DNA of 64,000 nucleotides from an uncultured Bacteroidales bacterium. GTDB lineage: Bacteria; Bacteroidota; Bacteroidia; Bacteroidales; UBA932. Below are positions 1 through 64,000 of the stretch, in pieces. The position numbers and the translations under genes are program-made. The DNA is taken from NCBI GenBank assembly GCA_944323445.1, contig CALUSM010000003.1, forward strand, positions 1 to 64,000. Reading direction: 5' to 3'. The notes under the pieces are model-generated. The model saw only the letters and a list, made by a program, of their open reading frames with translations, was not told the origin of the DNA and searched no databases. The first letter of the stretch is position 1, and every line of letters starts with the position of its first letter.

Positions 1-2
1 GG

Positions 3-38
3 AAGGTGACGATGAAACGTCACTTTCGTCGGCACCTT
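3..38. repeat. 36-bp palindromic repeat, copy 1
   Basis: The arms AAGGTG and CACCTT enclose a GATGAAACG...CTTTCGTC inner stem. The unit is repeated at 109-144 with a single difference (GGTGAC here, GGTGCC there). It would form a stem-loop in RNA or single-stranded DNA. Confidence 0.75.
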
Positions 39-108
39 TTCGGAGGGGGCGTGGAGATATGCCTGTGAGAATGGCCTGCGGACGGGCTCGCACAGTTTCG
101 GGTACAGG

Positions 109-144
109 AAGGTGCCGATGAAACGTCACTTTCGTCGGCACCTT
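109..144. repeat. 36-bp palindromic repeat, copy 2
   Basis: AAGGTGCCGA (109-118) pairs perfectly with TCGGCACCTT (135-144), with a further GAAA/TTTC stem inside. It lies 106 bp from copy 1 in direct orientation. The two hairpins sit beyond the 3' end of era and could protect or terminate its transcript, although no T-run follows. Confidence 0.75.
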
Positions 145-216
145 CTGGAAGAAGTGAAAGGTGATGGCAAACGGAAAACGGATCCACAGCACCTATGGAG
201 GCACCGCGGCTATTCC

Positions 217-234
217 ACCCCTTCCAAAGGAGTG
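217..234. repeat. Short palindrome of the ACTCCTTCCGAAGGAGT family, degenerate copy
   Basis: Reads ACCCCTTCCAAAGGAGTG, differing at two positions from the copy at 8841-8858. It lies 20 bp before a perfect copy. Confidence 0.55.
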
Positions 235-254
235 AGGAAAATGCGCGAAAATCC

Positions 255-273
255 GACTCCTTCCGAAGGAGTC
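255..273. repeat. Short palindrome of the ACTCCTTCCGAAGGAGT family, perfect copy
   Basis: GACTCCTTC-C-GAAGGAGTC has 9-bp arms around a single base. The same 17-bp core occurs inside the reading frame at 8841-8857, so this is a dispersed element and not a terminator made for one gene. Confidence 0.7.
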
Positions 274-345
274 AGTGCGAAAGGCAAAAGCAGAACACCC
301 CTCTCCACGGAAAGGCTACGCGCAAAAGGCAAAAAAACTGCAGGA

Positions 346-1317
346 TCAATACCCGAAAGCGGCGAGCTTCCGCTTGTCGTCCCGCCAGTGGGGGTTGACC
401 TTGACATAGAGCTGCAGGAAGACTTTCTTCTGGAAGAAGTCCTCCATGTCGATGCGGGCCTGGGTGCCGACGCGCTTCAACGATGCTCCCCGGGCGCCGA
501 TGATGATGCCCTTCTGGGAGTCGCGCATGACGTTGATGACCGCCCGGATATCGTAGCGGTCAGCGTTCTCCTTGAACTCCTCGATGACCACCTCGGTGCA
601 GTAGGGAATCTCTTTGTCGTAGTTGGTGAGTATCTTCTCGCGGATGATCTCGGAGGCAAAGAAGCGGAGGTTGCGGTCGGTGAAGAAGTCCTTGTCGTAC
701 CAGGGCTCGCCCTCGGGCAGCAGCGACACTATACGTCCGAACACCGGCTCCAGCCCGAACTGTTCCAGAGCCGAGACCGCGAAGACTTCCGCATGGGGCA
801 CGGCGGCGGACCACTGCGCGGCCAGGGCGGCCACGGTCTGCTGGTCGCTCAGGTCGATCTTGTTGATGACGATGAGCACGGGGCAGTCCACACTGCACAG
901 CCGCTCGACGTATTCCCGGTTCTTGTCTCCCTTCTCCACCACGTCGGTGACGTAGAGGATGATGTCGGCGTCCCCGATGGCGGTGTTGACGTACTCCATC
1001 ATGGAGCGCTGGAGATTGTAGGCCGGCTTGAGGATTCCCGGAGTGTCGGAGTAGACTATCTGGTAGTCCTCTCCGTTGACAATGCCCATGATCCGGTGCC
1101 GGGTGGTCTGGGCTTTGGATGTGATGATGGAAAGGCGCTCCCCGACAAGGGCGTTCATCAGCGTGGACTTGCCCACGTTGGGGTTGCCTATGATGTTTAC
1201 GAAACCGGCACGGTGCGGACGCCCCTCCACTACAGGCTGAGCTGCGGCTGAGTCCACCGCGTCTGTCTGAGGAAGGGGCATCTCCGGCTGCATGGCTGCG
1301 GAAGTGCTGCTACTCAT
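346..1317 (-). CDS. era: GTPase Era, ribosome assembly factor
   Basis: Era binds the 3' end of 16S rRNA and helps 30S subunit maturation; it is essential in many bacteria. All family marks are visible: the P-loop GNPNVGKS at about residues 44-51, DTPG at 91-94 and NKID at 152-155. A C-terminal KH domain carries GIIIGARGASLKR near 270-282. At 323 residues it is about 20 longer than E. coli Era because of a polar N-terminal extension of some 35 residues. The ATG at 1317 overlaps the last 8 bases of rluB, so the two are co-transcribed and probably translationally coupled. Palindromic repeats lie beyond its stop codon. Confidence 0.97.
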   Translation of the reverse strand: MSSSTSAAMQPEMPLPQTDAVDSAAAQPVVEGRPHRAGFVNIIGNPNVGKSTLMNALVGERLSIITSKAQTTRHRIMGIVNGEDYQIVYSDTPGILKPAYNLQRSMMEYVNTAIGDADIILYVTDVVEKGDKNREYVERLCSVDCPVLIVINKIDLSDQQTVAALAAQWSAAVPHAEVFAVSALEQFGLEPVFGRIVSLLPEGEPWYDKDFFTDRNLRFFASEIIREKILTNYDKEIPYCTEVVIEEFKENADRYDIRAVINVMRDSQKGIIIGARGASLKRVGTQARIDMEDFFQKKVFLQLYVKVNPHWRDDKRKLAAFGY

Positions 1318-2596
1318 AGAAATTGAGTTTGAGCATGGTCACCTCCTCCTCGCTGAGGAATCTCCACTGGCCACGGCGCAGGTTTTTCTTGGTAAGTCCG
1401 GCAAAATACACTCTGTCGAGCTTGCGTACCCTGTAACCGAGGGCCTCGAACATACGGCGGACGATGCGGTTGCGGCCCGAATGGATCTCGATGCCCACGA
1501 TGCTGCGGTCATCTCCGTTGTAGGCCACCTCATCGGCGTATGCGGGACCGTCCTCAAGGTCCACGCCCTGTACGAGCCGGTCCATATCCTCGGGCTTGAG
1601 GTTCTTGTCGAGGGTCACCTGATATATCTTCTTCTTCTGGAAGGAAGGATGGGTCAGTTTCTCGGCGAGCTCCCCGTCGTTGGTCAGCAGCAGCACTCCG
1701 GTCGTGGACTTGTCCAGACGTCCTACGGGGAAAATGCGCTCGGGGCACATATCCCTGCTGATGAGCTGCATCACGTTCTTGTCGGCGTGGGGGTCGCTGG
1801 TGGTGGTCACGAAGTCCTTGGGCTTGTTGAGCAGGACGTAGACCTTCTTCTCGCCGCGCAGACGCTCTCCGTTGAAGCGGACGTCGTCCTCCGCGGGATT
1901 GACCTTCACTCCCATCTCGGTGACAACCTGTCCGTTGACGGTGACCAGACCGGCGGAGATGTACTCGTCGGCCTCGCGGCGGGAGCAGATGCCGGAGTTG
2001 GCGATAAACTTGTTGAGACGCACCATGCCGTCGTCCTCCTTCACCACTGCGGGTGTATGGGGCACACGGGGCTTCTCCATGCCGGGGTGCTCGGAGCGGA
2101 GACGGTGCTCGAAGCCGCGGCGCTCCTTAAACTGACGGTCGGGACGGTCTCCGCCAACGAAAGGCTTACCGCTCTTTCCGCGGAATCCCGGCTTGCCGCC
2201 GCCGAATCCGGACTTTCCTCCACGGAATCCGGGCTTGTCACCGCCGTGGAATCCCGATTTGTCCCCGCGGAATCCGGGTTTGTCACCGCCGCGGAAGGCA
2301 GGTCTGTCCCCACCCCGGAATCCTGGCTTGCCGGCTCCGTCCTGACGGCGTCCACCGTAACCGGGCCGGTCGCTGCGGAAGTCCTGTCTGTCATTGTCCC
2401 TGTGGAAATTCCCGCCATGCTGCCCGGGCTTTGAGAATCTGCCTTCGGGCCTTCCCTCTCCGTTTCTGTCGAAGGACCTGCGGGGTCTGAACGAGGGTCT
2501 CTCTCCGGAGGCCCTGTAATCTGAATGCTCTGTTTTCCTGTAGTCTGCGCGGTCCTGTCCCTCCCGGGTCTCTGACCGCCTGATGCGTGGTCTCAT
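1310..2596 (-). CDS. rluB: 23S rRNA pseudouridine synthase, RluB/RsuA family, with a low-complexity RGG-like N-terminus
   Basis: Isomerises uridine to pseudouridine in 23S rRNA, by family. The S4 RNA-binding domain starts near residue 191 (VRLNKFIANSGICSRREAD), and the catalytic motif GRLDKSTTG at 292-300 holds the active Asp295. The first 185 residues are a disordered, Gly/Arg/Asp/Phe-rich extension with tandem units such as GGDKPGFRG between residues 95 and 142, encoded by imperfect 24-27 bp DNA repeats at about 2170-2340. Such tails are common on Bacteroidota RluB proteins and probably add non-specific RNA binding. It leads an operon with era (8-bp overlap). Which rRNA position is modified cannot be read from sequence; RluB, RluE and RluF are close relatives. 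Confidence 0.92.
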   Translation of the reverse strand: MRPRIRRSETREGQDRADYRKTEHSDYRASGERPSFRPRRSFDRNGEGRPEGRFSKPGQHGGNFHRDNDRQDFRSDRPGYGGRRQDGAGKPGFRGGDRPAFRGGDKPGFRGDKSGFHGGDKPGFRGGKSGFGGGKPGFRGKSGKPFVGGDRPDRQFKERRGFEHRLRSEHPGMEKPRVPHTPAVVKEDDGMVRLNKFIANSGICSRREADEYISAGLVTVNGQVVTEMGVKVNPAEDDVRFNGERLRGEKKVYVLLNKPKDFVTTTSDPHADKNVMQLISRDMCPERIFPVGRLDKSTTGVLLLTNDGELAEKLTHPSFQKKKIYQVTLDKNLKPEDMDRLVQGVDLEDGPAYADEVAYNGDDRSIVGIEIHSGRNRIVRRMFEALGYRVRKLDRVYFAGLTKKNLRRGQWRFLSEEEVTMLKLNFYE

Positions 2597-2631
2597 GTCG
2601 ATAGCTGGCTGTTTTTATTGAATTTTGCCCG

Positions 2632-2639
2632 CAAAGGTA
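2632..2639 (-). promoter_or_regulatory. Candidate -7 box TACCTTTG for rluB-era
   Basis: On the minus strand the bases read TACCTTTG, matching the Bacteroidota TAnnTTTG box, 36 bp upstream of the rluB ATG. No clear -33 TTTG is seen at the usual spacing. Confidence 0.6.
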
Positions 2640-2698
2640 TGTCAATCGAAGATAATTTCCTATTTTTACAACATCATTTTCTAAAACGTGTGAAAGTC

Positions 2699-3970
2699 AT
2701 GAAGAGGAGAACATCTGCCACCCCCCGCCGCAACCGCCGCCTCACCCTCGCCGCCGAGAACATCGACATGGCGCTGAGGGCCGTCAGGTCCAACAGACTC
2801 AGGTCATCCCTGACCATTGCCATCATTGCCCTGGGGATCACCTCCCTGGTGGGCATCCTCACCGCCGTCGACTCGATGGACGCCACCCTCAGGGACGCCT
2901 ACAGCCGCATGGGCGCCGGCATCATCAACATCCGCTCGCTCTACTCGATGCCCGCCGACATGCGCCGCATCCGCAATTCCCGCGAGATATCCCGGGCCCA
3001 GGCCGAGCGCTTCACCGACTACTACCGCGCCCCCGCGACAGTCACCATCTTCACCACCGTCCTCTCCGGCACCAGGGCCGAGGCAGGACAGAAGCGCACC
3101 AATCCCACGACCGACGTCATCGCCACCGACGGCAACTATATGAAGTACAATATGCTGGAACTCTCCTCCGGCCGCAGTCTATCGGCAGCCGACGTGGAGG
3201 GAGGCCGGTTCTATTGTGTCATAGGGGACAATGTGGCCCGCACCCTCTTCGAAGCGCAGGAGGACCCCGTAGGCCAGACGGTGCATATCTCGGGACGCAG
3301 CTATATTATAATAGGAGTGGCGGCACCCGTCGGGAACAATGCCGGGGGCAGCATGGACGGAAGCATCCTGGTACCATATACCAATGCCCTGGCCAACCTC
3401 GCCACCTCCACCCCCGATTTCACGATAGGCATCCTCCCGGACCCTTCGGTAAGTCCGGAAACCGCTGCCACCGAGGCGGAAATGACCTTCCGGGCAGTGA
3501 GGCGGCTCGCCCCCTTCGACGACGCTGACTTCCGCATCACCCGCAGCGAGGCGGTCATCGAAGAGCTCAACTCCACGATGCGCACCCTCACGATAGCCGC
3601 CATCGTCATCGGCCTGGTCACCCTGACCGGAGCGGCAGTAGGCCTGATGAACATCATGCTGGTATCCGTCCGCGAGCGCACCCGGGAGATAGGCACGCGC
3701 AAGGCCCTGGGAGCCGCCTCGAAACGCATCAAGGCACAGTTCCTGACGGAATCGGTAATCATCGGCCAGACCGGCGGCCTGATAGGCATCGTCGCTGGCA
3801 TCCTCATAGGCAACATCATCGCCGCTGTCATGCAGGCCTCCTTCGTCATCCCCTGGCTCTGGATGCTCCTGGCCATCGCCCTCTGCATGGCCGTCGGCAT
3901 CCTCTCGGGCTACATCCCCGCCAAACGCGCCGCCGCCCTCGATCCTATCGAGTGCCTGCGGTATGAGTAG
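2699..3970 (+). CDS. ABC transporter permease, FtsX/MacB type
   Basis: A 423-residue integral membrane protein with the MacB/LolC layout. One N-terminal membrane helix (SSLTIAIIALGITSLVGIL) is followed by a large periplasmic domain of roughly 250 residues and three C-terminal helices (from TIAAIVIGLVTLTGAAVGLM on). The motif VRERTREIGTRKALGA is diagnostic of this permease family, which drives periplasmic mechanotransmission (efflux, lipoprotein or peptide export) rather than import. I take the ATG at 2699 because residues before it (from 2618) lack family character and overlap the rluB promoter region. No ATPase or periplasmic adaptor gene is adjacent, so the partner must be encoded elsewhere. 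Substrate unknown. Confidence 0.9.
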   Translation: MKRRTSATPRRNRRLTLAAENIDMALRAVRSNRLRSSLTIAIIALGITSLVGILTAVDSMDATLRDAYSRMGAGIINIRSLYSMPADMRRIRNSREISRAQAERFTDYYRAPATVTIFTTVLSGTRAEAGQKRTNPTTDVIATDGNYMKYNMLELSSGRSLSAADVEGGRFYCVIGDNVARTLFEAQEDPVGQTVHISGRSYIIIGVAAPVGNNAGGSMDGSILVPYTNALANLATSTPDFTIGILPDPSVSPETAATEAEMTFRAVRRLAPFDDADFRITRSEAVIEELNSTMRTLTIAAIVIGLVTLTGAAVGLMNIMLVSVRERTREIGTRKALGAASKRIKAQFLTESVIIGQTGGLIGIVAGILIGNIIAAVMQASFVIPWLWMLLAIALCMAVGILSGYIPAKRAAALDPIECLRYE

Positions 3971-3986
3971 CGGTCCGAAATTTTAT

Positions 3987-4134
3987 CGGGGAGCGAATTA
4001 TTTTGCATCACACTGTTATTCAGTACTTTATAAATCAACTTGCTCCCGAGAGCTAGTTAAAAAGGCGTCATGGGAGCAGGTGAAAGTACTAACACACTTA
4101 TTATCAGGTCTTAAGCTACACCATGCACTCCCCG
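3987..4134. repeat. 148-bp imperfect palindrome of unknown nature in a convergent gap
   Basis: The outer arms CGGGGAG (3987-3993) and CTCCCCG (4128-4134) are complementary. Further in, AGTACTTT (4022-4029) pairs with AAAGTACT (4083-4090), and ACTTGCTCCC (4038-4047) with GGGAGCAGGT (4072-4081, one G-U). The arms are interrupted by bulges. No reading frame is supported. It could be a structured RNA, a long terminator-like structure for the convergent flanking genes, or a decayed miniature element. Confidence 0.5.
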
Positions 4135-4216
4135 GCAAAATTTCGTTATCGCCGGTCGGGAAGTAGTCTAATGAGATTTGGTCGTTTTTTTGGGGGAGAA
4201 ACAGCGCGATGAACGG

Positions 4217-5245
4217 TCAAAGCAGCGCGAGCAGCGCATCGACATCGGCCTCCGTAGTGGCCCAGTCGGTGACGAAGCGTATGGCGCTGCGGCGGTCGTC
4301 GAGGTGTTCCCAGAGGGAGAAGGTGGCCTGGCCGCGGAGGCGGTCCACCACAGAATCGTCGACGATGACGAAGAGCTGGTTGGTCTTGGGCGGGGCGTAG
4401 AAGGTATAGCCCTTGGAGGAAAGGCCGGCGGCGAGGCGGTCGGCGGCGGAGAGGGCCACCTTGCCCACGCGCTCGTAGAGGCCGTCGGTGAAGAGGGTGT
4501 CGAACTGGACTCCGAGCAGACGTCCCTTGGCCAGGAGGGCACCGCGCTGCTTGATGAGCGAGAAGAGGTTGCCTACCAGACCGGGGCGGGGCACGACAAG
4601 GGCTTCTCCGAAGAGGGCGCCGCACTTGGTGCCGCCGATGTAGAACATGTCGCAGAGAGAAGCGATATCCCTCAACGACACATCATTGCGGTCGGAGGCG
4701 AGGGCATATGCCAGGCGGGCGCCGTCCAGATACAGCGGGATGCGGTACTCATGGCAGACACCGGCCATCTCCCGGAGCTCAGCCAAGGAGTACAGACCGC
4801 CCTGCTCGGTGGGATGGGTGACATAGACCATGCCGGGCTCGACCATGTGGGCATAGTTCTCGTCGGCCCAGTAGGCCCGCAGATATTCCCGGACCTCAGA
4901 AGCCCGCAGCTTGCCTCCGTCGTGGGCGGGCAGAGCCAGGACCTTGTGCCCGGTGGCCTCGACGGCTCCCGACTCGTGATGGTTGATGTGGCCGGAGACG
5001 GGCGAGATGACGCCCTGGCAGTGACGGAGGACGGCACAGGCGGCGAGGGCATTGACCTGGGTGCCTCCTATCAGCAGATGGATCTGGGCCTCGGGACAGC
5101 CGCAGGCCACGCGGATTTTCTCCACGGCGGCGGCAGTATAGGGGTCGTCTCCATAACCGAGGGTCTGTTCCATATTGGTGCGGACCAGTGCCTGCATCAC
5201 TTCCGGGCAGGCTCCCCGCATGTAGTCGTTTTCAAAATTGAGCAT
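4217..5245 (-). CDS. ltaE: PLP-dependent low-specificity threonine aldolase (beta-eliminating lyase fold)
   Basis: Cleaves L-threonine or L-allo-threonine to glycine and acetaldehyde with pyridoxal phosphate. The fold-type I marks are present: GGTQVNALA in the cofactor-binding region, SGHINHHESGAVEATGHK, the aspartate in YLDGARLAYAL and the Schiff-base lysine in YIGGTKCGALFGE. At 342 residues it has the usual length. Its start lies 18 bp after the recJ stop on the same strand, so the two are probably co-transcribed although metabolically unrelated. Stereospecificity (L-allo versus L-threonine) cannot be decided here; a related beta-eliminating lyase is the main alternative. Confidence 0.88.
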   Translation of the reverse strand: MLNFENDYMRGACPEVMQALVRTNMEQTLGYGDDPYTAAAVEKIRVACGCPEAQIHLLIGGTQVNALAACAVLRHCQGVISPVSGHINHHESGAVEATGHKVLALPAHDGGKLRASEVREYLRAYWADENYAHMVEPGMVYVTHPTEQGGLYSLAELREMAGVCHEYRIPLYLDGARLAYALASDRNDVSLRDIASLCDMFYIGGTKCGALFGEALVVPRPGLVGNLFSLIKQRGALLAKGRLLGVQFDTLFTDGLYERVGKVALSAADRLAAGLSSKGYTFYAPPKTNQLFVIVDDSVVDRLRGQATFSLWEHLDDRRSAIRFVTDWATTEADVDALLALL

Positions 5246-5263
5246 GTTGCCTCCTGTATTGTC

Positions 5264-6994
5264 CTAGAATAGTTCTTTCTTGCGTATATCCTTGACCCGC
5301 AGCTGGATGTTGGCGATACCGCGGTAGTAGTTCTCTGCTATCGAGTAGCAGATGTCCACCGGATTGCCGGCGTGCAGGTGCTCGAAGTGCTCGGCACGGT
5401 TGAAGGCTATCGCCGAGATATGACGGTAAGGCTCGTCCTCCTGTATAAGTTCCAGCTTCATGTGACCGTTCTCGGAGCCTACGAGACGGCCGTTGCCGTT
5501 GTCATAGACGTTCTCGGTGATGAATACCGGCGAAAGGTTCCCGGGGCCGAAGGGCTGGAACTGCTTGAGTATCCTGAAGAATTTCGGAGTGATCTGCTTG
5601 AAGTCCAGATAGGTGTCGATGGTCACCACTGGAGTGAGGATGTCCTCGGTAATCTTGGTCGCGACGACCCGCTCGAACTTCTCCGCGAAGGATTTGAGGT
5701 TCTCCTGCTTGAGGGTGAGACCCGCCGCGTACATGTGACCTCCGAAATTTTCCAGATATTCCGAGCATTCCTCTATCGCCTCATAGAGGTCGAAGCCGGC
5801 GATACTGCGGGCCGAGCCGGTAATGAAGCCGTTGGACTCCGTGAGGACGATCGTGGGACGGTAGAACGCCTCCACGAGCCTTGAGGCCACGATGCCGACC
5901 ACTCCCTTGTGCCACTTGGGATTGAACACGACGGTGGACTTGCGCAGGGGATAGTCCTTGGAGCGCTTGACGGTCTCTATCGCCTCGCGGGTAATCTCCT
6001 TGTCCACGCTCTTGCGCTCCTTGTTGTGGGTGTCGATGGCCTTGCCGATGCTCTGGGCCTCGTCGTCATTGCGGCAGACGAGGAGATGGACGGCGGTGCG
6101 GCCCGACTCCATGCGGCCTGCGGCATTGATCCTGGGGCCTATCTTGAATACTATGTCGTCGATGGTGATCTTGTGGTTCTCCAGGCCGGAGAGCTTGATG
6201 ATGGAGAGCAGGCCCTTGCTCGGAGAGGTGTTGAGCCGCTCGAGGCCGTAGTAGGCCAGGATACGGTTCTCACCGGTCATGGAGACCAGGTCTGCGGCAA
6301 TGCTGACGGCCACCAGGTCAAGGAAGGACTCCACCCATGCGAAGGGCAGTCCCTTGCGGAGGGCGTAGGCCTGGACGAGCTTGAAGCCGACTCCGCAGCC
6401 GGAGAGGTCGTCGAAGGGATAGCTGCAGTCGTGCCGCTTGGGGTCGAGGATGGCGGCGGCGGCGGGCAGGGTCTCGTCCGGCAGATGGTGGTCGCAGATG
6501 ATGATGTCGATGCCCTTATCCTTGGCATAGCGGACCTTCTCCACGGCCTTGATGCCGCAGTCGAGGGAGATGATCAGGGTGTAGCCGTTCTCCCAGGCCC
6601 AGTCTATGCCCTTGTAGGAGATGCCGTAGCCCTCGTCGTAGCGGTCGGGAATGTAGTATTCGACGTTGGGGTTGAAATTTCGTATGAAGGTGTACATCAG
6701 GGCTACAGCCGTGGTACCGTCCACGTCGTAGTCTCCGTATATCATGACCCTTTCCTCCTCGGCGATAGCCTTCTCGAGCCGGTCTACAGCCCTGTCCATA
6801 TCTTTCATCAGGAAGGGGTCGTGGAGCTTGGAGAGGTCGGGCTTGAAGAACTCGCGGGCCCGGTCGGCGGTGGTGATGCCGCGCTGTACCAGGAGGTTGG
6901 CGAGAACCTGGTCGATGCCCAGCTCGGAGGAGAGGGCGCGGACCAGAGCGGGGTTGCCCTGTTCTTTAACTATCCATTTTTTTTCGATTGACAT
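5264..6994 (-). CDS. recJ: Single-stranded-DNA-specific exonuclease RecJ
   Basis: A 5'-3' single-strand exonuclease used in recombination and mismatch or excision repair. It carries the DHH-superfamily motifs YGDYDVDGTTA (about residues 86-96) and CDHHLPDE (166-173), which hold the metal ligands, and the DHHA1 motif GGHMYAAGL further on. An OB-like C-terminal part follows. Its 576 residues match the family. It is the first gene of a likely recJ-ltaE unit. A TAAATTTG box lies only 6-13 bp upstream of the ATG, which is very short; if it is the promoter, the message would be nearly leaderless. Confidence 0.96.
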   Translation of the reverse strand: MSIEKKWIVKEQGNPALVRALSSELGIDQVLANLLVQRGITTADRAREFFKPDLSKLHDPFLMKDMDRAVDRLEKAIAEEERVMIYGDYDVDGTTAVALMYTFIRNFNPNVEYYIPDRYDEGYGISYKGIDWAWENGYTLIISLDCGIKAVEKVRYAKDKGIDIIICDHHLPDETLPAAAAILDPKRHDCSYPFDDLSGCGVGFKLVQAYALRKGLPFAWVESFLDLVAVSIAADLVSMTGENRILAYYGLERLNTSPSKGLLSIIKLSGLENHKITIDDIVFKIGPRINAAGRMESGRTAVHLLVCRNDDEAQSIGKAIDTHNKERKSVDKEITREAIETVKRSKDYPLRKSTVVFNPKWHKGVVGIVASRLVEAFYRPTIVLTESNGFITGSARSIAGFDLYEAIEECSEYLENFGGHMYAAGLTLKQENLKSFAEKFERVVATKITEDILTPVVTIDTYLDFKQITPKFFRILKQFQPFGPGNLSPVFITENVYDNGNGRLVGSENGHMKLELIQEDEPYRHISAIAFNRAEHFEHLHAGNPVDICYSIAENYYRGIANIQLRVKDIRKKELF

Positions 6995-6999
6995 GAGCG

Positions 7000-7007
7000 C
7001 AAATTTA
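7000..7007 (-). promoter_or_regulatory. Candidate -7 box TAAATTTG for recJ
   Basis: Minus-strand TAAATTTG matches TAnnTTTG and lies immediately upstream of the recJ ATG (6994), in the divergent recJ/lysS gap. The closeness to the start codon lowers confidence. Confidence 0.4.
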
Positions 7008-7050
7008 CAAAATTTATCGAATGGTGCGGAAGTTGTTTGAAATACTTTCT

Positions 7051-7058
7051 TAAATTTG
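7051..7058 (+). promoter_or_regulatory. Candidate -7 box TAAATTTG for lysS
   Basis: Plus-strand TAAATTTG lies 23 bp before the lysS ATG. A TTG/TTTG tract at 7033-7039 is upstream but closer than the usual 19-base spacer. Confidence 0.55.
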
Positions 7059-7081
7059 CCGATTGAACTAATAACGACAAG

Positions 7082-8641
7082 ATGGAAAATATAGAACTGA
7101 ACGAACAGGAGCAGAACCGCCGTGACGCGGTCACCAAGCTCCGCGAGTTAGGGATAGAGCCTTATCCCGCAGCACTTTTCGAAGTCAATACCACCTCAAC
7201 CGAGATAAAGGAGAAATACGATCCGGAGAAGTGCCCCTTCCCTGAGATATCCATCGCCGGCAGAATGATGAGCCGCCGTATCATGGGCGCCGCCTCGTTC
7301 ATCGAGCTGCAGGACTCCGAAGGCAGGATTCAGGTCTATATCAAGCGCGACGAGATCTGCCCCGGCGAGGACAAGACCATGTACAACACCGTCTTCAAGA
7401 AGCTCCTCGACATCGGCGACTTCGTGGGCATCAAGGGCTACGCCTTCATCACCCAGACCGGCCAGCTCTCCATCCACGCCAAGAGCCTGACCGTCCTCTC
7501 CAAGTCCCTGAGGGTACTCCCGATAGTCAAGGAGAAGGAGGGCGAGGTCTACGACGCATTCTCCGACCCCGAGCTCCGCTACCGCATGAGGTACGTGGAC
7601 TTAGTGGTCAATCCCCAGGTAAAGGACGTCTTCGTCAAGAGGACCCGCATCATACAGACCATGAGGGAGTACTTCAACTCCTTCGGCTACATGGAGGTCG
7701 AGACCCCCATCCTCCAGCCCATTCCCGGAGGCGCCAACGCCAGGCCCTTCATCACCCACCACAACGCCCTGGACATCCCCCTGTACCTGCGTATCGCCAA
7801 CGAGCTCTACCTCAAGAGGCTGATCGTCGGAGGCTTCGCCGGCGTCTACGAGTTCGCCAAGGACTTCCGCAACGAGGGCATGGACAAGTCCCATAACCCT
7901 GAGTTCACCTGCATGGAGATCTACGTGGCCTACAAGGACTACATCTGGATGATGGAGTTCGTGGAGAACCTCCTCGAGAAAGTGGCTGTGGCCGTCAACG
8001 GCAGGACCAATATCACCATCGGCGGAAACGAGATAGAGTTCCGCAAGCCCTACCGCCGCCTGCCCATGCTCGAGGCCATCAGGGAGTACGCCGGAGTGGA
8101 TGTGCGCGGCATGGACGAGGAGGCCCTGCGCAAGGTATGCGCCGACCTGCACATCGAGGTGGACAACACCATGGGCGTAGGCAAGCTCATCGACGCCATC
8201 TTCGGCGAGTACTGCGAGAAGCATCTGATCCAACCCACCTTCATCACCGACTACCCCTGGGAGACCTCGCCCCTGACCAAGCGTCACCGCAGCGATCCCT
8301 CCCTCACCGAGCGCTTCGAGCTCTTCGTGAACGGCAAGGAACTGGCCAACGCCTACAGCGAGCTCAACGACCCCATCGACCAGCTTTACCGCTTCAAGGA
8401 GCAGCTCAAGCTCAAGGACAAGGGCGACGACGAGGCGATGTACATCGACATGGACTTCGTCCGCGCCCTCGAGTACGGCATGCCCCCGACATCAGGCCTC
8501 GGCATGGGCATCGACCGCCTCACCATGTTCATGACCGGAGCGCCTTCCATCCAGGACGTGCTCTTCTTCCCGCAGATGCGTCCCGAGAAGAAGCCCGCCG
8601 CCCAGGACAATACCGAAGCATCCACGGCAAATGAAAAATAA
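7082..8641 (+). CDS. lysS: Lysyl-tRNA synthetase, class II
   Basis: Charges tRNA(Lys) with lysine. The N-terminal OB-fold anticodon-binding domain ([19 protein letters not shown]) is followed by the class II catalytic core, with motif 2 [14 protein letters not shown] near residues 262-275 and motif 3 [12 protein letters not shown] near 472-483. Length is 519 residues, with a short non-conserved tail rich in Ala, Glu and Thr after the conserved [11 protein letters not shown]. The ATG at 7082 gives the expected N-terminus. Its last 11 bases overlap the start of the downstream RNA methyltransferase gene, suggesting coupled translation. Confidence 0.97.
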
Positions 8642-9464
8642 CCGGCACGCCCCGGAAATCATCACCTCCCTCCAGAACCCCCGGGTCAAGGAGGTGACGG
8701 CCCTACAGAGCAGCTCCTCTCTCCGCCGGGAGAAGGGGCTGTTCGTCGTGGAGGGGCTCCGGGAGGTGGAGCGCTGCCTGGAAAGCGGCTTCCGCCTCCG
8801 GTCGGTATTCTATTGTCCCTCCGTCTGCCGGCACGTCCCGACTCCTTCCGAAGGAGTGAGGGTATTCGAGGTCTCCGAAGCGGTATACGGGAAAATGGCC
8901 TACCGCGGGGGCACCGAAGGAATCCTCGCGGTGGTCTGCGGCAATGCGGGGGACCGGTCTCTGGAGGCCCTCGACCGTGCATTGTCCGGAGACACCTCCG
9001 CCCCCCTCATCGTCGTCGTCGAGTCCGTCGAGAAGCCCGGCAACCTCGGGGCAATGCTCCGCACCGCCGACGCCTCCGGAGTCTCCGCCGTCCTGGTCTG
9101 CGACCCGCACACTGACCTCTACAACCCGAACCTGATCCGGGCCAGCCTCGGCGGGGTATTTACCCGCAACATCGCCGTCTGTTCCTCGGAGGAGGCCATC
9201 GCCTGGCTCAAGGCCCGCGGCATCAGCATCCTCACCGCCCAGCTGCAGGACTCGGAGCTTTACTACGACACCGACATGACCCGCCCTACCGCCCTGGTAT
9301 TCGGCACCGAAGCCGACGGCCTCACCGACATCTGGAGACGTGCCGCCGACGCCCACATCCGCATACCCATGCTCGGCCGCATCGACTCGCTCAACGTCTC
9401 CGCCTCCATGGCCGTCCTGTGCTATGAGGCCCTGCGCCAGAGGCATACAGCCGGAGTCTTTTGA
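8631..9464 (+). CDS. TrmH/SpoU-family RNA 2'-O-methyltransferase with an embedded palindromic element
   Basis: A SAM-dependent ribose methyltransferase of the SPOUT class that modifies rRNA or tRNA. It has the substrate-binding N-terminal domain ([28 protein letters not shown]) and the knotted C-terminal domain with the motifs [30 protein letters not shown] and [16 protein letters not shown]. At 277 residues it is of normal size. Residues 71-76 (TPSEGV) are encoded by a 17-bp perfect palindrome identical to one in the non-coding DNA at 256-272. It sits in the variable linker before the catalytic domain, so the frame is kept. It starts inside the end of lysS (11-bp overlap). The exact target nucleotide is not predictable. 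Confidence 0.92.
8841..8858. repeat. Dispersed palindrome inserted in frame in the methyltransferase gene
   Basis: ACTCCTTCCGAAGGAGTG encodes TPSEGV. The 17-bp core is identical to bases 256-272 and has two mismatches to 217-233. Because it is palindromic, either orientation in this frame would give the same residues. Confidence 0.65.
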
Positions 9465-9589
9465 ACACTGGCCGGCTCTCCTTTGCACGTTTGCACGCCA
9501 CTGACAGCACAGACACCACCGCAGGCGCTACATCATACAGCACCTATTCCGAAACCGATACTGCCCAAACCTAGTCACCCCACCACCTG

Positions 9590-10543
9590 ATGACAGACCA
9601 CAAACACAACATAGAGAAAGCATCCGAATGCTCCGGAAACAGCACACCCTCACACCGCCGTCTCGGCCTGATCGGCTGCCCCATCAGCCACAGCAAGAGC
9701 CCTGCTCTATTCCTGGAGCATTATGCCTCAAGGCCGGACATCCTGGAACACTGGAGCTACGACTTGATCGAACACAGCACCTTCGATGAGGCATGGAACG
9801 CTTTCCTGCAGGACTACGTGGCCGTCAACGTGACCGCACCTTTCAAGGAGAACGCCTTCCGTGCTGCTGACTCACATGACTACTCCGCCCTCCGCTGCCG
9901 GGCTGCCAACCTGCTGGTCAAGACCCAGAACGAAGGTGTAAAGGCGTACAACACAGATTTCGAAGCGGTTGTGGAGATTCTACGGCAGGAACTTCAACGG
10001 ACAGCCACTGCGAATACTGCAGCAGAAACTGTAGAAAAAGCCGGAAGACATAAGGTGCTGGTAATAGGTTGCGGAGGAGCCGGCAAGGCAGCGACAGCGG
10101 CAGCCCTCGAGGCCGGCATGCAGGTCTCGCTATGCAACAGGACAGTCAGCCGGGCACAGGAATTTGCGGACTACCTGCACAGATACGACCCGTACGGCCA
10201 CGGCTCCGCCACCTGCATCACGGAAACAGACCTGCTGGGCAGCGGAGCATCGGGACTGTCCCTGGAACTTGAAAAATACATACGCAGTACCCTACCGGCA
10301 GACACCTGGCAAACAGCACACATCAAAGAAGCCGACATCATAATCTACACCCTGCCCGGTCCCTCCGACATCCTCACACATCTGCTTTCCTCCACCCCTG
10401 ACATCTTCTCAGACAAAACCCTTCTCGAGGCCAACTACAAGGACCCCGTCCTGGCCTCCATCCCATGCCGCCGCTACATCTCCGGCCTCATCTGGCTCCG
10501 CCTCCAGGCCCTCGCCACGTACCGCATCGCTATCGGCAGGTGA
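9590..10543 (+). CDS. aroE: Shikimate 5-dehydrogenase homologue
   Basis: By family, reduces 3-dehydroshikimate to shikimate with NADPH in aromatic amino acid synthesis. The substrate-binding GCPISHSKSP lies after a roughly 28-residue polar N-terminal extension. The catalytic lysine is in NVTAPFKE, the substrate aspartate in NTDFEAV and the nucleotide-binding loop in GCGGAGKA. The C-terminal glutamine appears in LIWLRLQALA. It departs from typical AroE at several places (NVTAPFK for NVTIPYK, AANLLVK for AVNTLV, NTDFEAV for NTDxxG), and at 317 residues it is about 40 longer. It may be a divergent AroE or a quinate/shikimate-dehydrogenase-like paralogue; whether another aroE exists cannot be seen. 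It stands alone, converging with the MFS pair. Confidence 0.82.
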   Translation: MTDHKHNIEKASECSGNSTPSHRRLGLIGCPISHSKSPALFLEHYASRPDILEHWSYDLIEHSTFDEAWNAFLQDYVAVNVTAPFKENAFRAADSHDYSALRCRAANLLVKTQNEGVKAYNTDFEAVVEILRQELQRTATANTAAETVEKAGRHKVLVIGCGGAGKAATAAALEAGMQVSLCNRTVSRAQEFADYLHRYDPYGHGSATCITETDLLGSGASGLSLELEKYIRSTLPADTWQTAHIKEADIIIYTLPGPSDILTHLLSSTPDIFSDKTLLEANYKDPVLASIPCRRYISGLIWLRLQALATYRIAIGR

Positions 10544-10571
10544 GGCGGGATGAGCGCCGATCATCAGGTAG

Positions 10572-10594
10572 TGCTCACCTTCGGAAGGTGAGCA
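10572..10594. repeat. Palindrome TGCTCACCTTCGGAAGGTGAGCA
   Basis: A near-perfect hairpin-forming sequence with 11-bp arms downstream of aroE. Its CTCACCTTCGGAAGGTG core recurs 37 bp further on (10614-10630). No T-run follows, so it is not a standard terminator. The CTTCGGAAG centre resembles the other palindrome family (CTTCCGAAG). Confidence 0.65.
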
Positions 10595-10611
10595 GCAAAC
10601 GCGGGAAATCG

Positions 10612-10632
10612 TCTCACCTTCGGAAGGTGGGA
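10612..10632. repeat. Second palindrome of the CTCACCTTCGGAAGGTG type
   Basis: TCTCACCTTCGGAAGGTGGGA shares its central 17 bases with the copy at 10572-10594 and has one imperfect arm position. Both copies lie in the 249-bp gap between aroE and the convergent MFS gene, which otherwise shows no gene. Confidence 0.6.
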
Positions 10633-10760
10633 CTGGTACGGCGGAAGGGGTACGTGCAGGGATGTGGCACCGCAACGGCACCGAATCACGGGATTTGCTG
10701 CCGTTGTGAAAGAAGGACGGAGAGGACAGAGAGGGCTAAGATGACTATGCCGCAGATTTC

Positions 10761-10800
10761 CGTCACCGTCACCGTCACCGTCACCGTCATCGTCATCGTC
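10761..10800. repeat. Hexanucleotide tandem repeat overlapping the stop of an MFS gene
   Basis: Four CGTCAC units, two CGTCAT units and a partial CGTC run without interruption. The stop codon of the downstream MFS gene (TGA on the minus strand, 10793-10795) lies within the array. Slippage by whole hexamers here would mostly change sequence beyond the stop. Confidence 0.8.
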
Positions 10801-12181
10801 CGCCGGCCTTCTCGTCCAGACGCAGCTCCGGATGGCGGTCAGAGGAGCGACTGAGCAGCACGGACACCACTATCGCACAGACAGCCAGGCCAATGAAGAA
10901 GTACTCGGCGACTACCGGTGAGGAGGCGCGGTCTATGATGTGGCCGACGACTATCGGGACGGTGAACAGTCCGATGTTCTGCACCCAGTAGACGAGGGAG
11001 AACGCCGTACCCAGCCTGCTCTCGGCGATAATCTTCGGAAGCGAAGGCCACATGGCTGCCGGCACGAGGGAATAGCCCAGGCCGAGCACTCCGATAGCTA
11101 TAAAACCGAAGGCCGGCACACCCGGAGCAAAGGCCACGGTCAGGTGGGAGAACAGAATCATGGCCGACCCGAGTATCATGATCTTCGTACCGCGTCCCAC
11201 CCGGTCCACGACGGCTCCGAACAAGGGCGCGAAGACCAGAGTAAAGAAAGGTATCATGGCCACCATCACCGAGGCCACGTCACTGTCAATGCCGAAGCGG
11301 GGCATGAGGATGGCGGTGGCGAACTTGCGGAAGGACACCACGCAGCAGTAGAAGAATACGCAGAGCAGGGAAATCAGGATAAAATGCCGGTCGGTAATGA
11401 CTTTCAGCACGTCCCGGAAACGGAAACGGTCCTCGGCCGAAGAACCGGTATCGGATGCTCCGGCGGACACACCGGCAGCAGCCCCCCGCCTGTCCGCCCC
11501 ATAATCCATCGCCACGAACAGTCCCCACAGCACCAGCGCCCCGAGCAGCAGCACTATCCCGACCACAGCCGGCTTCGAAGTCTCCGAAAACGGAATATAC
11601 CCCTCCAGATCCACGATCCGCGGCACCATTATCAGCGCCACAGCCGTACCCAATCGGGCAAGAGCGAGCTGCAGCCCCATCGCAAAAGCTATCTCCCGCC
11701 CCTTGAACCACTTCGCTATCGCACGGTTGACCGTCACCCCCGCTATCTCGCTGCCCAGGCCGAACATCGCGCATCCGGCATAGGCCAGCGACAACGACGG
11801 CTTGGCAAACACCCCCGACAGCCACGCACACAGCCGGCTGCCGGCAAAACTCTCGGATATGGCGTACGTAATCAGCGCCGCTCCTCCTACCATCAGCCCC
11901 ACGAATATAGACCCTGTCAGCCTCACTCCCCAGCGGTCCAGCAGCATGCCGCAGACGATCAGTCCGCCGAAAATGCACAGCAGGGAATACGCGCTGCGGT
12001 AGAAGCCATAGTCGGCCATCGACCATCCGAGGGCCACCATCGACGGGTCCTCGAACTCCTGGTTGATGGTCGAGAAGATGTCGTCGAAGAAGTACGACGC
12101 GAACATCGGCAAGGCAAGACACAAAAGGGCCACCCAGCGGATGGCCCCCGTATCTTTCAGAGTCTTGAATACCTTACTCAT
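10793..12181 (-). CDS. Major facilitator superfamily transporter, downstream paralogue
   Basis: A 462-residue inner-membrane protein with about 12 hydrophobic helices. The loop after helix 2 carries GMLLDRWGVRLTG, an MFS motif-A-like signature. It is clearly homologous to the gene upstream: both share AKWFKG(R/K)E(I/M)A(F/L)AMGL, the LVPAA(M/L)WPS(L/V)PKII segment and (V/F)WVQNIGL. Mammalian MFSD1-like carriers have similar layouts, but the substrate is unknown. Its ATG overlaps the last 8 bases of the upstream paralogue, so the two are coupled and may form a heteromer or transport related solutes. The 3' end lies in a hexamer repeat, giving the C-terminus DEKAGGR. Confidence 0.85.
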   Translation of the reverse strand: MSKVFKTLKDTGAIRWVALLCLALPMFASYFFDDIFSTINQEFEDPSMVALGWSMADYGFYRSAYSLLCIFGGLIVCGMLLDRWGVRLTGSIFVGLMVGGAALITYAISESFAGSRLCAWLSGVFAKPSLSLAYAGCAMFGLGSEIAGVTVNRAIAKWFKGREIAFAMGLQLALARLGTAVALIMVPRIVDLEGYIPFSETSKPAVVGIVLLLGALVLWGLFVAMDYGADRRGAAAGVSAGASDTGSSAEDRFRFRDVLKVITDRHFILISLLCVFFYCCVVSFRKFATAILMPRFGIDSDVASVMVAMIPFFTLVFAPLFGAVVDRVGRGTKIMILGSAMILFSHLTVAFAPGVPAFGFIAIGVLGLGYSLVPAAMWPSLPKIIAESRLGTAFSLVYWVQNIGLFTVPIVVGHIIDRASSPVVAEYFFIGLAVCAIVVSVLLSRSSDRHPELRLDEKAGGR

Positions 12182-13550
12182 CTTTCTTCACCACATTGGG
12201 CAGCTCCAGTCCGTAACCCTTGCGGCGGTCCTCAGCCTTAAGCAGGAAGCTCAGCACAAAGGCAAGGATGCCGAAGGACGAGAATATAATCATAGGTGCG
12301 AGATATCCGCCGGTCGACTGGAGCACCTTGCCTATGAGCAGGGGGACCAGGCAGAGACCGATGTTCTGCACCCAGAAAATGAGACAGTAGGCGCTGCCGA
12401 GTATCTTCTCGTCGATGATCTTGGGGACAGAGGGCCACAGAGCGGCCGGCACGAGGGAGAAACTTACTCCCAGAACAGCGATCAAAGTAACCGCCAGCCA
12501 TTTATGAGGATAGAGCGGCAGCACGAATGCAAACGACAGATGGCACACTATCATGATGACGGCGCCAAGCATCAGCATCGTCGCGCCCTTGCCCTTGCGG
12601 TCCAGGAAGATACCGAGCAGGGGGGTAAGGCACATGGCCAGAATCGGGAAGAAACTGAAAAGCTGGGAAGCTGTGGCATTGTCCACTCCGAGGGTCACTT
12701 CCAGATAGTTGGGAGCATATCTCTGGAAAGGGAAGATAGCCGAGTAGTAGAGCACGCAGAGCAGGGCCACCAACCAGAACATCTTGCTGGAGAAAATCTT
12801 GCCGAGGTCCCTGATATGGAACTCATCCTCAGGCGACTTCTCTTCGGTAGCCATTCCGGCAGCTATAAGCTGCTTGTCGAACTTGGAATCCATCACCGAG
12901 AAAACGATGTAGTTGATCAGACCTATGAGCAGGAGGACGGTGCAGAAGCCCACGGGAGCCACCACCGACTGGTCGAAACTGTTGGAGATGATGGGCGCCA
13001 GCCACATGACGGCGAACACACCGAGACGGGCGATAGCCATCTCCAGACCCATTGCCAGGGCCATTTCCTTGCCCTTGAACCACTTTGCGATGGACTTGGA
13101 CACTGTCGTGCCGGCCATCTCGCAGCCGCAGCCGAAAATCATGAAACCGAGTGAGGCCATCTTCGCGCTGCCGGGCATCGCTGTCCACCAGCTGTCCAGC
13201 CATGCATTGAAGCCTGTACCCTGGAACCACTCGCTCACACCCACGAACTTGATCGCGGCACCGAGCACCATCAGGGAGGCGGAGAGAGTTCCGGTAAAAC
13301 GGATTCCCATTTTGTCCAGAATGATTCCTGCCAGAATCAGGAAACCGCACACGTTCAGGATATATTCGGATGCAGCGTATGTTCCGAACGCACCGCTGTC
13401 CCATCCCCTGGCTGACTCTATCAGCGACTTGAGGGGCGACATCACGTCCACGAACATATACGCGAAAAACATCATCAGCGCAATCAGAATCAACGCTGTC
13501 CAACGGGCTACAACACTGTCGTTGAGCATTTTTGCCATTTTTTCTTGCAT
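12174..13550 (-). CDS. Major facilitator superfamily transporter, upstream paralogue
   Basis: About 458 residues with 12 predicted membrane helices. Motif-A-like residues LDKMGIRFTG follow helix 2, with AKWFKGKEMALAMGLEMAIARLG in the middle and LVPAALWPSVPKI in the C-half. A TTG-initiated start at 13583 is possible, but that codon lies inside a TACATTTG promoter box (13581-13588). I therefore place the start at the ATG at 13550 (MQEKMAKML), with ATG 13538 as the alternative. It is the first gene of the pair. Substrate not recognised; family-level call only. Confidence 0.83.
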   Translation of the reverse strand: MQEKMAKMLNDSVVARWTALILIALMMFFAYMFVDVMSPLKSLIESARGWDSGAFGTYAASEYILNVCGFLILAGIILDKMGIRFTGTLSASLMVLGAAIKFVGVSEWFQGTGFNAWLDSWWTAMPGSAKMASLGFMIFGCGCEMAGTTVSKSIAKWFKGKEMALAMGLEMAIARLGVFAVMWLAPIISNSFDQSVVAPVGFCTVLLLIGLINYIVFSVMDSKFDKQLIAAGMATEEKSPEDEFHIRDLGKIFSSKMFWLVALLCVLYYSAIFPFQRYAPNYLEVTLGVDNATASQLFSFFPILAMCLTPLLGIFLDRKGKGATMLMLGAVIMIVCHLSFAFVLPLYPHKWLAVTLIAVLGVSFSLVPAALWPSVPKIIDEKILGSAYCLIFWVQNIGLCLVPLLIGKVLQSTGGYLAPMIIFSSFGILAFVLSFLLKAEDRRKGYGLELPNVVKKDE

Positions 13551-13580
13551 TTGATATAGAGTATTAGGATTAATTCGGGT

Positions 13581-13588
13581 CAAATGTA
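13581..13588 (-). promoter_or_regulatory. -7 box TACATTTG for the MFS pair
   Basis: Minus-strand TACATTTG fits TAnnTTTG and lies 30 bp upstream of the ATG at 13550, leaving a leader of about 25 nt. Its position argues against the TTG at 13583 as start codon. Confidence 0.6.
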
Positions 13589-13635
13589 CGAAAAATAATG
13601 CTATCTTAGCAGTCCGAATTTAAAACAATCCAATT

Positions 13636-14187
13636 ATGTCACTGAATAAAGTCCTACTTATAGGAAATGCGGGAAAGGACCCCGAAATCAGACACCTTGA
13701 GAGCGGTGTGATGAACGCCACCTTCTCTCTGGCCACAACCGAAAGGTTCAGGGACCGCAACTCCGGAGAGATGAGAGAGCAGACCGAATGGCACAACATC
13801 GTGTGCTGGAGAAATTTAGCAGAGCTGGCTGAGAAGTATGTCAGAAAAGGCACCCAACTCTTCATAGAGGGCCGCATCCGCTCCCGCTCCTACAATGACA
13901 AGGACGGCAACACCAGATACATAACAGAAATACTGGCTGACAACATGCAGCTTCTGGGCAGGAAGGCTGACAACCCGGGAGGCCAGGGCGGCTACACACA
14001 GGGAGGAAACTACCAGCAGGGAGGATTCCAGTCGCCTTACCAGCCACAGAACACCCAGCAGGGTGGATATCAGCAACAGAACAGGCAGCAGACACAGCAT
14101 GCCCAGAACTACAATACGCATGCGCAGGAAATCCCGGTTTCCGACTCCTATGGTGGAGCTGAAGACGGGGATGATCTGCCGTTCTAA
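13636..14187 (+). CDS. ssb: Single-stranded DNA-binding protein
   Basis: Coats single-stranded DNA in replication and repair and recruits partners through its acidic tail. The OB-fold occupies residues 1-110 (MSLNKVLLIGNAGKDPEIR; TEWHNIVCWRNLAELAEKYV; LFIEGRIRSRSY). It is followed by a Gly/Gln/Tyr-rich linker (QQGGYQQQNRQQ) and ends with DDLPF, the expected tip. Length is 183 residues. It stands divergent from the MFS pair and 37 bp upstream of purA. A weak TATCTTAG at 13602-13609 is the only promoter-like sequence seen. Confidence 0.97.
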   Translation: MSLNKVLLIGNAGKDPEIRHLESGVMNATFSLATTERFRDRNSGEMREQTEWHNIVCWRNLAELAEKYVRKGTQLFIEGRIRSRSYNDKDGNTRYITEILADNMQLLGRKADNPGGQGGYTQGGNYQQGGFQSPYQPQNTQQGGYQQQNRQQTQHAQNYNTHAQEIPVSDSYGGAEDGDDLPF

Positions 14188-14224
14188 CCCGCCGCATTTT
14201 ATAAATTGTCCTAAAAAGATAATT

Positions 14225-15505
14225 ATGAGCACCAATACAGCAAAAGTAGACGTCGTCCTCGGCCTCCAGTGGGGAGACGAGGGCAAGGGCAAGATAGTGG
14301 ATGTCCTTGCACAGAAATACAATATCATCGCCCGCTTCCAGGGCGGTCCGAACGCCGGACACTCGATCCAGCACGGAGGGAAGAGTTTCGTACTGCACTC
14401 CGTACCCTCGGGCATTTTCCGGGAAGGCACCGACAACCTCATCGGAGGCGGCGTAGTCCTCGACCCGATCATATTCCGGCAGGAGTGCGAGGATCTGGAG
14501 AAGCTGGGCGTACCCGTAAGGGAGCGCATCCGCATATCGAAGAAGGCCCACCTCATCACCCCCACCCACCGCATCATAGACGCGGCCTCCGAGGCTTCCA
14601 AGGGCAAATCCAAGATAGGCTCTACCCTCAAGGGCATCGGCCCCACATACATGGACAAGACCGGCAGGAACGGACTCCGTGTAGGAGATATCCTCGCCCC
14701 TGACTTTCAGGACCGCTTCGAGGCCCTGAAAAAGAAGCATATCGCCTTCCTCAAACAGTTTGACTACACCTACGACCCCGACACCAACGTAAAGGAATGG
14801 ATGGAGGCTGCCGAATACCTCCGTTCCTTCGACCTGACAGACGGAGAATACTATATCAACGGATGTCTCAGCCACGGAGACAGTGTTCTCGCCGAAGGAG
14901 CCCAGGGCTCTATGCTCGACGTGGACTTCGGCTCCTATCCCTTCGTGACATCCTCGACCACCATCTGCTCCGGCGCATGTCTCGGTCTTGGAGTGGCCCC
15001 CTCCGCCATCGGAAATGTCTACGGCATCTTCAAGGCCTACTGCACCCGCGTGGGCAGCGGTCCCTTCCCCACAGAGCTGTTCGACGAGACAGGCGAGGAA
15101 CTGCGCCGCCAGGGTCACGAGTTCGGTGCCACCACGGGCCGTCCCCGCCGCACCGGCTGGCTGGACATGGTAGCCCTCAAGTATGCCGTGATGCTCAACG
15201 GAGTCACAGAACTGATCATGATGAAGGCCGACGTGATGGACACATTCGACACCATCAGGATAGCCACAGGATACATCGTGGACGGCAAGCCCCAGGACAC
15301 CGTTCCCTACGACACCTATGCAGAAGTAACTCCCGTGTATCAGGAGTTCAAAGGATGGAAACAGCCTCTCTCCGGCATCCGCGACGAGAAGGACCTTCCC
15401 GCTGAGTTCAAGGAATATATCGCATTTATCGAGCAGCAGACAGGAGTGCCTGTAACCGTTATCTCCCTCGGCCCGGACAGGGACGAGACCATTTTCAGGA
15501 AATAG
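14225..15505 (+). CDS. purA: Adenylosuccinate synthetase
   Basis: Joins IMP and aspartate with GTP to make adenylosuccinate, the first committed AMP step. The N-terminal GLQWGDEGKGKIVD holds the catalytic Asp and P-loop-like glycines, followed by RFQGGPNAGHS, and later GPFPTEL and the RPRRTGWLD loop. I chose the ATG at 14225: an open frame continues upstream to 14063, but that part overlaps ssb in another frame and has no family similarity. The protein is then 426 residues, as usual. dxs begins 3 bp after its stop, so the two are co-transcribed. Confidence 0.97.
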   Translation: MSTNTAKVDVVLGLQWGDEGKGKIVDVLAQKYNIIARFQGGPNAGHSIQHGGKSFVLHSVPSGIFREGTDNLIGGGVVLDPIIFRQECEDLEKLGVPVRERIRISKKAHLITPTHRIIDAASEASKGKSKIGSTLKGIGPTYMDKTGRNGLRVGDILAPDFQDRFEALKKKHIAFLKQFDYTYDPDTNVKEWMEAAEYLRSFDLTDGEYYINGCLSHGDSVLAEGAQGSMLDVDFGSYPFVTSSTTICSGACLGLGVAPSAIGNVYGIFKAYCTRVGSGPFPTELFDETGEELRRQGHEFGATTGRPRRTGWLDMVALKYAVMLNGVTELIMMKADVMDTFDTIRIATGYIVDGKPQDTVPYDTYAEVTPVYQEFKGWKQPLSGIRDEKDLPAEFKEYIAFIEQQTGVPVTVISLGPDRDETIFRK

Positions 15506-15508
15506 GCC

Positions 15509-17374
15509 ATGTCCCTGCTGGAGAAAGTCAACAGCCCCGAAGATATCCGGGGCTTTTCTGTCAAGCAGCTGGAGACCCTCTGCAGCGAGATACGGCAGTA
15601 CATGATCGAATGTTGCGCCACTAACCCGGGCCACCTGGGCTCGAGCCTTGGCGCGGTCGAGCTGGCCGTTGCCCTGCACTACACCTACAACACCCCTACC
15701 GACAAGATAGTCTGGGACGTGGGACATCAGGCCTACGCCCACAAGATCATTACAGGCCGCCGGGAGCAGTTCCGGACCAACCGGACCTACGGCGGTATCA
15801 GCGGCTTCCCTAAAATGTCCGAGAGCATCTTCGACGCCTTCGGAGTCGGCCACTCATCCACCTCGGTAAGCGCCGCCCTGGGCATGGCCATAGCCGCCAA
15901 ACTTTCCGGCAGCGACGAGAAAATAGTCGCCGTCATAGGCGACGGAGCCATGACAGGAGGCATGGCCTTCGAGGGGCTGAACAACGCCGGCGCGATGAAG
16001 ACCGACATTCTGGTTATTCTCAACGACAACCACATCTCCATAGACCACGGCCGCGGAGGCATGCACGACTACCTGCTCAAGATTTCCACCTCCGAGACCT
16101 ACAACCGCATCAAGAACCACGTATGGGAAGCGATAGGCTCCACCCGCCTGCGCCGCTCAGTCCAGAAGTTCATGTTCAGCACGAAGATGGCCCTGTTCCG
16201 AAGCGGTTCCCTCTTCGAATCACTGGGATTCAGGTACTTCGGAGCCATCGACGGCCATGACATAGGCCAGCTCACCACCACCCTGGCCTCCCTGCGCAAC
16301 ATCAAGGGTCCCAAGCTCCTGCACGTCATCACCAAGAAAGGCAAGGGCTACCGTCCCGCCGAGGAAGACCAGATCGTATGGCATGCCCCGGGGACGTTCG
16401 ATCCTGTCACCGGCAAGCGCAATACCCCCGCAGCCACCGGAGCGGCACGCTACCAGGATGTATTCGGAGAGACTCTGCTGGAGCTGGCCAGGGCCAATGA
16501 GAAAATCGTGGCCGTCACACCCGCCATGGCCTCAGGCTGCGGTATGAACATCATGATGAGGGAGATACCGGAGCGGACCTTCGACGTAGGCATCGCCGAG
16601 CAGCATGCCGTCACATTCTCCGCCGGTCTGGCCGCTGCAGGCTACCTGCCGTTCTGCAACATCTACTCCTCCTTCATGCAGAGGGCCTATGACAACGTAA
16701 TCCACGACGTCGCCCTCCAGAAACTCAAGGTGATTCTATGCCTCGACCGGGCAGGACTGGTCGGAGAGGACGGAGCGACGCATCAGGGAGTATTTGACCT
16801 GGCAGCCTTCCGCCCTGTCCCGAACCTGGTCATCGCCTCCCCCCTCAATGAGCTGGAGCTGCGCAACCTCATGTACACCGCCGCACTTCCGTCATTCCAC
16901 GGTCCTATTATTATAAGGTATCCCCGCGGAACGGGAGAGGGAGTCCCCTGGAGAGGCGCGGAGTTCAGGACAATTCCCTTCGGACGCGGACAGCTCCTCC
17001 ACTCCGGAAAGGACGTAGCCGTGCTCTCCATAGGACCGATAGGCAACAGGGCCGCTGAGGCCGTCCACAGAGCCGCAGAGCTGGGCAAAGAGGCGCTCCA
17101 CTACGATATGCGCTTCCTTAAACCTCTGGACGGGAGCATCATGGAAGAGGTCTGCTCCAAAGCCGGCACCGTCATCACCGTAGAGGACGGAATGACAGCC
17201 GGAGGCCTGCACGATGCGGTGGCCTCCTGGATCGCCGAACGGCACCCGGGAATAAAAGTCATTGGCCTCGGAGTTCCGGACAAATTCGTAGAACAGGGGA
17301 CTGTCAAGGAGTTAAGGGCAGAATGTGGATACGACACAGAGACTGTTTTCAAAACAATCTGCAATTATTTTTAA
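15509..17374 (+). CDS. dxs: 1-deoxy-D-xylulose-5-phosphate synthase
   Basis: Condenses pyruvate and glyceraldehyde-3-phosphate with thiamine diphosphate, the first step of the MEP isoprenoid pathway. Visible marks: NPGHLGSSLGAVELAVALH, the cofactor/metal site GDGAMTGGMAFEGLNNAG with LNDNHISI, GHDIGQL, and the transketolase-like pyrimidine domain DVGIAEQHAVTFSAGLA with DRAGLVGEDGATHQG. Length is 621 residues, normal. It starts 3 bp after purA. The tRNA operon promoter begins right after its stop. Confidence 0.97.
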   Translation: MSLLEKVNSPEDIRGFSVKQLETLCSEIRQYMIECCATNPGHLGSSLGAVELAVALHYTYNTPTDKIVWDVGHQAYAHKIITGRREQFRTNRTYGGISGFPKMSESIFDAFGVGHSSTSVSAALGMAIAAKLSGSDEKIVAVIGDGAMTGGMAFEGLNNAGAMKTDILVILNDNHISIDHGRGGMHDYLLKISTSETYNRIKNHVWEAIGSTRLRRSVQKFMFSTKMALFRSGSLFESLGFRYFGAIDGHDIGQLTTTLASLRNIKGPKLLHVITKKGKGYRPAEEDQIVWHAPGTFDPVTGKRNTPAATGAARYQDVFGETLLELARANEKIVAVTPAMASGCGMNIMMREIPERTFDVGIAEQHAVTFSAGLAAAGYLPFCNIYSSFMQRAYDNVIHDVALQKLKVILCLDRAGLVGEDGATHQGVFDLAAFRPVPNLVIASPLNELELRNLMYTAALPSFHGPIIIRYPRGTGEGVPWRGAEFRTIPFGRGQLLHSGKDVAVLSIGPIGNRAAEAVHRAAELGKEALHYDMRFLKPLDGSIMEEVCSKAGTVITVEDGMTAGGLHDAVASWIAERHPGIKVIGLGVPDKFVEQGTVKELRAECGYDTETVFKTICNYF

Positions 17375-17380
17375 ATTTCT

Positions 17381-17411
17381 TTTGGATATTTTAATAAATG
17401 ATATATCTTTG
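17381..17411 (+). promoter_or_regulatory. Promoter of the tRNA-tuf operon (TTTG-N19-TATCTTTG)
   Basis: TTTG at 17381-17384, a 19-base spacer, then TATCTTTG at 17404-17411: an exact match to the Bacteroidota housekeeping promoter. It lies 20 bp before the first tRNA and is the best promoter in the window. Confidence 0.9.
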
Positions 17412-17431
17412 CAATCCCAAAAATAAGCGCT

Positions 17432-17505
17432 GCCGATATAGCTCAGTTGGCCAGAGCAGCTGATTTGTAATCAGCGGGTCGTGGGTTCGAATCCCTCTAT
17501 CGGCT
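17432..17505 (+). tRNA. tRNA-Thr (anticodon TGT)
   Basis: The acceptor GCCGATA pairs with TATCGGC. The anticodon stem GCTGA/TCAGC encloses TTTGTAA, giving anticodon TGT. The T-loop GTTCGAATC is standard and the discriminator is T. No CCA is encoded, so the tail is added enzymatically. Confidence 0.95.
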
Positions 17506-17540
17506 CAAGTTCATTGAATACGTATAACAAAATATACTCA

Positions 17541-17623
17541 GGGGAGATACCAAAGTGGCCAACTGGGGCAGACTGTAAATCTGCTGGCGCACGCCTTCGG
17601 AGGTTCGAATCCTTCTCTCCCCA
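17541..17623 (+). tRNA. tRNA-Tyr (anticodon GTA)
   Basis: The acceptor GGGGAGA pairs with TCTCCCC. The stem GCAGA/TCTGC encloses CTGTAAA (anticodon GTA). A long variable arm (class II) precedes GGTTCGAATC. Discriminator A; no encoded CCA. Confidence 0.95.
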
Positions 17624-17631
17624 CACATAAC

Positions 17632-17704
17632 GCGGAAGTAGCTCAGTTGGTAGAGCATCAGCCTTCCAAGCTGAGGGTCGCGGGTTCGAACCTCGTCTTC
17701 CGCT
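17632..17704 (+). tRNA. tRNA-Gly (anticodon TCC)
   Basis: The acceptor GCGGAAG pairs with CTTCCGC. TCAGC/GCTGA encloses CTTCCAA (anticodon TCC). Standard D and T arms; discriminator T. Confidence 0.95.
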
Positions 17705-17714
17705 CAAATAAAAA

Positions 17715-17786
17715 GCCAGTGTAGCTCAGGGGTAGAGCGCTTCCTTGGTAAGGAAGAGGTCATGAGTTCAAATCTCATCACCGGCT
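17715..17786 (+). tRNA. tRNA-Thr (anticodon GGT)
   Basis: CTTCC/GGAAG encloses TTGGTAA (anticodon GGT); T arm ATGAG-TTCAAAT-CTCAT; discriminator T. The acceptor arms GCCAGTG and CACCGGC pair at six of seven positions, with an A4-C69 mismatch, unusual for a functional tRNA but tolerable. It lies 28 bp upstream of tuf. Confidence 0.93.
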
Positions 17787-17814
17787 CAATTTTAATTACA
17801 TTAAATCTGACATT

Positions 17815-19002
17815 ATGGCAAAAGAAACTTTCAAAAGGGACAAGCCGCACGTAAACATAGGTACTATCGGCCATGTTGACCACGGTAAAACCACTCTGAC
17901 CGCAGCCATCACCAAGGTGCTGGCTGAGAAAGGACTCTCCGAGGTCCGCTCTTTCGATTCCATCGACAACGCTCCCGAGGAGAAGGAGCGCGGTATCACC
18001 ATCAATACTGCCCATATCGAGTATCAGACCGAGACCCGTCACTATGCACACGTTGACTGCCCGGGCCACGCTGACTACGTAAAGAACATGGTTACCGGTG
18101 CTGCCCAGATGGACGGTGCCATCCTTGTAGTTGCCGCTACCGACGGTCCTATGCCCCAGACCCGTGAGCACATCCTGCTTGCCCGTCAGGTGAACGTGCC
18201 TAGAATCGTTGTGTTCCTGAACAAAGTTGATATCGTTGACGATCCCGAGATGATCGAGCTCGTTGAGATGGAGGTCCGTGAGCTGCTCAGCTTCTACGGC
18301 TTCGACGGTGACAACGCTCCCGTTATCGCAGGTTCCGCCCTCGGCGCCCTCAACGGCGAGCCCAAGTGGGTTGAGAAGGTTATGGAACTGATGAACGCAG
18401 TAGACGAGTACATCCCCCTGCCCGTTCGTGACAACGAGAAACCTTTCCTGATGCCTATCGAGGACATCTTCTCCATCACAGGTCGTGGTACCGTTGCTAC
18501 CGGACGTATCGAGACCGGTATCGTTAAGGTCGGCGACGAGGTTCAGATTATCGGCCTCGGCGAGGAGCCCAAGAAGTCAGTTGTTACCGGTGTCGAGATG
18601 TTCCGCAAGATTCTCGACGAGGGTGAGGCTGGAGACAACGTAGGTCTGCTCCTCCGCGGTATCGACAAGAAGGAGATCAAGAGAGGTCAGGTTATCGCTC
18701 ATCCCGGTACCATCACTCCTCACAAGAAATTCAAAGCCGCTATCTACGTGCTGAAGAAAGATGAGGGTGGCCGTCACACTCCTTTCCACAACCACTATCG
18801 TCCTCAGTTCTTCATCCGTACCCTCGACATCACCGGAGAGATCATGCTCCCTGAGGGAACCGAGATGGTAATGCCCGGCGACAACGTAGAGATCACCGTA
18901 GAGCTCATCTACCCTGTAGCTATCAACGCAGGTCTCCGCTTCGCCATCCGTGAGGGCGGCCGCACCGTCGGCTCAGGCCAGGTTACCGACATCCTCGAGT
19001 AA
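17815..19002 (+). CDS. tuf: Translation elongation factor Tu
   Basis: GTPase that delivers aminoacyl-tRNA to the ribosome. G motifs are intact: [10 protein letters not shown] near residue 19, [12 protein letters not shown] near 80 and NKVD near 135. Domains 2 and 3 follow ([25 protein letters not shown]). Length is 395 residues. It sits between tRNA-Thr and tRNA-Trp, the conserved Bacteroidota order. Codon choice is more biased than in neighbouring genes (many GTT and CGT codons), as expected for a very highly expressed gene. Confidence 0.98.
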
Positions 19003-19030
19003 TCATCTCACAAGAGATTGCACAATACAT

Positions 19031-19059
19031 GGGGGGGCCTTCTACTCGGCCCCCTTTTT
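19031..19059 (+). terminator. Intrinsic terminator after tuf
   Basis: A G-rich arm GGGGGCC and GGCCCCC enclose TTCTACTC, followed by five T. It lies between tuf and tRNA-Trp, so it may be partial, allowing read-through into the secE operon. Confidence 0.75.
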
Positions 19060-19061
19060 AA

Positions 19062-19132
19062 AGGGACATAGTTCAAGGGTAGAATAGCGGTCTCCAAAAC
19101 CGTTGATGGGCGTTCGAATCGCTCTGTCCCTG
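19062..19132 (+). tRNA. tRNA-Trp (anticodon CCA)
   Basis: The acceptor AGGGACA pairs with TGTCCCT. The anticodon loop CTCCAAA gives CCA. The T arm contains CGTTCGAATCG; discriminator G. It lies directly before secE, the usual place in this phylum. Confidence 0.94.
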
Positions 19133-19215
19133 CAAGATACCGGGCAGTTACGGGCCCGGCATTTTAACGACGGCTCCAGGCAAGCTTCCGGCCAAAAGCC
19201 GACAAACATTAAAAA

Positions 19216-19410
19216 ATGAGCAGAATTTCAGTTTACTTCAAAGAGTCGTACAAGGAACTGACCCAAAAGGTCAGCTGGCCGTCTTGGAGCCAGCTTCAGA
19301 GTTCGGCTATTGTTGTGATGGTGGCTTCGGTCATCCTCGCAGCTATAATATTTCTTATGGACTTCGTGTTCAGGCATCTGATGACCACGATCTATAATTT
19401 ATTATACTAA
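19216..19410 (+). CDS. secE: Protein translocase subunit SecE
   Basis: A small essential clamp of the SecYEG channel. It has 64 residues with one membrane helix (SAIVVMVASVILAAIIFLMDFVF) preceded by the conserved amphipathic segment ESYKELTQKVSWPSW. The single-helix short form is typical outside gammaproteobacteria. nusG starts 4 bp after its stop. An 83-bp gap with a small GC hairpin (CCGGGC/GCCCGG, 19140-19159) separates it from tRNA-Trp. Confidence 0.95.
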   Translation: MSRISVYFKESYKELTQKVSWPSWSQLQSSAIVVMVASVILAAIIFLMDFVFRHLMTTIYNLLY

Positions 19411-19414
19411 GGCA

Positions 19415-19969
19415 ATGGCTGAGCTTGAGAAGAAATGGTACGTCATCCGGTGTGCCGGCGGAAAGGAGAAGAAAGCCAAGGAATACATTGAGAGCGAGAT
19501 CAGAGCACTCGGCCTCAACGATTATGTATCCCAGATTCTGATCCCCACCGAGAAGCTCTATCAGGTGCGCAACGGCAAGAAGGTAAGCAAGGAAAGTATT
19601 TTCTTTCCGGGCTACGTTCTCATTGAGGCACATCTGACCGGTGAGCTCCAGCACATCATCCGCAACGTACCCCACGTATCCGGATTCCTCACGGAGAGAC
19701 AGGGAAAGGACAAAGAGCCCATTCCCCTCAGACCCGCTGAGATCAACAGGATTCTGGGCATTGTGGACGAGCAGCTTGAGCAGGATGAGGAGAACATCAC
19801 CCCGTTCATCGTAGGAGAGGCCGTAAAGATAACAGACGGCCCTTTCAACGGCTTTGACGGCACTATCGAGGAAATACTTCAGGATAAGAAGAAACTCAAG
19901 GTGATGGTCAAGATTTTCGGACGCAAGACTCTTCTGGAACTGAATTTTGTTCAAGTAGTTAAAGAATAA
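19415..19969 (+). CDS. nusG: Transcription termination/antitermination factor NusG
   Basis: Binds RNA polymerase and links it to Rho or ribosomes. The NGN domain starts with [22 protein letters not shown] and contains [10 protein letters not shown]. The C-terminal KOW motif is [21 protein letters not shown]. Its 184 residues are normal. It lies in the conserved secE-nusG-rplK order, and rplK begins 14 bp downstream. Confidence 0.97.
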
Positions 19970-19983
19970 ATCAAGTATTAATT

Positions 19984-20430
19984 ATGGCTAAAGAGATTGC
20001 CGCATTTATTAAATTGCAGATAAAAGGCGGTGCCGCAAATCCTTCACCTCCAGTAGGACCGGCTCTCGGTTCGAAGGGCGTGAATATCATGGATTTCTGC
20101 AAACAATTCAATGCCCGTACTCAGGACAAGGCCGGAAAGGTACTCCCTGTAATCATCACCGTTTACAGTGACAAGTCCTTTACATTTGTCGTCAAGCAGC
20201 CCCCTGTAGCAGTCCAGATTAAAGAGGCCGCCAAGCTCGCAAAAGGCTCAGCAGAGCCCAACCGCAGCAAGGTAGGCTCGCTCACCTGGGAGCAGGTAAA
20301 GGCCATCGCTCAGGACAAAATGCCTGACATGAATGCTTTTACCCTCAAGTCTGCCATGAAAATGGTGGCCGGAACTGCCAGAAGCATGGGTGTCACAGTT
20401 ACCGGAACATTCCCTGAAGACGTAAAATAA
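19984..20430 (+). CDS. rplK: 50S ribosomal protein L11
   Basis: Part of the GTPase-associated centre of the 50S subunit. The N-terminal [20 protein letters not shown] and the C-terminal [10 protein letters not shown] are family-typical; length 148 residues. rplA begins 9 bp after the stop. In many bacteria the L11-L1 pair is autoregulated by L1; no leader structure was identified here. Confidence 0.98.
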
Positions 20431-20439
20431 TCGCACGCT

Positions 20440-21141
20440 ATGAGTAAATTGACTAAAAACCAGAAAATAGCCGAAGCGAAAGTGGACTTCGGGAAACAGT
20501 ACAGGCTTCTGGAAGCATGCAGGCTGGTGAAAGAGAGTAACTACGCCAAGTTCGACGCTTCAGTAGACCTCGCTGTCCGTCTCGGTGTCGACCCCCGTAA
20601 GGCAAACCAGATGGTACGTGGCGTTGTGACCCTTCCCCACGGAACCGGTAAAGTAACCCGCGTACTCGTATTATGTACCCCCGATAAGGAGAACGAAGCC
20701 CGTGAGGCCGGCGCAGACTATGTCGGTCTAGACGAATTCGTAGAGAAGATCAAGGGAGGCTGGACCGATGTGGACGTGATTATCTGTACCCCTTCAGTCA
20801 TGGGTAAGGTAGGTGCCCTGGGACGTATTCTCGGTCCCCGCGGCCTGATGCCCAACCCCAAGACCGGAACAGTAACCATGGAAATCGGCAAGGCAGTCAG
20901 GGAGGTGAAGGCCGGTAAGATCGACTTCAAGGTGGACAAGACCGGTATCATCCACGCTGCCATCGGCAAGGTGTCCTTCGACGCCGAGCAGCTGGCAGCC
21001 AACGCACTCGAGCTGCTCAATACCATCGTCAAGCTGAAACCTCAGTCCCTGAAAGGAACATACGTGAAGAGCATATTCATCTCTTCTACTATGAGTCCCG
21101 GTATATGCATAGATTCCAAAACTTTCAGCGCAGCTGAATAA
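20440..21141 (+). CDS. rplA: 50S ribosomal protein L1
   Basis: A component of the mobile L1 stalk that helps release deacylated tRNA. The segments [19 protein letters not shown] and the C-terminal [17 protein letters not shown] are clear; length 233 residues. It lies 15 bp before rplJ. The start ATG at 20440 gives the expected Lys-rich N-terminus. Confidence 0.98.
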
Positions 21142-21156
21142 TTAATCAAGTGTATC

Positions 21157-21681
21157 ATGAGAAAAGAGGAAAAAGCACAGATTATCGACCAGGTCGCAGC
21201 GCAGCTGTCTGAGACACCCAACTTCTATGTTGCCGATATTTCGGGACTCAATGCGGAAAACACCACCGCCCTCCGCAGGGCATGCTTCGAGAAGGAGATC
21301 AAGCTGATGGTGGTGAAGAACACCCTCTTCATCAAAGCTCTCGAGAGAATCGAGGGCGAGGCAGTAGAGGCTATCAAGCCCGTCATGGAAGGCTCTTCCG
21401 CAATAATGTTCACCACTACCCCCAACGCCCCTGCCAAGCTCATCAAGGAATTCGGTGAGAAAATGGGCAAGCCGACGTTGAAAGGAGCGTTCGTACAGGA
21501 GTGCGCCTATATCGGCGCCGAGAACCTTGAAGTTCTCGTCAATATCAAGTCCCGTGAAGAACTCATCGGTGACATCATCGGTCTGCTGCAGTCTCCTGCA
21601 CGCAATGTCATCTCCGCCCTGCAGGCTTCTGCCGGCGGCAAGATCGCAGGACTGGTCAAGACCTTATCGGAAAAAGAGTAA
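21157..21681 (+). CDS. rplJ: 50S ribosomal protein L10
   Basis: Anchors L7/L12 dimers to the ribosome. Begins MRKEEKAQIIDQVAAQL and contains the conserved core KLMVVKNTLFIKAL and the C-terminal helix that binds L12; 174 residues. It lies 32 bp before rplL. Confidence 0.97.
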   Translation: MRKEEKAQIIDQVAAQLSETPNFYVADISGLNAENTTALRRACFEKEIKLMVVKNTLFIKALERIEGEAVEAIKPVMEGSSAIMFTTTPNAPAKLIKEFGEKMGKPTLKGAFVQECAYIGAENLEVLVNIKSREELIGDIIGLLQSPARNVISALQASAGGKIAGLVKTLSEKE

Positions 21682-21713
21682 AAATAAAACAAACAATTTA
21701 ATAATTAGAAATC

Positions 21714-22091
21714 ATGGCAGATATCAAGAAATTTGCGGAAGAGTTAGTAAACCTCACAGTTAAAGAAGTTCAAGAACTCGCACAGGTACTGAAGGACGAG
21801 TACGGAATCGAGCCTGCAGCAGCCGCTGCAGTAGCAGTAGCCGCTCCCGCAGCAGGCGGAGCAGCCGCTGAGGCTGAGCAGACCCAGTTCGACGTAATCC
21901 TCACCTCAGCCGGCCAGGCCAAGCTCCAGATCGTGAAGGCCGTTAAGGAGATCACCGGTCTCGGACTGAAAGAGGCTAAGGAGCTTGTTGACAAGGTTCC
22001 CGCTCCTGTAAAGGAGAAAGTATCCAAAGCTGAAGCTGAACAGGTAAAAGCACAACTCGAAGAAGCCGGCGGAGAAGTTGAAGTTAAATAA
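21714..22091 (+). CDS. rplL: 50S ribosomal protein L7/L12
   Basis: The multi-copy stalk protein that recruits translation factors. An N-terminal dimerisation domain is followed by an Ala-rich hinge ([20 protein letters not shown]) and the C-terminal domain [21 protein letters not shown] with [20 protein letters not shown]. Length is 125 residues. It is followed by two hairpins, the second a strong terminator-like structure, before rpoB. Confidence 0.98.
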
Positions 22092-22122
22092 ACATACTCA
22101 ATCCCGCTGACGGGAAAAATTC

Positions 22123-22156
22123 AGGTTTAGAGTCCGGGTGGACTCTAAACCTTTTT
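22123..22156 (+). terminator. Strong attenuator or partial terminator between rplL and rpoB
   Basis: AGGTTTAGAGTCC (22123-22135) and GGACTCTAAACCT (22140-22152) form a perfect 13-bp stem with a GGGT loop, followed by T residues. A smaller hairpin, TCCCG-CTGA-CGGGA, lies at 22102-22115. Since rpoBC has no obvious promoter of its own, this probably sets the ratio of ribosomal protein to polymerase transcripts. Confidence 0.85.
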
Positions 22157-22195
22157 GTCGTTTTTTCAAGTTTATCTTCAACAAAACCGGACACA

Positions 22196-25100
22196 ATGGC
22201 GCAAAACCTTAACAATCAACGTATCTCATTTGCATCTTCCAAGACTCTTCTCGAATACCCCGATTTCTTGGAGGTACAGCTGAAGTCTTTCAAGGACTTC
22301 TTCCAGCTGGACACCACACCTGAAAACCGCCGTAATGAAGGACTGTTCAAAGTATTCCAGGAGATTTTCCCCATCACCGACACCAGAAACAACTTCGTCC
22401 TCGAATTCGTAGACTACTTCATCGACCCTCCCCGCTACTCCGTCGACGAATGTCTGGACATGGGTCTGACCTACAGCGTGCCCCTCAAGGCCAAGCTGAA
22501 GCTCTACTGCACGGACCCCGAGCATGAGGATTTCGACACCTCAATCCAGGACGTTTATCTGGGCACCATTCCGTACATGACCGAAAGGGGAACATTTGTC
22601 ATCAACGGCTCGGAGCGCATCGTCGTATCACAGCTCCACCGCTCTCCCGGCGTATTCTTCGGGCAGAGCATCCACGCCAACGGAACAAAACTCTATTCTG
22701 CCAGAATCATTCCTTTCAAGGGTTCGTGGATTGAGTTCGCCACCGACATCAACAATGTCATGTACGCCTACATCGACAGGAAGAAGAAGCTTCCCGTCAC
22801 GACCCTTCTCAGGGCCATCGGATTCGAGGGTGACAAGGACATCCTCGACATCTTCGGACTTGCACGCGAGGTGCAGGCCACCAAGGAAGAACTTACGAAG
22901 AATATCGGTTCCAAGCTCGCCGCCCGCGTCCTCAAGACATGGAACGAGGATTTCGTGGACGAGGACACCGGAGAGGTTGTCTACATCGAGAGGAACCAGA
23001 TTGTCGTGGACCGCGAGACCATTCTCGATGAGAACAACATCGACGACATAGTGGATGCCGGCGTCAGCACCATCCTCCTGCACAGGGATGACGTGGACCT
23101 GAGCGACTACACGATCATATTCAACACACTTCAGAAAGACGTCTGCAACTCTGAGAAAGAGGCCGTCTTCTACACCTACAGGCAATTGCGCAACTCCGAA
23201 CCGCCTGACGAGGCGACTGCCCGCGACGTGATCGACAAACTGTTCTTCTCCGACAAGCGCTACGACCTCGGAGAAGTCGGACGCTACCGCCTCAACCGCA
23301 AGCTGGGCCTGACCACCCCCTCGGATGTCAGGGTCCTCACCAAGCAGGACATCATCGAGATCATCAAGTATCTCATCCAGCTGATCAACAACAAAGCCGC
23401 CATTGACGATATCGACCACCTGAGCAACCGCCGCATCAGGACGGTCGGCGAGCAGCTCGCCAACCAGTTCAGCGTCGGTCTCACCCGCATGGCCCGCACC
23501 ATAAGGGAGAGGATGAACGTAAGGGACAACGAGGTATTCGTACCCACCGACCTGATCAACGCCAAGACCCTCTCCTCGGTCATCAACTCCTTCTTCGGCA
23601 CCAGCCAGCTGTCCCAGTTCATGGACCAGACCAACCCTCTGGCCGAGATGACACACAAGCGCCGCCTGTCAGCCCTCGGTCCCGGAGGTCTGTCAAGGGA
23701 CCGTGCCGGATTCGAGGTGCGCGACGTGCACTACACCCATTACGGCCGCCTCTGCCCCATCGAGACCCCTGAGGGACCCAACATCGGCCTGATCTCCTCG
23801 CTCTGCGTGTACGCGAGGATCAACGATCTCGGATTTATCGAGACACCTTATAGAAAGGTAGAGAACGGCAAGGTGGACATGTCCTCCGAGGGATGCGTCT
23901 ACATGAGCGCCGAGGAAGAGGAGGACAAGATGGTCGCACAGGCCAACATCCACCTCGATGACGAAGGAGACATCCTCGACGAGCGCATCAGCTGCCGTCA
24001 TGAGGCTGACTTCCCGGTAGTGACCAAGGATCAGGTACACTACATGGACGTGGCCCCCAACCAGATAGCATCCATCGCAGCATCCCTTATTCCTTTCCTC
24101 GAGCATGACGACGCCAACCGCGCCCTCATGGGCTCGAACATGATGCGCCAGGCCGTGCCCGTAGTGCGTCCCGAGGCGCCCATAGTCGGCACCGGACTGG
24201 AAAGAGCCGTGGCACGCGACTCGCGTACCCAGGTTGTAGCCACCAGGGACGGCGAGGTAGTGTACGTGGATGCCCGCGAGATACATGTCAAGTACGACAG
24301 GACAGAGGCCGAGAAGTTCGTCAGCTTCGCTCCCGACGTGACAGTCTACCATCTGCCCCTGTACCGCAAGACCAACCAGAGCACCTCGATTCACCTCAAG
24401 CCCATCGTACGCAAGGGCGACAGAGTGCATCCCGGTCAGGTACTCACCGAAGGATACGCCACACAGGGCGGCGAGCTCGCCCTCGGACGCAACCTCAAGG
24501 TGGCCTTCATGCCCTGGAAAGGATATAACTTCGAGGACGCCATCGTCCTCTCCGAGAGGATTCTCCGCGAGGATATCTTCACATCCATTCACGTTGACGA
24601 GTACATCATGGAAGTCCGCGACACCAAGCGCGGAATGGAGGAACTGACCTCCGATATCCCGAACGTCAGCGAGGACGCTACCAAGGACCTCGACGAGCAC
24701 GGAATCATCAGGGTCGGCGCCAACGTGGAGCCCGGCGACATCCTCATCGGCAAGATCACCCCTAAAGGCGAGAGCGACCCCTCACCTGAGGAAAAACTCC
24801 TGAGAGCCATCTTCGGCGACAAGGCCGGCGACGTGAAGGACGCCTCCCTGAAGGCCTCCCCTTCCCTCTCCGGAACCATCATCGGCAAGAGACTCTTCTC
24901 CCGCGTGGCCAAGGAGCCCGGCAAGAGAGGCAAGAGCGCTCCCAAGGAGGAGCTGACAAGGGCCGAGGAGGACTTCGTGGAGAAAACCACCGCCCTGCGC
25001 AAGCTCTTCATCGACAAGCTCATGGTTCTGGTGAAAGACCACAAGAGCAACGGTATCTCAGACCTCTACGAGACCGAGCTGATTCCCAAAGGAACAGTCA

Positions 25101-26014
25101 TAACCCGCGCCATGCTCGAGAACATCAAGTACGAGGACGTCAATCCGGCCAAGTGGACCGCCGACAAGACGGTCAACAACCAGATCAAGACCCTCATCAA
25201 CAACTACCTGATAGCCTACAAGGAGTACGACGCGACACTCAAGCGTATCAAATACAACCTCACCATCGGAGACGAGCTTCCCTCCGGCATCATGCAGCTG
25301 GCAAAGGTCTATGTGGCCAAGAAGAGGAAGATCCGCGTCGGCGACAAGATGGCCGGACGCCACGGAAACAAAGGTATCGTGGCTAAGGTCGTACGCGATG
25401 AGGACATGCCTTTCCTCGATGACGGCACCACCGTGGACATCGTCCTCAACCCTCTTGGCGTGCCCTCGCGTATGAACCTCGGACAGATCTACGAGACAGT
25501 GCTCGGATGGGCCGGCAAGGAACTGGGCCTGAAGTTCAGCACCCCGATTTTCGACGGAGCGTCCCTCGACCAGATCTGCGAGTACACCGACAAGGCAGGC
25601 CTGCCCCGCTACGGCAAGACCTATCTGCGCGACGGCGGCAGCGGAGAATACTTCGACCAGCCCGCGACTGTCGGCGTGATCTACATGATCAAGCTCGGCC
25701 ACATGGTCGATGACAAGATGCACGCCCGCTCCATCGGTCCCTATTCCCTCATCACCCAGCAGCCTCTGGGAGGTAAGGCGCAGTTCGGAGGCCAGCGATT
25801 CGGAGAGATGGAGGTATGGGCCCTCGAGGCATTCGGAGCCTCCAACGTCCTCCAGGAAATCCTCACCATCAAGTCCGATGACGTCACCGGCCGCTCCCGC
25901 GCCTACGAGGCCATCGTCAAGGGCGACCCGATGCCTACACCCGGCATTCCTGAGTCTCTCAACGTGCTGCTGCACGAGCTCCGCGGACTCGGACTGAGCA
26001 TCAAATTAGACTAG
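22196..26014 (+). CDS. rpoB: DNA-directed RNA polymerase subunit beta
   Basis: Catalytic-core subunit of RNA polymerase, 1272 residues. The rifampicin region reads [19 protein letters not shown], with Ala where E. coli has Ser522; the usual resistance positions Gln513, Asp516, His526 and Ser531 are unchanged. Other blocks: [20 protein letters not shown], the switch region [10 protein letters not shown] and the C-terminal [20 protein letters not shown]. It lies 33 bp before rpoC, with which it is co-transcribed. Confidence 0.98.
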
Positions 26015-26047
26015 TTTGTATTTGACAATAAAGAATTAATCCAAGAT

Positions 26048-29000
26048 ATGGCTTTTAAGAAAGACAATAAGATCAAAAGCAACTTCAGCCGGATATCCAT
26101 CGGACTGGCCTCCCCCGAGGAGATTCTGGAGAGATCCTCCGGAGAGGTCCTCAAGCCCGAGACAGTCAACTACCGCACCTACAAGCCGGAGCGCGACGGA
26201 CTCTTCTGCGAGAGGATCTTCGGTCCTACCAAGGACTATGAGTGCCACTGCGGCAAGTACAAGAGAATCCGCTACCGCGGCATCGTCTGCGACCGCTGCG
26301 GTGTGGAGGTGACCGAGAAGAAGGTCCGCAGGGAGAGGATGGGACACATCACCCTGACCGTCCCTGTAGCCCACATCTGGTATTTCCGCTCGACTCCCAA
26401 CAAGATCGGCAGCCTGCTCGGCATCGCATCCAAGAAACTGGAGTCCGTGATTTACTACGAAAGGTACATCGTCATTCAGGCAGGAGCTGCAAAAGATCTG
26501 AATATCAGCAACCTCACCTTACTTTCTGAGGATGAGTACCTGGACGTGCTCGACCGCCTGCCCAAGGACAACCAGGCCCTTGACGACAGCGACCCTCAGA
26601 AGTTCATCGCGGGCATGGGCGCGGAGGCCATCTACACCCTCCTCGCCAACCTCGACCTGGACGAGCTCTCCTACGACCTGCGCCACAAGACCGAGAGCGA
26701 GACCTCGCAGCAGCGCAAGGCCGAGGCCCTCAAGCGTCTGAGCGTCATCGAGGCATTCCGTGAGTCCAGGGACATCAACCGTCCCGAATGGATGATCATG
26801 AAGGTGATACCGGTGATTCCCCCCGACCTGAGGCCTCTTGTTCCCCTGGACGGAGGACGTTTCGCCACATCCGACCTCAACGACCTCTACCGCCGTGTCA
26901 TCATCCGCAACAACCGCCTGAAGAAGCTCATTGAGATCAAGGCTCCCGAAGTCATCCTGCGCAACGAGAAGCGCATGCTGCAGGAGGCCGTCGATTCACT
27001 CTTCGACAACTCGCGCAAGTCCAACGCCGTCAAGACCGACGCCAACCGCACCCTCAAGTCCCTCTCGGACTCCCTCAAAGGAAAACAGGGACGTTTCCGT
27101 CAGAACCTGCTCGGTAAACGTGTGGACTATTCGGCCCGTTCCGTTATCGTCGTAGGTCCCGAACTGCACATGCACGAGTGCGGTCTGCCCAAGTTCATGG
27201 CCGCCGAGCTGTACAAGCCCTTCATCATCCGCAAGCTGATCGAGAGGGGCATCGTCAAGACCGTCCGCTCGGCCAAGAAGATAGTAGACAAGAAAGAGCC
27301 CGTAATCTGGGACATCCTGGAGAACGTGATGAAGGGACATCCCATCCTGCTCAACCGAGCTCCTACCCTCCACCGTCTAGGTATCCAGGCATTCCAGCCC
27401 AAGCTCATCGAGGGTAAGGCCATTCAGCTCCACCCTCTGGCATGTACTGCCTTCAACGCTGACTTCGACGGAGACCAGATGGCCGTGCACCTTCCCCTCG
27501 GAAACGCCGCCATCCTCGAGGCACAGCTGCTGATGCTCGGCTCGCACAACATCCTCAATCCCGCCAACGGAGCACCCATCACCGTGCCCTCGCAGGACAT
27601 GGTCCTCGGACTCTACTACATCACCAAGCCCCGTGAAGGCTCCAAGGGTCAGGGCATGACATTCTATGGACCGGAGGAGGTCATCATCGCCTACAACGAG
27701 AAGCGTGTGGACCTCCACGCCAAGATATCCGTCCGCCTGCCCAAAGTTCCCACCGACCTCTCGCAAGGCTACCGCATCTTCGAGAACACCACCGTCGGCC
27801 GCGTGATCTTCAACCAGGTCGTACCTCCCGAAGTGGGTTACATCAACGAGCTGCTGACCAAGAAATCCCTCCGCGACATCATCGGCAAGGTGGTGAAAGT
27901 CTGCGGAGTGGCCCGCACTGCCCAGTTCCTGGACGACATCAAGTCGATAGGATACACCATGGCCTTCAGGGGCGGTCTGTCGTTTAACCTGGCCGACGTG
28001 ATCATCCCCAAGGAAAAAGCAGAACTGGTGGAATCCGGATACACTCAGGTGGAGGAGATACAGCAGAGCTTCAATATGGGTCTCATCACCAACAACGAGC
28101 GCTACAACCAGATCATCGACATCTGGACCACCACCAACTCCCGTCTGACCAACATGGTGACCAAGACCATCGAGGCCGACCAGCAGGGTTTCAACCCTAT
28201 CTTCATGATGCTGGACTCGGGAGCCCGCGGATCAAAGGAGCAGATCCGTCAGCTCTGCGGCATGCGAGGGCTGATGGCCAAGCCCCAGAAGTCAGGAGCC
28301 GCCGGTGCTGAGATCATCGAGAACCCCATCCTCTCCAACTTCAAGGAGGGCCTCTCGGTGCTCGAGTACTTCATCTCCACCCACGGTGCCCGTAAGGGTC
28401 TGGCCGACACCGCGCTGAAGACAGCTGACGCCGGTTATCTGACCCGCAGGCTCGTGGACGTGTCGCACGACGTGATCATCAACGAGGAGGACTGCAAGAC
28501 CCTCCGCGGCATCGTAGCCACAGCCATCAAGAACAAAGACGAGATCGTAGAGTCCCTCTACGACCGTATCCTCGGCCGCACATCCGTGCACGACATCTAC
28601 AACCCTCTGACCGGAGAGCTGATTCTCCCCGCCAACGAGGAGATTACCGAGGACATCGCCGCCAAGATCTCAGCCCTGCCCATAGAGCAGGTGGAGATCC
28701 GCTCGGTACTCACCTGCGAGTCCCGCAAGGGAGTCTGCGCAAAGTGCTACGGCCGCAACCTGGCCACCGGCCGCATGGTCGAGAAGGGCGAGGTGGTCGG
28801 AGTGATTGCCGCACAGTCCATCGGAGAGCCCGGTACACAGCTGACCCTCCGTACATTCCACGTCGGAGGTACCGCATCCAGCGTTGCATCTGAGTCCGAG
28901 ATCATCGCCCGCTACGACGGACGTCTGGAGTTCGAGGAACTCAGGACCGTCACCAAGCACGAGGACGAAGGTGACTTCGAGATTGTCATCGGCCGTACAG

Positions 29001-30319
29001 CCGAGATGCGCATCGTCGACATCAACACCGGCATCACCCTCTCCCAGCATAACATCCCCTACGGAGCCAAGCTCTTCCAGAAGGACGGAGCAAACATCTC
29101 CAAGGGTGACCGCATCTGCGAGTGGGACGCCTACAACGCCGTTACAATCACCGAGCTGCCCGGAACGGTATCGTTCGACAGCCTAATCGAGGGCGTCACC
29201 TTCAGGGAGGAGGCCACCGACGAATACTCCCTCCACAAGGAGAAAGTCATCATCGAGTCCAGGGACAAATCCAAGAACCCCACTATCCACATCATGGATA
29301 ACGGCACCGAGGTGAAGCAGTACAACCTCCCCGTAGGCGCCCACCTGATGGTAGAGGACGGAGAGAAGGTCCAGGCCGGAGATGTTATCGTGAAAATTCC
29401 CCGCGCTATCGGTAAATCCGGTGATATCACCGGAGGTCTGCCCCGCGTCACAGAGCTCTTCGAGGCCCGCAACCCCTCCAATCCCGCCATCGTCGCCGAG
29501 ATCAACGGAGAGGTCCAGATGGGCAAGATCAAGCGAGGCAACCGTGAGATCATCATCCGTTCCAAGACCGGAGACGAGAAACGCTATCTCGTGCCCCTGT
29601 CCAAGCAGATTCTCGTACAGGAGAACGACTACATCCGCGCAGGCATGCCCCTCTCCGACGGTGCCGTCTCCCCTGCCGACATCCTGGCCATCCAGGGTCC
29701 CATCAAGGTGCAGGAATACATCGTCAATGAGATTCAGGAGGTGTACCGTATGCAGGGCGTGAAGATCAACGACAAGCACTTCGAGATCATCGTCCGCCAG
29801 ATGATGCGCAAGGTGCAGATCGTAGACCCCGGAGACACCCGCTTCCTGCCCGAGCAGCTGGTGGACAAGTGGGAGTTCAACGAGGAGAACGACTCGATGT
29901 TCGGCAAGAAAGTCGTGCAGGACGCCGGCGACTCCACCGAGCTCAGGCCCGGACAGATCGTCACCGCCCGCAGGCTCAGAGATGAGAACTCCATGCTCAA
30001 GAGACAGGACCTCAAGCTCGTCCAGGCCCGCGACGCCATCCCCGCAACATCCAACCAGATACTCCAGGGCATCACCCGCGCCGCCCTGCGCACCAACAGC
30101 TTCATGTCCGCCGCCTCCTTCCAGGAGACCACGAAGGTGCTCAGCGAGGCTGCCATCCGCGGTAAGGTCGACACCCTTGAGGGCCTCAAGGAGAACGTCA
30201 TCTGCGGTCACCTCATCCCGGCCGGCACAGGCCAGCGTGAGTTCGAGCGCATCATCGTAGCCTCCATGGACGACTACAACAAGATGGCCGCCGCATCTCC
30301 CCGCCGCAAGGAAGAGTAA
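26048..30319 (+). CDS. rpoC: DNA-directed RNA polymerase subunit beta prime
   Basis: Forms the active site with RpoB. The N-terminal zinc ribbon is [20 protein letters not shown]. The catalytic [15 protein letters not shown] holds the three Mg-binding aspartates. The bridge helix/trigger loop region includes [14 protein letters not shown] and [18 protein letters not shown]-type sequence (here [19 protein letters not shown]). Length is 1423 residues. A good terminator follows 22 bp after the stop. Confidence 0.98.
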
Positions 30320-30341
30320 TCCTCTGAGATACTGAATCAGA

Positions 30342-30389
30342 AAATCCGGTGAAATCCGCCAGCCACGGCAGTTCCACCGGATTTTTTTC
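30342..30389 (+). terminator. Intrinsic terminator of the rpoBC operon
   Basis: AAATCCGGTG (30342-30351) pairs with CACCGGATTT (30375-30384), followed by a T-run with one C. It ends the long tRNA/rpl/rpo transcription unit. Confidence 0.85.
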
Positions 30390-30405
30390 TTTTGCATATT
30401 ATTTG

Positions 30406-30413
30406 TAATTTTG
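30406..30413 (+). promoter_or_regulatory. Candidate -7 box TAATTTTG for the 30421 gene
   Basis: Matches TAnnTTTG but ends only 7 bp before the annotated ATG, which would give an almost leaderless message. No -33 TTTG at 19 bases. Confidence 0.45.
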
Positions 30414-30420
30414 TTTCATT

Positions 30421-31095
30421 ATGGGAAAATTACATGCATTTCTTACAGCAGCATTGCTGATTGCCCCGCTGAGCCTCGATGCTCAGCCCTACAGCACCTC
30501 CTGGCCGTATCTCTATTCGGATTTCAAGGAAGGAACAATCTACATGCAGGGAGGACAGAAGATGGAGTGCCGGCTGAATATCCATCTCCTCGAAGGACGC
30601 CTGCATTATCTGGACAAGGACAGCGTCGTGCGGGAGCCGATGCCCGACGTCATACTCTATTTTGAGACCGGAGACGAGAAGTTCACCACCATAGGTAAGG
30701 AAGCCATGCGTGTCGAGGCCGAGTGTCCCGACGGATATGTAGCCTGCCTGATTACCGGTGACTTCGACGCCCTGATGGTCGGTACCGGAGCATACGGCTC
30801 GCCGGCCCACACGATGTCCATCAGGCAGTACACTTCGATAGACCTCAAGCCCGGTGCGAACACCTCGTACACACAGCTCATAAAAGACAGGCACAACGGC
30901 AAGGAAGTCAATCTGCTCAAGGAATACTACATCGTGATGGGAGACCAGGTCTATCCCGCCCTGCGCGGCGACATCGAAAGGGATCTTCCCAAGGAGAGAC
31001 GCAAGGAATTCAGGAATTTCATCAAGGAGCACAAGATCAAATGGAACGATCCTCAGAAACTCATCCTGCTCGTAGAATTTCTTACCGCAGAATAA
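30421..31095 (+). CDS. Secreted protein of unknown function
   Basis: A 224-residue protein I do not recognise. A signal peptide is visible (MGKLHAFLTAALLIAPLSLDAQ, cleaved near Ala21/Gln22), so it is exported to the periplasm or beyond. The mature part is mixed, with aromatic-rich strands at the start (YSTSWPYLYSDFKEG) and a Lys/Arg-rich helical end (DLPKERRKEFRNFIKEHKIKW). There is no lipobox, membrane helix or catalytic motif. It is monocistronic between two terminators. The internal TIYMQGGQKMECRLNIHLLEGRLHYLD resembles strand-turn-strand repeats but not a known domain I can name. Confidence 0.75.
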   Translation: MGKLHAFLTAALLIAPLSLDAQPYSTSWPYLYSDFKEGTIYMQGGQKMECRLNIHLLEGRLHYLDKDSVVREPMPDVILYFETGDEKFTTIGKEAMRVEAECPDGYVACLITGDFDALMVGTGAYGSPAHTMSIRQYTSIDLKPGANTSYTQLIKDRHNGKEVNLLKEYYIVMGDQVYPALRGDIERDLPKERRKEFRNFIKEHKIKWNDPQKLILLVEFLTAE

Positions 31096-31115
31096 CAATG
31101 CATGCCGTATAAAAC

Positions 31116-31149
31116 AAGAGGCGGACCCTTACGGAATCCGCCTCTTTTT
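31116..31149. terminator. Bidirectional terminator between convergent genes
   Basis: AAGAGGCGGA (31116-31125) and TCCGCCTCTT (31137-31146) form a 10-bp stem, with T-rich tracts on both sides. It serves the secreted-protein gene and the PorV-like gene. Confidence 0.85.
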
Positions 31150-31168
31150 ACATGCGCTCCTACACTTT

Positions 31169-32116
31169 CTAGAAAGCGTAGCCGATACCTACTGAGAAAG
31201 TATTGGCCAGGGGAGAGCTTTCAGAAAGTCCGATGAGATAAGCTGCGTTGACAGACAGGCCCGCAATATTGATGCCGGCACCTACAGAAGCGTATGAGCC
31301 GATGACGAGCTTGTCCTCTTTTCCGTAGTGGTATCCTGCGCTCACCCGTACAAAGTCATTGAAGCTGTACTGGGCACCGACGCCGGTGAAGAAAGCTGTC
31401 TGCTCGAAGAGCATACCGCTCTCCGAATACACGAATATCGCATGCTTGTCCTCAGCACCGAAACGCTGGATGGTTCCTACGCCCAGCTTCACATTGGCAG
31501 GCAGACCGTAAGCGGCAGTTCCGCCGTAGTCTATCTTCGAACCGATATTGGAGGCTGTCAGACCGATGCGCAGGAACTTCAGGTCCAGGAGCGCACCGAA
31601 GTCTGCCGAAACAGCCCCGCCCTTCTTCGGACCGCCGATGTCACTGTAGACATAGTTGACGTTGGCACCGAGGGAGAGAATAGGCAGAATCTTGAAACCA
31701 AGACCGATACCGGCCTGAAGGTCCGTAGGGGTGAAGCTGCCTGTCACTGCTCCTGAAGCAGGATCCGTAAGTTCATAGGACTTGTGCGAGAAATATTTTA
31801 CGCTTGCAGACACTGTCATGAATTTGGCGACACGGCCATATCCGGCCACCGCTGCAACATTGTTGGACGAGAAAGAAGGCTGCCAGAGGGAATAGGCTGC
31901 TCCCACCTGGAACTTCTCATCATCGAGGGCTGTTGTCGCAATGTTGTTCCACATGGCGAATGGAGTGGCCTCCATCACAGTCCCTGATCCTGCCAGACCC
32001 AGGGTCACAGGATCGGGGTTGACATCAAGAAATCCGGCCGTCTGGGCCTGTGCCGCCGTTACGGGGAGTATTATCGCAGCGGCTGTGCTGATAATAGATA
32101 AGAAAGTCTTTTTCAT
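31169..32116 (-). CDS. PorV/PorQ-family outer-membrane beta-barrel protein
   Basis: A 315-residue barrel protein with a signal peptide (cleavage after AQA near residue 24). The mature start GFLDVNPDPVTLGLAGSGT is typical of the PorV/PorQ group of FadL-like barrels, which help move type IX secretion cargo across or onto the outer membrane. Alternating hydrophobic strands continue to the C-terminal aromatic IGYAF. Its ATG shares a base with the stop of the upstream protease gene (TAATG), so translation is coupled. The protease carries a type IX-like C-terminal domain, which fits a role in its export or attachment. The exact class (PorV, PorQ or a paralogue) is not settled by sequence alone. Confidence 0.82.
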   Translation of the reverse strand: MKKTFLSIISTAAAIILPVTAAQAQTAGFLDVNPDPVTLGLAGSGTVMEATPFAMWNNIATTALDDEKFQVGAAYSLWQPSFSSNNVAAVAGYGRVAKFMTVSASVKYFSHKSYELTDPASGAVTGSFTPTDLQAGIGLGFKILPILSLGANVNYVYSDIGGPKKGGAVSADFGALLDLKFLRIGLTASNIGSKIDYGGTAAYGLPANVKLGVGTIQRFGAEDKHAIFVYSESGMLFEQTAFFTGVGAQYSFNDFVRVSAGYHYGKEDKLVIGSYASVGAGINIAGLSVNAAYLIGLSESSPLANTFSVGIGYAF

Positions 32117-34749
32117 TAGAGTTTTGCTATGTCAGTTGTAATGGTTTGATTGCTTCCGTTGGCCGTATAGGTCAGCGTCACTTTGTACATTCCGCCGGCG
32201 AGGGAAGTCATGTCTATCTTGACAGGTTCAAACGGGGTAATTGTGAGTCCACTCTGGCTGAGCACCGTACCGCCGTTAGAGGCCTTCACCTCTACAGATG
32301 CGCCCGTTGCCGTTTCTCCTGTACGGATGTAGAGGTAGTCTGTAACGGGGTTGGGATAGAAGTCAGCAGGTCTGGAGCCGTCGCGCACCACTACCTCGAA
32401 CGAGCAGGAAGCGGATGTGCCGGCTGCATCGTAAGCGGTCACAGTGAGGGTCTCCTGGCCGTAGCCGTGGGCTGTAATCTCCAGCTTGGTTCCGGATATG
32501 GATGTGGTGAGGATACTGTTCTGTGCAGAAGTGGATACCTCATAGCGGAGGGTCTCGCCGTCAACGTCAGTAAATACGGACGAGAGGTCCACGACCGTAA
32601 CTTCGGAGAGTTCTCCGAGACTCAGGTCCGCGGGAGCAGTACTGATCTCAGGCTCATTGTTGGGTATGATGGTATAGTGAATCTCCTGGACTGTCTCGGC
32701 TGTACCGTCGCTTACGATGAGCTGGGCGGTATAGGTGGTCTCGCGGTCTGTCTTGGGAGCATCGAGACCGTCGATGAATACGGTCACAACGTTGTCAGCA
32801 TCAGTAGCGGTGGCTGCCTCGGAGCCGGGAACAAACTCGTATGTAACGGCATCTCCGTCAGGATCCGAGATGGTGAAATTCATGGTGACGTTCTCATATA
32901 CCTTGAGGGTAACGTCCGTCTCATCATCCGTGGAGATAACGGGAGGCGTATTGCCTGTGGTGCTGTATGTCACCTCATTGGACAGTTCGGAAGCATTGTT
33001 GAGATTGTCCAGCGCCTGTACTCTGAAATGGTACTCGGCATTGGCACTCAGTCCGGATACTGTGGCTGAGATAGTCTCGAAACGGTCCACCATACCGGTA
33101 GGAACCTCCATTGTGCTCACGCCCGAGCCGGGAGAGTCCGGATTGAGGTCGGCAAGTGAGGATGTGGAGTAGAAGAGGTTGAATTTGCTGGGCTTGTAGC
33201 TGTCTGAATCCTCCGGAACAGTCCACTGCAGGGTGATGGAGCCACCGGTTGAGGAGACAGCCTCAAGGTCGGTCACAGGCTCGGGAGGATTGGGACCGTA
33301 CGAAGTAAGGCAAAGCTCTGCGTCGATGAGGCCGGCACCAAGCATACCCTCATATTTGGGATTATACTCATAGATGTCCCGTACTCCGCTTACCATGATG
33401 TCCCAGAGATTCTCACGGGTAAATCCCTCCCCGCCGAATGCGGACACTATCAGTGCCGCTACTCCGGACGCATGGGGACATGCCATAGAAGTACCCTGCA
33501 TTTCTCCATATTTGTTGTTGGGGATGGTGCTGAGAATCTGCTGTCTTTTCGCGGCGTCTCCTCCAGGAGCTGTAATGTCCACCCAGTCACCGTAGTTGGA
33601 GTAGTATGCTATCTCATAGTCTGCACCGATGGATGCCACAGCCATTACTCCTTCATAGTCAGCAGGGAAAACATCCTGTGTCGAAGAAGAAGAGTTACCG
33701 GCGGCGAAGATGCAGAGACCTCCGTCCATGGGGCCTACCTGGACACCGTTGTCCTGTCCGGCATACCTGTTGAAGTAGTCGATGGCCTGGAAAATCGCGG
33801 TGTAGGAAGGATCGCAACCCCAGCTGTTCTGGGTTATCACGGCTCCGTTGTCGGCAGCGTATGTAAATGCCGATGCGATGTAAGCAGCACCGGGGCCGGT
33901 CTGGCAGGCCATGATTCTCACGCCCTGTTTTCCTTTGGCGTAGTCTCCGCCGGCAATACCTGCGACGCCTATGCCGTTATTGTTGACTGCGGCAATCGTA
34001 CCGGCCACATGGGTGCCGTGGTCCTCGGCGGTGATGGTGCCGCTGTAATTGTCAGACGTGAAATTGAAACCGTAGATATCGTCCACATAGCCGTTGCGGT
34101 CATCATCCACACCGGGCTGACCGTTGAGCTCGGCCTCGTTGACCCACATATTGTAGGCCAGATCCTCATGGTCCACATCGACTCCGGAGTCGATGACAGC
34201 CACAATGACGTCAGGGTTGCCGGTAGTTATGTTCCATGCGGGGAAGAGATTGATGTCACTGCCCTCCTCCTGGTTCATACTGGTACCGAAGTTCATGTAG
34301 TGCCACTGATCGGGAAGCCTGGGGTCATCGAAAGGCCAGGTCTCAGGCTCGTCCATCAGCTGGACCTCATGGACATAGTTGATTTCCTCAACTCCTCCGG
34401 CGGCTATAAAATCTGAAGCCGCGCGGGTCACGGGCACAGACTGGTCGAAGCATACGACATACCAGCGGGTAAGTCCCATTTCCCTCTTACGCTCCTCGAA
34501 TTTTTCGGGACCGGGGAACAGACGCCTCACAGACGTAATCTGCAGGTCAGGGAAAGAAGCTGCGAGCGTCATGGGATCTTCACCGAGCTCGCTTTTGAGT
34601 TTGACTAATATCTGGCCGGGCTCTACTCGGCCGGGGCCACGCATCTCGGAAGGGTCGGGCTGGACTCTGCGTGCGGAGTCCTCATCCCTGGTACATCCGG
34701 CCATTAACATGGCCGCCAGGAGAATGATTGCTGTCAGATGTTTTTTCAT
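32116..34749 (-). CDS. Subtilisin-like (S8) protease lipoprotein with fibronectin III and type IX-like C-terminal domain
   Basis: An 877-residue exported serine protease. The start at 34749 gives a lipoprotein-type signal (LLAAMLMAGC, Cys19); an open frame further upstream lacks any signal. An inhibitor-like propeptide spans about residues 40-135. The catalytic triad is Asp187 (AVIDSGVD), His244 (DHGTHVAG) and Ser421 (GTSMACPH), with the oxyanion Asn in AAGN. A fibronectin type III domain follows (TDLEAVSSTGGSITLQWTV), then Ig/cadherin-like repeats. The last 75 residues (FYPNPVTDYLYIR onward) look like a type IX sorting domain. A lipobox with such a domain is an unusual combination. It is coupled to the PorV-like gene by a TAATG overlap. 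Likely an extracellular protein degrader. Confidence 0.88.
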   Translation of the reverse strand: MKKHLTAIILLAAMLMAGCTRDEDSARRVQPDPSEMRGPGRVEPGQILVKLKSELGEDPMTLAASFPDLQITSVRRLFPGPEKFEERKREMGLTRWYVVCFDQSVPVTRAASDFIAAGGVEEINYVHEVQLMDEPETWPFDDPRLPDQWHYMNFGTSMNQEEGSDINLFPAWNITTGNPDVIVAVIDSGVDVDHEDLAYNMWVNEAELNGQPGVDDDRNGYVDDIYGFNFTSDNYSGTITAEDHGTHVAGTIAAVNNNGIGVAGIAGGDYAKGKQGVRIMACQTGPGAAYIASAFTYAADNGAVITQNSWGCDPSYTAIFQAIDYFNRYAGQDNGVQVGPMDGGLCIFAAGNSSSSTQDVFPADYEGVMAVASIGADYEIAYYSNYGDWVDITAPGGDAAKRQQILSTIPNNKYGEMQGTSMACPHASGVAALIVSAFGGEGFTRENLWDIMVSGVRDIYEYNPKYEGMLGAGLIDAELCLTSYGPNPPEPVTDLEAVSSTGGSITLQWTVPEDSDSYKPSKFNLFYSTSSLADLNPDSPGSGVSTMEVPTGMVDRFETISATVSGLSANAEYHFRVQALDNLNNASELSNEVTYSTTGNTPPVISTDDETDVTLKVYENVTMNFTISDPDGDAVTYEFVPGSEAATATDADNVVTVFIDGLDAPKTDRETTYTAQLIVSDGTAETVQEIHYTIIPNNEPEISTAPADLSLGELSEVTVVDLSSVFTDVDGETLRYEVSTSAQNSILTTSISGTKLEITAHGYGQETLTVTAYDAAGTSASCSFEVVVRDGSRPADFYPNPVTDYLYIRTGETATGASVEVKASNGGTVLSQSGLTITPFEPVKIDMTSLAGGMYKVTLTYTANGSNQTITTDIAKL

Positions 34750-34840
34750 GTACTTGTTAGAAAATTTGTTTAAACATGTAAATATAGTAAAAAATGCTGA
34801 CGTGGTTCCAAAAATTTGCCCGGCAAGCTGCCCACAGCAT

Positions 34841-34873
34841 AAAAAATGCCCCGCAGGGTCACTGCGGAGCATC
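34841..34873 (-). terminator. Terminator of the left susC-susD-lipoprotein operon
   Basis: On the minus strand ATGCTCCGCAG and CTGCGGGGCAT form a stem (one G-U) followed by TTTTTTA. It lies 25 bp after the lipoprotein stop. Confidence 0.85.
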
Positions 34874-34897
34874 TTAATACAATCGTTGCAAATCCTC

Positions 34898-35872
34898 TTA
34901 GTAGAGTCCGAGCGCAGCTGCGAGATCCACTCCGGGGAAGCCGAGGATTACGTTGACCTGGCCGAACCAGCTGGTGGTGTTCTCGATGGAAGCTGCGGGG
35001 TTCAGCTGAACGATATCGTCAGACATGAAACCTATAGCCTCGTCCATCTGGCCGTAAGCAGCAGCATTGACATCAGAAGGCATCTGATAGACAATCTGCT
35101 CGCCAAGGCTCTCGTACAGGATGCCGGGGATTACGGATCCGTCCCAACGTACATTGGAGCCGTTTCCGATATCTGTGCGGATGTAGAACTCCCACATCTG
35201 AGAGTACTCTGAGAGTACTGCAGAGCTGCCCCACGATGTGGCGATTCCCTCGCGGTTGCCCCAAGGATTGATAATACGCCAGCGGTCGTAACCGTCTGCC
35301 TTAAGCACTTCCACATCCTGAAGATTGAACTCCTCAGGGCCTGTCAGATAACCGTCACCGTCGAGGTCCACACCGTAGGCGAGGTTGTCATACAACTGAC
35401 CATACGGACTATCTTCTGTTCCAAGAGAAACCCATGTATAGGCCAGGGATGCAGTGAAGCTGACAGACTGATTTCCACCGGGAGTCACATTCGCCAGAGT
35501 AACAGTGATGCTGTAGTTGGTGGCGGGCTGAATGCTCTCGTTGTATCCGATTTGAAGTACAGCCTTGCCGCTGCCGTCTTCGAAAGACAGCTCAGCGGGA
35601 ACATCCAGTACGCTGACTGCCTGATCTCCCAACATCTGGGTGCTGGACACCTGAACAGTAGCTGTACCCTCAGTTGTAGCGCGGTACACGTCAATACTCA
35701 TAACGGGATTCGCGGAAGAAAACTCGAAGTTGAGAGTAGAGGGAGCGCCGAAAGAGTATCCGCCGTCACCCTCCATAGGTGAGTAAGTAGCAGTTACCTG
35801 ATCCTTGCTGCAGGAAGACAGGACAGCTGCACCTGCAACGGCGATTGCCAGTATTTTGAATAATCTTTTCAT
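34898..35872 (-). CDS. SusD-linked surface lipoprotein 1, with an EF-hand-like loop
   Basis: A 324-residue lipoprotein (lipobox VLSSC, Cys21), third gene of the left operon. I do not recognise the whole fold. The N-terminal half is beta-rich and similar to the third gene of the right operon (KDQ, EGDG, VSSTQMLG, SVLD(V/I)P, YSIT). The C-terminal half differs strongly. Residues 169-180, inside DLDGDGYLTGPEEF, match a canonical EF-hand calcium loop (D-x-D-x-D-G...E) absent from the paralogue. By position it is a surface glycan- or peptide-binding accessory to the SusCD complex. The gap to susD is 20 bp. Confidence 0.8.
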   Translation of the reverse strand: MKRLFKILAIAVAGAAVLSSCSKDQVTATYSPMEGDGGYSFGAPSTLNFEFSSANPVMSIDVYRATTEGTATVQVSSTQMLGDQAVSVLDVPAELSFEDGSGKAVLQIGYNESIQPATNYSITVTLANVTPGGNQSVSFTASLAYTWVSLGTEDSPYGQLYDNLAYGVDLDGDGYLTGPEEFNLQDVEVLKADGYDRWRIINPWGNREGIATSWGSSAVLSEYSQMWEFYIRTDIGNGSNVRWDGSVIPGILYESLGEQIVYQMPSDVNAAAYGQMDEAIGFMSDDIVQLNPAASIENTTSWFGQVNVILGFPGVDLAAALGLY

Positions 35873-35892
35873 TGTTTTCTAGTGCTTTAAAA

Positions 35893-37422
35893 TTAAATTC
35901 CTGAGTCAATAGGGTTCTGGTCAACATCCTGGTTCAAGGACTTGTTTGCATCAAACTCAGCCTGAGGGATGGTAAGTACCCAGTCCCAAGAATCAGGGTT
36001 GTCTGTATGCAGACCTGTCAGCAGAGTCTCGGTAGGCCATCCCATTTCCTCTGTTCTTACGAATCCCTGGTGGAGCCTGCGGATATCGAAGATACGTCCG
36101 TACTCACCCCAGAGCTCGATACGGCGCTGGTTGATGATCTCCTCGCGGAGAGAGCCGGTCTCGTCAGATGTGAGGGCACCCATTGCGGTTCCGGTCTTCT
36201 GTGTGCCGTATCCTTCCTGACGGTACTGCATGAACTCTGTGAGCACCTGCTGTGCCTCGGCGTCACGGCCAAGCATACACAGGGCCTCAGCCTCGACCAG
36301 ATACATCTCGGGAGTTCTCATCCAGATATAGTCACCGGTATAGGTGGTCTTGTCAGCCCACTGGAACTTCATCTGCTGATATCTGGTAGATTCGCTCACC
36401 TCACTGTTGGGATCCCACCATGCGCGACGTACGTCGTTTGCGGACATCTTGTTGTAGAGGTTGGCGCTGATCTGCTTGTGGGCAGTGTTTCCGTATCCGT
36501 CGGATCCGTCATACACCATGTGCATGAAGAAGGATGCGTAGATACCGGACTGGCTGTCGATAATCTCAGCAGCCCAGAGAACGTCGGACTGGTTCCTGTT
36601 GTTCATACCGGAAGTGACATCGGCTGTGAGGGTACCGCCCTGCTTTGCGATGCGGGCAGCCTCGAGAGCATCCTCCCATCTCTCCTGAACCAGGCAGATA
36701 CGGGCCTTGATACCGTTGGCCACGTACATGTCGATGTGGGACGAATGTGTCTGGGCTTTGGAGTTGGTCAGACGTGCGACAGCAGTGTCGATGTCAGCGT
36801 TGATCTGAGCGTATGTGTCACGCAGAGTTCCTCTGGGAGCTCCCTCTGTACCTGCAATGGTAGGCTCGGTGTAGATGGGCACGCCGGGATCGTCCTCGTG
36901 ACCTACGTATGTACGGGCAAACCACTGCGCAAGCATGAAGTAGGAGTAGGCGCGGATGGCATAGGCCTGACCGATAACGTAGTTCACGTCACTGGGTGCT
37001 CCGGCCATGGTCTCCTTGGCGGCGATGATGTAGTTGGCGTTGGAAATCCATGTGTAGTAAGCGTTCCACAGGTCATAGGACCTCCATGAGCTGGAGGTGA
37101 ATGCCTCTTTCACGTCGTAGATGCAGTCATACCAGAACCAACCTGAGCCCTGGGCATCCTGAATATGGTCGTCACCCATGACATCAGCAGCCAGGGCATA
37201 AGCGGAGATACCGAATACCTGGTGGGTATTTCCAGATGTAGACCAGGCAGAGTACATCGACCTGTAGATACCGTTCAGAGGTACGAGAGCGGCTGTTGCA
37301 TTCTCGAACATGCTCTCACCGGTCACGGAGTCGGTAGGCGAGGTGTTGAGCGCGTCCTTGGAGCAGGAGCTGAGGCCTGCGGCGAGAACGGCGATTAATG
37401 CTGATACTAATATCTTTTTCAT
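35893..37422 (-). CDS. SusD/RagB-family surface nutrient-binding lipoprotein 1
   Basis: The 509-residue lid protein of a SusCD importer. Signal peptide and lipobox are MKKILVSALIAVLAAGLSSC (Cys20), followed by SKDALNTSPTDSVTG, a typical SusD start. It continues with TPR-like helices (AYAIRAYSYFMLAQWFARTY) and ends in the SusD C-terminal region (IINQRRIELWGEYGRIFDIRR). It is highly similar to the SusD at 45221, above all in the first 40 residues. It lies 17 bp after susC. The substrate is unknown; no glycoside hydrolase or polysaccharide lyase gene is nearby. Confidence 0.92.
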   Translation of the reverse strand: MKKILVSALIAVLAAGLSSCSKDALNTSPTDSVTGESMFENATAALVPLNGIYRSMYSAWSTSGNTHQVFGISAYALAADVMGDDHIQDAQGSGWFWYDCIYDVKEAFTSSSWRSYDLWNAYYTWISNANYIIAAKETMAGAPSDVNYVIGQAYAIRAYSYFMLAQWFARTYVGHEDDPGVPIYTEPTIAGTEGAPRGTLRDTYAQINADIDTAVARLTNSKAQTHSSHIDMYVANGIKARICLVQERWEDALEAARIAKQGGTLTADVTSGMNNRNQSDVLWAAEIIDSQSGIYASFFMHMVYDGSDGYGNTAHKQISANLYNKMSANDVRRAWWDPNSEVSESTRYQQMKFQWADKTTYTGDYIWMRTPEMYLVEAEALCMLGRDAEAQQVLTEFMQYRQEGYGTQKTGTAMGALTSDETGSLREEIINQRRIELWGEYGRIFDIRRLHQGFVRTEEMGWPTETLLTGLHTDNPDSWDWVLTIPQAEFDANKSLNQDVDQNPIDSGI

Positions 37423-37439
37423 TGTATTATTATCCTTTG

Positions 37440-40400
37440 TTAGAAGTTAATGTTGAGACCGATGGAGTAAGTCTTGTTGGGAGTATAGGAGTAGCCTGTA
37501 CCTCCGGTGAAGTTGTACTGGGGATCCATACCGTCAAGATGGCTGAATGTAGCAATGTTGTCCAGTGCCATATAGAGCCTGATCTGCTGGGCCTTGATCT
37601 TCTGCGCGTACTTGTAGGGCAGGGAGAAGCCGAGGGTGATGTTCTTGATGGCGAAGTACGAAGCGTCGATCAGGTGGTTGTCGTTTGCAGCGTAGGAACC
37701 GTTGATCTCGGCACGGGGAACGTCGGTGATGTCACCGGGCTGCTGCCATCTGCGGAGAGCGTTGACATGCCAGGTGTTACCGGTGTACATGGGCTGCATT
37801 GAGCCGCTGTACATGCTGTCGTAGATCTTACCGCCGATGGAATAGGTGGTCATGATGCTCAGGTCGACGAACTCGAAGAGGGTCAGGCTGGTGCTCAGAC
37901 TACCGTAGAGCTTGGGAAGACGGCTGCCCTGGTACCACTTGCTGGTGGATGCCTTGGATACGTCGGAGCTGCGGTATACATTCAGGGGGTTGCCCTTGTC
38001 ATCCACGGGGGTGTCGCCGTCCCACTTAGGCTCGCTCATGCCCTCGGGCAGGTCGTATACCCAGTACATCTGGGCTCCTGTTGCAGGATCAATGCCGGCA
38101 GACTTGGCCATGTAGAAGGTGTACAGGGGCTTGCCGACCTCGATTACCTGGATACCGGAGGTGATGCGGTCATCGTCGGTGAGTTTCAGCACCTCGTTGC
38201 GGGTGGTGGATCCGAGAGCGTCGATGCGCCATGTGAAGTTCTTCTTGTTGAAGATCTGCACGCCGAGGGCCATCTCGACACCGTCGTTGACCATGTTTCC
38301 GATGTTGGAGTTATAGCCGGTGAATCCGGTGGACATTGCCATGGGGAAGGCCAGGAGCATGTCGCGGGTGTAGCGGCGGTAGTACTCGATGCTGAAGTCG
38401 AGAACGTTGTTGAAGAGACGGAAGTCGAGACCGATGTTGAGGTTCTCGTTCTTCTCCCAGGTTACGTTGGGATTCTCAAGAGTTGACACGAAAGCACCGC
38501 TCATGTTGGCGTTGGCCCATGTCAGGTTGTAGAAGCTCTGCCATGCGTAGTACGAGCCGAGGTTGTCGTTACCCTGGACACCGTAGCTGGCGCGGAGGGC
38601 CAGGTGGTCGATCCAGCTTACGTTCTGCATCCAGCGCTCGTTGGTGATGTTCCAGTTGGCGCCCACGGACCAGAAGAGACCCCAGCGGTGGTCAGGATGG
38701 AACCTCGAGGAACCGTCGGTACGGATGGATGCGGACAGGAAGTAGCGGTCGGCGTAGTCGTAGTTCAGACGGCCCAGCCAGGACTCGATCTTATATGCAT
38801 GGCTGTAGGAGTTTGTGCTCACTACGGTTGTGGCGGGAGCCATCTCGATGATACCGTCTACCAGACCGGTCTTCTGACCGTCGAGGTAGGAGTATGCGTA
38901 GTCATAGTACTCGTGACCGGCGAGGAGACCGATGGTGTGTCCGTTGAAGGTGCGGTCATAGGTGAGCAGCTGGTTGAAGGTGTAGGAGAGCATCCTCGAG
39001 TTGGCCTTGGTCAGACGGCCGTTGGAGGAGGCGGCGTTGCCGTGGTACATATTATAATAGGTAGTAGCGTTCTGGGTGCGGTAGTCGGCATTGAAGTTCA
39101 CGGTGAACTTCAGGCCCTTTGCCCAACCCATCTCGTCGCTGTCGGAACCCAGGGTGATGTAGGTCCTGACGCCGGCGCTCTCGCTCTTGGTGCCCATGTA
39201 GTCATCATAGAGGGTGGCCACGGAGTTGAAGTTGGCCTGGGTAGGACGGGCTACACCGTAGTCGAACTGGCGGTTGCCGAGCTCATCAAGGGCGTCGGTA
39301 CCGTCGAGGTTCTTGAGGTATACGGGATAGATGGGAGCCATGAACTGAGCCGAGTACCATACGTTGGAGTTCTCGGATCCGGTGTATGTGGGACCATAGG
39401 AGTCAGTGGCTGCCATGGAGAGGTTCAGACCAGCTGCGAACCACTTGGCGGGAGTCAGGTCGACGTTGGCACGGCCGCTGAAACGCTGGAAGCCGGACTC
39501 CTTCAGGATACCGTCCTGATCCAGATAACCCAGGGAGAGCAGAGCCTTGATCTTCTCAGAACCGCCGCTCACGCTGAGATTGTGCTCCTGACGGAAGGCA
39601 TTGTGGTTGGTGACCTCCTCCATCCAGTCCTCGTTGTAGGCGGATATGGCGTCAGCCCTTACTGCTCCGGTGGCGGGATCAATCAGAGTCTCCCATGTGT
39701 AGTTCTTGAAAGGATTGTACTGCTCGCCGCCGAGAGCGCCGGAAAGACCGCTCATGGCAAGCTGTGAGGCCTCCTCCCAGTTATATCCGTTGCTGAAGAC
39801 ATATCTGTTGCGCAGAGCCTCGTAGGTCATGTTCACGAAGTCTCTCTGGTCAACCATCTCATAGGGTTTGATGGCCCTGTCCTGCCAGCCGGCGTTGAAG
39901 GTGTAGGATACGTTCACCTTGTCGCCCTTGGCGCGCTTGGTGGTGATCATCACGACGCCGTTGGCGGCACGCGCACCGTAAAGGGCTGCCGAAGAAGCGT
40001 CCTTCAGCACGGTCATCGACTCGATGTCGGCCGGGTTGATGGAGCTCAGGCTGCCGTCGTAAGGAGCGCCGTCCACTACGTACAGAGGGCTCTGACTGGC
40101 GTTGATGGAACCGAATCCGCGGATACGGATGGTGGCATCTGAACCAGGCTGACCGGAAGAGGACACCTGTACTCCTGCGGACATTCCCTCGAGAGCCTGC
40201 GAGAGGTTAGGAACGACACGTTTCTCGATCTTCTCGCTGCTGATAGCTGTAGCGGAACCGGTGATCGCGTCTTTCTTCGCGGTACCGTAAGCCACCACGA
40301 TCACGTCATCGAGGGTAGTAGCCTCGGGAACGAGGACGATGTCGATGGAGGTCCTGCCGTTTACGGGCACTTCCTGAGTGGTATAGCCCAGGAATGTCAC

Positions 40401-40619
40401 TTCCAGGACTCCGTTCGCAGGTACGGACAGGGAGAAGGATCCCATATCGTCGGTCATGGCCCACTGGGTGGTGCTGCCTTTGAGCACGACTGAGGCTCCG
40501 ACTATCCCCTCGCCTGTTGAGGCATCAGTAACAGTACCTGTAACTGTGATATCCTGCGCATAAGCTGCGGCAGTTACCGCGAGTAACAGACCTGTTAAAA
40601 ATAGTCTGATCTTTTTCAT
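37440..40619 (-). CDS. SusC/RagA-family TonB-dependent transporter 1, in the ON orientation
   Basis: A 1059-residue outer-membrane importer. Intact signal peptide MKKIRLFLTGLLLAVTAAAYA, carboxypeptidase-D-regulatory-like domain (residues 24-100), DDVIVVAYGT (104-113, TonB-box region), plug (RIRGFGSINASQSPLYVVDG; LKDASSAALYGARAANGVVM) and a 22-strand barrel ending TYSIGLNINF. Codons 11-16 of the signal peptide lie on the 16-bp core of the inverted repeat shared with the right susC. The first ten codons, leader and promoter region lie inside the invertible segment. The copy is therefore expressible as drawn and would lose its start on inversion. Near-identical to SusC2 in the barrel. Energised by TonB-ExbBD encoded elsewhere. 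Confidence 0.93.
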   Translation of the reverse strand: MKKIRLFLTGLLLAVTAAAYAQDITVTGTVTDASTGEGIVGASVVLKGSTTQWAMTDDMGSFSLSVPANGVLEVTFLGYTTQEVPVNGRTSIDIVLVPEATTLDDVIVVAYGTAKKDAITGSATAISSEKIEKRVVPNLSQALEGMSAGVQVSSSGQPGSDATIRIRGFGSINASQSPLYVVDGAPYDGSLSSINPADIESMTVLKDASSAALYGARAANGVVMITTKRAKGDKVNVSYTFNAGWQDRAIKPYEMVDQRDFVNMTYEALRNRYVFSNGYNWEEASQLAMSGLSGALGGEQYNPFKNYTWETLIDPATGAVRADAISAYNEDWMEEVTNHNAFRQEHNLSVSGGSEKIKALLSLGYLDQDGILKESGFQRFSGRANVDLTPAKWFAAGLNLSMAATDSYGPTYTGSENSNVWYSAQFMAPIYPVYLKNLDGTDALDELGNRQFDYGVARPTQANFNSVATLYDDYMGTKSESAGVRTYITLGSDSDEMGWAKGLKFTVNFNADYRTQNATTYYNMYHGNAASSNGRLTKANSRMLSYTFNQLLTYDRTFNGHTIGLLAGHEYYDYAYSYLDGQKTGLVDGIIEMAPATTVVSTNSYSHAYKIESWLGRLNYDYADRYFLSASIRTDGSSRFHPDHRWGLFWSVGANWNITNERWMQNVSWIDHLALRASYGVQGNDNLGSYYAWQSFYNLTWANANMSGAFVSTLENPNVTWEKNENLNIGLDFRLFNNVLDFSIEYYRRYTRDMLLAFPMAMSTGFTGYNSNIGNMVNDGVEMALGVQIFNKKNFTWRIDALGSTTRNEVLKLTDDDRITSGIQVIEVGKPLYTFYMAKSAGIDPATGAQMYWVYDLPEGMSEPKWDGDTPVDDKGNPLNVYRSSDVSKASTSKWYQGSRLPKLYGSLSTSLTLFEFVDLSIMTTYSIGGKIYDSMYSGSMQPMYTGNTWHVNALRRWQQPGDITDVPRAEINGSYAANDNHLIDASYFAIKNITLGFSLPYKYAQKIKAQQIRLYMALDNIATFSHLDGMDPQYNFTGGTGYSYTPNKTYSIGLNINF
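40495..40588 (-). repeat. Inverted repeat left arm (recombination site in susC1)
   Basis: On the minus strand it begins with the 16-bp core TGTTACTCGCGGTAAC (40588-40573). A 16-bp stretch with 6 differences follows, then 62 identical bases (40556-40495). The partner is 42048-42141 in opposite orientation. The GTTAC/GTAAC arms around five bases fit a tyrosine-recombinase crossover site. Confidence 0.85.
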
Positions 40620-40944
40620 GTAGATAATTTTTTAAAGTTAATAAAAAGTTAATTGTTTTTTGAGTTTGTTAATGTGTTCGAGTAAACATAAAAAAAGCAC
40701 CGGCAGTCTTCTGCAGTTTTCTGCGGAAGACTACTTACATTCAGGGGAATATATTTAGTCAGCTTAGTCAGGGAATGTCGGACAGCTTTCAAACTAAAAA
40801 AATTAAAGGTTAGTTACTTCTTTTTCTTAGGTCGGTCTGTAGTACTTATCAGGTTTCAAATTGCAAATTTGCAAAAAGTTTTCTAAAAAAACAACTAATA
40901 ACCTCAAAAACTATCCAGCGCAGAGCTGTCCCGGGGCCGTCGGA
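40620..40944 (-). promoter_or_regulatory. Leader and promoter region of susC1, AT-rich, with a hairpin
   Basis: A 325-bp non-coding region between the recombinase and susC1. On the minus strand a stem-loop AGTCTTCCGCAG-AAAA-CTGCAGAAGACT (40732-40705, one mismatch) is followed after 8 bases by a run of seven T, resembling an attenuator. TTAGTCAG occurs twice (40755-40762, 40764-40771). A TTTG-rich tract lies at 40857-40875. A long structured 5' leader of about 200 nt is suggested. No gene is seen. Confidence 0.6.
40837..40867 (-). promoter_or_regulatory. Weak candidate promoter for susC1 (TTTG-N19-TACTACAG)
   Basis: Minus-strand TTTG (40867-40864) and TACTACAG (40844-40837) are exactly 19 bases apart. 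The -7 box shares only TA and the final G with TAnnTTTG, so it may need an activator, or the true promoter may lie elsewhere in the leader. Confidence 0.3.
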
Positions 40945-41985
40945 TCAACTTGCGGAGACGTACCTGCGGATGATTTCCCTGGCCTCCTCATCGAGATTCT
41001 GACAGAGGTAGCGTCTGAATGATTCCTCACTCGTGTGACCGCTGATGCTGCGGATCTGCTCCGTACTCAGCCTTCCGTCCAGGTAGAGGTTGGTGATGTA
41101 GCTGCGTCTGGCGGTATGGGAGGACACGAGCTCATACTTGTGATGCACGGTCCTGACCCTGGTTCCGCCCCGGCATGACCAGACCGTAACACTGGAGTCT
41201 ATGCCGGCCATCATGCATATTGTCTTGATGCTGGTGTTGAGAAAGGAGATGGAGACCTTCGGCAGAGAACCTCCCCACCGATCGATGATCTCCGTAAGAC
41301 CGTCATCCAGAATCGGTATGACTACCATCTTGCCGGTTTTTTTCTGAATCCTGCGGAGCGTCCTGTATTCCCTTCCCCCGATGCTTACAGTCTCTATGTC
41401 CTCGGCCGAGATACAGGAATAGTCTGAAAAGCGCTGTCCGCAGTAGCAGCCGGCCAGGAAAACGTCCCTTACCTTCATCAGCTGCGGAGAATGGCGGAGG
41501 TCCAGTTCAGCAAGGGCGCCGATCTCGTCCCTGGTGAGGTATACCTTTTTATATATAATTGAAGGGCGGTGGGTCACAAAATTCCTGCTGTTCTGCACCA
41601 CCGTGGAGGATACTCCTTCCTCCAGAGCGCTGTTCATAATCGACTTAATCAAGGCAACATACTGATATTTAGTGCTTTCTGCATAGTTGCAGCGGTCGCA
41701 GTATTCCATAAATCCAGCATAGGTGTCCAGGCCGATCTGTGAGAACTTGAGGTCAGCAGTATCTGCGAATCTCTCAAATTCAGGCCATACCCTGAGTATT
41801 TTCTTATAGTTGCAGATGCTGTTGTAAGCATATTTCTTTCCCTTGTTCAGCAAGGTGCAATTCTCCATACCGGCAATTTTTGCCTTAAGGTAGCTGATGA
41901 AAACCTCGTCACGGTTCTCCTTCTTTCTGCGAGCGATTGTCAGCTCGAAATTCATTCCTAGAATTTTTTTAAAGATACGGATCAT
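40945..41985 (-). CDS. Tyrosine recombinase, probable invertase of the susC switch
   Basis: A 346-residue phage-integrase-family protein. The N-terminal SAM-like domain (about residues 20-130, arm and core binding) precedes the catalytic domain with all active residues: Arg185 (CGQRFSDY), Lys216/219 in QKKTGKM, His290 and Arg293 (SSHTARRSYI), His317 (SISGHTSEESF) and nucleophile Tyr326 (FRRYL). It lies inside the segment bounded by the susC inverted repeats, so it would invert with it. The base composition is visibly more AT-rich than the flanking susC genes, with AGG and ATA codons, suggesting separate ancestry. No transposon cargo, tRNA target or excision gene is near, which favours a local invertase over a mobile-element integrase. 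Confidence 0.9.
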   Translation of the reverse strand: MIRIFKKILGMNFELTIARRKKENRDEVFISYLKAKIAGMENCTLLNKGKKYAYNSICNYKKILRVWPEFERFADTADLKFSQIGLDTYAGFMEYCDRCNYAESTKYQYVALIKSIMNSALEEGVSSTVVQNSRNFVTHRPSIIYKKVYLTRDEIGALAELDLRHSPQLMKVRDVFLAGCYCGQRFSDYSCISAEDIETVSIGGREYRTLRRIQKKTGKMVVIPILDDGLTEIIDRWGGSLPKVSISFLNTSIKTICMMAGIDSSVTVWSCRGGTRVRTVHHKYELVSSHTARRSYITNLYLDGRLSTEQIRSISGHTSEESFRRYLCQNLDEEAREIIRRYVSAS

Positions 41986-42046
41986 AGCTGATGGTTTTAA
42001 TTATTATTCACGGTGCTAAAACTATAAAATATTTCCTCCTCCAAGC

Positions 42047-45000
42047 ATGTTACTCGCGGTAACCTCAGCAGCTTTCGCTCAGGATATCACAGTTACAGGT
42101 ACTGTTACTGATGCCTCAACAGGCGAGGGGATAGTCGGAGCTTCAGTCGTACTCAAGGGCAGCACTACCCAGTGGGCCATGACCGACGACATGGGCGCCT
42201 TCTCTCTGACCGTGCCTGCTAACGGAGTACTGGAAGTCACATTCCTGGGCTACACCACTCAGGAAGTGCCCATAAACGGCAGAGCTTCCATAGACATCGT
42301 CCTCACTCCCGAGGCGACGACTCTCGATGACGTGATTGTTGTGGCTTACGGCACCCAAAAGAAGGATGCTATCACCGGATCCGCGGCAGCCGTGAGCAGC
42401 GAGAAGATCGAGAAGCGAATCGTGCCCAACCTGACCCAGGCCCTCGAGGGAATGGCAGCCGGCGTGCAGGTGTCCGGAACCGGTCGTCCCGGTGACGGAG
42501 CCTCTATCCGTATCCGCGGTTTCGGTTCCATCAACGCGTCGAACGACCCTCTGTACGTAGTGGACGGTGCTCCCTTCGACGGCAGCCTGAGCTCCATCAA
42601 CCCGGCCGACATTGAATCAATGACCGTGCTGAAGGACGCGTCCGCTGCAGCCCTTTACGGTGCGCGTGCCGCCAACGGCGTCGTGATGATCACCACCAAG
42701 CGCGCCAAGGGTGACAAGGTGAACGTATCCTACAGCTTCAACGCGGGCTGGCAGGACAGGGCCATCAAACCCTATCAGATGGTGGGCCAGGAGGACTTTG
42801 TCAACCTGACCTACGAGGCCCTTCGCAACGGCTACGTGTTCGACAACGGATATGACTGGGAAACAGCATCCCAGCTGGCCATGCAGGGACTCTCGAGCGC
42901 CCTGGGCGGCGAACTCTATAACCCCTACAAGAACTATACATGGGAGACAGTGATCGACCCCGCCACCGGAGCCGTAAGGGCAGATGCCCAGTCCGCCTAC
43001 TACGAGGACTGGATGGAGGAGATTACCAACCACAACGCATTCCGCCAGGAGCACAACCTGAGTATCAGCGGCGGCAGCGAGAAGGTTAAGGCCATGCTGT
43101 CCCTCGGTTATCTGGACCAGGACGGTATTCTTAAAGAATCCGGATTCTCCCGTTTCAGCGGCCGCGCCAACGTGGACTTTGTTCCTACCAAATGGCTGTC
43201 CGCCGGCCTGAACCTCTCGATGGCCACCACCAACACCGAAGGTCCCACATACAGCGGTTCGGAGAACTCCAATGTGTGGTACTCAGCACAGTTCATGGCT
43301 CCCATCTACCCTGTATACCTCAAGAACCTTGACGGTACAGACGCTCTTGATGACCTGAACCAGCGCCAGTACGACTACGGCGTGAACCGTCCCACCCTGA
43401 CCAACTTCAACTCCGTGGCCACCCTGTACGACGACTACATGGGCACCAAGGCTGACAACGCCGGCGTGAGGACCTACATCACCCTGGGTTCCGACCGCGA
43501 CGACATGGGCTGGGCCAAGGGTCTGAAGCTGACCGTGAACTTCAACGCCGACTACGCCAACCAGAATGCCACCACGTACTACAACATGTACCACGGCAAC
43601 GCCGCATCCTCCGACGGCCGTCTGACGAAGACCAACGCCAGGATGCTCTCCTACACTTTCAACCAGCTGCTGACCTACGACCGCACCTTCGGGGACCACA
43701 CCATCGGTGTCCTCGCCGGTCATGAGTACTATGACTACAGCTACTCCTACCTGACCGCCCAGAAGACCGGTCTGGTGGACGGAATCATCGAGCTGGCTCC
43801 CGCCACAACCCTGGCGGACGGCAACTCCTACTCCAACACCTACAGGATCGAGTCCTGGCTCGGCCGTCTGAACTACGACTACGCTAACCGCTACTTCATC
43901 TCTGCTTCCCTCCGTACCGACGGATCCTCGAGATTCCATCCTGACCACCGCTGGGGCCTCTTCTGGTCCGTGGGCGCCAACTGGAACATCACCAACGAGC
44001 GCTGGATGCAGAACGTAAGCTGGATCGACCACCTGGCCCTCCGCGCCAGCTACGGTATCCAGGGTAACGACAACGTCGTGTCCGGCTACTACGCATGGCA
44101 GTCCTTCTACAATCTGACCTGGGCCAACGCCAACCTCCCCGGCGCCACTATCTCCACCCTGGAGAACCCCAACGTGACCTGGGAGAAGAACGAGAACCTC
44201 AACATCGGTCTTGACTTCCGTCTCTTCAACAACATCCTCGACTTCAGCATCGAGTACTACCGCCGCTACACCCGCGACATGCTCCTGGCCTTCCCTATGG
44301 CCATGTCGACCGGCTTCACCGGCTACAACTCCAACGTGGGCAACATGGTCAACGACGGTGTCGAGATGTCCCTGGGCGTGCAGATCTTCAACAAGAAGAA
44401 CTTCACATGGCGTGTGAACGCGATGGGCTCCACCACCCGTAATGAGGTGCTGAAGCTCACCGAGACCGACCAGATGATCTCCGGCGTACAGGTTATCGAG
44501 GTGGGCAAGCCCCTCTACACCTTCTATATGGCCAAGTCCGCCGGTGTTGACCCCGCCACCGGTGCGCAGATGTACTGGGCATACGACCTGCCCGAGGGCA
44601 TGAGCAAGCCTATGTGGGACGGTGACACTCCCGTGGATGACAAAGGCAACCCCCTGGAGCTGTACCGCACCTCAGACTACAACAAGGCCAACAACAGTAA
44701 GTTCTACCTGGGCAGCCGTCTTCCCAAGCTGTACGGTAGCCTGAGCACCGAGATGAACATCTTCGAGTTCATCGACCTGAGCATCATGACTACCTACTCC
44801 ATCGGCGGATGGATCTACGAGAGCCTCTACAGCGGTGCCATGCAGCCCATGTACACCGGTAACACCTGGCACGTGAACGCGCTCCGCAGATGGCAGAAGC
44901 CCGGTGACATCACCGACATCCCGCGTGCCGAGATCAACGGCACCTACGCCGCCAACGACAGCAAGCTCGTGGATGCCTCCTACTTCGCCATCAAGAACAT

Positions 45001-45199
45001 CACCCTCGGCTTCTCCCTGCCCTACAAGTACGCGCAGAGGATCAAGGCCCAGCAGATCCGTATCTACATGGCACTGGACAACATCGCCCTCTTCTCTCAC
45101 ATGGACGGCATGGATCCCCAGTACAACTTCACCGGAGGCACCGGTTACTACTACACTCCCAACAAGACCTACTCTATCGGTCTCAACATTAACTTCTAA
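42047..45199 (+). CDS. SusC/RagA-family TonB-dependent transporter 2, 5' end truncated (OFF orientation)
   Basis: 1050 residues from the first ATG; otherwise a full SusC with the same order of regulatory-like domain, plug (RIRGFGSINASNDPLYVVDG) and barrel ending TYSIGLNINF. The N-terminus is MLLAVTSAAFAQ: the basic n-region and first hydrophobic residues of the signal peptide are missing, and homology to susC1 begins exactly at the 16-bp core. No TAnnTTTG box is seen in the 61 bp upstream, which instead faces the recombinase start. The remainder shows no frameshift or stop, so selection has kept it functional. I read this as a silent cassette awaiting inversion rather than a dead gene. Confidence 0.9.
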   Translation: MLLAVTSAAFAQDITVTGTVTDASTGEGIVGASVVLKGSTTQWAMTDDMGAFSLTVPANGVLEVTFLGYTTQEVPINGRASIDIVLTPEATTLDDVIVVAYGTQKKDAITGSAAAVSSEKIEKRIVPNLTQALEGMAAGVQVSGTGRPGDGASIRIRGFGSINASNDPLYVVDGAPFDGSLSSINPADIESMTVLKDASAAALYGARAANGVVMITTKRAKGDKVNVSYSFNAGWQDRAIKPYQMVGQEDFVNLTYEALRNGYVFDNGYDWETASQLAMQGLSSALGGELYNPYKNYTWETVIDPATGAVRADAQSAYYEDWMEEITNHNAFRQEHNLSISGGSEKVKAMLSLGYLDQDGILKESGFSRFSGRANVDFVPTKWLSAGLNLSMATTNTEGPTYSGSENSNVWYSAQFMAPIYPVYLKNLDGTDALDDLNQRQYDYGVNRPTLTNFNSVATLYDDYMGTKADNAGVRTYITLGSDRDDMGWAKGLKLTVNFNADYANQNATTYYNMYHGNAASSDGRLTKTNARMLSYTFNQLLTYDRTFGDHTIGVLAGHEYYDYSYSYLTAQKTGLVDGIIELAPATTLADGNSYSNTYRIESWLGRLNYDYANRYFISASLRTDGSSRFHPDHRWGLFWSVGANWNITNERWMQNVSWIDHLALRASYGIQGNDNVVSGYYAWQSFYNLTWANANLPGATISTLENPNVTWEKNENLNIGLDFRLFNNILDFSIEYYRRYTRDMLLAFPMAMSTGFTGYNSNVGNMVNDGVEMSLGVQIFNKKNFTWRVNAMGSTTRNEVLKLTETDQMISGVQVIEVGKPLYTFYMAKSAGVDPATGAQMYWAYDLPEGMSKPMWDGDTPVDDKGNPLELYRTSDYNKANNSKFYLGSRLPKLYGSLSTEMNIFEFIDLSIMTTYSIGGWIYESLYSGAMQPMYTGNTWHVNALRRWQKPGDITDIPRAEINGTYAANDSKLVDASYFAIKNITLGFSLPYKYAQRIKAQQIRIYMALDNIALFSHMDGMDPQYNFTGGTGYYYTPNKTYSIGLNINF
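42048..42141 (+). repeat. Inverted repeat right arm (recombination site in susC2)
   Basis: The core TGTTACTCGCGGTAAC is at 42048-42063 and the 62-bp identical block at 42080-42141. It is the inverted partner of 40495-40588. The reading frame through the core is the same in both genes. Confidence 0.85.
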
Positions 45200-45220
45200 C
45201 AAAGGATAGATAATAATACA

Positions 45221-46759
45221 ATGAAAAAGATATTAGTATCAGCATTAATCGCCGTTCTCGCCGCAGGCCTCAGCTCCTGCTCCAAGGACGCGCTCAACAC
45301 CTCGCCCACCGACTCGGTGACAGGTGAGGGACTGTTCGAAAACGCCACAGCGGCCCTCATGCCCCTGAACGGTATCTACAGGTCCATGTACACAGCCGGA
45401 TGGTCCACCCTCAACGGCGGCAACTCGCACCAGTGCTTCGGCATCTCGGCCTACAACCTGGCCGCCGACGTGATGGGCGAGGACTTCATCCAGGACGGAC
45501 AGGGCTCCGGCTGGTTCTGGTACGACTGCCTCTACGACGTGAAGGGCATGTACACCAGCGGCGCATGGCGCCCCTACGACCTCTGGAACGCCTACTACAC
45601 CTGGATCTCCAACGCCAACTACATCATCGCTGCCAAGGAGACCATGACAGGCACTCCCAGCGACATAAACTACGTGATCGGCCAGGCCTACGCCATCCGC
45701 GCCTACTCCTACTTCATGCTGATTCAGTGGTATGCCCGCACATACAAGGGACATGAGAGCGAGAAGGGCGTGCCCGTATACACCGAGCCGACCATCGCCG
45801 GTACCGAGGGCAAGGGCAGGGGCACCGTCGAGGAGACCTACGCCCAGATCAACGCCGACATCGACACCGCCATCGCCCGCCTGAGCAACTCGTATGCCCA
45901 GACCCACGCCTCCCACATCGACATGTACGTGGCCAACGGTATCAAGGCCCGTATCTGCATGGTTCAGGAGAGATGGGAGGAGGCCCTCGAGTGCGCCCGC
46001 ATAGCGCAGCAGGGAGGTACCCTGACCGCATCAGTGACCGGCGGAATGAACGACGTGGGCCAGAGCGACGTGCTCTGGGGCGCTGAGATCATCCCCGACC
46101 AGTCCGGTATCTACGCCTCCTTCATGATGCACATGGTGTATGACGGCACCGACGGATACGGCAACACCGCCCGCAAGCTCATCAGCGCCGACCTCTACAA
46201 CAAGATGGGAGCCAACGATATCCGCCGCGCATGGTGGAATCCTTCGGAGAAGACCAGCACCGACACGAGGTACCAGCAGGTGAAGTTCCAGTGGTCCAAC
46301 AAGTCCACCTACGAGGCCGACTACATCTGGATGAGGACTCCCGAGTTCGTGCTGACCGAGGCCGAGGCCCTCTGCCGTCTCGGACGCGACGGCGAGGCCC
46401 AGCAGGTGCTCAACAGCTTTATGCAGAACTACCGCGACACTAATTATGAGACCGCCAAGACAGGAACAGCCCTTGGAACACTCACGACCGACTACGTTGG
46501 TTCCCTCCTTGAGGAGATTATCATCCAGCGCCGAATCGAACTCTGGGGCGAGTACGGACGTATCTTCGATATCCGCAGGCTGAAACAGGGATTCCAGAGG
46601 ACCGAGGCCCTCGGATGGCCTGCGGCAACCCTGCTGACCGGACTCAAGACCTACAACCCCGAGTCCTGGGACTGGGTAATGACCATCCCCCAGGCCGAGT
46701 TCGACGCCAACCACGCTCTCACAGCCGATGATCAGAACCCCAGGGATTCAGGTATTTAA
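45221..46759 (+). CDS. SusD/RagB-family surface nutrient-binding lipoprotein 2
   Basis: A 512-residue SusD lipoprotein with the same signal sequence and lipobox as SusD1 (Cys20) and the same SKDALNTSPTDSVTGE start. Differences gather in loops, e.g. AGWSTLNGGNSHQCF here against AWSTSGNTHQVF, and WNPSEKTSTDTRYQ against WDPNSEVSESTRYQ. These are surface positions that could alter ligand recognition. It lies 21 bp after susC2 and 16 bp before the third gene, and would be expressed only with susC2. Confidence 0.92.
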   Translation: MKKILVSALIAVLAAGLSSCSKDALNTSPTDSVTGEGLFENATAALMPLNGIYRSMYTAGWSTLNGGNSHQCFGISAYNLAADVMGEDFIQDGQGSGWFWYDCLYDVKGMYTSGAWRPYDLWNAYYTWISNANYIIAAKETMTGTPSDINYVIGQAYAIRAYSYFMLIQWYARTYKGHESEKGVPVYTEPTIAGTEGKGRGTVEETYAQINADIDTAIARLSNSYAQTHASHIDMYVANGIKARICMVQERWEEALECARIAQQGGTLTASVTGGMNDVGQSDVLWGAEIIPDQSGIYASFMMHMVYDGTDGYGNTARKLISADLYNKMGANDIRRAWWNPSEKTSTDTRYQQVKFQWSNKSTYEADYIWMRTPEFVLTEAEALCRLGRDGEAQQVLNSFMQNYRDTNYETAKTGTALGTLTTDYVGSLLEEIIIQRRIELWGEYGRIFDIRRLKQGFQRTEALGWPAATLLTGLKTYNPESWDWVMTIPQAEFDANHALTADDQNPRDSGI

Positions 46760-46775
46760 CATTTAAAATGCAAAC

Positions 46776-47720
46776 ATGATGAAAAGATTATTCAAGACAA
46801 TTGCAATAGCCATTGCGGGTGCCGCCATGCTGGTATCCTGCAACAAGGACCAGATTAGCGAGACCTACACACCAGCTGAAGGTGACGGTCTGTTCACTTT
46901 CAATGCTACCGGTACTGCCGCTTTTGAGTTCGGACCTGAAAGCCCCAACATGACCATCGAGCTGTACCGCAGTGTCGCTGATGCGGAAGCTACAGTACCG
47001 GTATCAAGCACACAGATGCTCGGTGAGACACCCGTCTCTGTTCTCGACATTCCGTCCGAGGCCAAATTCGAGGCCGGCAGCCATACAGCGCATGTTGTCA
47101 TTACCTACAATGAGAATCTCAAAGCCGACAACAGCTACAGTATCACCCTGAGTATCCCTGCGGAGCAGACATCCCCCGGAGGAAACGCCACCATCGCTTT
47201 CAATGCCTCAATGGCATACGTGTGGGAGTCCCTGGGAACAGACGGACAGTTCTATGACAACATGGGCGGCCTTATCGTGCCCGTTGAAGTATTGCTGGCG
47301 ACAAACTCACCCGTTCCCAACAGCCGCTACAGGATTATGAATCCTTATCCCGCAGAAGCACAGGCCGCTATCGCAGCAGGTGTCGGTGCTTTTGTCGGAG
47401 GTCCTGTCAGTGAATACATTGAGTTCGTTGTTGATCCCGAAACAAAACTCCTGACCTGGAGCGGATACTGGAACAGCGGCGTGCTTGTAGATGCTACCCT
47501 CAGCTTCTCGCATCTCAATTACTGGTTCGGGACAGAGTCTCCGTTTGCAGGAGCCACCGAGTTCCCCTCCGAATGCGGAATGATGATGGAAGGTATCTTC
47601 CAGTTCAAACCTCATGTATCGGCTTTTGCCGATGAAGCGCAGAGCAGCGGCTGGACCATCAGCAACGCATACGAGTATCTCGCACTTCCCGGTTATGACC
47701 TGAGCAGCATCGGGCTGTAG
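46776..47720 (+). CDS. SusD-linked surface lipoprotein 2
   Basis: A 314-residue lipoprotein (lipobox MLVSC, Cys22), third gene of the right operon. It starts with two ATG codons; the paralogue's start favours the second (46779). The N-terminal part aligns with lipoprotein 1, but from about residue 150 the two differ in sequence and the EF-hand-like loop is absent. Its C-terminal part has aromatic-rich segments (LTWSGYWNSGVLVD, HLNYWFGTESPF) of a kind often found in ligand-binding faces. Function by position: accessory binding protein of the second SusCD complex. The family is not recognised. Confidence 0.8.
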   Translation: MMKRLFKTIAIAIAGAAMLVSCNKDQISETYTPAEGDGLFTFNATGTAAFEFGPESPNMTIELYRSVADAEATVPVSSTQMLGETPVSVLDIPSEAKFEAGSHTAHVVITYNENLKADNSYSITLSIPAEQTSPGGNATIAFNASMAYVWESLGTDGQFYDNMGGLIVPVEVLLATNSPVPNSRYRIMNPYPAEAQAAIAAGVGAFVGGPVSEYIEFVVDPETKLLTWSGYWNSGVLVDATLSFSHLNYWFGTESPFAGATEFPSECGMMMEGIFQFKPHVSAFADEAQSSGWTISNAYEYLALPGYDLSSIGL

Positions 47721-47740
47721 ACAATATTTTATAGTACAGA

Positions 47741-47777
47741 TAACCCCGCCGGGACGATGTCCGGGCGGGGTTATTTT
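47741..47777. terminator. Bidirectional terminator between the right operon and hppA
   Basis: AACCCCGCC (47742-47750) pairs with GGGCGGGGTT (47763-47772, core AACCCCGCC/GGCGGGGTT), with TTATTTT following on the plus strand. It separates two convergent genes. Confidence 0.85.
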
Positions 47778-47795
47778 ACGTGAAAATGCGCTCGA

Positions 47796-50012
47796 TTACA
47801 ACACGCTGAAAGCCACATTGAGTCCGGCAGTGACGATGGATACCATGCTCATGAGCTTGATGAGGATGTTGAGGGAGGGACCGGAGGTGTCCTTGAAAGG
47901 ATCGCCTACGGTGTCTCCGACCACTGTGGCCTTATGGGCGTCGGAGCCCTTGCCTCCGAGGTTGCCCTCCTCCACATACTTCTTGGCATTGTCCCAGGCA
48001 CCGCCCGAGTTGGCCATGAAGATAGCCAGCACGAAGCCAGAGCCGAGAGAACCCACCAGCAGGCCTATTGTACCGGCCACACCGAAGAACACTCCCACCA
48101 GTACCGGCACGATGATGGCCAGAAGCGAGGGGAAGAGCATCTCCTGTTGGGCACCTTTGGTAGAGATGGCCACGCAGCGGGCATAGTCCGGAACGGCCTC
48201 TCCTGTAAGGATGCCCTTGATCTCGCGGAACTGACGGCGCACCTCCGCCACCATCTTCTGAGCGGCACGTCCCACCGCGTTCATGGTCAGACCGCAAAAA
48301 AGGAAGGACATCATGGCACCGATGAAGACTCCGGCCAGAACCGTGGGATTCATCAGATTGATATGGTAATAGTCCATGAAATCAGGAATGGTGGCCTGCG
48401 CCACTTCCACTGTCCTGCCTCCGCCAAGGTCCAGGACAGTCTCCCCTATCCTCTGAAGTCCTATCTTTATCTCCTCGAGATAGGAGGCGAGAAGGGCAAG
48501 GGCGGTCAGGGCAGCGGAGCCGATGGCAAAACCTTTGCCGGTAGCGGCTGTAGTGTTGCCGAGAGCGTCCAGTATGTCGGTGCGCTGGCGTACCTCCGGC
48601 TCGAGCTCGCTCATCTGGGCGTTGCCGCCTGCATTGTCCGCGATGGGCCCGTAGGCATCGGTGGCCAGGGTGATACCGAGTGTAGAGAGCATGCCGACAG
48701 CGGCGATGCCTATGCCGTAGAGCCCTAGACTCAGATTCTGGGCCGTGAGCATGCCGGTCACGTCAAAGCCTATCGCACAGAGGTATGCCAGGATGATGGC
48801 CACGACGATGGTGATGACCGGGACGGCAGTCGATATCATACCGAGACCAACGCCGGAGATAATGACTGTAGCCGGGCCGGTGTTGGAGCTTTCTGCGAGC
48901 TTGCGGGTCGGTCTGTAGGAATGCGAAGTGAAATATTCGGTGGACTGGCCGATGATGATGCCGGCTATCAGGCCCACGACCACAGAGCAGGATATCCAGG
49001 CCCAGTTGGGGATATCCAGGACGTACAGGATGCCGAAGGTGGCCGCGGCTATCAGGGCCGAGGACACATTGGTTCCGAGGCTCAGGGAGCGGAGCAGCTG
49101 TTTCATGCCGGCGCCCTCCCTGGTCTTCACGAGATAGATTCCGATGACCGAGAGGATGATGCCGACCGCAGCGATAAGCATAGGGGCGAAGACAGCCCTG
49201 AGCTGCATCGAAGTGTCCGCGTAGGAGTAGAACGCCGAGGCACCGAGAGCTGAGGTGGCCAGGATGGAGCCGCAGTAGGACTCATAGAGGTCTGCTCCCA
49301 TACCGGCTACATCACCCACGTTGTCCCCGACATTGTCAGCGATGGTTGCCGGATTGCGGGGATCGTCCTCGGGAATACCGGCCTCCACCTTTCCCACCAG
49401 GTCGGCGCCCACGTCAGCGGCCTTGGTGTAGATACCACCGCCGACACGGGCGAAAAGGGCCTGCGTCGAGGCTCCCATGCCGAAGGTAAGCATCGTCGTC
49501 GTCACCACGACCAGTTTCTGGGGGCCGTCAGCGCTGATAAAATGGTCTAGGATCAGGTACCATACCGATATGTCCAGCAGGCCGAGTCCCACGACCGTAA
49601 GGCCCATCACGGCGCCGGAACGGAAAGCCAGCTTCAGGCCGGCGTTGAGGGAGCGGCGGGCGGCACTGGCAGTCCTGCCCGAGGCGTATGTAGCGGTCTT
49701 CATGCCTATGAAACCGGCCAGACCGGAGAAGAATCCGCCGGTCAGGAACGCGAACGGAACCCAGTGGTTCTGCACGTCGAATCCGTAGGCCAGGACTGCG
49801 AAGAATACGGCCAGAATGACGAATACTATGGTTACAACCTTGTACTGCTGCTTGAGATAGGCCATCGCGCCCTTGCGCACATAGGCCGCAATCTCTTTCA
49901 TCGTAGGAGTGCCCTCGTCCTCCTTCAGCATTCCTCTGTAGAAGAAGTATGCGAATCCCAGCGCTATCAGGGACGCAAGGGGCACAAGCCAGAATAACAA
50001 ATCTGCTGACAT
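47796..50012 (-). CDS. hppA: Membrane-bound ion-translocating pyrophosphatase, K+-dependent type
   Basis: Uses pyrophosphate hydrolysis to pump H+ and/or Na+ across the inner membrane. It is a 738-residue protein with about 16 helices. The substrate-binding segment is DVGADLVGKVEAGIPEDDPR with NPATIADNVGDNVGD, and a second acidic cluster, ATDAYGPIADNAGGNAQM, is present. The sequence GNTTAATGKG carries Ala where K+-independent enzymes have Lys, so the K+-dependent class is expected. H+, Na+ or dual pumping cannot be decided by eye; Bacteroides homologues include Na+/H+ pumps. It lies 23 bp after murI on the same strand. Confidence 0.95.
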   Translation of the reverse strand: MSADLLFWLVPLASLIALGFAYFFYRGMLKEDEGTPTMKEIAAYVRKGAMAYLKQQYKVVTIVFVILAVFFAVLAYGFDVQNHWVPFAFLTGGFFSGLAGFIGMKTATYASGRTASAARRSLNAGLKLAFRSGAVMGLTVVGLGLLDISVWYLILDHFISADGPQKLVVVTTTMLTFGMGASTQALFARVGGGIYTKAADVGADLVGKVEAGIPEDDPRNPATIADNVGDNVGDVAGMGADLYESYCGSILATSALGASAFYSYADTSMQLRAVFAPMLIAAVGIILSVIGIYLVKTREGAGMKQLLRSLSLGTNVSSALIAAATFGILYVLDIPNWAWISCSVVVGLIAGIIIGQSTEYFTSHSYRPTRKLAESSNTGPATVIISGVGLGMISTAVPVITIVVAIILAYLCAIGFDVTGMLTAQNLSLGLYGIGIAAVGMLSTLGITLATDAYGPIADNAGGNAQMSELEPEVRQRTDILDALGNTTAATGKGFAIGSAALTALALLASYLEEIKIGLQRIGETVLDLGGGRTVEVAQATIPDFMDYYHINLMNPTVLAGVFIGAMMSFLFCGLTMNAVGRAAQKMVAEVRRQFREIKGILTGEAVPDYARCVAISTKGAQQEMLFPSLLAIIVPVLVGVFFGVAGTIGLLVGSLGSGFVLAIFMANSGGAWDNAKKYVEEGNLGGKGSDAHKATVVGDTVGDPFKDTSGPSLNILIKLMSMVSIVTAGLNVAFSVL

Positions 50013-50035
50013 TGTCTTGTTTTAGAATTAAGTGG

Positions 50036-50824
50036 TTATTGAATGTTGACTTGATGGAAATTCTCCGGTGTCAGGAAAGGATCAATGGACATGGCGGTAC
50101 GCTGAAGCACCGCCGGATCCCCTGTAGAACAGAAGTCCCTCGAACCGGCTTCCGCAGACATCCCGGAAGCGGAGAGCGGGACTGAAAGCACCCTCGCGGT
50201 CTGCCTGGCGACGGCGGGGGCAGGATTGATTATCCGCACGGACGGACCCGCAGCACGGGCTATCGCCTCCTGCAGAAAGGGGAAATGCGTACATCCCAGG
50301 ACAATGACATCGGCTCCCTCGTCCGTCATCTCCCTCACATAGCGCCTCACCAGAGCCTCGGGGACCTCTCCCCTCTCCACCGCCTCGACAAGTCCCCTGC
50401 CGACCTTTTCTATGACACGGACTCCGGCGGCATATTTCATCACCGTATCGCGGTAGAGACTGCCTTTGAAAGTATTGGCGGTCGCCAGAACCCCCACCAC
50501 TCCGGTGTGCGAGGCCAGGGCGGCCGGCTTGACGGCAGGCTCCATGCCGATGAACGGTATCGGGAAACGCGAACGCAGACAGGAGACTGCGGCAGCCGTA
50601 GCCGTATTGCAGGCCACGACCACCGCATCAGCCTTTCTGTCCATGAGAAAACGCACGACAGCGCAGGCACGGGCTACAATATAATCGGGAGACTTGTCAC
50701 CGTAGGGGCAGTGGGCGGAATCCGCCACGTAGACATAATCCTGCCCCGGCATCAGGGAACGGAGCTCCTTCCATACCGAGAGTCCTCCTACCCCAGAATC
50801 ATATACTCCGATTACATTCCGCAC
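50036..50824 (-). CDS. murI: Glutamate racemase
   Basis: Makes D-glutamate for peptidoglycan. Catalytic features: YDSGVGGLSV (with the general-base-region Asp and Ser) and the two catalytic cysteines in VVACNTATAA and VLGCTHFPFL. The start codon is GTG at 50824; the following RNVIGVYDSG is the expected N-terminus and no better ATG exists. Length is 262 residues. It lies 13 bp after the thioredoxin-fold gene and 23 bp before hppA, suggesting a common transcript. Confidence 0.95.
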   Translation of the reverse strand: MRNVIGVYDSGVGGLSVWKELRSLMPGQDYVYVADSAHCPYGDKSPDYIVARACAVVRFLMDRKADAVVVACNTATAAAVSCLRSRFPIPFIGMEPAVKPAALASHTGVVGVLATANTFKGSLYRDTVMKYAAGVRVIEKVGRGLVEAVERGEVPEALVRRYVREMTDEGADVIVLGCTHFPFLQEAIARAAGPSVRIINPAPAVARQTARVLSVPLSASGMSAEAGSRDFCSTGDPAVLQRTAMSIDPFLTPENFHQVNIQ

Positions 50825-50837
50825 GTACCCCCCGCTG

Positions 50838-51953
50838 TTACTTCAGGTACTCGTCGAGCAAAGCCTCTATCTCGTCCTCGGCCACCTTGCGGCCTATGAT
50901 GTTGCCCTCCGAATCCACGAACACGTTCTGAGGAATATAGGTGACATTGTACAGTTTTGCCACGTCACTTGCCCATGCCTTGAGGTCGGAGACCTGGGTC
51001 CAGGTGAGACGGTCCTCCCTTATGCCCTTGACCCATGCGTCATGTTCGCGGTCCAGGGAAACACCGATAATCTCAAATCCGAGCCTGTGGTACTTCTTGT
51101 AGATCTTGACGAGAGTGGGATTGAAGTTGCGGCAGGGACCACACCAGCTGGCCCAGAAATCGATCATCGTCACCTTTCCCTCCGGATAGAAATCCGAGAA
51201 GGTCACAGGCTTGCCGTCCGGGTCATTGAGAGTGAAATCCGGCGCCTTCGAACCCTTCACAAGACCGAGCTCCTTCTGGAGATATGTGTCCAGACGCGCT
51301 ACGAACTTGTTGTCCGCAAAAGCAGGCTCTGCCTTGTAGGAGGATACGAACGCAGACAGGCTGTCAGCGTCCATATAGTAGTAGTCACGGCTGTCCATGA
51401 TGAAATACAGTGCGACATCCGAGACAGGATTCTCTGCCATCAGGTCCCGGCGCACACGGTCGAGCTCCTGCTGGTACTCCTGATAGACGGCAAGCGCCGA
51501 GTCCCGTTTGTCCTGGGAGGACGTGGGATTGCGGAGGATGCCCATCAGAGCCTGGGAGCCATAGCTTTCAGAGAGACCGTCGACTGCCGCCTGATAGCGG
51601 TTGATCAATGTCTGGGCAGGACCTCCGGTAACGACTGGTCTGTCGGAATTGATATCGGCGTTGACAGTGTAGTCGGCATTCTCCAGGAAGATGGATATCA
51701 TGCCGGGTATACCGTCGATAGAAATATAGAAGGGCTCGGGAGAGGTCACCGTCCCCTTGAATACGAATTTGCCGTCGGTAACCGCGACAGTATCCCTTAT
51801 CGAGTCATCCCTGTCTCTGTTGAAAAGGTAGGCGGTACCGTTGACCAGCTTGTCGCTGTCCCCTGTGATTGTACCCTTGATGGTGTACTTGTCACCGCTG
51901 CTGCATGATGCCGCCATTACAACGGCGGCACAGATGAAGAGTAACTTTTTCAT
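50838..51953 (-). CDS. TlpA/ResA-type thioredoxin-fold lipoprotein with an N-terminal DUF4369-like domain
   Basis: An exported 371-residue disulfide oxidoreductase, lipidated at Cys17 (VMAASC). Residues 22-110 form a beta-rich domain like the DUF4369 module common in Bacteroidota (YTIKGTITGDSD; GKFVFKGTVTSPEPFYI). A helical linker follows, and the thioredoxin domain starts at KAPDFTLNDPDGK, with redox-active Cys271 and Cys274 in ASWCGPCRNF. Such proteins reduce or shuffle thiols at the cell envelope; the partner is not known. It is probably co-transcribed with murI and hppA. Confidence 0.9.
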   Translation of the reverse strand: MKKLLFICAAVVMAASCSSGDKYTIKGTITGDSDKLVNGTAYLFNRDRDDSIRDTVAVTDGKFVFKGTVTSPEPFYISIDGIPGMISIFLENADYTVNADINSDRPVVTGGPAQTLINRYQAAVDGLSESYGSQALMGILRNPTSSQDKRDSALAVYQEYQQELDRVRRDLMAENPVSDVALYFIMDSRDYYYMDADSLSAFVSSYKAEPAFADNKFVARLDTYLQKELGLVKGSKAPDFTLNDPDGKPVTFSDFYPEGKVTMIDFWASWCGPCRNFNPTLVKIYKKYHRLGFEIIGVSLDREHDAWVKGIREDRLTWTQVSDLKAWASDVAKLYNVTYIPQNVFVDSEGNIIGRKVAEDEIEALLDEYLK

Positions 51954-51997
51954 GATGGTAAAATATTGGTTTGTGATTGATTGCTGTCTGTCAACTG

Positions 51998-52543
51998 CTA
52001 CTTGCCGGCGTCACCCTCCCCGTCATCGAGGAACCACTCCTTGTACATCATATAGCCCCGGGCGTTCTTGTGGGCCGACTGCCTCACGGCGTCAGTGCCG
52101 TCCTTGACTTTCTTAGCGGGAACTCCTGCGTAGACTCCGGGCTCCAGCTTCGAGTTGCTCAGCACCACGGCTCCGGCCGCGATGATGCTGCCATCTGAGA
52201 CCTCCACTCCGTCCAGAAGCACGGCGCCCATGCCCACAAGGACATCGTTTCCCACCTTTGCCCCGTGAATGACCGCGTTGTGTCCCACCGACACATCATC
52301 CCCAATCTCCACCACCGACCTTTTGTACAGCGTATGCAGCACCGCACCGTCCTGAATATTCACCCTGTTTCCGAGCCGTATCGGATTCACGTCGCCGCGG
52401 AGCACCGCCCCGTACCATATACTGCAGTCGTCTCCTATCTCCACATCACCGATAATCGCCGCATTCTCAGCGATAAAACATCCCTTCCCGATCTTCGGTA
52501 TCACCCCGTTCAAAGGTCTTATAATAGCCATATCATATTCCAT
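51998..52543 (-). CDS. Gamma-carbonic-anhydrase-like hexapeptide-repeat protein
   Basis: A 181-residue left-handed beta-helix protein of the YrdA/PaaY/Cam group. The isoleucine-patch repeats are clear (IGDVEIGDDCSIWYGAVLRGD). The three metal-ligand histidines are present at 70 (DGAVLH), 88 and 93 (VSVGHNAVIHG), as are the supporting Arg-Gly-Asp and Gln (NIQDG). It may hydrate CO2 or act in coenzyme handling; many family members have no measured activity. The second Met (MAIIRPL, 52531) is an alternative start. It is the first gene of a likely four-gene run toward hppA. Confidence 0.88.
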   Translation of the reverse strand: MEYDMAIIRPLNGVIPKIGKGCFIAENAAIIGDVEIGDDCSIWYGAVLRGDVNPIRLGNRVNIQDGAVLHTLYKRSVVEIGDDVSVGHNAVIHGAKVGNDVLVGMGAVLLDGVEVSDGSIIAAGAVVLSNSKLEPGVYAGVPAKKVKDGTDAVRQSAHKNARGYMMYKEWFLDDGEGDAGK

Positions 52544-52557
52544 TTAAAAATAACCCA

Positions 52558-52565
52558 CAAATATA
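52558..52565 (-). promoter_or_regulatory. -7 box TATATTTG upstream of the carbonic-anhydrase-like gene
   Basis: Minus-strand TATATTTG matches TAnnTTTG and lies 14 bp before the ATG. An upstream TTG (52584-52582) is spaced by only 16 bases. Confidence 0.55.
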
Positions 52566-52590
52566 AAAAAATAATAAACTGCAAGTGCAT

Positions 52591-52627
52591 AAAATAAAAA
52601 AGACCGCATCCATATCGGATACGGTCC
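52591..52627 (-). terminator. Intrinsic terminator of gdhA
   Basis: On the minus strand GACCGTATCC and GGATGCGGTC form a 10-bp stem (one G-U) followed by TTTTTTATTTT. It begins about 57 bp after the gdhA stop. Confidence 0.85.
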
Positions 52628-52683
52628 TTTAACTTTAGGAGGAGAACATTGCTATAACAGATGTCGCTCCTGACGCGCCGAAA

Positions 52684-54027
52684 CTAGATGATACCCTGCT
52701 CGAGCATAGCCTGAGCCACCTTCATGAAGCCGGCAATGTTCGCACCCTTAACGTAGTCAACATGACCGTCGGGCTGAGTACCGAACTTAACGCAGGCCTC
52801 GTGGATGCTCTGCATGATGTAGTGCAGCTTCTCGTCCACTTCCTTGGCAGACCAGCTGATGTGAGTAGCGTTCTGGGTCATCTCGAGACCAGAGGTAGCT
52901 ACACCGCCGGCGTTGACAGCCTTACCGGGAGCGAAGAGGATACCCTTGCTCTGGAACTCGTGAATAGCCTCAGGGGTGCAGCCCATGTTGGAAACCTCGC
53001 AGCAGCACCATGTACCGTTGGCGATCAGCTCCTTGGCATCGTCACCGTTAAGCTCGTTCTGGAATGCGCAAGGCAGAGCGATGTCGCACTTAACGCTCCA
53101 TGCTTTCTTGCCGGCTGTAAATTTAGCGGCACCAGGGAACTTATCAGCCATATCCTGAACCTTGTTCCTGTTGGAAGCACGCATTACGAGCATGTAGTCA
53201 ATCATCTCATCGGTGATACCGCCGGGAATCTCGCAGACTCCGTCAGGACCGGAGATAGCGATAACCTTTGCGCCGAGTTCCTTGGCCTTTGTAGCGGCAC
53301 CCCATGCTACGTTACCGAAGCCGGAGAGAGCGACTGTCTTGTCCTTGATGTCCTTGCCGGCATGGTGGAGGAGGTGCTGTGTGAAGTACAGAGCGCCGAA
53401 TCCTGTTGCCTCGGGACGGAGGATGGAACCACCCCATGTGCCGCCCTTACCGGTGAGAACGCCAGTGTTGTACTCGCGTGCGAGCTTCTTGTACATTCCG
53501 TACAGATAGCCGATCTCACGTCCGCCTACACCTACGTCACCTGCAGGGATATCGGTGTCAGGGCCGATGCATCTCCAGAGCTCATACATGAAGGCCTGGC
53601 AGAATCTCATGATCTCAGCGTCAGACTTGCCGACGGGATCGAAGTCAGAACCACCCTTTGCACCGCCCATAGGCAGAGTTGTCAGAGCGTTCTTGAAAGT
53701 CTGCTCGAAACCGAGGAACTTCAGCATGGAAGGAGTAACTGCCTTGTGGAAGCGGAGACCTCCCTTGTAGGGGCCGATAGCGGAGTTGAACTGAACCCTG
53801 TAGCCGAGGTTGGTCTGAACCTCACCCTTGTCGTCAACCCAGGTAACCCTGAATGTGAAGATACGGTCGGGCTCTACGATTCTCTCGACGATCTTAGCCT
53901 TCTCGAACTCGGGATGCTGGTTGTAAACCTCTTCGATGGACTCGAGTACTTCGCGGACTGCCTGCAGGTACTCTTTCTCGTTACCATACTTGGCCTCAAG
54001 TTTGGCCATGATTTCTGAAACTTTCAT
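52684..54027 (-). CDS. gdhA: NADP-type glutamate dehydrogenase
   Basis: Interconverts glutamate and 2-oxoglutarate plus ammonia. A hexameric-type enzyme of 447 residues. The substrate site is KGGLRFHKAVTPSMLKFLGFEQ with the catalytic-lysine motif PMGGAKGGSDFDP. The dinucleotide fold is ALSGFGNVAWGAA, followed by the NADP-type sequence. Codon use suggests strong expression. It lies 51 bp after korB on the same strand. Together these fit nitrogen assimilation or glutamate breakdown feeding the oxidoreductase next to it. Coenzyme preference is inferred from overall similarity. Confidence 0.95.
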   Translation of the reverse strand: MKVSEIMAKLEAKYGNEKEYLQAVREVLESIEEVYNQHPEFEKAKIVERIVEPDRIFTFRVTWVDDKGEVQTNLGYRVQFNSAIGPYKGGLRFHKAVTPSMLKFLGFEQTFKNALTTLPMGGAKGGSDFDPVGKSDAEIMRFCQAFMYELWRCIGPDTDIPAGDVGVGGREIGYLYGMYKKLAREYNTGVLTGKGGTWGGSILRPEATGFGALYFTQHLLHHAGKDIKDKTVALSGFGNVAWGAATKAKELGAKVIAISGPDGVCEIPGGITDEMIDYMLVMRASNRNKVQDMADKFPGAAKFTAGKKAWSVKCDIALPCAFQNELNGDDAKELIANGTWCCCEVSNMGCTPEAIHEFQSKGILFAPGKAVNAGGVATSGLEMTQNATHISWSAKEVDEKLHYIMQSIHEACVKFGTQPDGHVDYVKGANIAGFMKVAQAMLEQGII

Positions 54028-54078
54028 ATTAAAAGTGTTTTTAGTGTTTATTAAAATGGTTCAATTGTTTTTCATTCA

Positions 54079-55095
54079 TTATTTCACTTCCCACGTCGAT
54101 CCGCTGTGCAGCAGCTCGTCCATGTTGTGGATGGTCGACTTGGCCCTGACTTCCTCCAGCTGGTCTCGGACGTTGTCATCGTAGGTCTTGTCGGGCACGT
54201 CGCGGATGACTCCGAGAGCCACCGGATACTCGGGCCATTTCATGTCGATGAGCATGCTGTGCATGCCCATGTCGGCCGTGTGGGCGTCGTGTATCAGGAT
54301 ATCGTCCTCGGTTACTCCGCCCTCGCCTATCGTCACTACCTTGAGCTCCTTGTTGACGAGTACCAGACCCTTGTTGCGGTCCTTTCCGAAAATCATCCTC
54401 TCACCATGGCGAAGAACTATCGTACGGTCGGCCCTGACTTCCTTGTCGGAGATCTCGCGGTGCGAGCCGTCGTTGTAGATGACGCAGTTGACCAGCATCT
54501 CGGTCACGGCGCATCCGTCATGCTTGGCGGAGGCCACGAATATCTCCTGATTCAGCTTCAGCTCCGAATCTATGCTGCGGGCAAAAAATGTGCCGCGCGC
54601 GCCCATTACGAGGGCCCCGGGGTTGAAAGGGTGCTCCACTGTGCCGTAGGGTGATGTTTTGGTAATCTTGCCCAGAGGGGATGTCGGAGAATACTGACCT
54701 TTTGTCAGTCCGTAGATACGGTTGTTGAAGAGGACAATATTGATGTCGATATTGCGTCTGATAGCGTGGATGAAGTGGTTGCCTCCGATGGCGAGGGCGT
54801 CACCGTCTCCGGTGGCCTGCCATATAGACAGTGTCGGGTTGGCGACCTTCATACCGGTGGAAATGGCTGTGGCACGGCCGTGGATACCGTGGAAGCCATA
54901 GGTGTTCATGTAGTAGGGCAGCCTCGAGGAGCAGCCGATACCGGATACGAAAACGAAACGCTCCATCGAGTATCCGAGATCCTCAGCTACCTGGGGAAGG
55001 GCCCTCTGAAGGGATGCCAGGACAGAGTGGTCGCCGCATCCGGGGCACCATCTCACTTCCTGATTGCTTTTGAAATCCTGTGCTGTGTATTTCAT
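54079..55095 (-). CDS. korB: 2-oxoacid:ferredoxin oxidoreductase, beta subunit
   Basis: The thiamine-diphosphate subunit of the enzyme that decarboxylates 2-oxoglutarate to succinyl-CoA and reduces ferredoxin, or runs in reverse. It has the cysteine pair in RWCPGCGDHSVLA, the cofactor motif GDGDALAIGGNHFIHAIRRN and FNNRIYGLTKGQYSPTS, 338 residues. It lies 13 bp after korA. Two-subunit enzymes with this layout usually act on 2-oxoglutarate, but other 2-oxoacids cannot be excluded. No ferredoxin-domain subunit is encoded beside it. Confidence 0.92.
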   Translation of the reverse strand: MKYTAQDFKSNQEVRWCPGCGDHSVLASLQRALPQVAEDLGYSMERFVFVSGIGCSSRLPYYMNTYGFHGIHGRATAISTGMKVANPTLSIWQATGDGDALAIGGNHFIHAIRRNIDINIVLFNNRIYGLTKGQYSPTSPLGKITKTSPYGTVEHPFNPGALVMGARGTFFARSIDSELKLNQEIFVASAKHDGCAVTEMLVNCVIYNDGSHREISDKEVRADRTIVLRHGERMIFGKDRNKGLVLVNKELKVVTIGEGGVTEDDILIHDAHTADMGMHSMLIDMKWPEYPVALGVIRDVPDKTYDDNVRDQLEEVRAKSTIHNMDELLHSGSTWEVK

Positions 55096-55108
55096 GATGT
55101 CTGTCCTC

Positions 55109-56950
55109 CTATAATAACTTGTTGACTGCGTCCACTACGTCCTTTACGATGAAAGGCTGGCCCTGCACCTTGTTGAGCTGATAGTAATGGAACTTCTGAT
55201 GCTTTGCCCTCAGATAATCGGCGAACTGACCTGAGTTGAGCTCGCAGACGATGATCTTGTTGAATTTGGAGAATACCTCCTCTGTATTCAGGGGCAGCGG
55301 GTTGATATAATCGAAATGAGCCAGGGACACGCTCTTGCCCTGCTTGTGGAACTCCTTGACGGCCGTGTAGAGATGGCCGAAAGTACCGCCCCATCCTACG
55401 ATGAGGACCTCGCCGCTCTCATCTCCTACAACTTTCAACGGAGGTATGTCCTGAGCGACACGGGCCACCTTCCTGGCCCTCATATCCACCATATGCTGGT
55501 GGTTCTGGGGATCGGAGGAAATGACTCCGGAAGGATTCTTCTCCAGACCGCCGACGCGGTGCTCGAGGCCGGGAGTGCCGGGGACTGCCCATCTGCGGAC
55601 AAATGTCTCGGGATCCCTCTCGAAGGGGCAGAACTTGCCGCCGCACTCTGAGGCGTCGCGGATGAAAGGAGGATGTATCTCGGGCAGGTCTTTCATGGAA
55701 GGAATGCGCCAGGGTTCGGAGCCGTTGCCCAGGAAGCCCTCTGTAAGAAGGATGACGGGCATCATGTGCTCCATGGCGTACTTACCTGCGTAAAACGCTT
55801 TCTCAAAGCAGTCCGAAGGAGAATGGGCCGCCATCACCATGATGGGACACTCGCCGTTACGGCCGTAGAGAGCCTGGTTGAGGTCGGTCTGCTCTGTCTT
55901 GGTGGGGATACCGGTGGACGGACCGCTGCGCTGCACGTCCACGAGGACGAGGGGCAGCTCGGTGATCATGGCCAGACCGAGGGCCTCGGACTTCAGGGAG
56001 AGACCGGGTCCGGAGGTGGTGGTCACGGCAAAATTGCCCGCATAGGCGGCACCGATGGCCGTGCAGATGCCGGCAATCTCATCCTCGCACTGGAGAGTCT
56101 TGGCCTTGAGCTCCTTGTGGATGGCCAGTTCCTCGAGAATAGCTGTGGCGGGGGTGATAGGGTATGAGCCGCAGAAGAGAGGCACTCCGGACTTTTCGGA
56201 TGCTGCGAGCAGACCCCATGCTGTAGCCTGGTTGCCGTTGATGTTGCGGTAAGTACCCTTCTCCTGCTTTGCAGGCTGCACGTAGTACGTGTTGGCTATC
56301 GCGTGGATGTTGGATGCATAGTTGAAACCGTCCTTGAGCACTTTCTTGTTGGTGTCGATGAGTGCCGGTTTCTTCCTGAACTTCTTCTCCAGGTACTCGA
56401 AAGTATGATCAAGCTCCTTGTTGAACATGAAGAAGCACATACCGAGGGTGAACATGTTCTTGCATCTCACAATCGCCTTGAGGTCCAGGCCGCTGTCCTT
56501 GAGGCTCTCCTTGGTTAGAGTGGTTATGGGGGAGACTATGATATTGCGGTCCCCGATGCCGAGTTCCTCAATGGGATTCATGGTCCTGAATCCCGCTTTC
56601 TGAATGCCTTTCTCATCAAAGGCATCCTCATCGAGGATGATGGTCGCCGTGGGCTTGGCCCACTTGGCATTGGCCATGAGTGCTGCCGGGTTCATCGCTA
56701 CGAGGACATCGCAGAAGTCTCCCGGGGTGTTGATCTCGATAGAACCGATGTGTACCTGGAATCCGGACACACCTGAAACTGTGCCTTGAGGCGCCCGTAT
56801 CTCAGCCGGATAGTCGGGGAATGTAGATATTTCGTTACCGAAAAGAGCGGATGAATCGGCGAACAGCGTACCTGTAAGCTGCATGCCGTCGCCTGAGTCT
56901 CCTGCAAAACGGATAACGACATCATCTATATCAATAATCTTGTGTTGCAT
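55109..56950 (-). CDS. korA: 2-oxoacid:ferredoxin oxidoreductase, fused gamma-alpha subunit
   Basis: A 613-residue subunit with the gamma domain first (VVIRFAGDSGDGMQLTG; TFPDYPAEIRAPQGTVSG), then the alpha pyrimidine-binding part (FCGSYPITPATAILEEL; VTTTSGPGLSLKSEALGLA). The gamma-alpha fusion is the common form in Bacteroidota KorA. It is first in the korA-korB unit, with a TACATTTG box 23-30 bp upstream of its ATG. With gdhA downstream this suggests glutamate-linked energy metabolism under anaerobic conditions. Confidence 0.93.
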   Translation of the reverse strand: MQHKIIDIDDVVIRFAGDSGDGMQLTGTLFADSSALFGNEISTFPDYPAEIRAPQGTVSGVSGFQVHIGSIEINTPGDFCDVLVAMNPAALMANAKWAKPTATIILDEDAFDEKGIQKAGFRTMNPIEELGIGDRNIIVSPITTLTKESLKDSGLDLKAIVRCKNMFTLGMCFFMFNKELDHTFEYLEKKFRKKPALIDTNKKVLKDGFNYASNIHAIANTYYVQPAKQEKGTYRNINGNQATAWGLLAASEKSGVPLFCGSYPITPATAILEELAIHKELKAKTLQCEDEIAGICTAIGAAYAGNFAVTTTSGPGLSLKSEALGLAMITELPLVLVDVQRSGPSTGIPTKTEQTDLNQALYGRNGECPIMVMAAHSPSDCFEKAFYAGKYAMEHMMPVILLTEGFLGNGSEPWRIPSMKDLPEIHPPFIRDASECGGKFCPFERDPETFVRRWAVPGTPGLEHRVGGLEKNPSGVISSDPQNHQHMVDMRARKVARVAQDIPPLKVVGDESGEVLIVGWGGTFGHLYTAVKEFHKQGKSVSLAHFDYINPLPLNTEEVFSKFNKIIVCELNSGQFADYLRAKHQKFHYYQLNKVQGQPFIVKDVVDAVNKLL

Positions 56951-56972
56951 ATAGGTTGTTAATAATTTTAGA

Positions 56973-56980
56973 CAAATGTA
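56973..56980 (-). promoter_or_regulatory. -7 box TACATTTG for korA-korB
   Basis: Minus-strand TACATTTG fits TAnnTTTG, 22 bp upstream of the korA ATG. A TTG at 56997-56995 is only 14 bases further up. Confidence 0.6.
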
Positions 56981-57035
56981 AGGATTTTCCCTTACAATTG
57001 GAATTTATTTACAAACTATTTGATAAAAATCGAAA

Positions 57036-57076
57036 GAGGGCGGCTCAAAAGTCCTTACGGCTTTCAAGTCACCCTC
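57036..57076 (-). terminator. Terminator after the skp-like gene
   Basis: On the minus strand GAGGGTGACTTGAAAG pairs with CTTTTGAGCCGCCCTC through G-U pairs and one mismatch, and is followed by TTTCGATTTTT. It starts 29 bp after the stop codon. Confidence 0.7.
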
Positions 57077-57105
57077 TCCGTTATAACGGTATATTCAGTT
57101 CCAGT

Positions 57106-57657
57106 CTACTGCTGGGGCATTGTCTGAGGGAGCTTCTTGTCCGGAGAGATTCCGAGCTCAGCCTTCACCTGAGCAGTGATGTCCATGCTGAGGGTGGCGT
57201 CGAAATAGGGAACGGAACCGGAGGAAAGGTCGAACACGTAAATCAGTCCGTTGGCCTTGCCGACCTTGGTGACGGCATCACCGGCCTTCTGGGAGATGGG
57301 AGCCATGAGCTGCTGCTGAAGATTGTTCATGTCCATCTGGGCATTCTGCTGGTACTGCTGCAGGCGGGCCTGGAGGTCCTGAAGCTCCTGCTGCTTGGTG
57401 GCCAGTACGGACGGAGTCCAGTTGGCGCTCATCTGCTCGTAGGTGGCATACTTGGTGTTGAACTCCTCGACCATAGCATTGTAGGTGGTCTGGATATCCT
57501 GGTTGAACTTCTCGAGCTCCACGCGGGCAGAGTCCATCTCATCCATAAGGAATACTACTTCCTGCATGTTGATATGGCCGAACTTGAGAGTTGTCTGGGC
57601 CGATGCTGTGAATGCCGCAGCGGATACGCACAAGGCGATAATTGTAATTCTTTTCAT
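57106..57657 (-). CDS. OmpH/Skp-family periplasmic chaperone 1
   Basis: A 183-residue exported protein (signal peptide ending ASAQ near residue 21) with a long central coiled coil (about residues 45-125, QELQDLQARLQQYQQNAQMD) between two beta segments, the Skp tentacle layout. It holds unfolded outer-membrane proteins for the Bam machinery. It directly follows bamA on the same strand (66-bp gap with its own TACCTTTG box), the usual arrangement. A second family member is encoded at 61999. Confidence 0.9.
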   Translation of the reverse strand: MKRITIIALCVSAAAFTASAQTTLKFGHINMQEVVFLMDEMDSARVELEKFNQDIQTTYNAMVEEFNTKYATYEQMSANWTPSVLATKQQELQDLQARLQQYQQNAQMDMNNLQQQLMAPISQKAGDAVTKVGKANGLIYVFDLSSGSVPYFDATLSMDITAQVKAELGISPDKKLPQTMPQQ

Positions 57658-57692
57658 GTTCTATGCTATAAATTTAATTGTCTTTCAGCGCG

Positions 57693-57700
57693 CAAAGGTA
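57693..57700 (-). promoter_or_regulatory. -7 box TACCTTTG for the skp-like gene
   Basis: Minus-strand TACCTTTG, 35 bp upstream of the ATG, in the bamA-skp gap. It suggests extra transcription of the chaperone independent of bamA. Confidence 0.6.
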
Positions 57701-57723
57701 ATAATTTTTCTGTCTCCGACACA

Positions 57724-60249
57724 TCAGAACTGCTGTCCGATGACGAAGTGGAAGTTGGAGCCTCCCCTTTCCTGGTCGAGCACGGGATCGAATCCCCAGC
57801 CCCAGTCAACTCCGAGCAGACCGATCATAGGCAGCATGATCCTCACGCCGATACCGGCGGAGCGCTTGATTTGGAACGGGTTAAACTCCTGGATATGCTC
57901 CCAGCAGTTTCCTCCTTCGAGGAAGGCCAGGACGTAGATGGTGGACTGAGGCTGCAGGACGACAGGATAGCGGAGCTCCACGGTGAACTTGTCATAGACG
58001 TGGCCGACATAGACCCCCTCGTCATTGACCGGAGTGAGGGAATAGTTGGAGTAACCGCGGAGGGAAATTATCTCGGAGCCGTAGGTATTGTAGCCCGACA
58101 TGCCGTCACCGCCGACCTGATAGCCCTCGAAAGGCGAATAGCCCAGGTTCTTGTTGTAGTAGCCCAGATATCCGAACTGAGCCCTGGTCATCAGCACCAG
58201 GTCTCCTACCAGGCGGACATACAAGGCACCCTTGAACGTCCACTTGTGATACTCAATCCACCTGTAGCGCTCCTGGTCGGTCATGTTCAGGTAATCAGTG
58301 TTCTTGTCCCTGAAGGCCGAATAGGGAGGCGTCAACTGCAGGGAGAACTGGAAATCAGAGCCCTCGCGGGGGTATACGGCCTGGTCGGTGGAATTGCGGG
58401 CCAGGGTGATCTTGTAACTTATGTTGTTGGACTTTCCGGTATCAAACAGGAAGTTGTAGCGCCAGTTGTGCAGGTTGTAGGTCTGCCAGCTGAGCTCGTG
58501 ATACAGCACGAAGTAGTTGTCCGGCCATTTAAGCCTGCTTCCGAGAGCCGCGGCGATGCCGTACACCTCGTAGTACTCGTCGGTATTCTGAATCTGATAC
58601 CAGTAATAGGAGTTGGTCTGACGGGTATAGTAGCCGGAGAGATTGAAGGATGTAGGTTTCTTGCCGAACAGCCATGGCTCGACGAAGTTGATGGAGCCGG
58701 CCGTATAATAGGTACCGTTGGTCTGGAACCTCAGCGACAGGGTCTGAGCATCGCCCAGAGGAACGGGCTTCCAGGCGCCTTTCTTGAACAGCCGCTTGAT
58801 GGAGAAGTTGTTGAAGCTGACGCCGACAGTACCTACGAAGGAATAACCGCCCCATCCACCCGAGAGCTCAAACTGGGAGTTGGGCTTCTCGGCGACGTTG
58901 TATGTTATGTCGACCGTGTTGTTTATCTGGTTGGGGATGACCGAGTAACCGCGGGTGTGGTCCAGTGCCTGCTCGGGATCGAAGTTGCCCATTGAGGCTA
59001 TCTCCCTGAGGGAGCGTTCCAGCATGGACTGACTGTAGAGGTATCCCGGCTTGGTGAATATCTGACGGCGCACCACCTTCTCGTTGGTAATCGTATTGCC
59101 GCTGACTATTATCTTGTTGAATGTCGCAGGCTTGCCCTCGACCATCCTCAGTTCCACGTCCACCGAATCGCCGACGATATTGGTCTCCACCGGAACTACG
59201 TTAAAGAAGATGTAGCCCTGGTCGGCATATAAGGTATGGATGTCCATGAACTCTTTCTTCGGGTCTCCGAAAAGACGTTTCTCAAGGTTGACCACATCGT
59301 AGACATCTCCCTTCTTGATCATCAGTATGTCGTTAAGCTGCTGGGCCGTGTAGAGGGAATTGCCGGTCCACGTGATGTTGCGGAAATAATACCGCCGGCC
59401 CTCGTCTATCACGAACTTGATGCCGAGGCGTCCTTCCTCTACATAATAGATGGAGTCCTTGACGATGCGGGCGTCGCGGTATCCGGCCTCATTGAATGCG
59501 CTGATAAGGGACTGCTTGTCGTTCTCATACTCCTTTTCATTGAATTTCTTGGACTTGAAGAGGTTCCTGATACGCATGTCGCGGGTCTTCTCCATCGAGC
59601 CCACCAGCTTGCCCTCAGGCACGTGGTCATTGCCCTCGAACGTTATGGTCTTGATCTTCACCTTGGTCTTGCGGTCCACCTTGAAAGTTACCCTGACGGC
59701 ATTCTTGACTACGGTATCGCTGACCTGAAGCACGTCCACGTCAGCATTGATGAAACCTTTTTCCTTGTAATAATTCTTGATAATGCCCACCGACGAGCGC
59801 AGCACATAGTCGGACAGGGGCACTCCGCGCCGCAGGTTCAGACGGTCCTGCAGCTCGCTCTGCTCGGAGTTCTTGACACCCTGGAAGTTCCACCTTGACA
59901 CTCTGGGCCTTTCCTGCAGGTACAGCGCCAGGAACACCGTATCCCCTCCGGCAGAGAGCGAGTCGATGTTGAGGGAAACGTCAGAAAAATGCCTCTGCCC
60001 CCAGATCCTGTTGACGACCGAGGCCGTCTGCTCGCCGGGAATCACTATCTCCATCCCCTCGCGGATACCAGTCAGGGCGATGATCTGCTGCTCGCCAAGG
60101 TATTTCACTCCCTCCACCCTTATGCCGCCTACTATGTATTTGCGCGGATGCTCGTAATCCACGACTATGTCCTTTGATGCCTGCTGGGCATATGCGCCGC
60201 ACACGGTCAGAAGCAGCAGAATGGGCAGCAGTATCCTTTTCACCTTCAT
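57724..60249 (-). CDS. bamA: Outer-membrane protein assembly factor BamA
   Basis: The central insertase of the Bam complex. A signal peptide (MKVKRILLPILLLLTVCGAYA) is followed by five POTRA domains (about residues 30-430, e.g. VRVTFKVDRKTKVKIKTITFEGN, KGDVYDVVNLEKRLFG) and a 16-strand barrel with the C-terminal signature ending VIGQQF (terminal Phe). The barrel contains the conserved GGDGMSGYNTYGSEIISLRGY in the family region around the VRGY-type motif. Length is 841 residues. Its ATG overlaps the uppS stop by 4 bp, so translation is coupled. Confidence 0.96.
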   Translation of the reverse strand: MKVKRILLPILLLLTVCGAYAQQASKDIVVDYEHPRKYIVGGIRVEGVKYLGEQQIIALTGIREGMEIVIPGEQTASVVNRIWGQRHFSDVSLNIDSLSAGGDTVFLALYLQERPRVSRWNFQGVKNSEQSELQDRLNLRRGVPLSDYVLRSSVGIIKNYYKEKGFINADVDVLQVSDTVVKNAVRVTFKVDRKTKVKIKTITFEGNDHVPEGKLVGSMEKTRDMRIRNLFKSKKFNEKEYENDKQSLISAFNEAGYRDARIVKDSIYYVEEGRLGIKFVIDEGRRYYFRNITWTGNSLYTAQQLNDILMIKKGDVYDVVNLEKRLFGDPKKEFMDIHTLYADQGYIFFNVVPVETNIVGDSVDVELRMVEGKPATFNKIIVSGNTITNEKVVRRQIFTKPGYLYSQSMLERSLREIASMGNFDPEQALDHTRGYSVIPNQINNTVDITYNVAEKPNSQFELSGGWGGYSFVGTVGVSFNNFSIKRLFKKGAWKPVPLGDAQTLSLRFQTNGTYYTAGSINFVEPWLFGKKPTSFNLSGYYTRQTNSYYWYQIQNTDEYYEVYGIAAALGSRLKWPDNYFVLYHELSWQTYNLHNWRYNFLFDTGKSNNISYKITLARNSTDQAVYPREGSDFQFSLQLTPPYSAFRDKNTDYLNMTDQERYRWIEYHKWTFKGALYVRLVGDLVLMTRAQFGYLGYYNKNLGYSPFEGYQVGGDGMSGYNTYGSEIISLRGYSNYSLTPVNDEGVYVGHVYDKFTVELRYPVVLQPQSTIYVLAFLEGGNCWEHIQEFNPFQIKRSAGIGVRIMLPMIGLLGVDWGWGFDPVLDQERGGSNFHFVIGQQF

Positions 60250-60950
60250 TTGGAGTCGTTCTTTTCTTGAGTTATCTGATCGCCTGTCTTTCCGAAACGT
60301 CTCTGGCGGGAGGCGAACTCGTCAAGAGCCTGACGAAACTCGGCTTTGCGAAAATCGGGCCAAAGGGTATCAGTGAAGTAAAATTCCGTATAAGCGCACT
60401 GCCAAAGCATGAAATTGCTGATACGCTGCTCGCCGCTTGTACGGATGAGCAGGTCGGGGTCCGGAATGCCGGACGTAGCCATGTAGTCATCCAGACGTCC
60501 TTCCGGAGCACCGTCAGCGGCCCATCGGCCAGCAGCCTGCATTATATCCCATCTGCCGCTGTAGCTCAGGAAAATAACCAGAGTCAAACCGGTATTGGAA
60601 GCCGTCTCCTCCATTGCTCCGTCTATATCCTTGTTGAGAGCATCTGAGAGATGGGCGCGGTTGCCCACCACCACGAAACGGATGTTGTTCTTCCTGAAAG
60701 TAGGTCTCTCATTAAGAATAGAACTGGCCATAAGCCGCATGAGCTCCGATACCTCAGCCTCCGGACGCGCCCAGTTCTCTTCTGAGAATGCGAACAGGCT
60801 CAAATATCCGATACCTGCCTCCGCCGCATACTCCGCGCATGCCCGCACGCTCTCCGTCCCCTCGTAGTGTCCGTAAATCCTCTCCTTGCCGCGCTGCTTT
60901 GCCCAGCGTCCGTTTCCATCCATTATTATAGCGACATGTCTTGGTACCAT
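60246..60950 (-). CDS. uppS: Isoprenyl (undecaprenyl) diphosphate synthase
   Basis: A cis-prenyltransferase that makes the C55 lipid carrier for peptidoglycan and polysaccharides. HVAIIMDGNGRWAKQRG has the catalytic Asp. LSLFAFSEENWARP and the C-terminal LIRTSGEQRISNFMLWQ with DTLWPDF are clear. Length is 234 residues. It overlaps bamA by 4 bp and lies 25 bp after nadK, so nadK-uppS-bamA form one unit. Product chain length is inferred from family. Confidence 0.96.
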   Translation of the reverse strand: MVPRHVAIIMDGNGRWAKQRGKERIYGHYEGTESVRACAEYAAEAGIGYLSLFAFSEENWARPEAEVSELMRLMASSILNERPTFRKNNIRFVVVGNRAHLSDALNKDIDGAMEETASNTGLTLVIFLSYSGRWDIMQAAGRWAADGAPEGRLDDYMATSGIPDPDLLIRTSGEQRISNFMLWQCAYTEFYFTDTLWPDFRKAEFRQALDEFASRQRRFGKTGDQITQEKNDSK

Positions 60951-60975
60951 AACAAATATATTATCTTTACTCTTT

Positions 60976-61872
60976 TTACTCTTTGTTTATTTCATTCCTA
61001 CGGTCCTCCCCCCACAGCAGCTTCTCATTGAGCGCCGCGAAGAAACCCTCCCGTCCGAATGTCACGCACGATAGGGTAAACGGGGCCCTGCGCACAGTCA
61101 CCCGTGTTCCCTCCCCTATGTCCGCGGAACGGTTGTCCGCCGATATCATGGTCCTGTGTCCTCCCGAGCGGATAGCCACCTCGATGACCGAGGTGTCGGG
61201 AATGATGAGCGGCCGGACATTGAGGTTGTGCGGAGCCATCGGGGATATGATGAACACCGACGAATCAGGCACCACGACCGGGCCTCCCAGACTCAGCGAA
61301 TACGCAGTGGAACCGGTCGGCGTGGCTATGAGCAGGCCGTCCGCCCAGTATGTCGGGATGCGCATACCGTCTATGCTCACCTCTATACCTATCATATATG
61401 GTTCCGAGCGCTGGAGAGTAATCTCGTTGAGAGCATAGGGATAGAATCCCGAGGGCAGTCCTCCGCCGCTCACCTGCAGGAGGCTGCGTCTCTCCACTCC
61501 GTAGTCACCGTCTATCATCCTGTCTACTATGCCGCAGCCCGAATCCCCGCTGCCTGCCGAGGCAAGGAAACCCAGCCTGCCGAAATTGATTCCGGCCACC
61601 GGTATGCCGCTGTCGCCAGCTATGGTCATGGAACTCAGGAACGTCCCGTCCCCGCCGAGAGAGAGTATGATGTCCACGTCCCCCGGCAGGTCCGCCGCAC
61701 TAGAAAAGACCGTCTCCCCTATCAGCTCTCCCAGACCGCGCTCCCTCAGACCCGCTGCCAGCGCACAATAGCATGAGTGCCTGACACCTCTGAGAGAAAG
61801 GTGCTCCAGCAGAACTCTCATTCTATTTTCCACATCCGGACCGCAACTCCGGCCGTATAAGGCGAAATGCAT
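60976..61872 (-). CDS. nadK: NAD kinase
   Basis: Phosphorylates NAD+ to NADP+. The GGDGT motif (ILSLGGDGTFLSS) holds the catalytic Asp. NEITLQRSEP, ADGLLIATPTGSTAYSLSLGG and ISPMAPHNLNVRPLIIP are the family's substrate and ATP-binding segments. Length is 298 residues. It is the first gene of the nadK-uppS-bamA run; only a weak AATATTTG is seen upstream. Divergent from the OmpH gene at 61999. Confidence 0.95.
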   Translation of the reverse strand: MHFALYGRSCGPDVENRMRVLLEHLSLRGVRHSCYCALAAGLRERGLGELIGETVFSSAADLPGDVDIILSLGGDGTFLSSMTIAGDSGIPVAGINFGRLGFLASAGSGDSGCGIVDRMIDGDYGVERRSLLQVSGGGLPSGFYPYALNEITLQRSEPYMIGIEVSIDGMRIPTYWADGLLIATPTGSTAYSLSLGGPVVVPDSSVFIISPMAPHNLNVRPLIIPDTSVIEVAIRSGGHRTMISADNRSADIGEGTRVTVRRAPFTLSCVTFGREGFFAALNEKLLWGEDRRNEINKE

Positions 61873-61945
61873 TCTCTTGGCGTTCGAAACTTAAAAACAG
61901 GTTGCAAATATTGCGATTTTATTTTAAAAAAAAGCAGATAATATA

Positions 61946-61953
61946 TAATTTTG
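61946..61953 (+). promoter_or_regulatory. -7 box TAATTTTG for the OmpH-family gene at 61999
   Basis: Plus-strand TAATTTTG matches TAnnTTTG, 45 bp before the ATG in the 126-bp divergent gap with nadK. Confidence 0.55.
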
Positions 61954-61998
61954 TGTGTTTTTTGAATTTACACATTACACAATTTTAAGAGATCAGAA

Positions 61999-62607
61999 AT
62001 GAAGAAAGCCAATCTTATCATCAACATCGTACTGATTATCGCAGTAGCCGCCTTATTCGTCCTGCATTTCACCGGAGCCGGTACTTCCGCCCAGGGCCCC
62101 GCAGCCGGAAGCGAGAGCGTAACGGCAGTAAAGGGGGACATCGTTTATATAAATCTTGACACCCTGGTCAACCAGTATGACATGTACAACGACCTCCGGA
62201 GCGAGCTCCAGGGCAAGCTCACAGCCATAGAAAACGATATCAACAAGCAGGGACGCGCCCTCGAGAACGACATCAAGAGCTTCCAGGAGAAGATGCAGAA
62301 GGGTCTGCTCACCCGCTCCCAGGCCGAGAGCATGAACAATGACCTCGCCCAGCGCGACCAGGATCTGAGAAATCTCACCCAGCAGAAGCAGATGGAGATG
62401 GCCGAGGAAGAGAGTGTAATGCTCAACAAGGTGATGGACGCCATCACGACCTATGTGACAGAGTACAACAAACAGAAACAGTACTCCCTGATCCTCACCA
62501 CCACAGCCGCTACAACGACCGTCATCAACGGTGACACCGGGCTGAACATCACCCAGGAGATCCTAAACGGACTCAACGCTGAATACATCAGGAACAGAAA
62601 CAAATAA
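61999..62607 (+). CDS. OmpH/Skp-family periplasmic protein 2
   Basis: A 202-residue protein with an N-terminal membrane helix (IINIVLIIAVAALFVLHF) that lacks a clear cleavage site, so it may stay anchored. The Skp-like core follows: VYINLDTLVNQYDMYNDL, a coiled coil of about 90 residues rich in Gln, Glu and Lys, and YSLILTTTAATTTVINGD. It probably helps chaperone envelope proteins or has a related structural role. A glycosyltransferase gene begins 4 bp after it; whether the two are functionally linked is unknown. Confidence 0.87.
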   Translation: MKKANLIINIVLIIAVAALFVLHFTGAGTSAQGPAAGSESVTAVKGDIVYINLDTLVNQYDMYNDLRSELQGKLTAIENDINKQGRALENDIKSFQEKMQKGLLTRSQAESMNNDLAQRDQDLRNLTQQKQMEMAEEESVMLNKVMDAITTYVTEYNKQKQYSLILTTTAATTTVINGDTGLNITQEILNGLNAEYIRNRNK

Positions 62608-62611
62608 CACC

Positions 62612-63733
62612 TTGAGAATCGCCATCCTATCGTGCTTTCCTCCCTATCGCGGAGGTATCTCCCAGTTCAACACTTCCCTGTTCCGGGAACTGGCCGGGAG
62701 CTGCACGGTAGGAGCGTTCAATTTCAAGAGACAGTATCCGGAGTTCCTGTTTCCCGGCAAGACCCAGTACATAGAGGACGGCACTCTCCCTCCGCTTGAG
62801 ACCCGCCGCCTGCTGGACACGGCCAATCCCCTGACCTACATCTCCACGGCCAGGGCCATACGCTCCTGGAAGCCAGACCTGCTGCTGATGAGGTACTGGA
62901 TGCCGTATTTCGCGCCTTCCCAGGGATATGTAGCCAGGCACATGGCCCCGGGATGCAAGGTCATTTCGATACTGGACAACGTCATTCCGCACGAGAGCCA
63001 CTTCTTCGACCGCCCGCTGACCACCTACTACCTGAACGGTCACGACGGTTTTGTCGTCCTGTGCAATGCAGTACGCGATGACCTGCTGCGTCTCAGGCCC
63101 GATGCCAGCTACATCGTCTCTCCCCACCCCATCTACTCCAACTTCGGGGAGAAGGTACCGAAGGCTCAGGCCTGCCGTGAACTGGGCCTCGACCCTGAGA
63201 AGAAGACCCTGCTCTTCTTCGGTCTGATACGCGAGTACAAAGGGTTGGACATCCTCCTGGAGGCATTCTCGGCAATGGACGAAAACTACCAGCTGCTGAT
63301 AGCCGGGGAGCCGTACGGCTCATTCGAGCGGTACCGCAGGCTGATTGACACCAGCCCCAACCGCAGCCGCATCCATCTGTATGACCGATTCATCAGCGAC
63401 AGCGAGGTAGCCGTGTTCTTCTGCGCGGCCGACCTTTGCGTCCTCCCCTACCGCTCGGCAACCCAGAGCGGAATAAGCTCCATCTCATACCATTTCGACC
63501 TGCCGATGGTCACCACCGCTGTGGGCGGACTGAAAGAGATGATCGGAGACTCGGGCACAGGAATTGTAACAGACAGCATCACACCAGAGGCTGTCCGTAC
63601 GGCAGTCGGGAAATATTTCTCCGACGGCAATATCCGCCGCAGATGCGTGGAAGCCATAGGCAGGGAGAAGGACAGGCTCTCATGGAAGAGATTCTGCTCG
63701 AACCTGCTGGATTTTTACAACAGCTTAAAATAA
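62612..63733 (+). CDS. Glycosyltransferase, GT-B fold, family 4-like
   Basis: A 373-residue cytoplasmic enzyme that transfers a sugar from a nucleotide donor. The start is TTG at 62612; [19 protein letters not shown] is a standard GT-B N-terminus and no ATG occurs close by. The C-terminal donor domain has [40 protein letters not shown] and the family-typical [20 protein letters not shown]. Acceptor and donor cannot be told; isolated copies act in surface glycan synthesis. It follows the OmpH-family gene by 4 bp and precedes purC by 14 bp. Confidence 0.87.
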
Positions 63734-63747
63734 AAAGACATACGACC

Positions 63748-64000
63748 ATGAAATCAATTACACAGACCGCATTCAGTTTCAACCGTCAGACAGGCAAGTA
63801 CGAAGGAAAAGTCCGCGACGTCTACACGATAGACGACCGGTTCATCGCCATGATAGCTACCGACAGGATATCTGCGTTCGATGTCATCCTGCCCAAGGGG
63901 ATCCCCTACAAAGGACAGGTACTCAACCAGATAGCATCCATGTTCCTGGATGCCACAGCCGACATCGTACAGAACTGGAAGATAGCCTCGCCCGATCCCA
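63748..64000 (+). CDS. purC: Phosphoribosylaminoimidazole-succinocarboxamide synthase, 5' part
   Basis: The first 84 codons are inside the window and the rest lies beyond its right edge. [19 protein letters not shown] and [20 protein letters not shown] are the conserved N-terminal ATP- and substrate-binding segments of PurC, which joins aspartate to CAIR in purine synthesis. The ATG at 63748 gives [14 protein letters not shown], a good start. No break is seen in the visible part. Confidence 0.95.

Follow-up and report, generated by a model that had tools for sequence, protein, structure and literature searches.

Choice among receptors by DNA inversion has been described in Bacteroides. In the SusC/SusD shufflon of B. 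fragilis, worked by the invertase Tsr0667 and including region EE of NCTC 9343, inverted repeats overlap the start of ragA/susC homologues, and inversion puts alternative susC/susD pairs behind one promoter; Tsr0667 reportedly acts at three clusters plus nine additional regions, and 638R has three potential gene pairs (PMC4747536, PMC11852207, PMC5729914). Shufflons of Bacteroides thetaiotaomicron likewise offer phase-variable nutrient-receptor choice by gene shuffling (PMC12548429), and Bacteroidales invertons with GTTAC-GTAAC palindromes have been described mostly at capsule and surface-protein promoters (PMC12118408).

Here we analyzed a 64,000-nucleotide stretch of DNA, hereafter the window, from an uncultured bacterium whose genus, judged from its relatives, is Candidatus Coprenecus; among papers naming Coprenecus in a full-text literature search, judged by their titles, none concerned DNA inversion. 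The window holds a locus that is very probably a site-specific inversion switch worked by a dedicated tyrosine recombinase encoded in its own segment (Table 1). The evidence consists of the anatomy of the locus, the intact catalytic residues of the recombinase, an inversion between relatives, and the co-occurrence of an intact site with the recombinase. Presumably it is the local recombinase that catalyzes inversion, and inversion probably occurs in the window's own species.

The switch type is thus already known in Bacteroides, and the locus is a compact variant of it. It shares with the B. fragilis shufflon the type of site-specific recombinase and inverted repeats at the 5' ends of susC paralogues, of which a single one is headed and the others are headless. 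Unlike in B. fragilis, the recombinase gene lies inside the segment, the predicted promoter travels with it, the site falls within signal-peptide codons, and two operons are present rather than the three potential pairs of 638R. Also unlike the master enzyme Tsr0667, this recombinase has, by sequence matching, no perfect sites in the assembly other than the two at this locus. With the B. thetaiotaomicron shufflons it would share phase-variable choice among nutrient receptors. GTTAC...GTAAC palindromic arms in an inverted repeat are found here as in the Bacteroidales invertons described so far, whereas the core here lies in coding sequence.

Table 1. Positions of the probable switch, its two receptor operons and the flanking genes in the window
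Feature	Position	Strand	Remarks
rpoC, C-terminal part	29195..30316	+	conserved flank
Secreted subtilase (S8) with fn3	32116..34872	-	downstream of operon 1
Lipoprotein-like gene 1	34898..35872	-	no Pfam/NCBIfam family; named by eye from N-terminus
susD1	35893..37422	-	family match
susC1, headed	37440..40619	-	presumed ON in assembly; leader MKKIRLFLTG
Inverted arm 1, susC1 5' part	40495..40588	-	6 mismatches in 94 vs arm 2
Recombination core, site 1	40573..40588	-	15-bp dyad GTTACTCGCGGTAAC (40573-40587) plus one base; codons 11-16 of susC1
Mobile start	40589..40619	-	ATG and first ten codons (MKKIRLFLTG) of headed susC
Predicted invertible segment	40589..42047	none	1,459 bp between cores
5' UTR hairpin	40702..40736	-	ends approximate; pair changes among 6 relatives
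Predicted Bacteroidetes-type promoter	40864..40894	-	towards susC1; TTG-N20-CAAATTTG
Tyrosine recombinase gene	40945..41985	-	346 aa; PF13102, PHROG integrases, alignment, Foldseek
Weak candidate recombinase promoter	42018..42044	-	inside segment; inferred from relaxed pattern
susC2, headless	42047..45199	+	presumed OFF in assembly; begins at core as MLLAVT
Recombination core, site 2	42048..42063	+	5' end of headless susC2
Inverted arm 2, susC2 5' part	42048..42141	+	pairs with arm 1
susD2	45221..46759	+	family match
Lipoprotein-like gene 2	46776..47720	+	42.5% aa identity to lipoprotein-like gene 1
Ion-translocating pyrophosphatase (hppA)	47796..50012	-	conserved flank; present in 12 genus genomes examined

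Anatomy of the probable switch

The original prediction described inverted 94-bp arms with six mismatches and an identical 16-bp core, separated by 1,459 bp that hold the recombinase gene and the susC1 leader and first ten codons. Alignment in the register that pairs 40588 with 42048 confirmed the arms and the identity of the core at both sites, and the coordinates and open reading frames confirmed the content of the segment. The core has the form GTTAC-N5-GTAAC and lies inside the signal-peptide codons of susC; the leader measures 356 bp. On its inner side arm identity collapses in the window alignment, and outward the arms continue through the susC genes, whose products are 86.5% identical, at ~85% DNA identity. 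Since the arms belong to paralogous susC genes, of which they form the 5' ends, homology accounts for the inverted repeat as such, and against a divergence of 15% a count of 6 mismatches in 94 bp is only slightly low (binomial P 0.009). An identical stretch of 16 bp was not accepted as evidence by itself, because paralogues with 85% identity can have stretches of that length in common. What plain paralogy leaves unexplained is that homology ends exactly at the core, that susC2 is startless, and that there are only two perfect cores. Perfect matches number two in the 2.29-Mb assembly (88.9% complete), both at the switch locus, and allowing two mismatches added one further match, compared to five for the reversed control; the loose GTTAC...GTAAC palindrome alone was not enriched (5 assembly sites versus 10 for the reversed control).

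Sigma-70 and terminator matches stood at about the level of shuffled sequence (3 versus 2.1 and 2 versus 1.5, respectively), and the Bacteroidetes promoter pattern was used instead. In its strict form this pattern has a single match in 40560-42070, against an expectation of 0.16 for each leader region and strand, and the promoter so predicted is presumably functional. The one Rfam match fell below the gathering score and was dismissed as chance, and PADLOC found no system.

Inverting the segment in silico gave susC2 a full 1,060-aa open reading frame with the MKKIRLFLTG leader and left susC1 headless. The headless operon is presumably silent; weak read-through expression of susC2 may nonetheless occur, because an in-frame ATG is kept at the core. 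In the mechanism that we propose, the recombinase would recombine the two inverted core copies in the signal-peptide codons of the outward-facing susC genes, and the segment would bring with it a single promoter, the structured 5' leader and the coding start, from the ATG through codon 10. In the orientation of the assembly it completes susC1, which forms an operon with susD1 and the lipoprotein gene and has the subtilase downstream; once inverted, it would instead complete susC2, followed by susD2 and its lipoprotein gene, and susC1 would be left headless. The joint falls within the signal peptide, so mature SusC would be unaltered, and a cell population would be a mixture of cells making either of the two receptor complexes. 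The compact two-operon switch first proposed thus stands in its geometry, to which the position of the site inside signal-peptide codons and the subtilase after operon 1 are added. A subtilase homologue also adjoins rpoC in four of the five recombinase-less relatives from which a complete locus was retrieved.

The recombinase and its core across the genus

The recombinase matches PF13102 (E 6e-8), and PHROG integrase models cover its residues 51-340 (E 1.6e-16); PF00589 gave no Pfam match even at E<=10, and a PDB sequence search with the recombinase alignment A1 gave none at E<=1. All 17 Foldseek matches of its structure model at E<=0.001 were to XerH, lambda Int, Cre or its variants, integron integrase or Tn1549 Int, with low TM-scores (0.26-0.37) and a model of modest quality (mean pLDDT 62.8). 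Residues R185, K216, H290, R293, H317 and Y326, which by their motif we take to be catalytic, are invariant across four aligned recombinase sequences; judged by the motif, the gene near the susC repeats encodes a full catalytic set. A scan of genome contigs with the single recombinase sequence found no relative, and one with alignment A1 found three. An order-wide search (393 genomes, E<=1e-40) returned, besides the window's own, three recombinases of 29-37% identity; these were set aside because tblastn with seven window proteins (E<=1e-5) detected no relatives of the susC, susD or lipoprotein genes within the surrounding 12.8-15.6 kb.

At E<=1e-30 the recombinase is missing from 15 of the 19 genus genomes, several of them incomplete, so the switch is patchy. 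The leader-side core has 0 mismatches in 15 positions in all four recombinase-bearing genomes and also in G003, where a decayed recombinase adjoins it, and 3-8 mismatches in all ten genomes with the leader but without the recombinase. Over the 32 bp from the ATG to the core, eight of these ten show 0-3 mismatches and the other two show 6. The association of intact core with recombinase has a Fisher P of 0.001 with G003 left out, in a test that ignores relatedness, and it is seen in two clades when 12 genomes are arranged by an hppA tree.

Inversion in relatives and competing explanations

Two relatives, G012 and G015, differ by inversion of a 10.9-kb segment between two cores, with collinear outer flanks. 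The inverted segment aligns at 97.8% over 4,958 bp and 88.2% over 5,530 bp, and the informative sites are collinear upstream of the core (114/115) and inverted downstream (1,274/1,280). Judged from these alignments, natural inversion at the repeats has evidently taken place in these relatives. The headless-side sites are imperfect, with one mismatch at site a and, at site c, two in G012 and one in G015. Both genomes carry three-operon versions of the locus, which leaves the two-operon form as the smallest encountered in this analysis. In the window the leader points towards rpoC, in G012, G015 and G011 towards hppA. The search for the opposite orientation in related genomes, which the original prediction had proposed, thus yielded an inversion and showed that the leader can face either flank; the either/or geometry is supported by these, by the in silico inversion, by an alternative junction (below) and by the co-variation of core and recombinase.

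In one rival reading the long inverted arms of the susC genes exchange by general homologous recombination, and the recombinase gene is incidental. This would draw on arms of ~85% identity running through susC, and it fits the G012/G015 crossover, which is bounded only to the ~300 bp between the last collinear site at -15 and the first inverted site at +285, the 5' ends of the susC genes being nearly identical in that stretch. We consider it very unlikely, since in the window homology sets in precisely at the core, and in G001 contigs C84 and C17, which differ upstream, have exactly 131 bp in common from the first base of the dyad onward. The leader-side core is moreover intact with the recombinase or its remnant and decayed without it, in two clades, the exception being a perfect core at another headed susC of G001 on contig C77, whose 11.7 kb hold no recombinase match. 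The leader-side core also keeps TTA, a codon used for only 14 of 408 leucines in the eight local genes counted.

A static inverted duplication, with susC2 the front of a 5'-truncated pseudo-operon that never flips, is hardly credible either: susC2, susD2 and lipoprotein-like gene 2 are intact open reading frames over 5.7 kb, the recombinase is intact, and homologous sites bound the inversion that sets G012 and G015 apart. It is favored by the single orientation in which the window's species is known, from its assembly, by the single susC-susD operon at the locus in all five recombinase-less relatives from which it was retrieved complete, and by the decay of the G003 recombinase beside an intact core. 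Equally improbable is that another genomic recombinase works the core and the local gene serves other sites. Five further recombinase-like genes of 24-29% identity occur in the assembly, and one B. fragilis invertase is reported to act at many distant sites (PMC4747536); against this, both perfect cores of the assembly lie at the switch locus, and the local gene and the intact site co-occur across the genus. A switch worked by its own recombinase remains our preferred reading.

Evolution and meaning of the locus

As a tentative but serious possibility, the rpoC-hppA locus of Ca. Coprenecus may be a receptor-collecting expression site, at which a shufflon was gained, headless operons were recruited and swapped, and the whole was then frozen. 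An ancestral single susC operon would have gained the recombinase beside its promoter and leader, and the ten signal-peptide codons with the adjoining site would have become a universal socket for headless SusCD-lipoprotein operons. These would be swapped, two in the window and three in G012 and G015, until the recombinase and then the core decayed. If this is true, the genus preserves stages in the life of a shufflon, from its birth to its death.

The locus would represent a minimal self-contained SusC/SusD shufflon, with one recombinase, two sites and one promoter/start cassette in 1.5 kb. The genus includes species that have the switch, species in which the recombinase has decayed and species that lack the switch, all comparable at a single locus, so that the origin and loss of such switches become testable. 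Which nutrients a gut bacterium imports is determined by its SusC receptors, and these may also serve as phage receptors; heterogeneity in their expression could therefore affect the response to diet and survival of phage attack.

The inverted repeat and the start of susC

The original prediction described two outward-facing susC genes whose 5' ends carry inverted 94-bp arms with 6 mismatches and an identical 16-bp core, separated by 1,459 bp holding a recombinase gene together with the susC1 leader and first ten codons. We reproduced the arms and the core and measured the same spacing, with the predicted contents present; 356 bp lie between the recombinase stop and the first core, ending in ATG and ten susC1 codons. 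Because each arm is the 5' end of a susC paralogue, the inverted repeat reflects homology, and how long it is does not argue for a switch; amino acid identity between operons 1 and 2 is 86.5% for SusC, 79.7% for SusD, and 42.5% for the lipoprotein. The evidence for a switch is that susC2 is headless, i.e., it lacks a leader and starts at the core, and that homology stops abruptly there, as the similarity of the arms vanishes immediately inward of the core in their alignment.

Features of the locus in the window
Feature	Coordinates	Strand	Remarks
Subtilase gene	32116-34872	-	secreted; fn3 and sub-threshold Por_Secre_tail match
Arms	40495-40588 vs 42048-42141		differing at 6/94 positions; register 40588<->42048
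Core	40573-40588 and 42048-42063		16 bp
5' UTR hairpin upstream of susC	40702-40736 (approximate)	-	
Predicted promoter	40894-40864	-	single strict match
Recombinase gene	40945-41985	-	346 aa

The Bacteroidetes-type promoter pattern TTG-N18..22-NANNTTTG had one strict match in 40560-42070, against an expectation of 0.16 per leader region and strand; the two strands of the window contain 7. In the genus, 13 of 16 leader copies have a match ahead of the start, at varying distance. When the segment was inverted in silico, susC2 became a 1,060-aa open reading frame beginning MKKIRLFLTGLLLAVTSAAFAQ and susC1 a 1,049-aa frame beginning at the core, so that one gene is headed as the other is beheaded, in agreement with the either/or geometry originally proposed. 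Since the core spans susC codons 11-16 and signal-peptide cleavage was placed, by eye, after residue 21, the mature SusC protein should stay unchanged.

The 5' UTR hairpin, possibly an attenuator, was compared in six genus genomes picked for having the region, with the sequences trimmed at a CCGGT anchor: at least two kinds of standard pair are seen for 7 of the 9 pairs in the main stem, and pairing is broken in 5 of 54 cells. No Rfam family matched it.

The candidate recombinase and its putative site

A Pfam search of the recombinase matched PF13102 alone (SAM-like DNA-binding domain, E 6e-8), with no match to PF00589 even at E<=10, and PHROG integrase models span residues 51-340 (E 1.6e-16). 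Residues R185, K216, H290, R293, H317, and Y326, which match the tyrosine-recombinase set, are invariant across four aligned sequences, two of them nearly alike. The structure model built from four sequences was modest (pLDDT 62.8); despite low TM-scores against known structures (0.26-0.37), all 17 Foldseek matches at E<=0.001 were tyrosine recombinases.

Across the 2.29-Mb assembly, which is 88.9% complete, there are two perfect copies of the core, both belonging to this locus, and allowing two mismatches added one site, compared to five for a reversed control pattern. A GTTAC-GTAAC palindrome has been reported for other Bacteroidales invertons (PMC12118408); by itself it was not enriched in the assembly, where the loose pattern gave 5 sites versus 10 for the reversed control. 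One perfect palindrome of inverton-site type, GTTACCTTGGTAAC, lies away from the locus (G000:C1:98676-98689, in the window's assembly).

The locus in related genomes

The recombinase is present in 4 of 19 genomes of the genus, including the window's (E<=1e-30). Flanking the locus in the window, G012, and G015 are rpoC on one side and hppA, a pyrophosphatase gene, on the other; in G001 the ends of the locus are split over two contigs, one carrying rpoC, an AAA-ATPase-like/PDDEXK gene (L043 8097-9689, between rpoC and the core), and immediately thereafter a headless susC start, the other carrying the leader, recombinase, and hppA. All five recombinase-less relatives fetched with the locus complete (G004, G007, G009, G013, and G016) have one susC and one susD there, and a subtilase homologue is found on the rpoC side in four of them.

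Comparison of related genomes for the opposite orientation, as originally suggested, bore fruit in G012 and G015, whose loci each hold three susC genes, one headed: the 10.9-kb stretch from the second to the third core is inverted between them. Among informative sites, i.e., those that consistently distinguish the two positions, 114 of 115 upstream of the core were collinear and 1,274 of 1,280 downstream were inverted. The crossover bounds nearest the core are -15 and +285, no tighter because these susC copies hardly differ over their first 285 bp; taken alone, this crossover would fit site-specific or homologous exchange and cannot separate them. In G001, contigs C84 and C17 have exactly 131 bp in common, a stretch whose first base is also that of the 15-bp dyad; it is preceded by the leader on one contig and by the end of the ATPase gene on the other. 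This overlap pins an alternative junction to the core edge, although two susC copies with the same start could also yield it.

We surveyed 16 leader copies in 15 of 19 genomes, counted wherever found, including G005, G006, G014, and G018. The leader-side core had 0 mismatches in all four recombinase genomes and in G003, and 3-8 in 10 of 10 recombinase-less genomes (none at E<=1e-30 genome-wide and none in fetched flanks); in these ten, the 32-bp stretch running from the ATG to the core had 0-3 mismatches in eight and 6 in the other two. Core intactness was associated with recombinase presence (Fisher P 0.001, G003 excluded, in a test that ignores relatedness). An hppA tree of 12 genomes places the recombinase bearers in two clades, both of which also contain relatives lacking the gene (G013; G007 and G009). 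There are exceptions: the 16th leader copy heads a susC with a perfect core on G001 contig C77 (L042 7209), within which no recombinase matched; headless-side sites of G012 and G015 have 1-2 mismatches; and a headless susC in G010 (L045 8636) reaches its contig end one base past a perfect core with no close recombinase, which is perhaps unbinned. Of 12 genus genomes searched for the degenerate core pattern, six contained it (G000, G001, G003, G010, G012, and G015).

Other arrangements were also seen. G003 (L044 5434-5556) retains only a recombinase remnant, residues 1-40 and a scrap of 123-152, adjoined by the intact core and headed susC. A second headless susC of G010, near hppA (L071 6826), carries the variant palindrome GTTATCCGCGCTAAC. 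In G011 (L073 3600-4400), the leader points toward hppA and adjoins the subtilase gene, with 3 core mismatches and no close recombinase there; this looks like a frozen inverted state.

Relation to the SusC/SusD shufflon

Shufflon-type inversions at three SusC/SusD clusters, and at nine regions besides, have been attributed to Tsr0667 (PMC4747536), and a SusC/SusD shufflon of Bacteroides fragilis has been described (PMC5729914). Unlike the B. fragilis shufflon, the window locus has its recombinase inside the 1.5-kb segment, which would move promoter and start together, and unlike Tsr0667 with its many target regions, it has no further perfect site in the assembly. Inversion in the window's own species, action of the enzyme, and switching of expression are predictions from sequence. 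Altogether, the locus would operate in the same manner as the B. fragilis system and, by analogy, may be regarded as a variant of the already known SusC/SusD shufflon.
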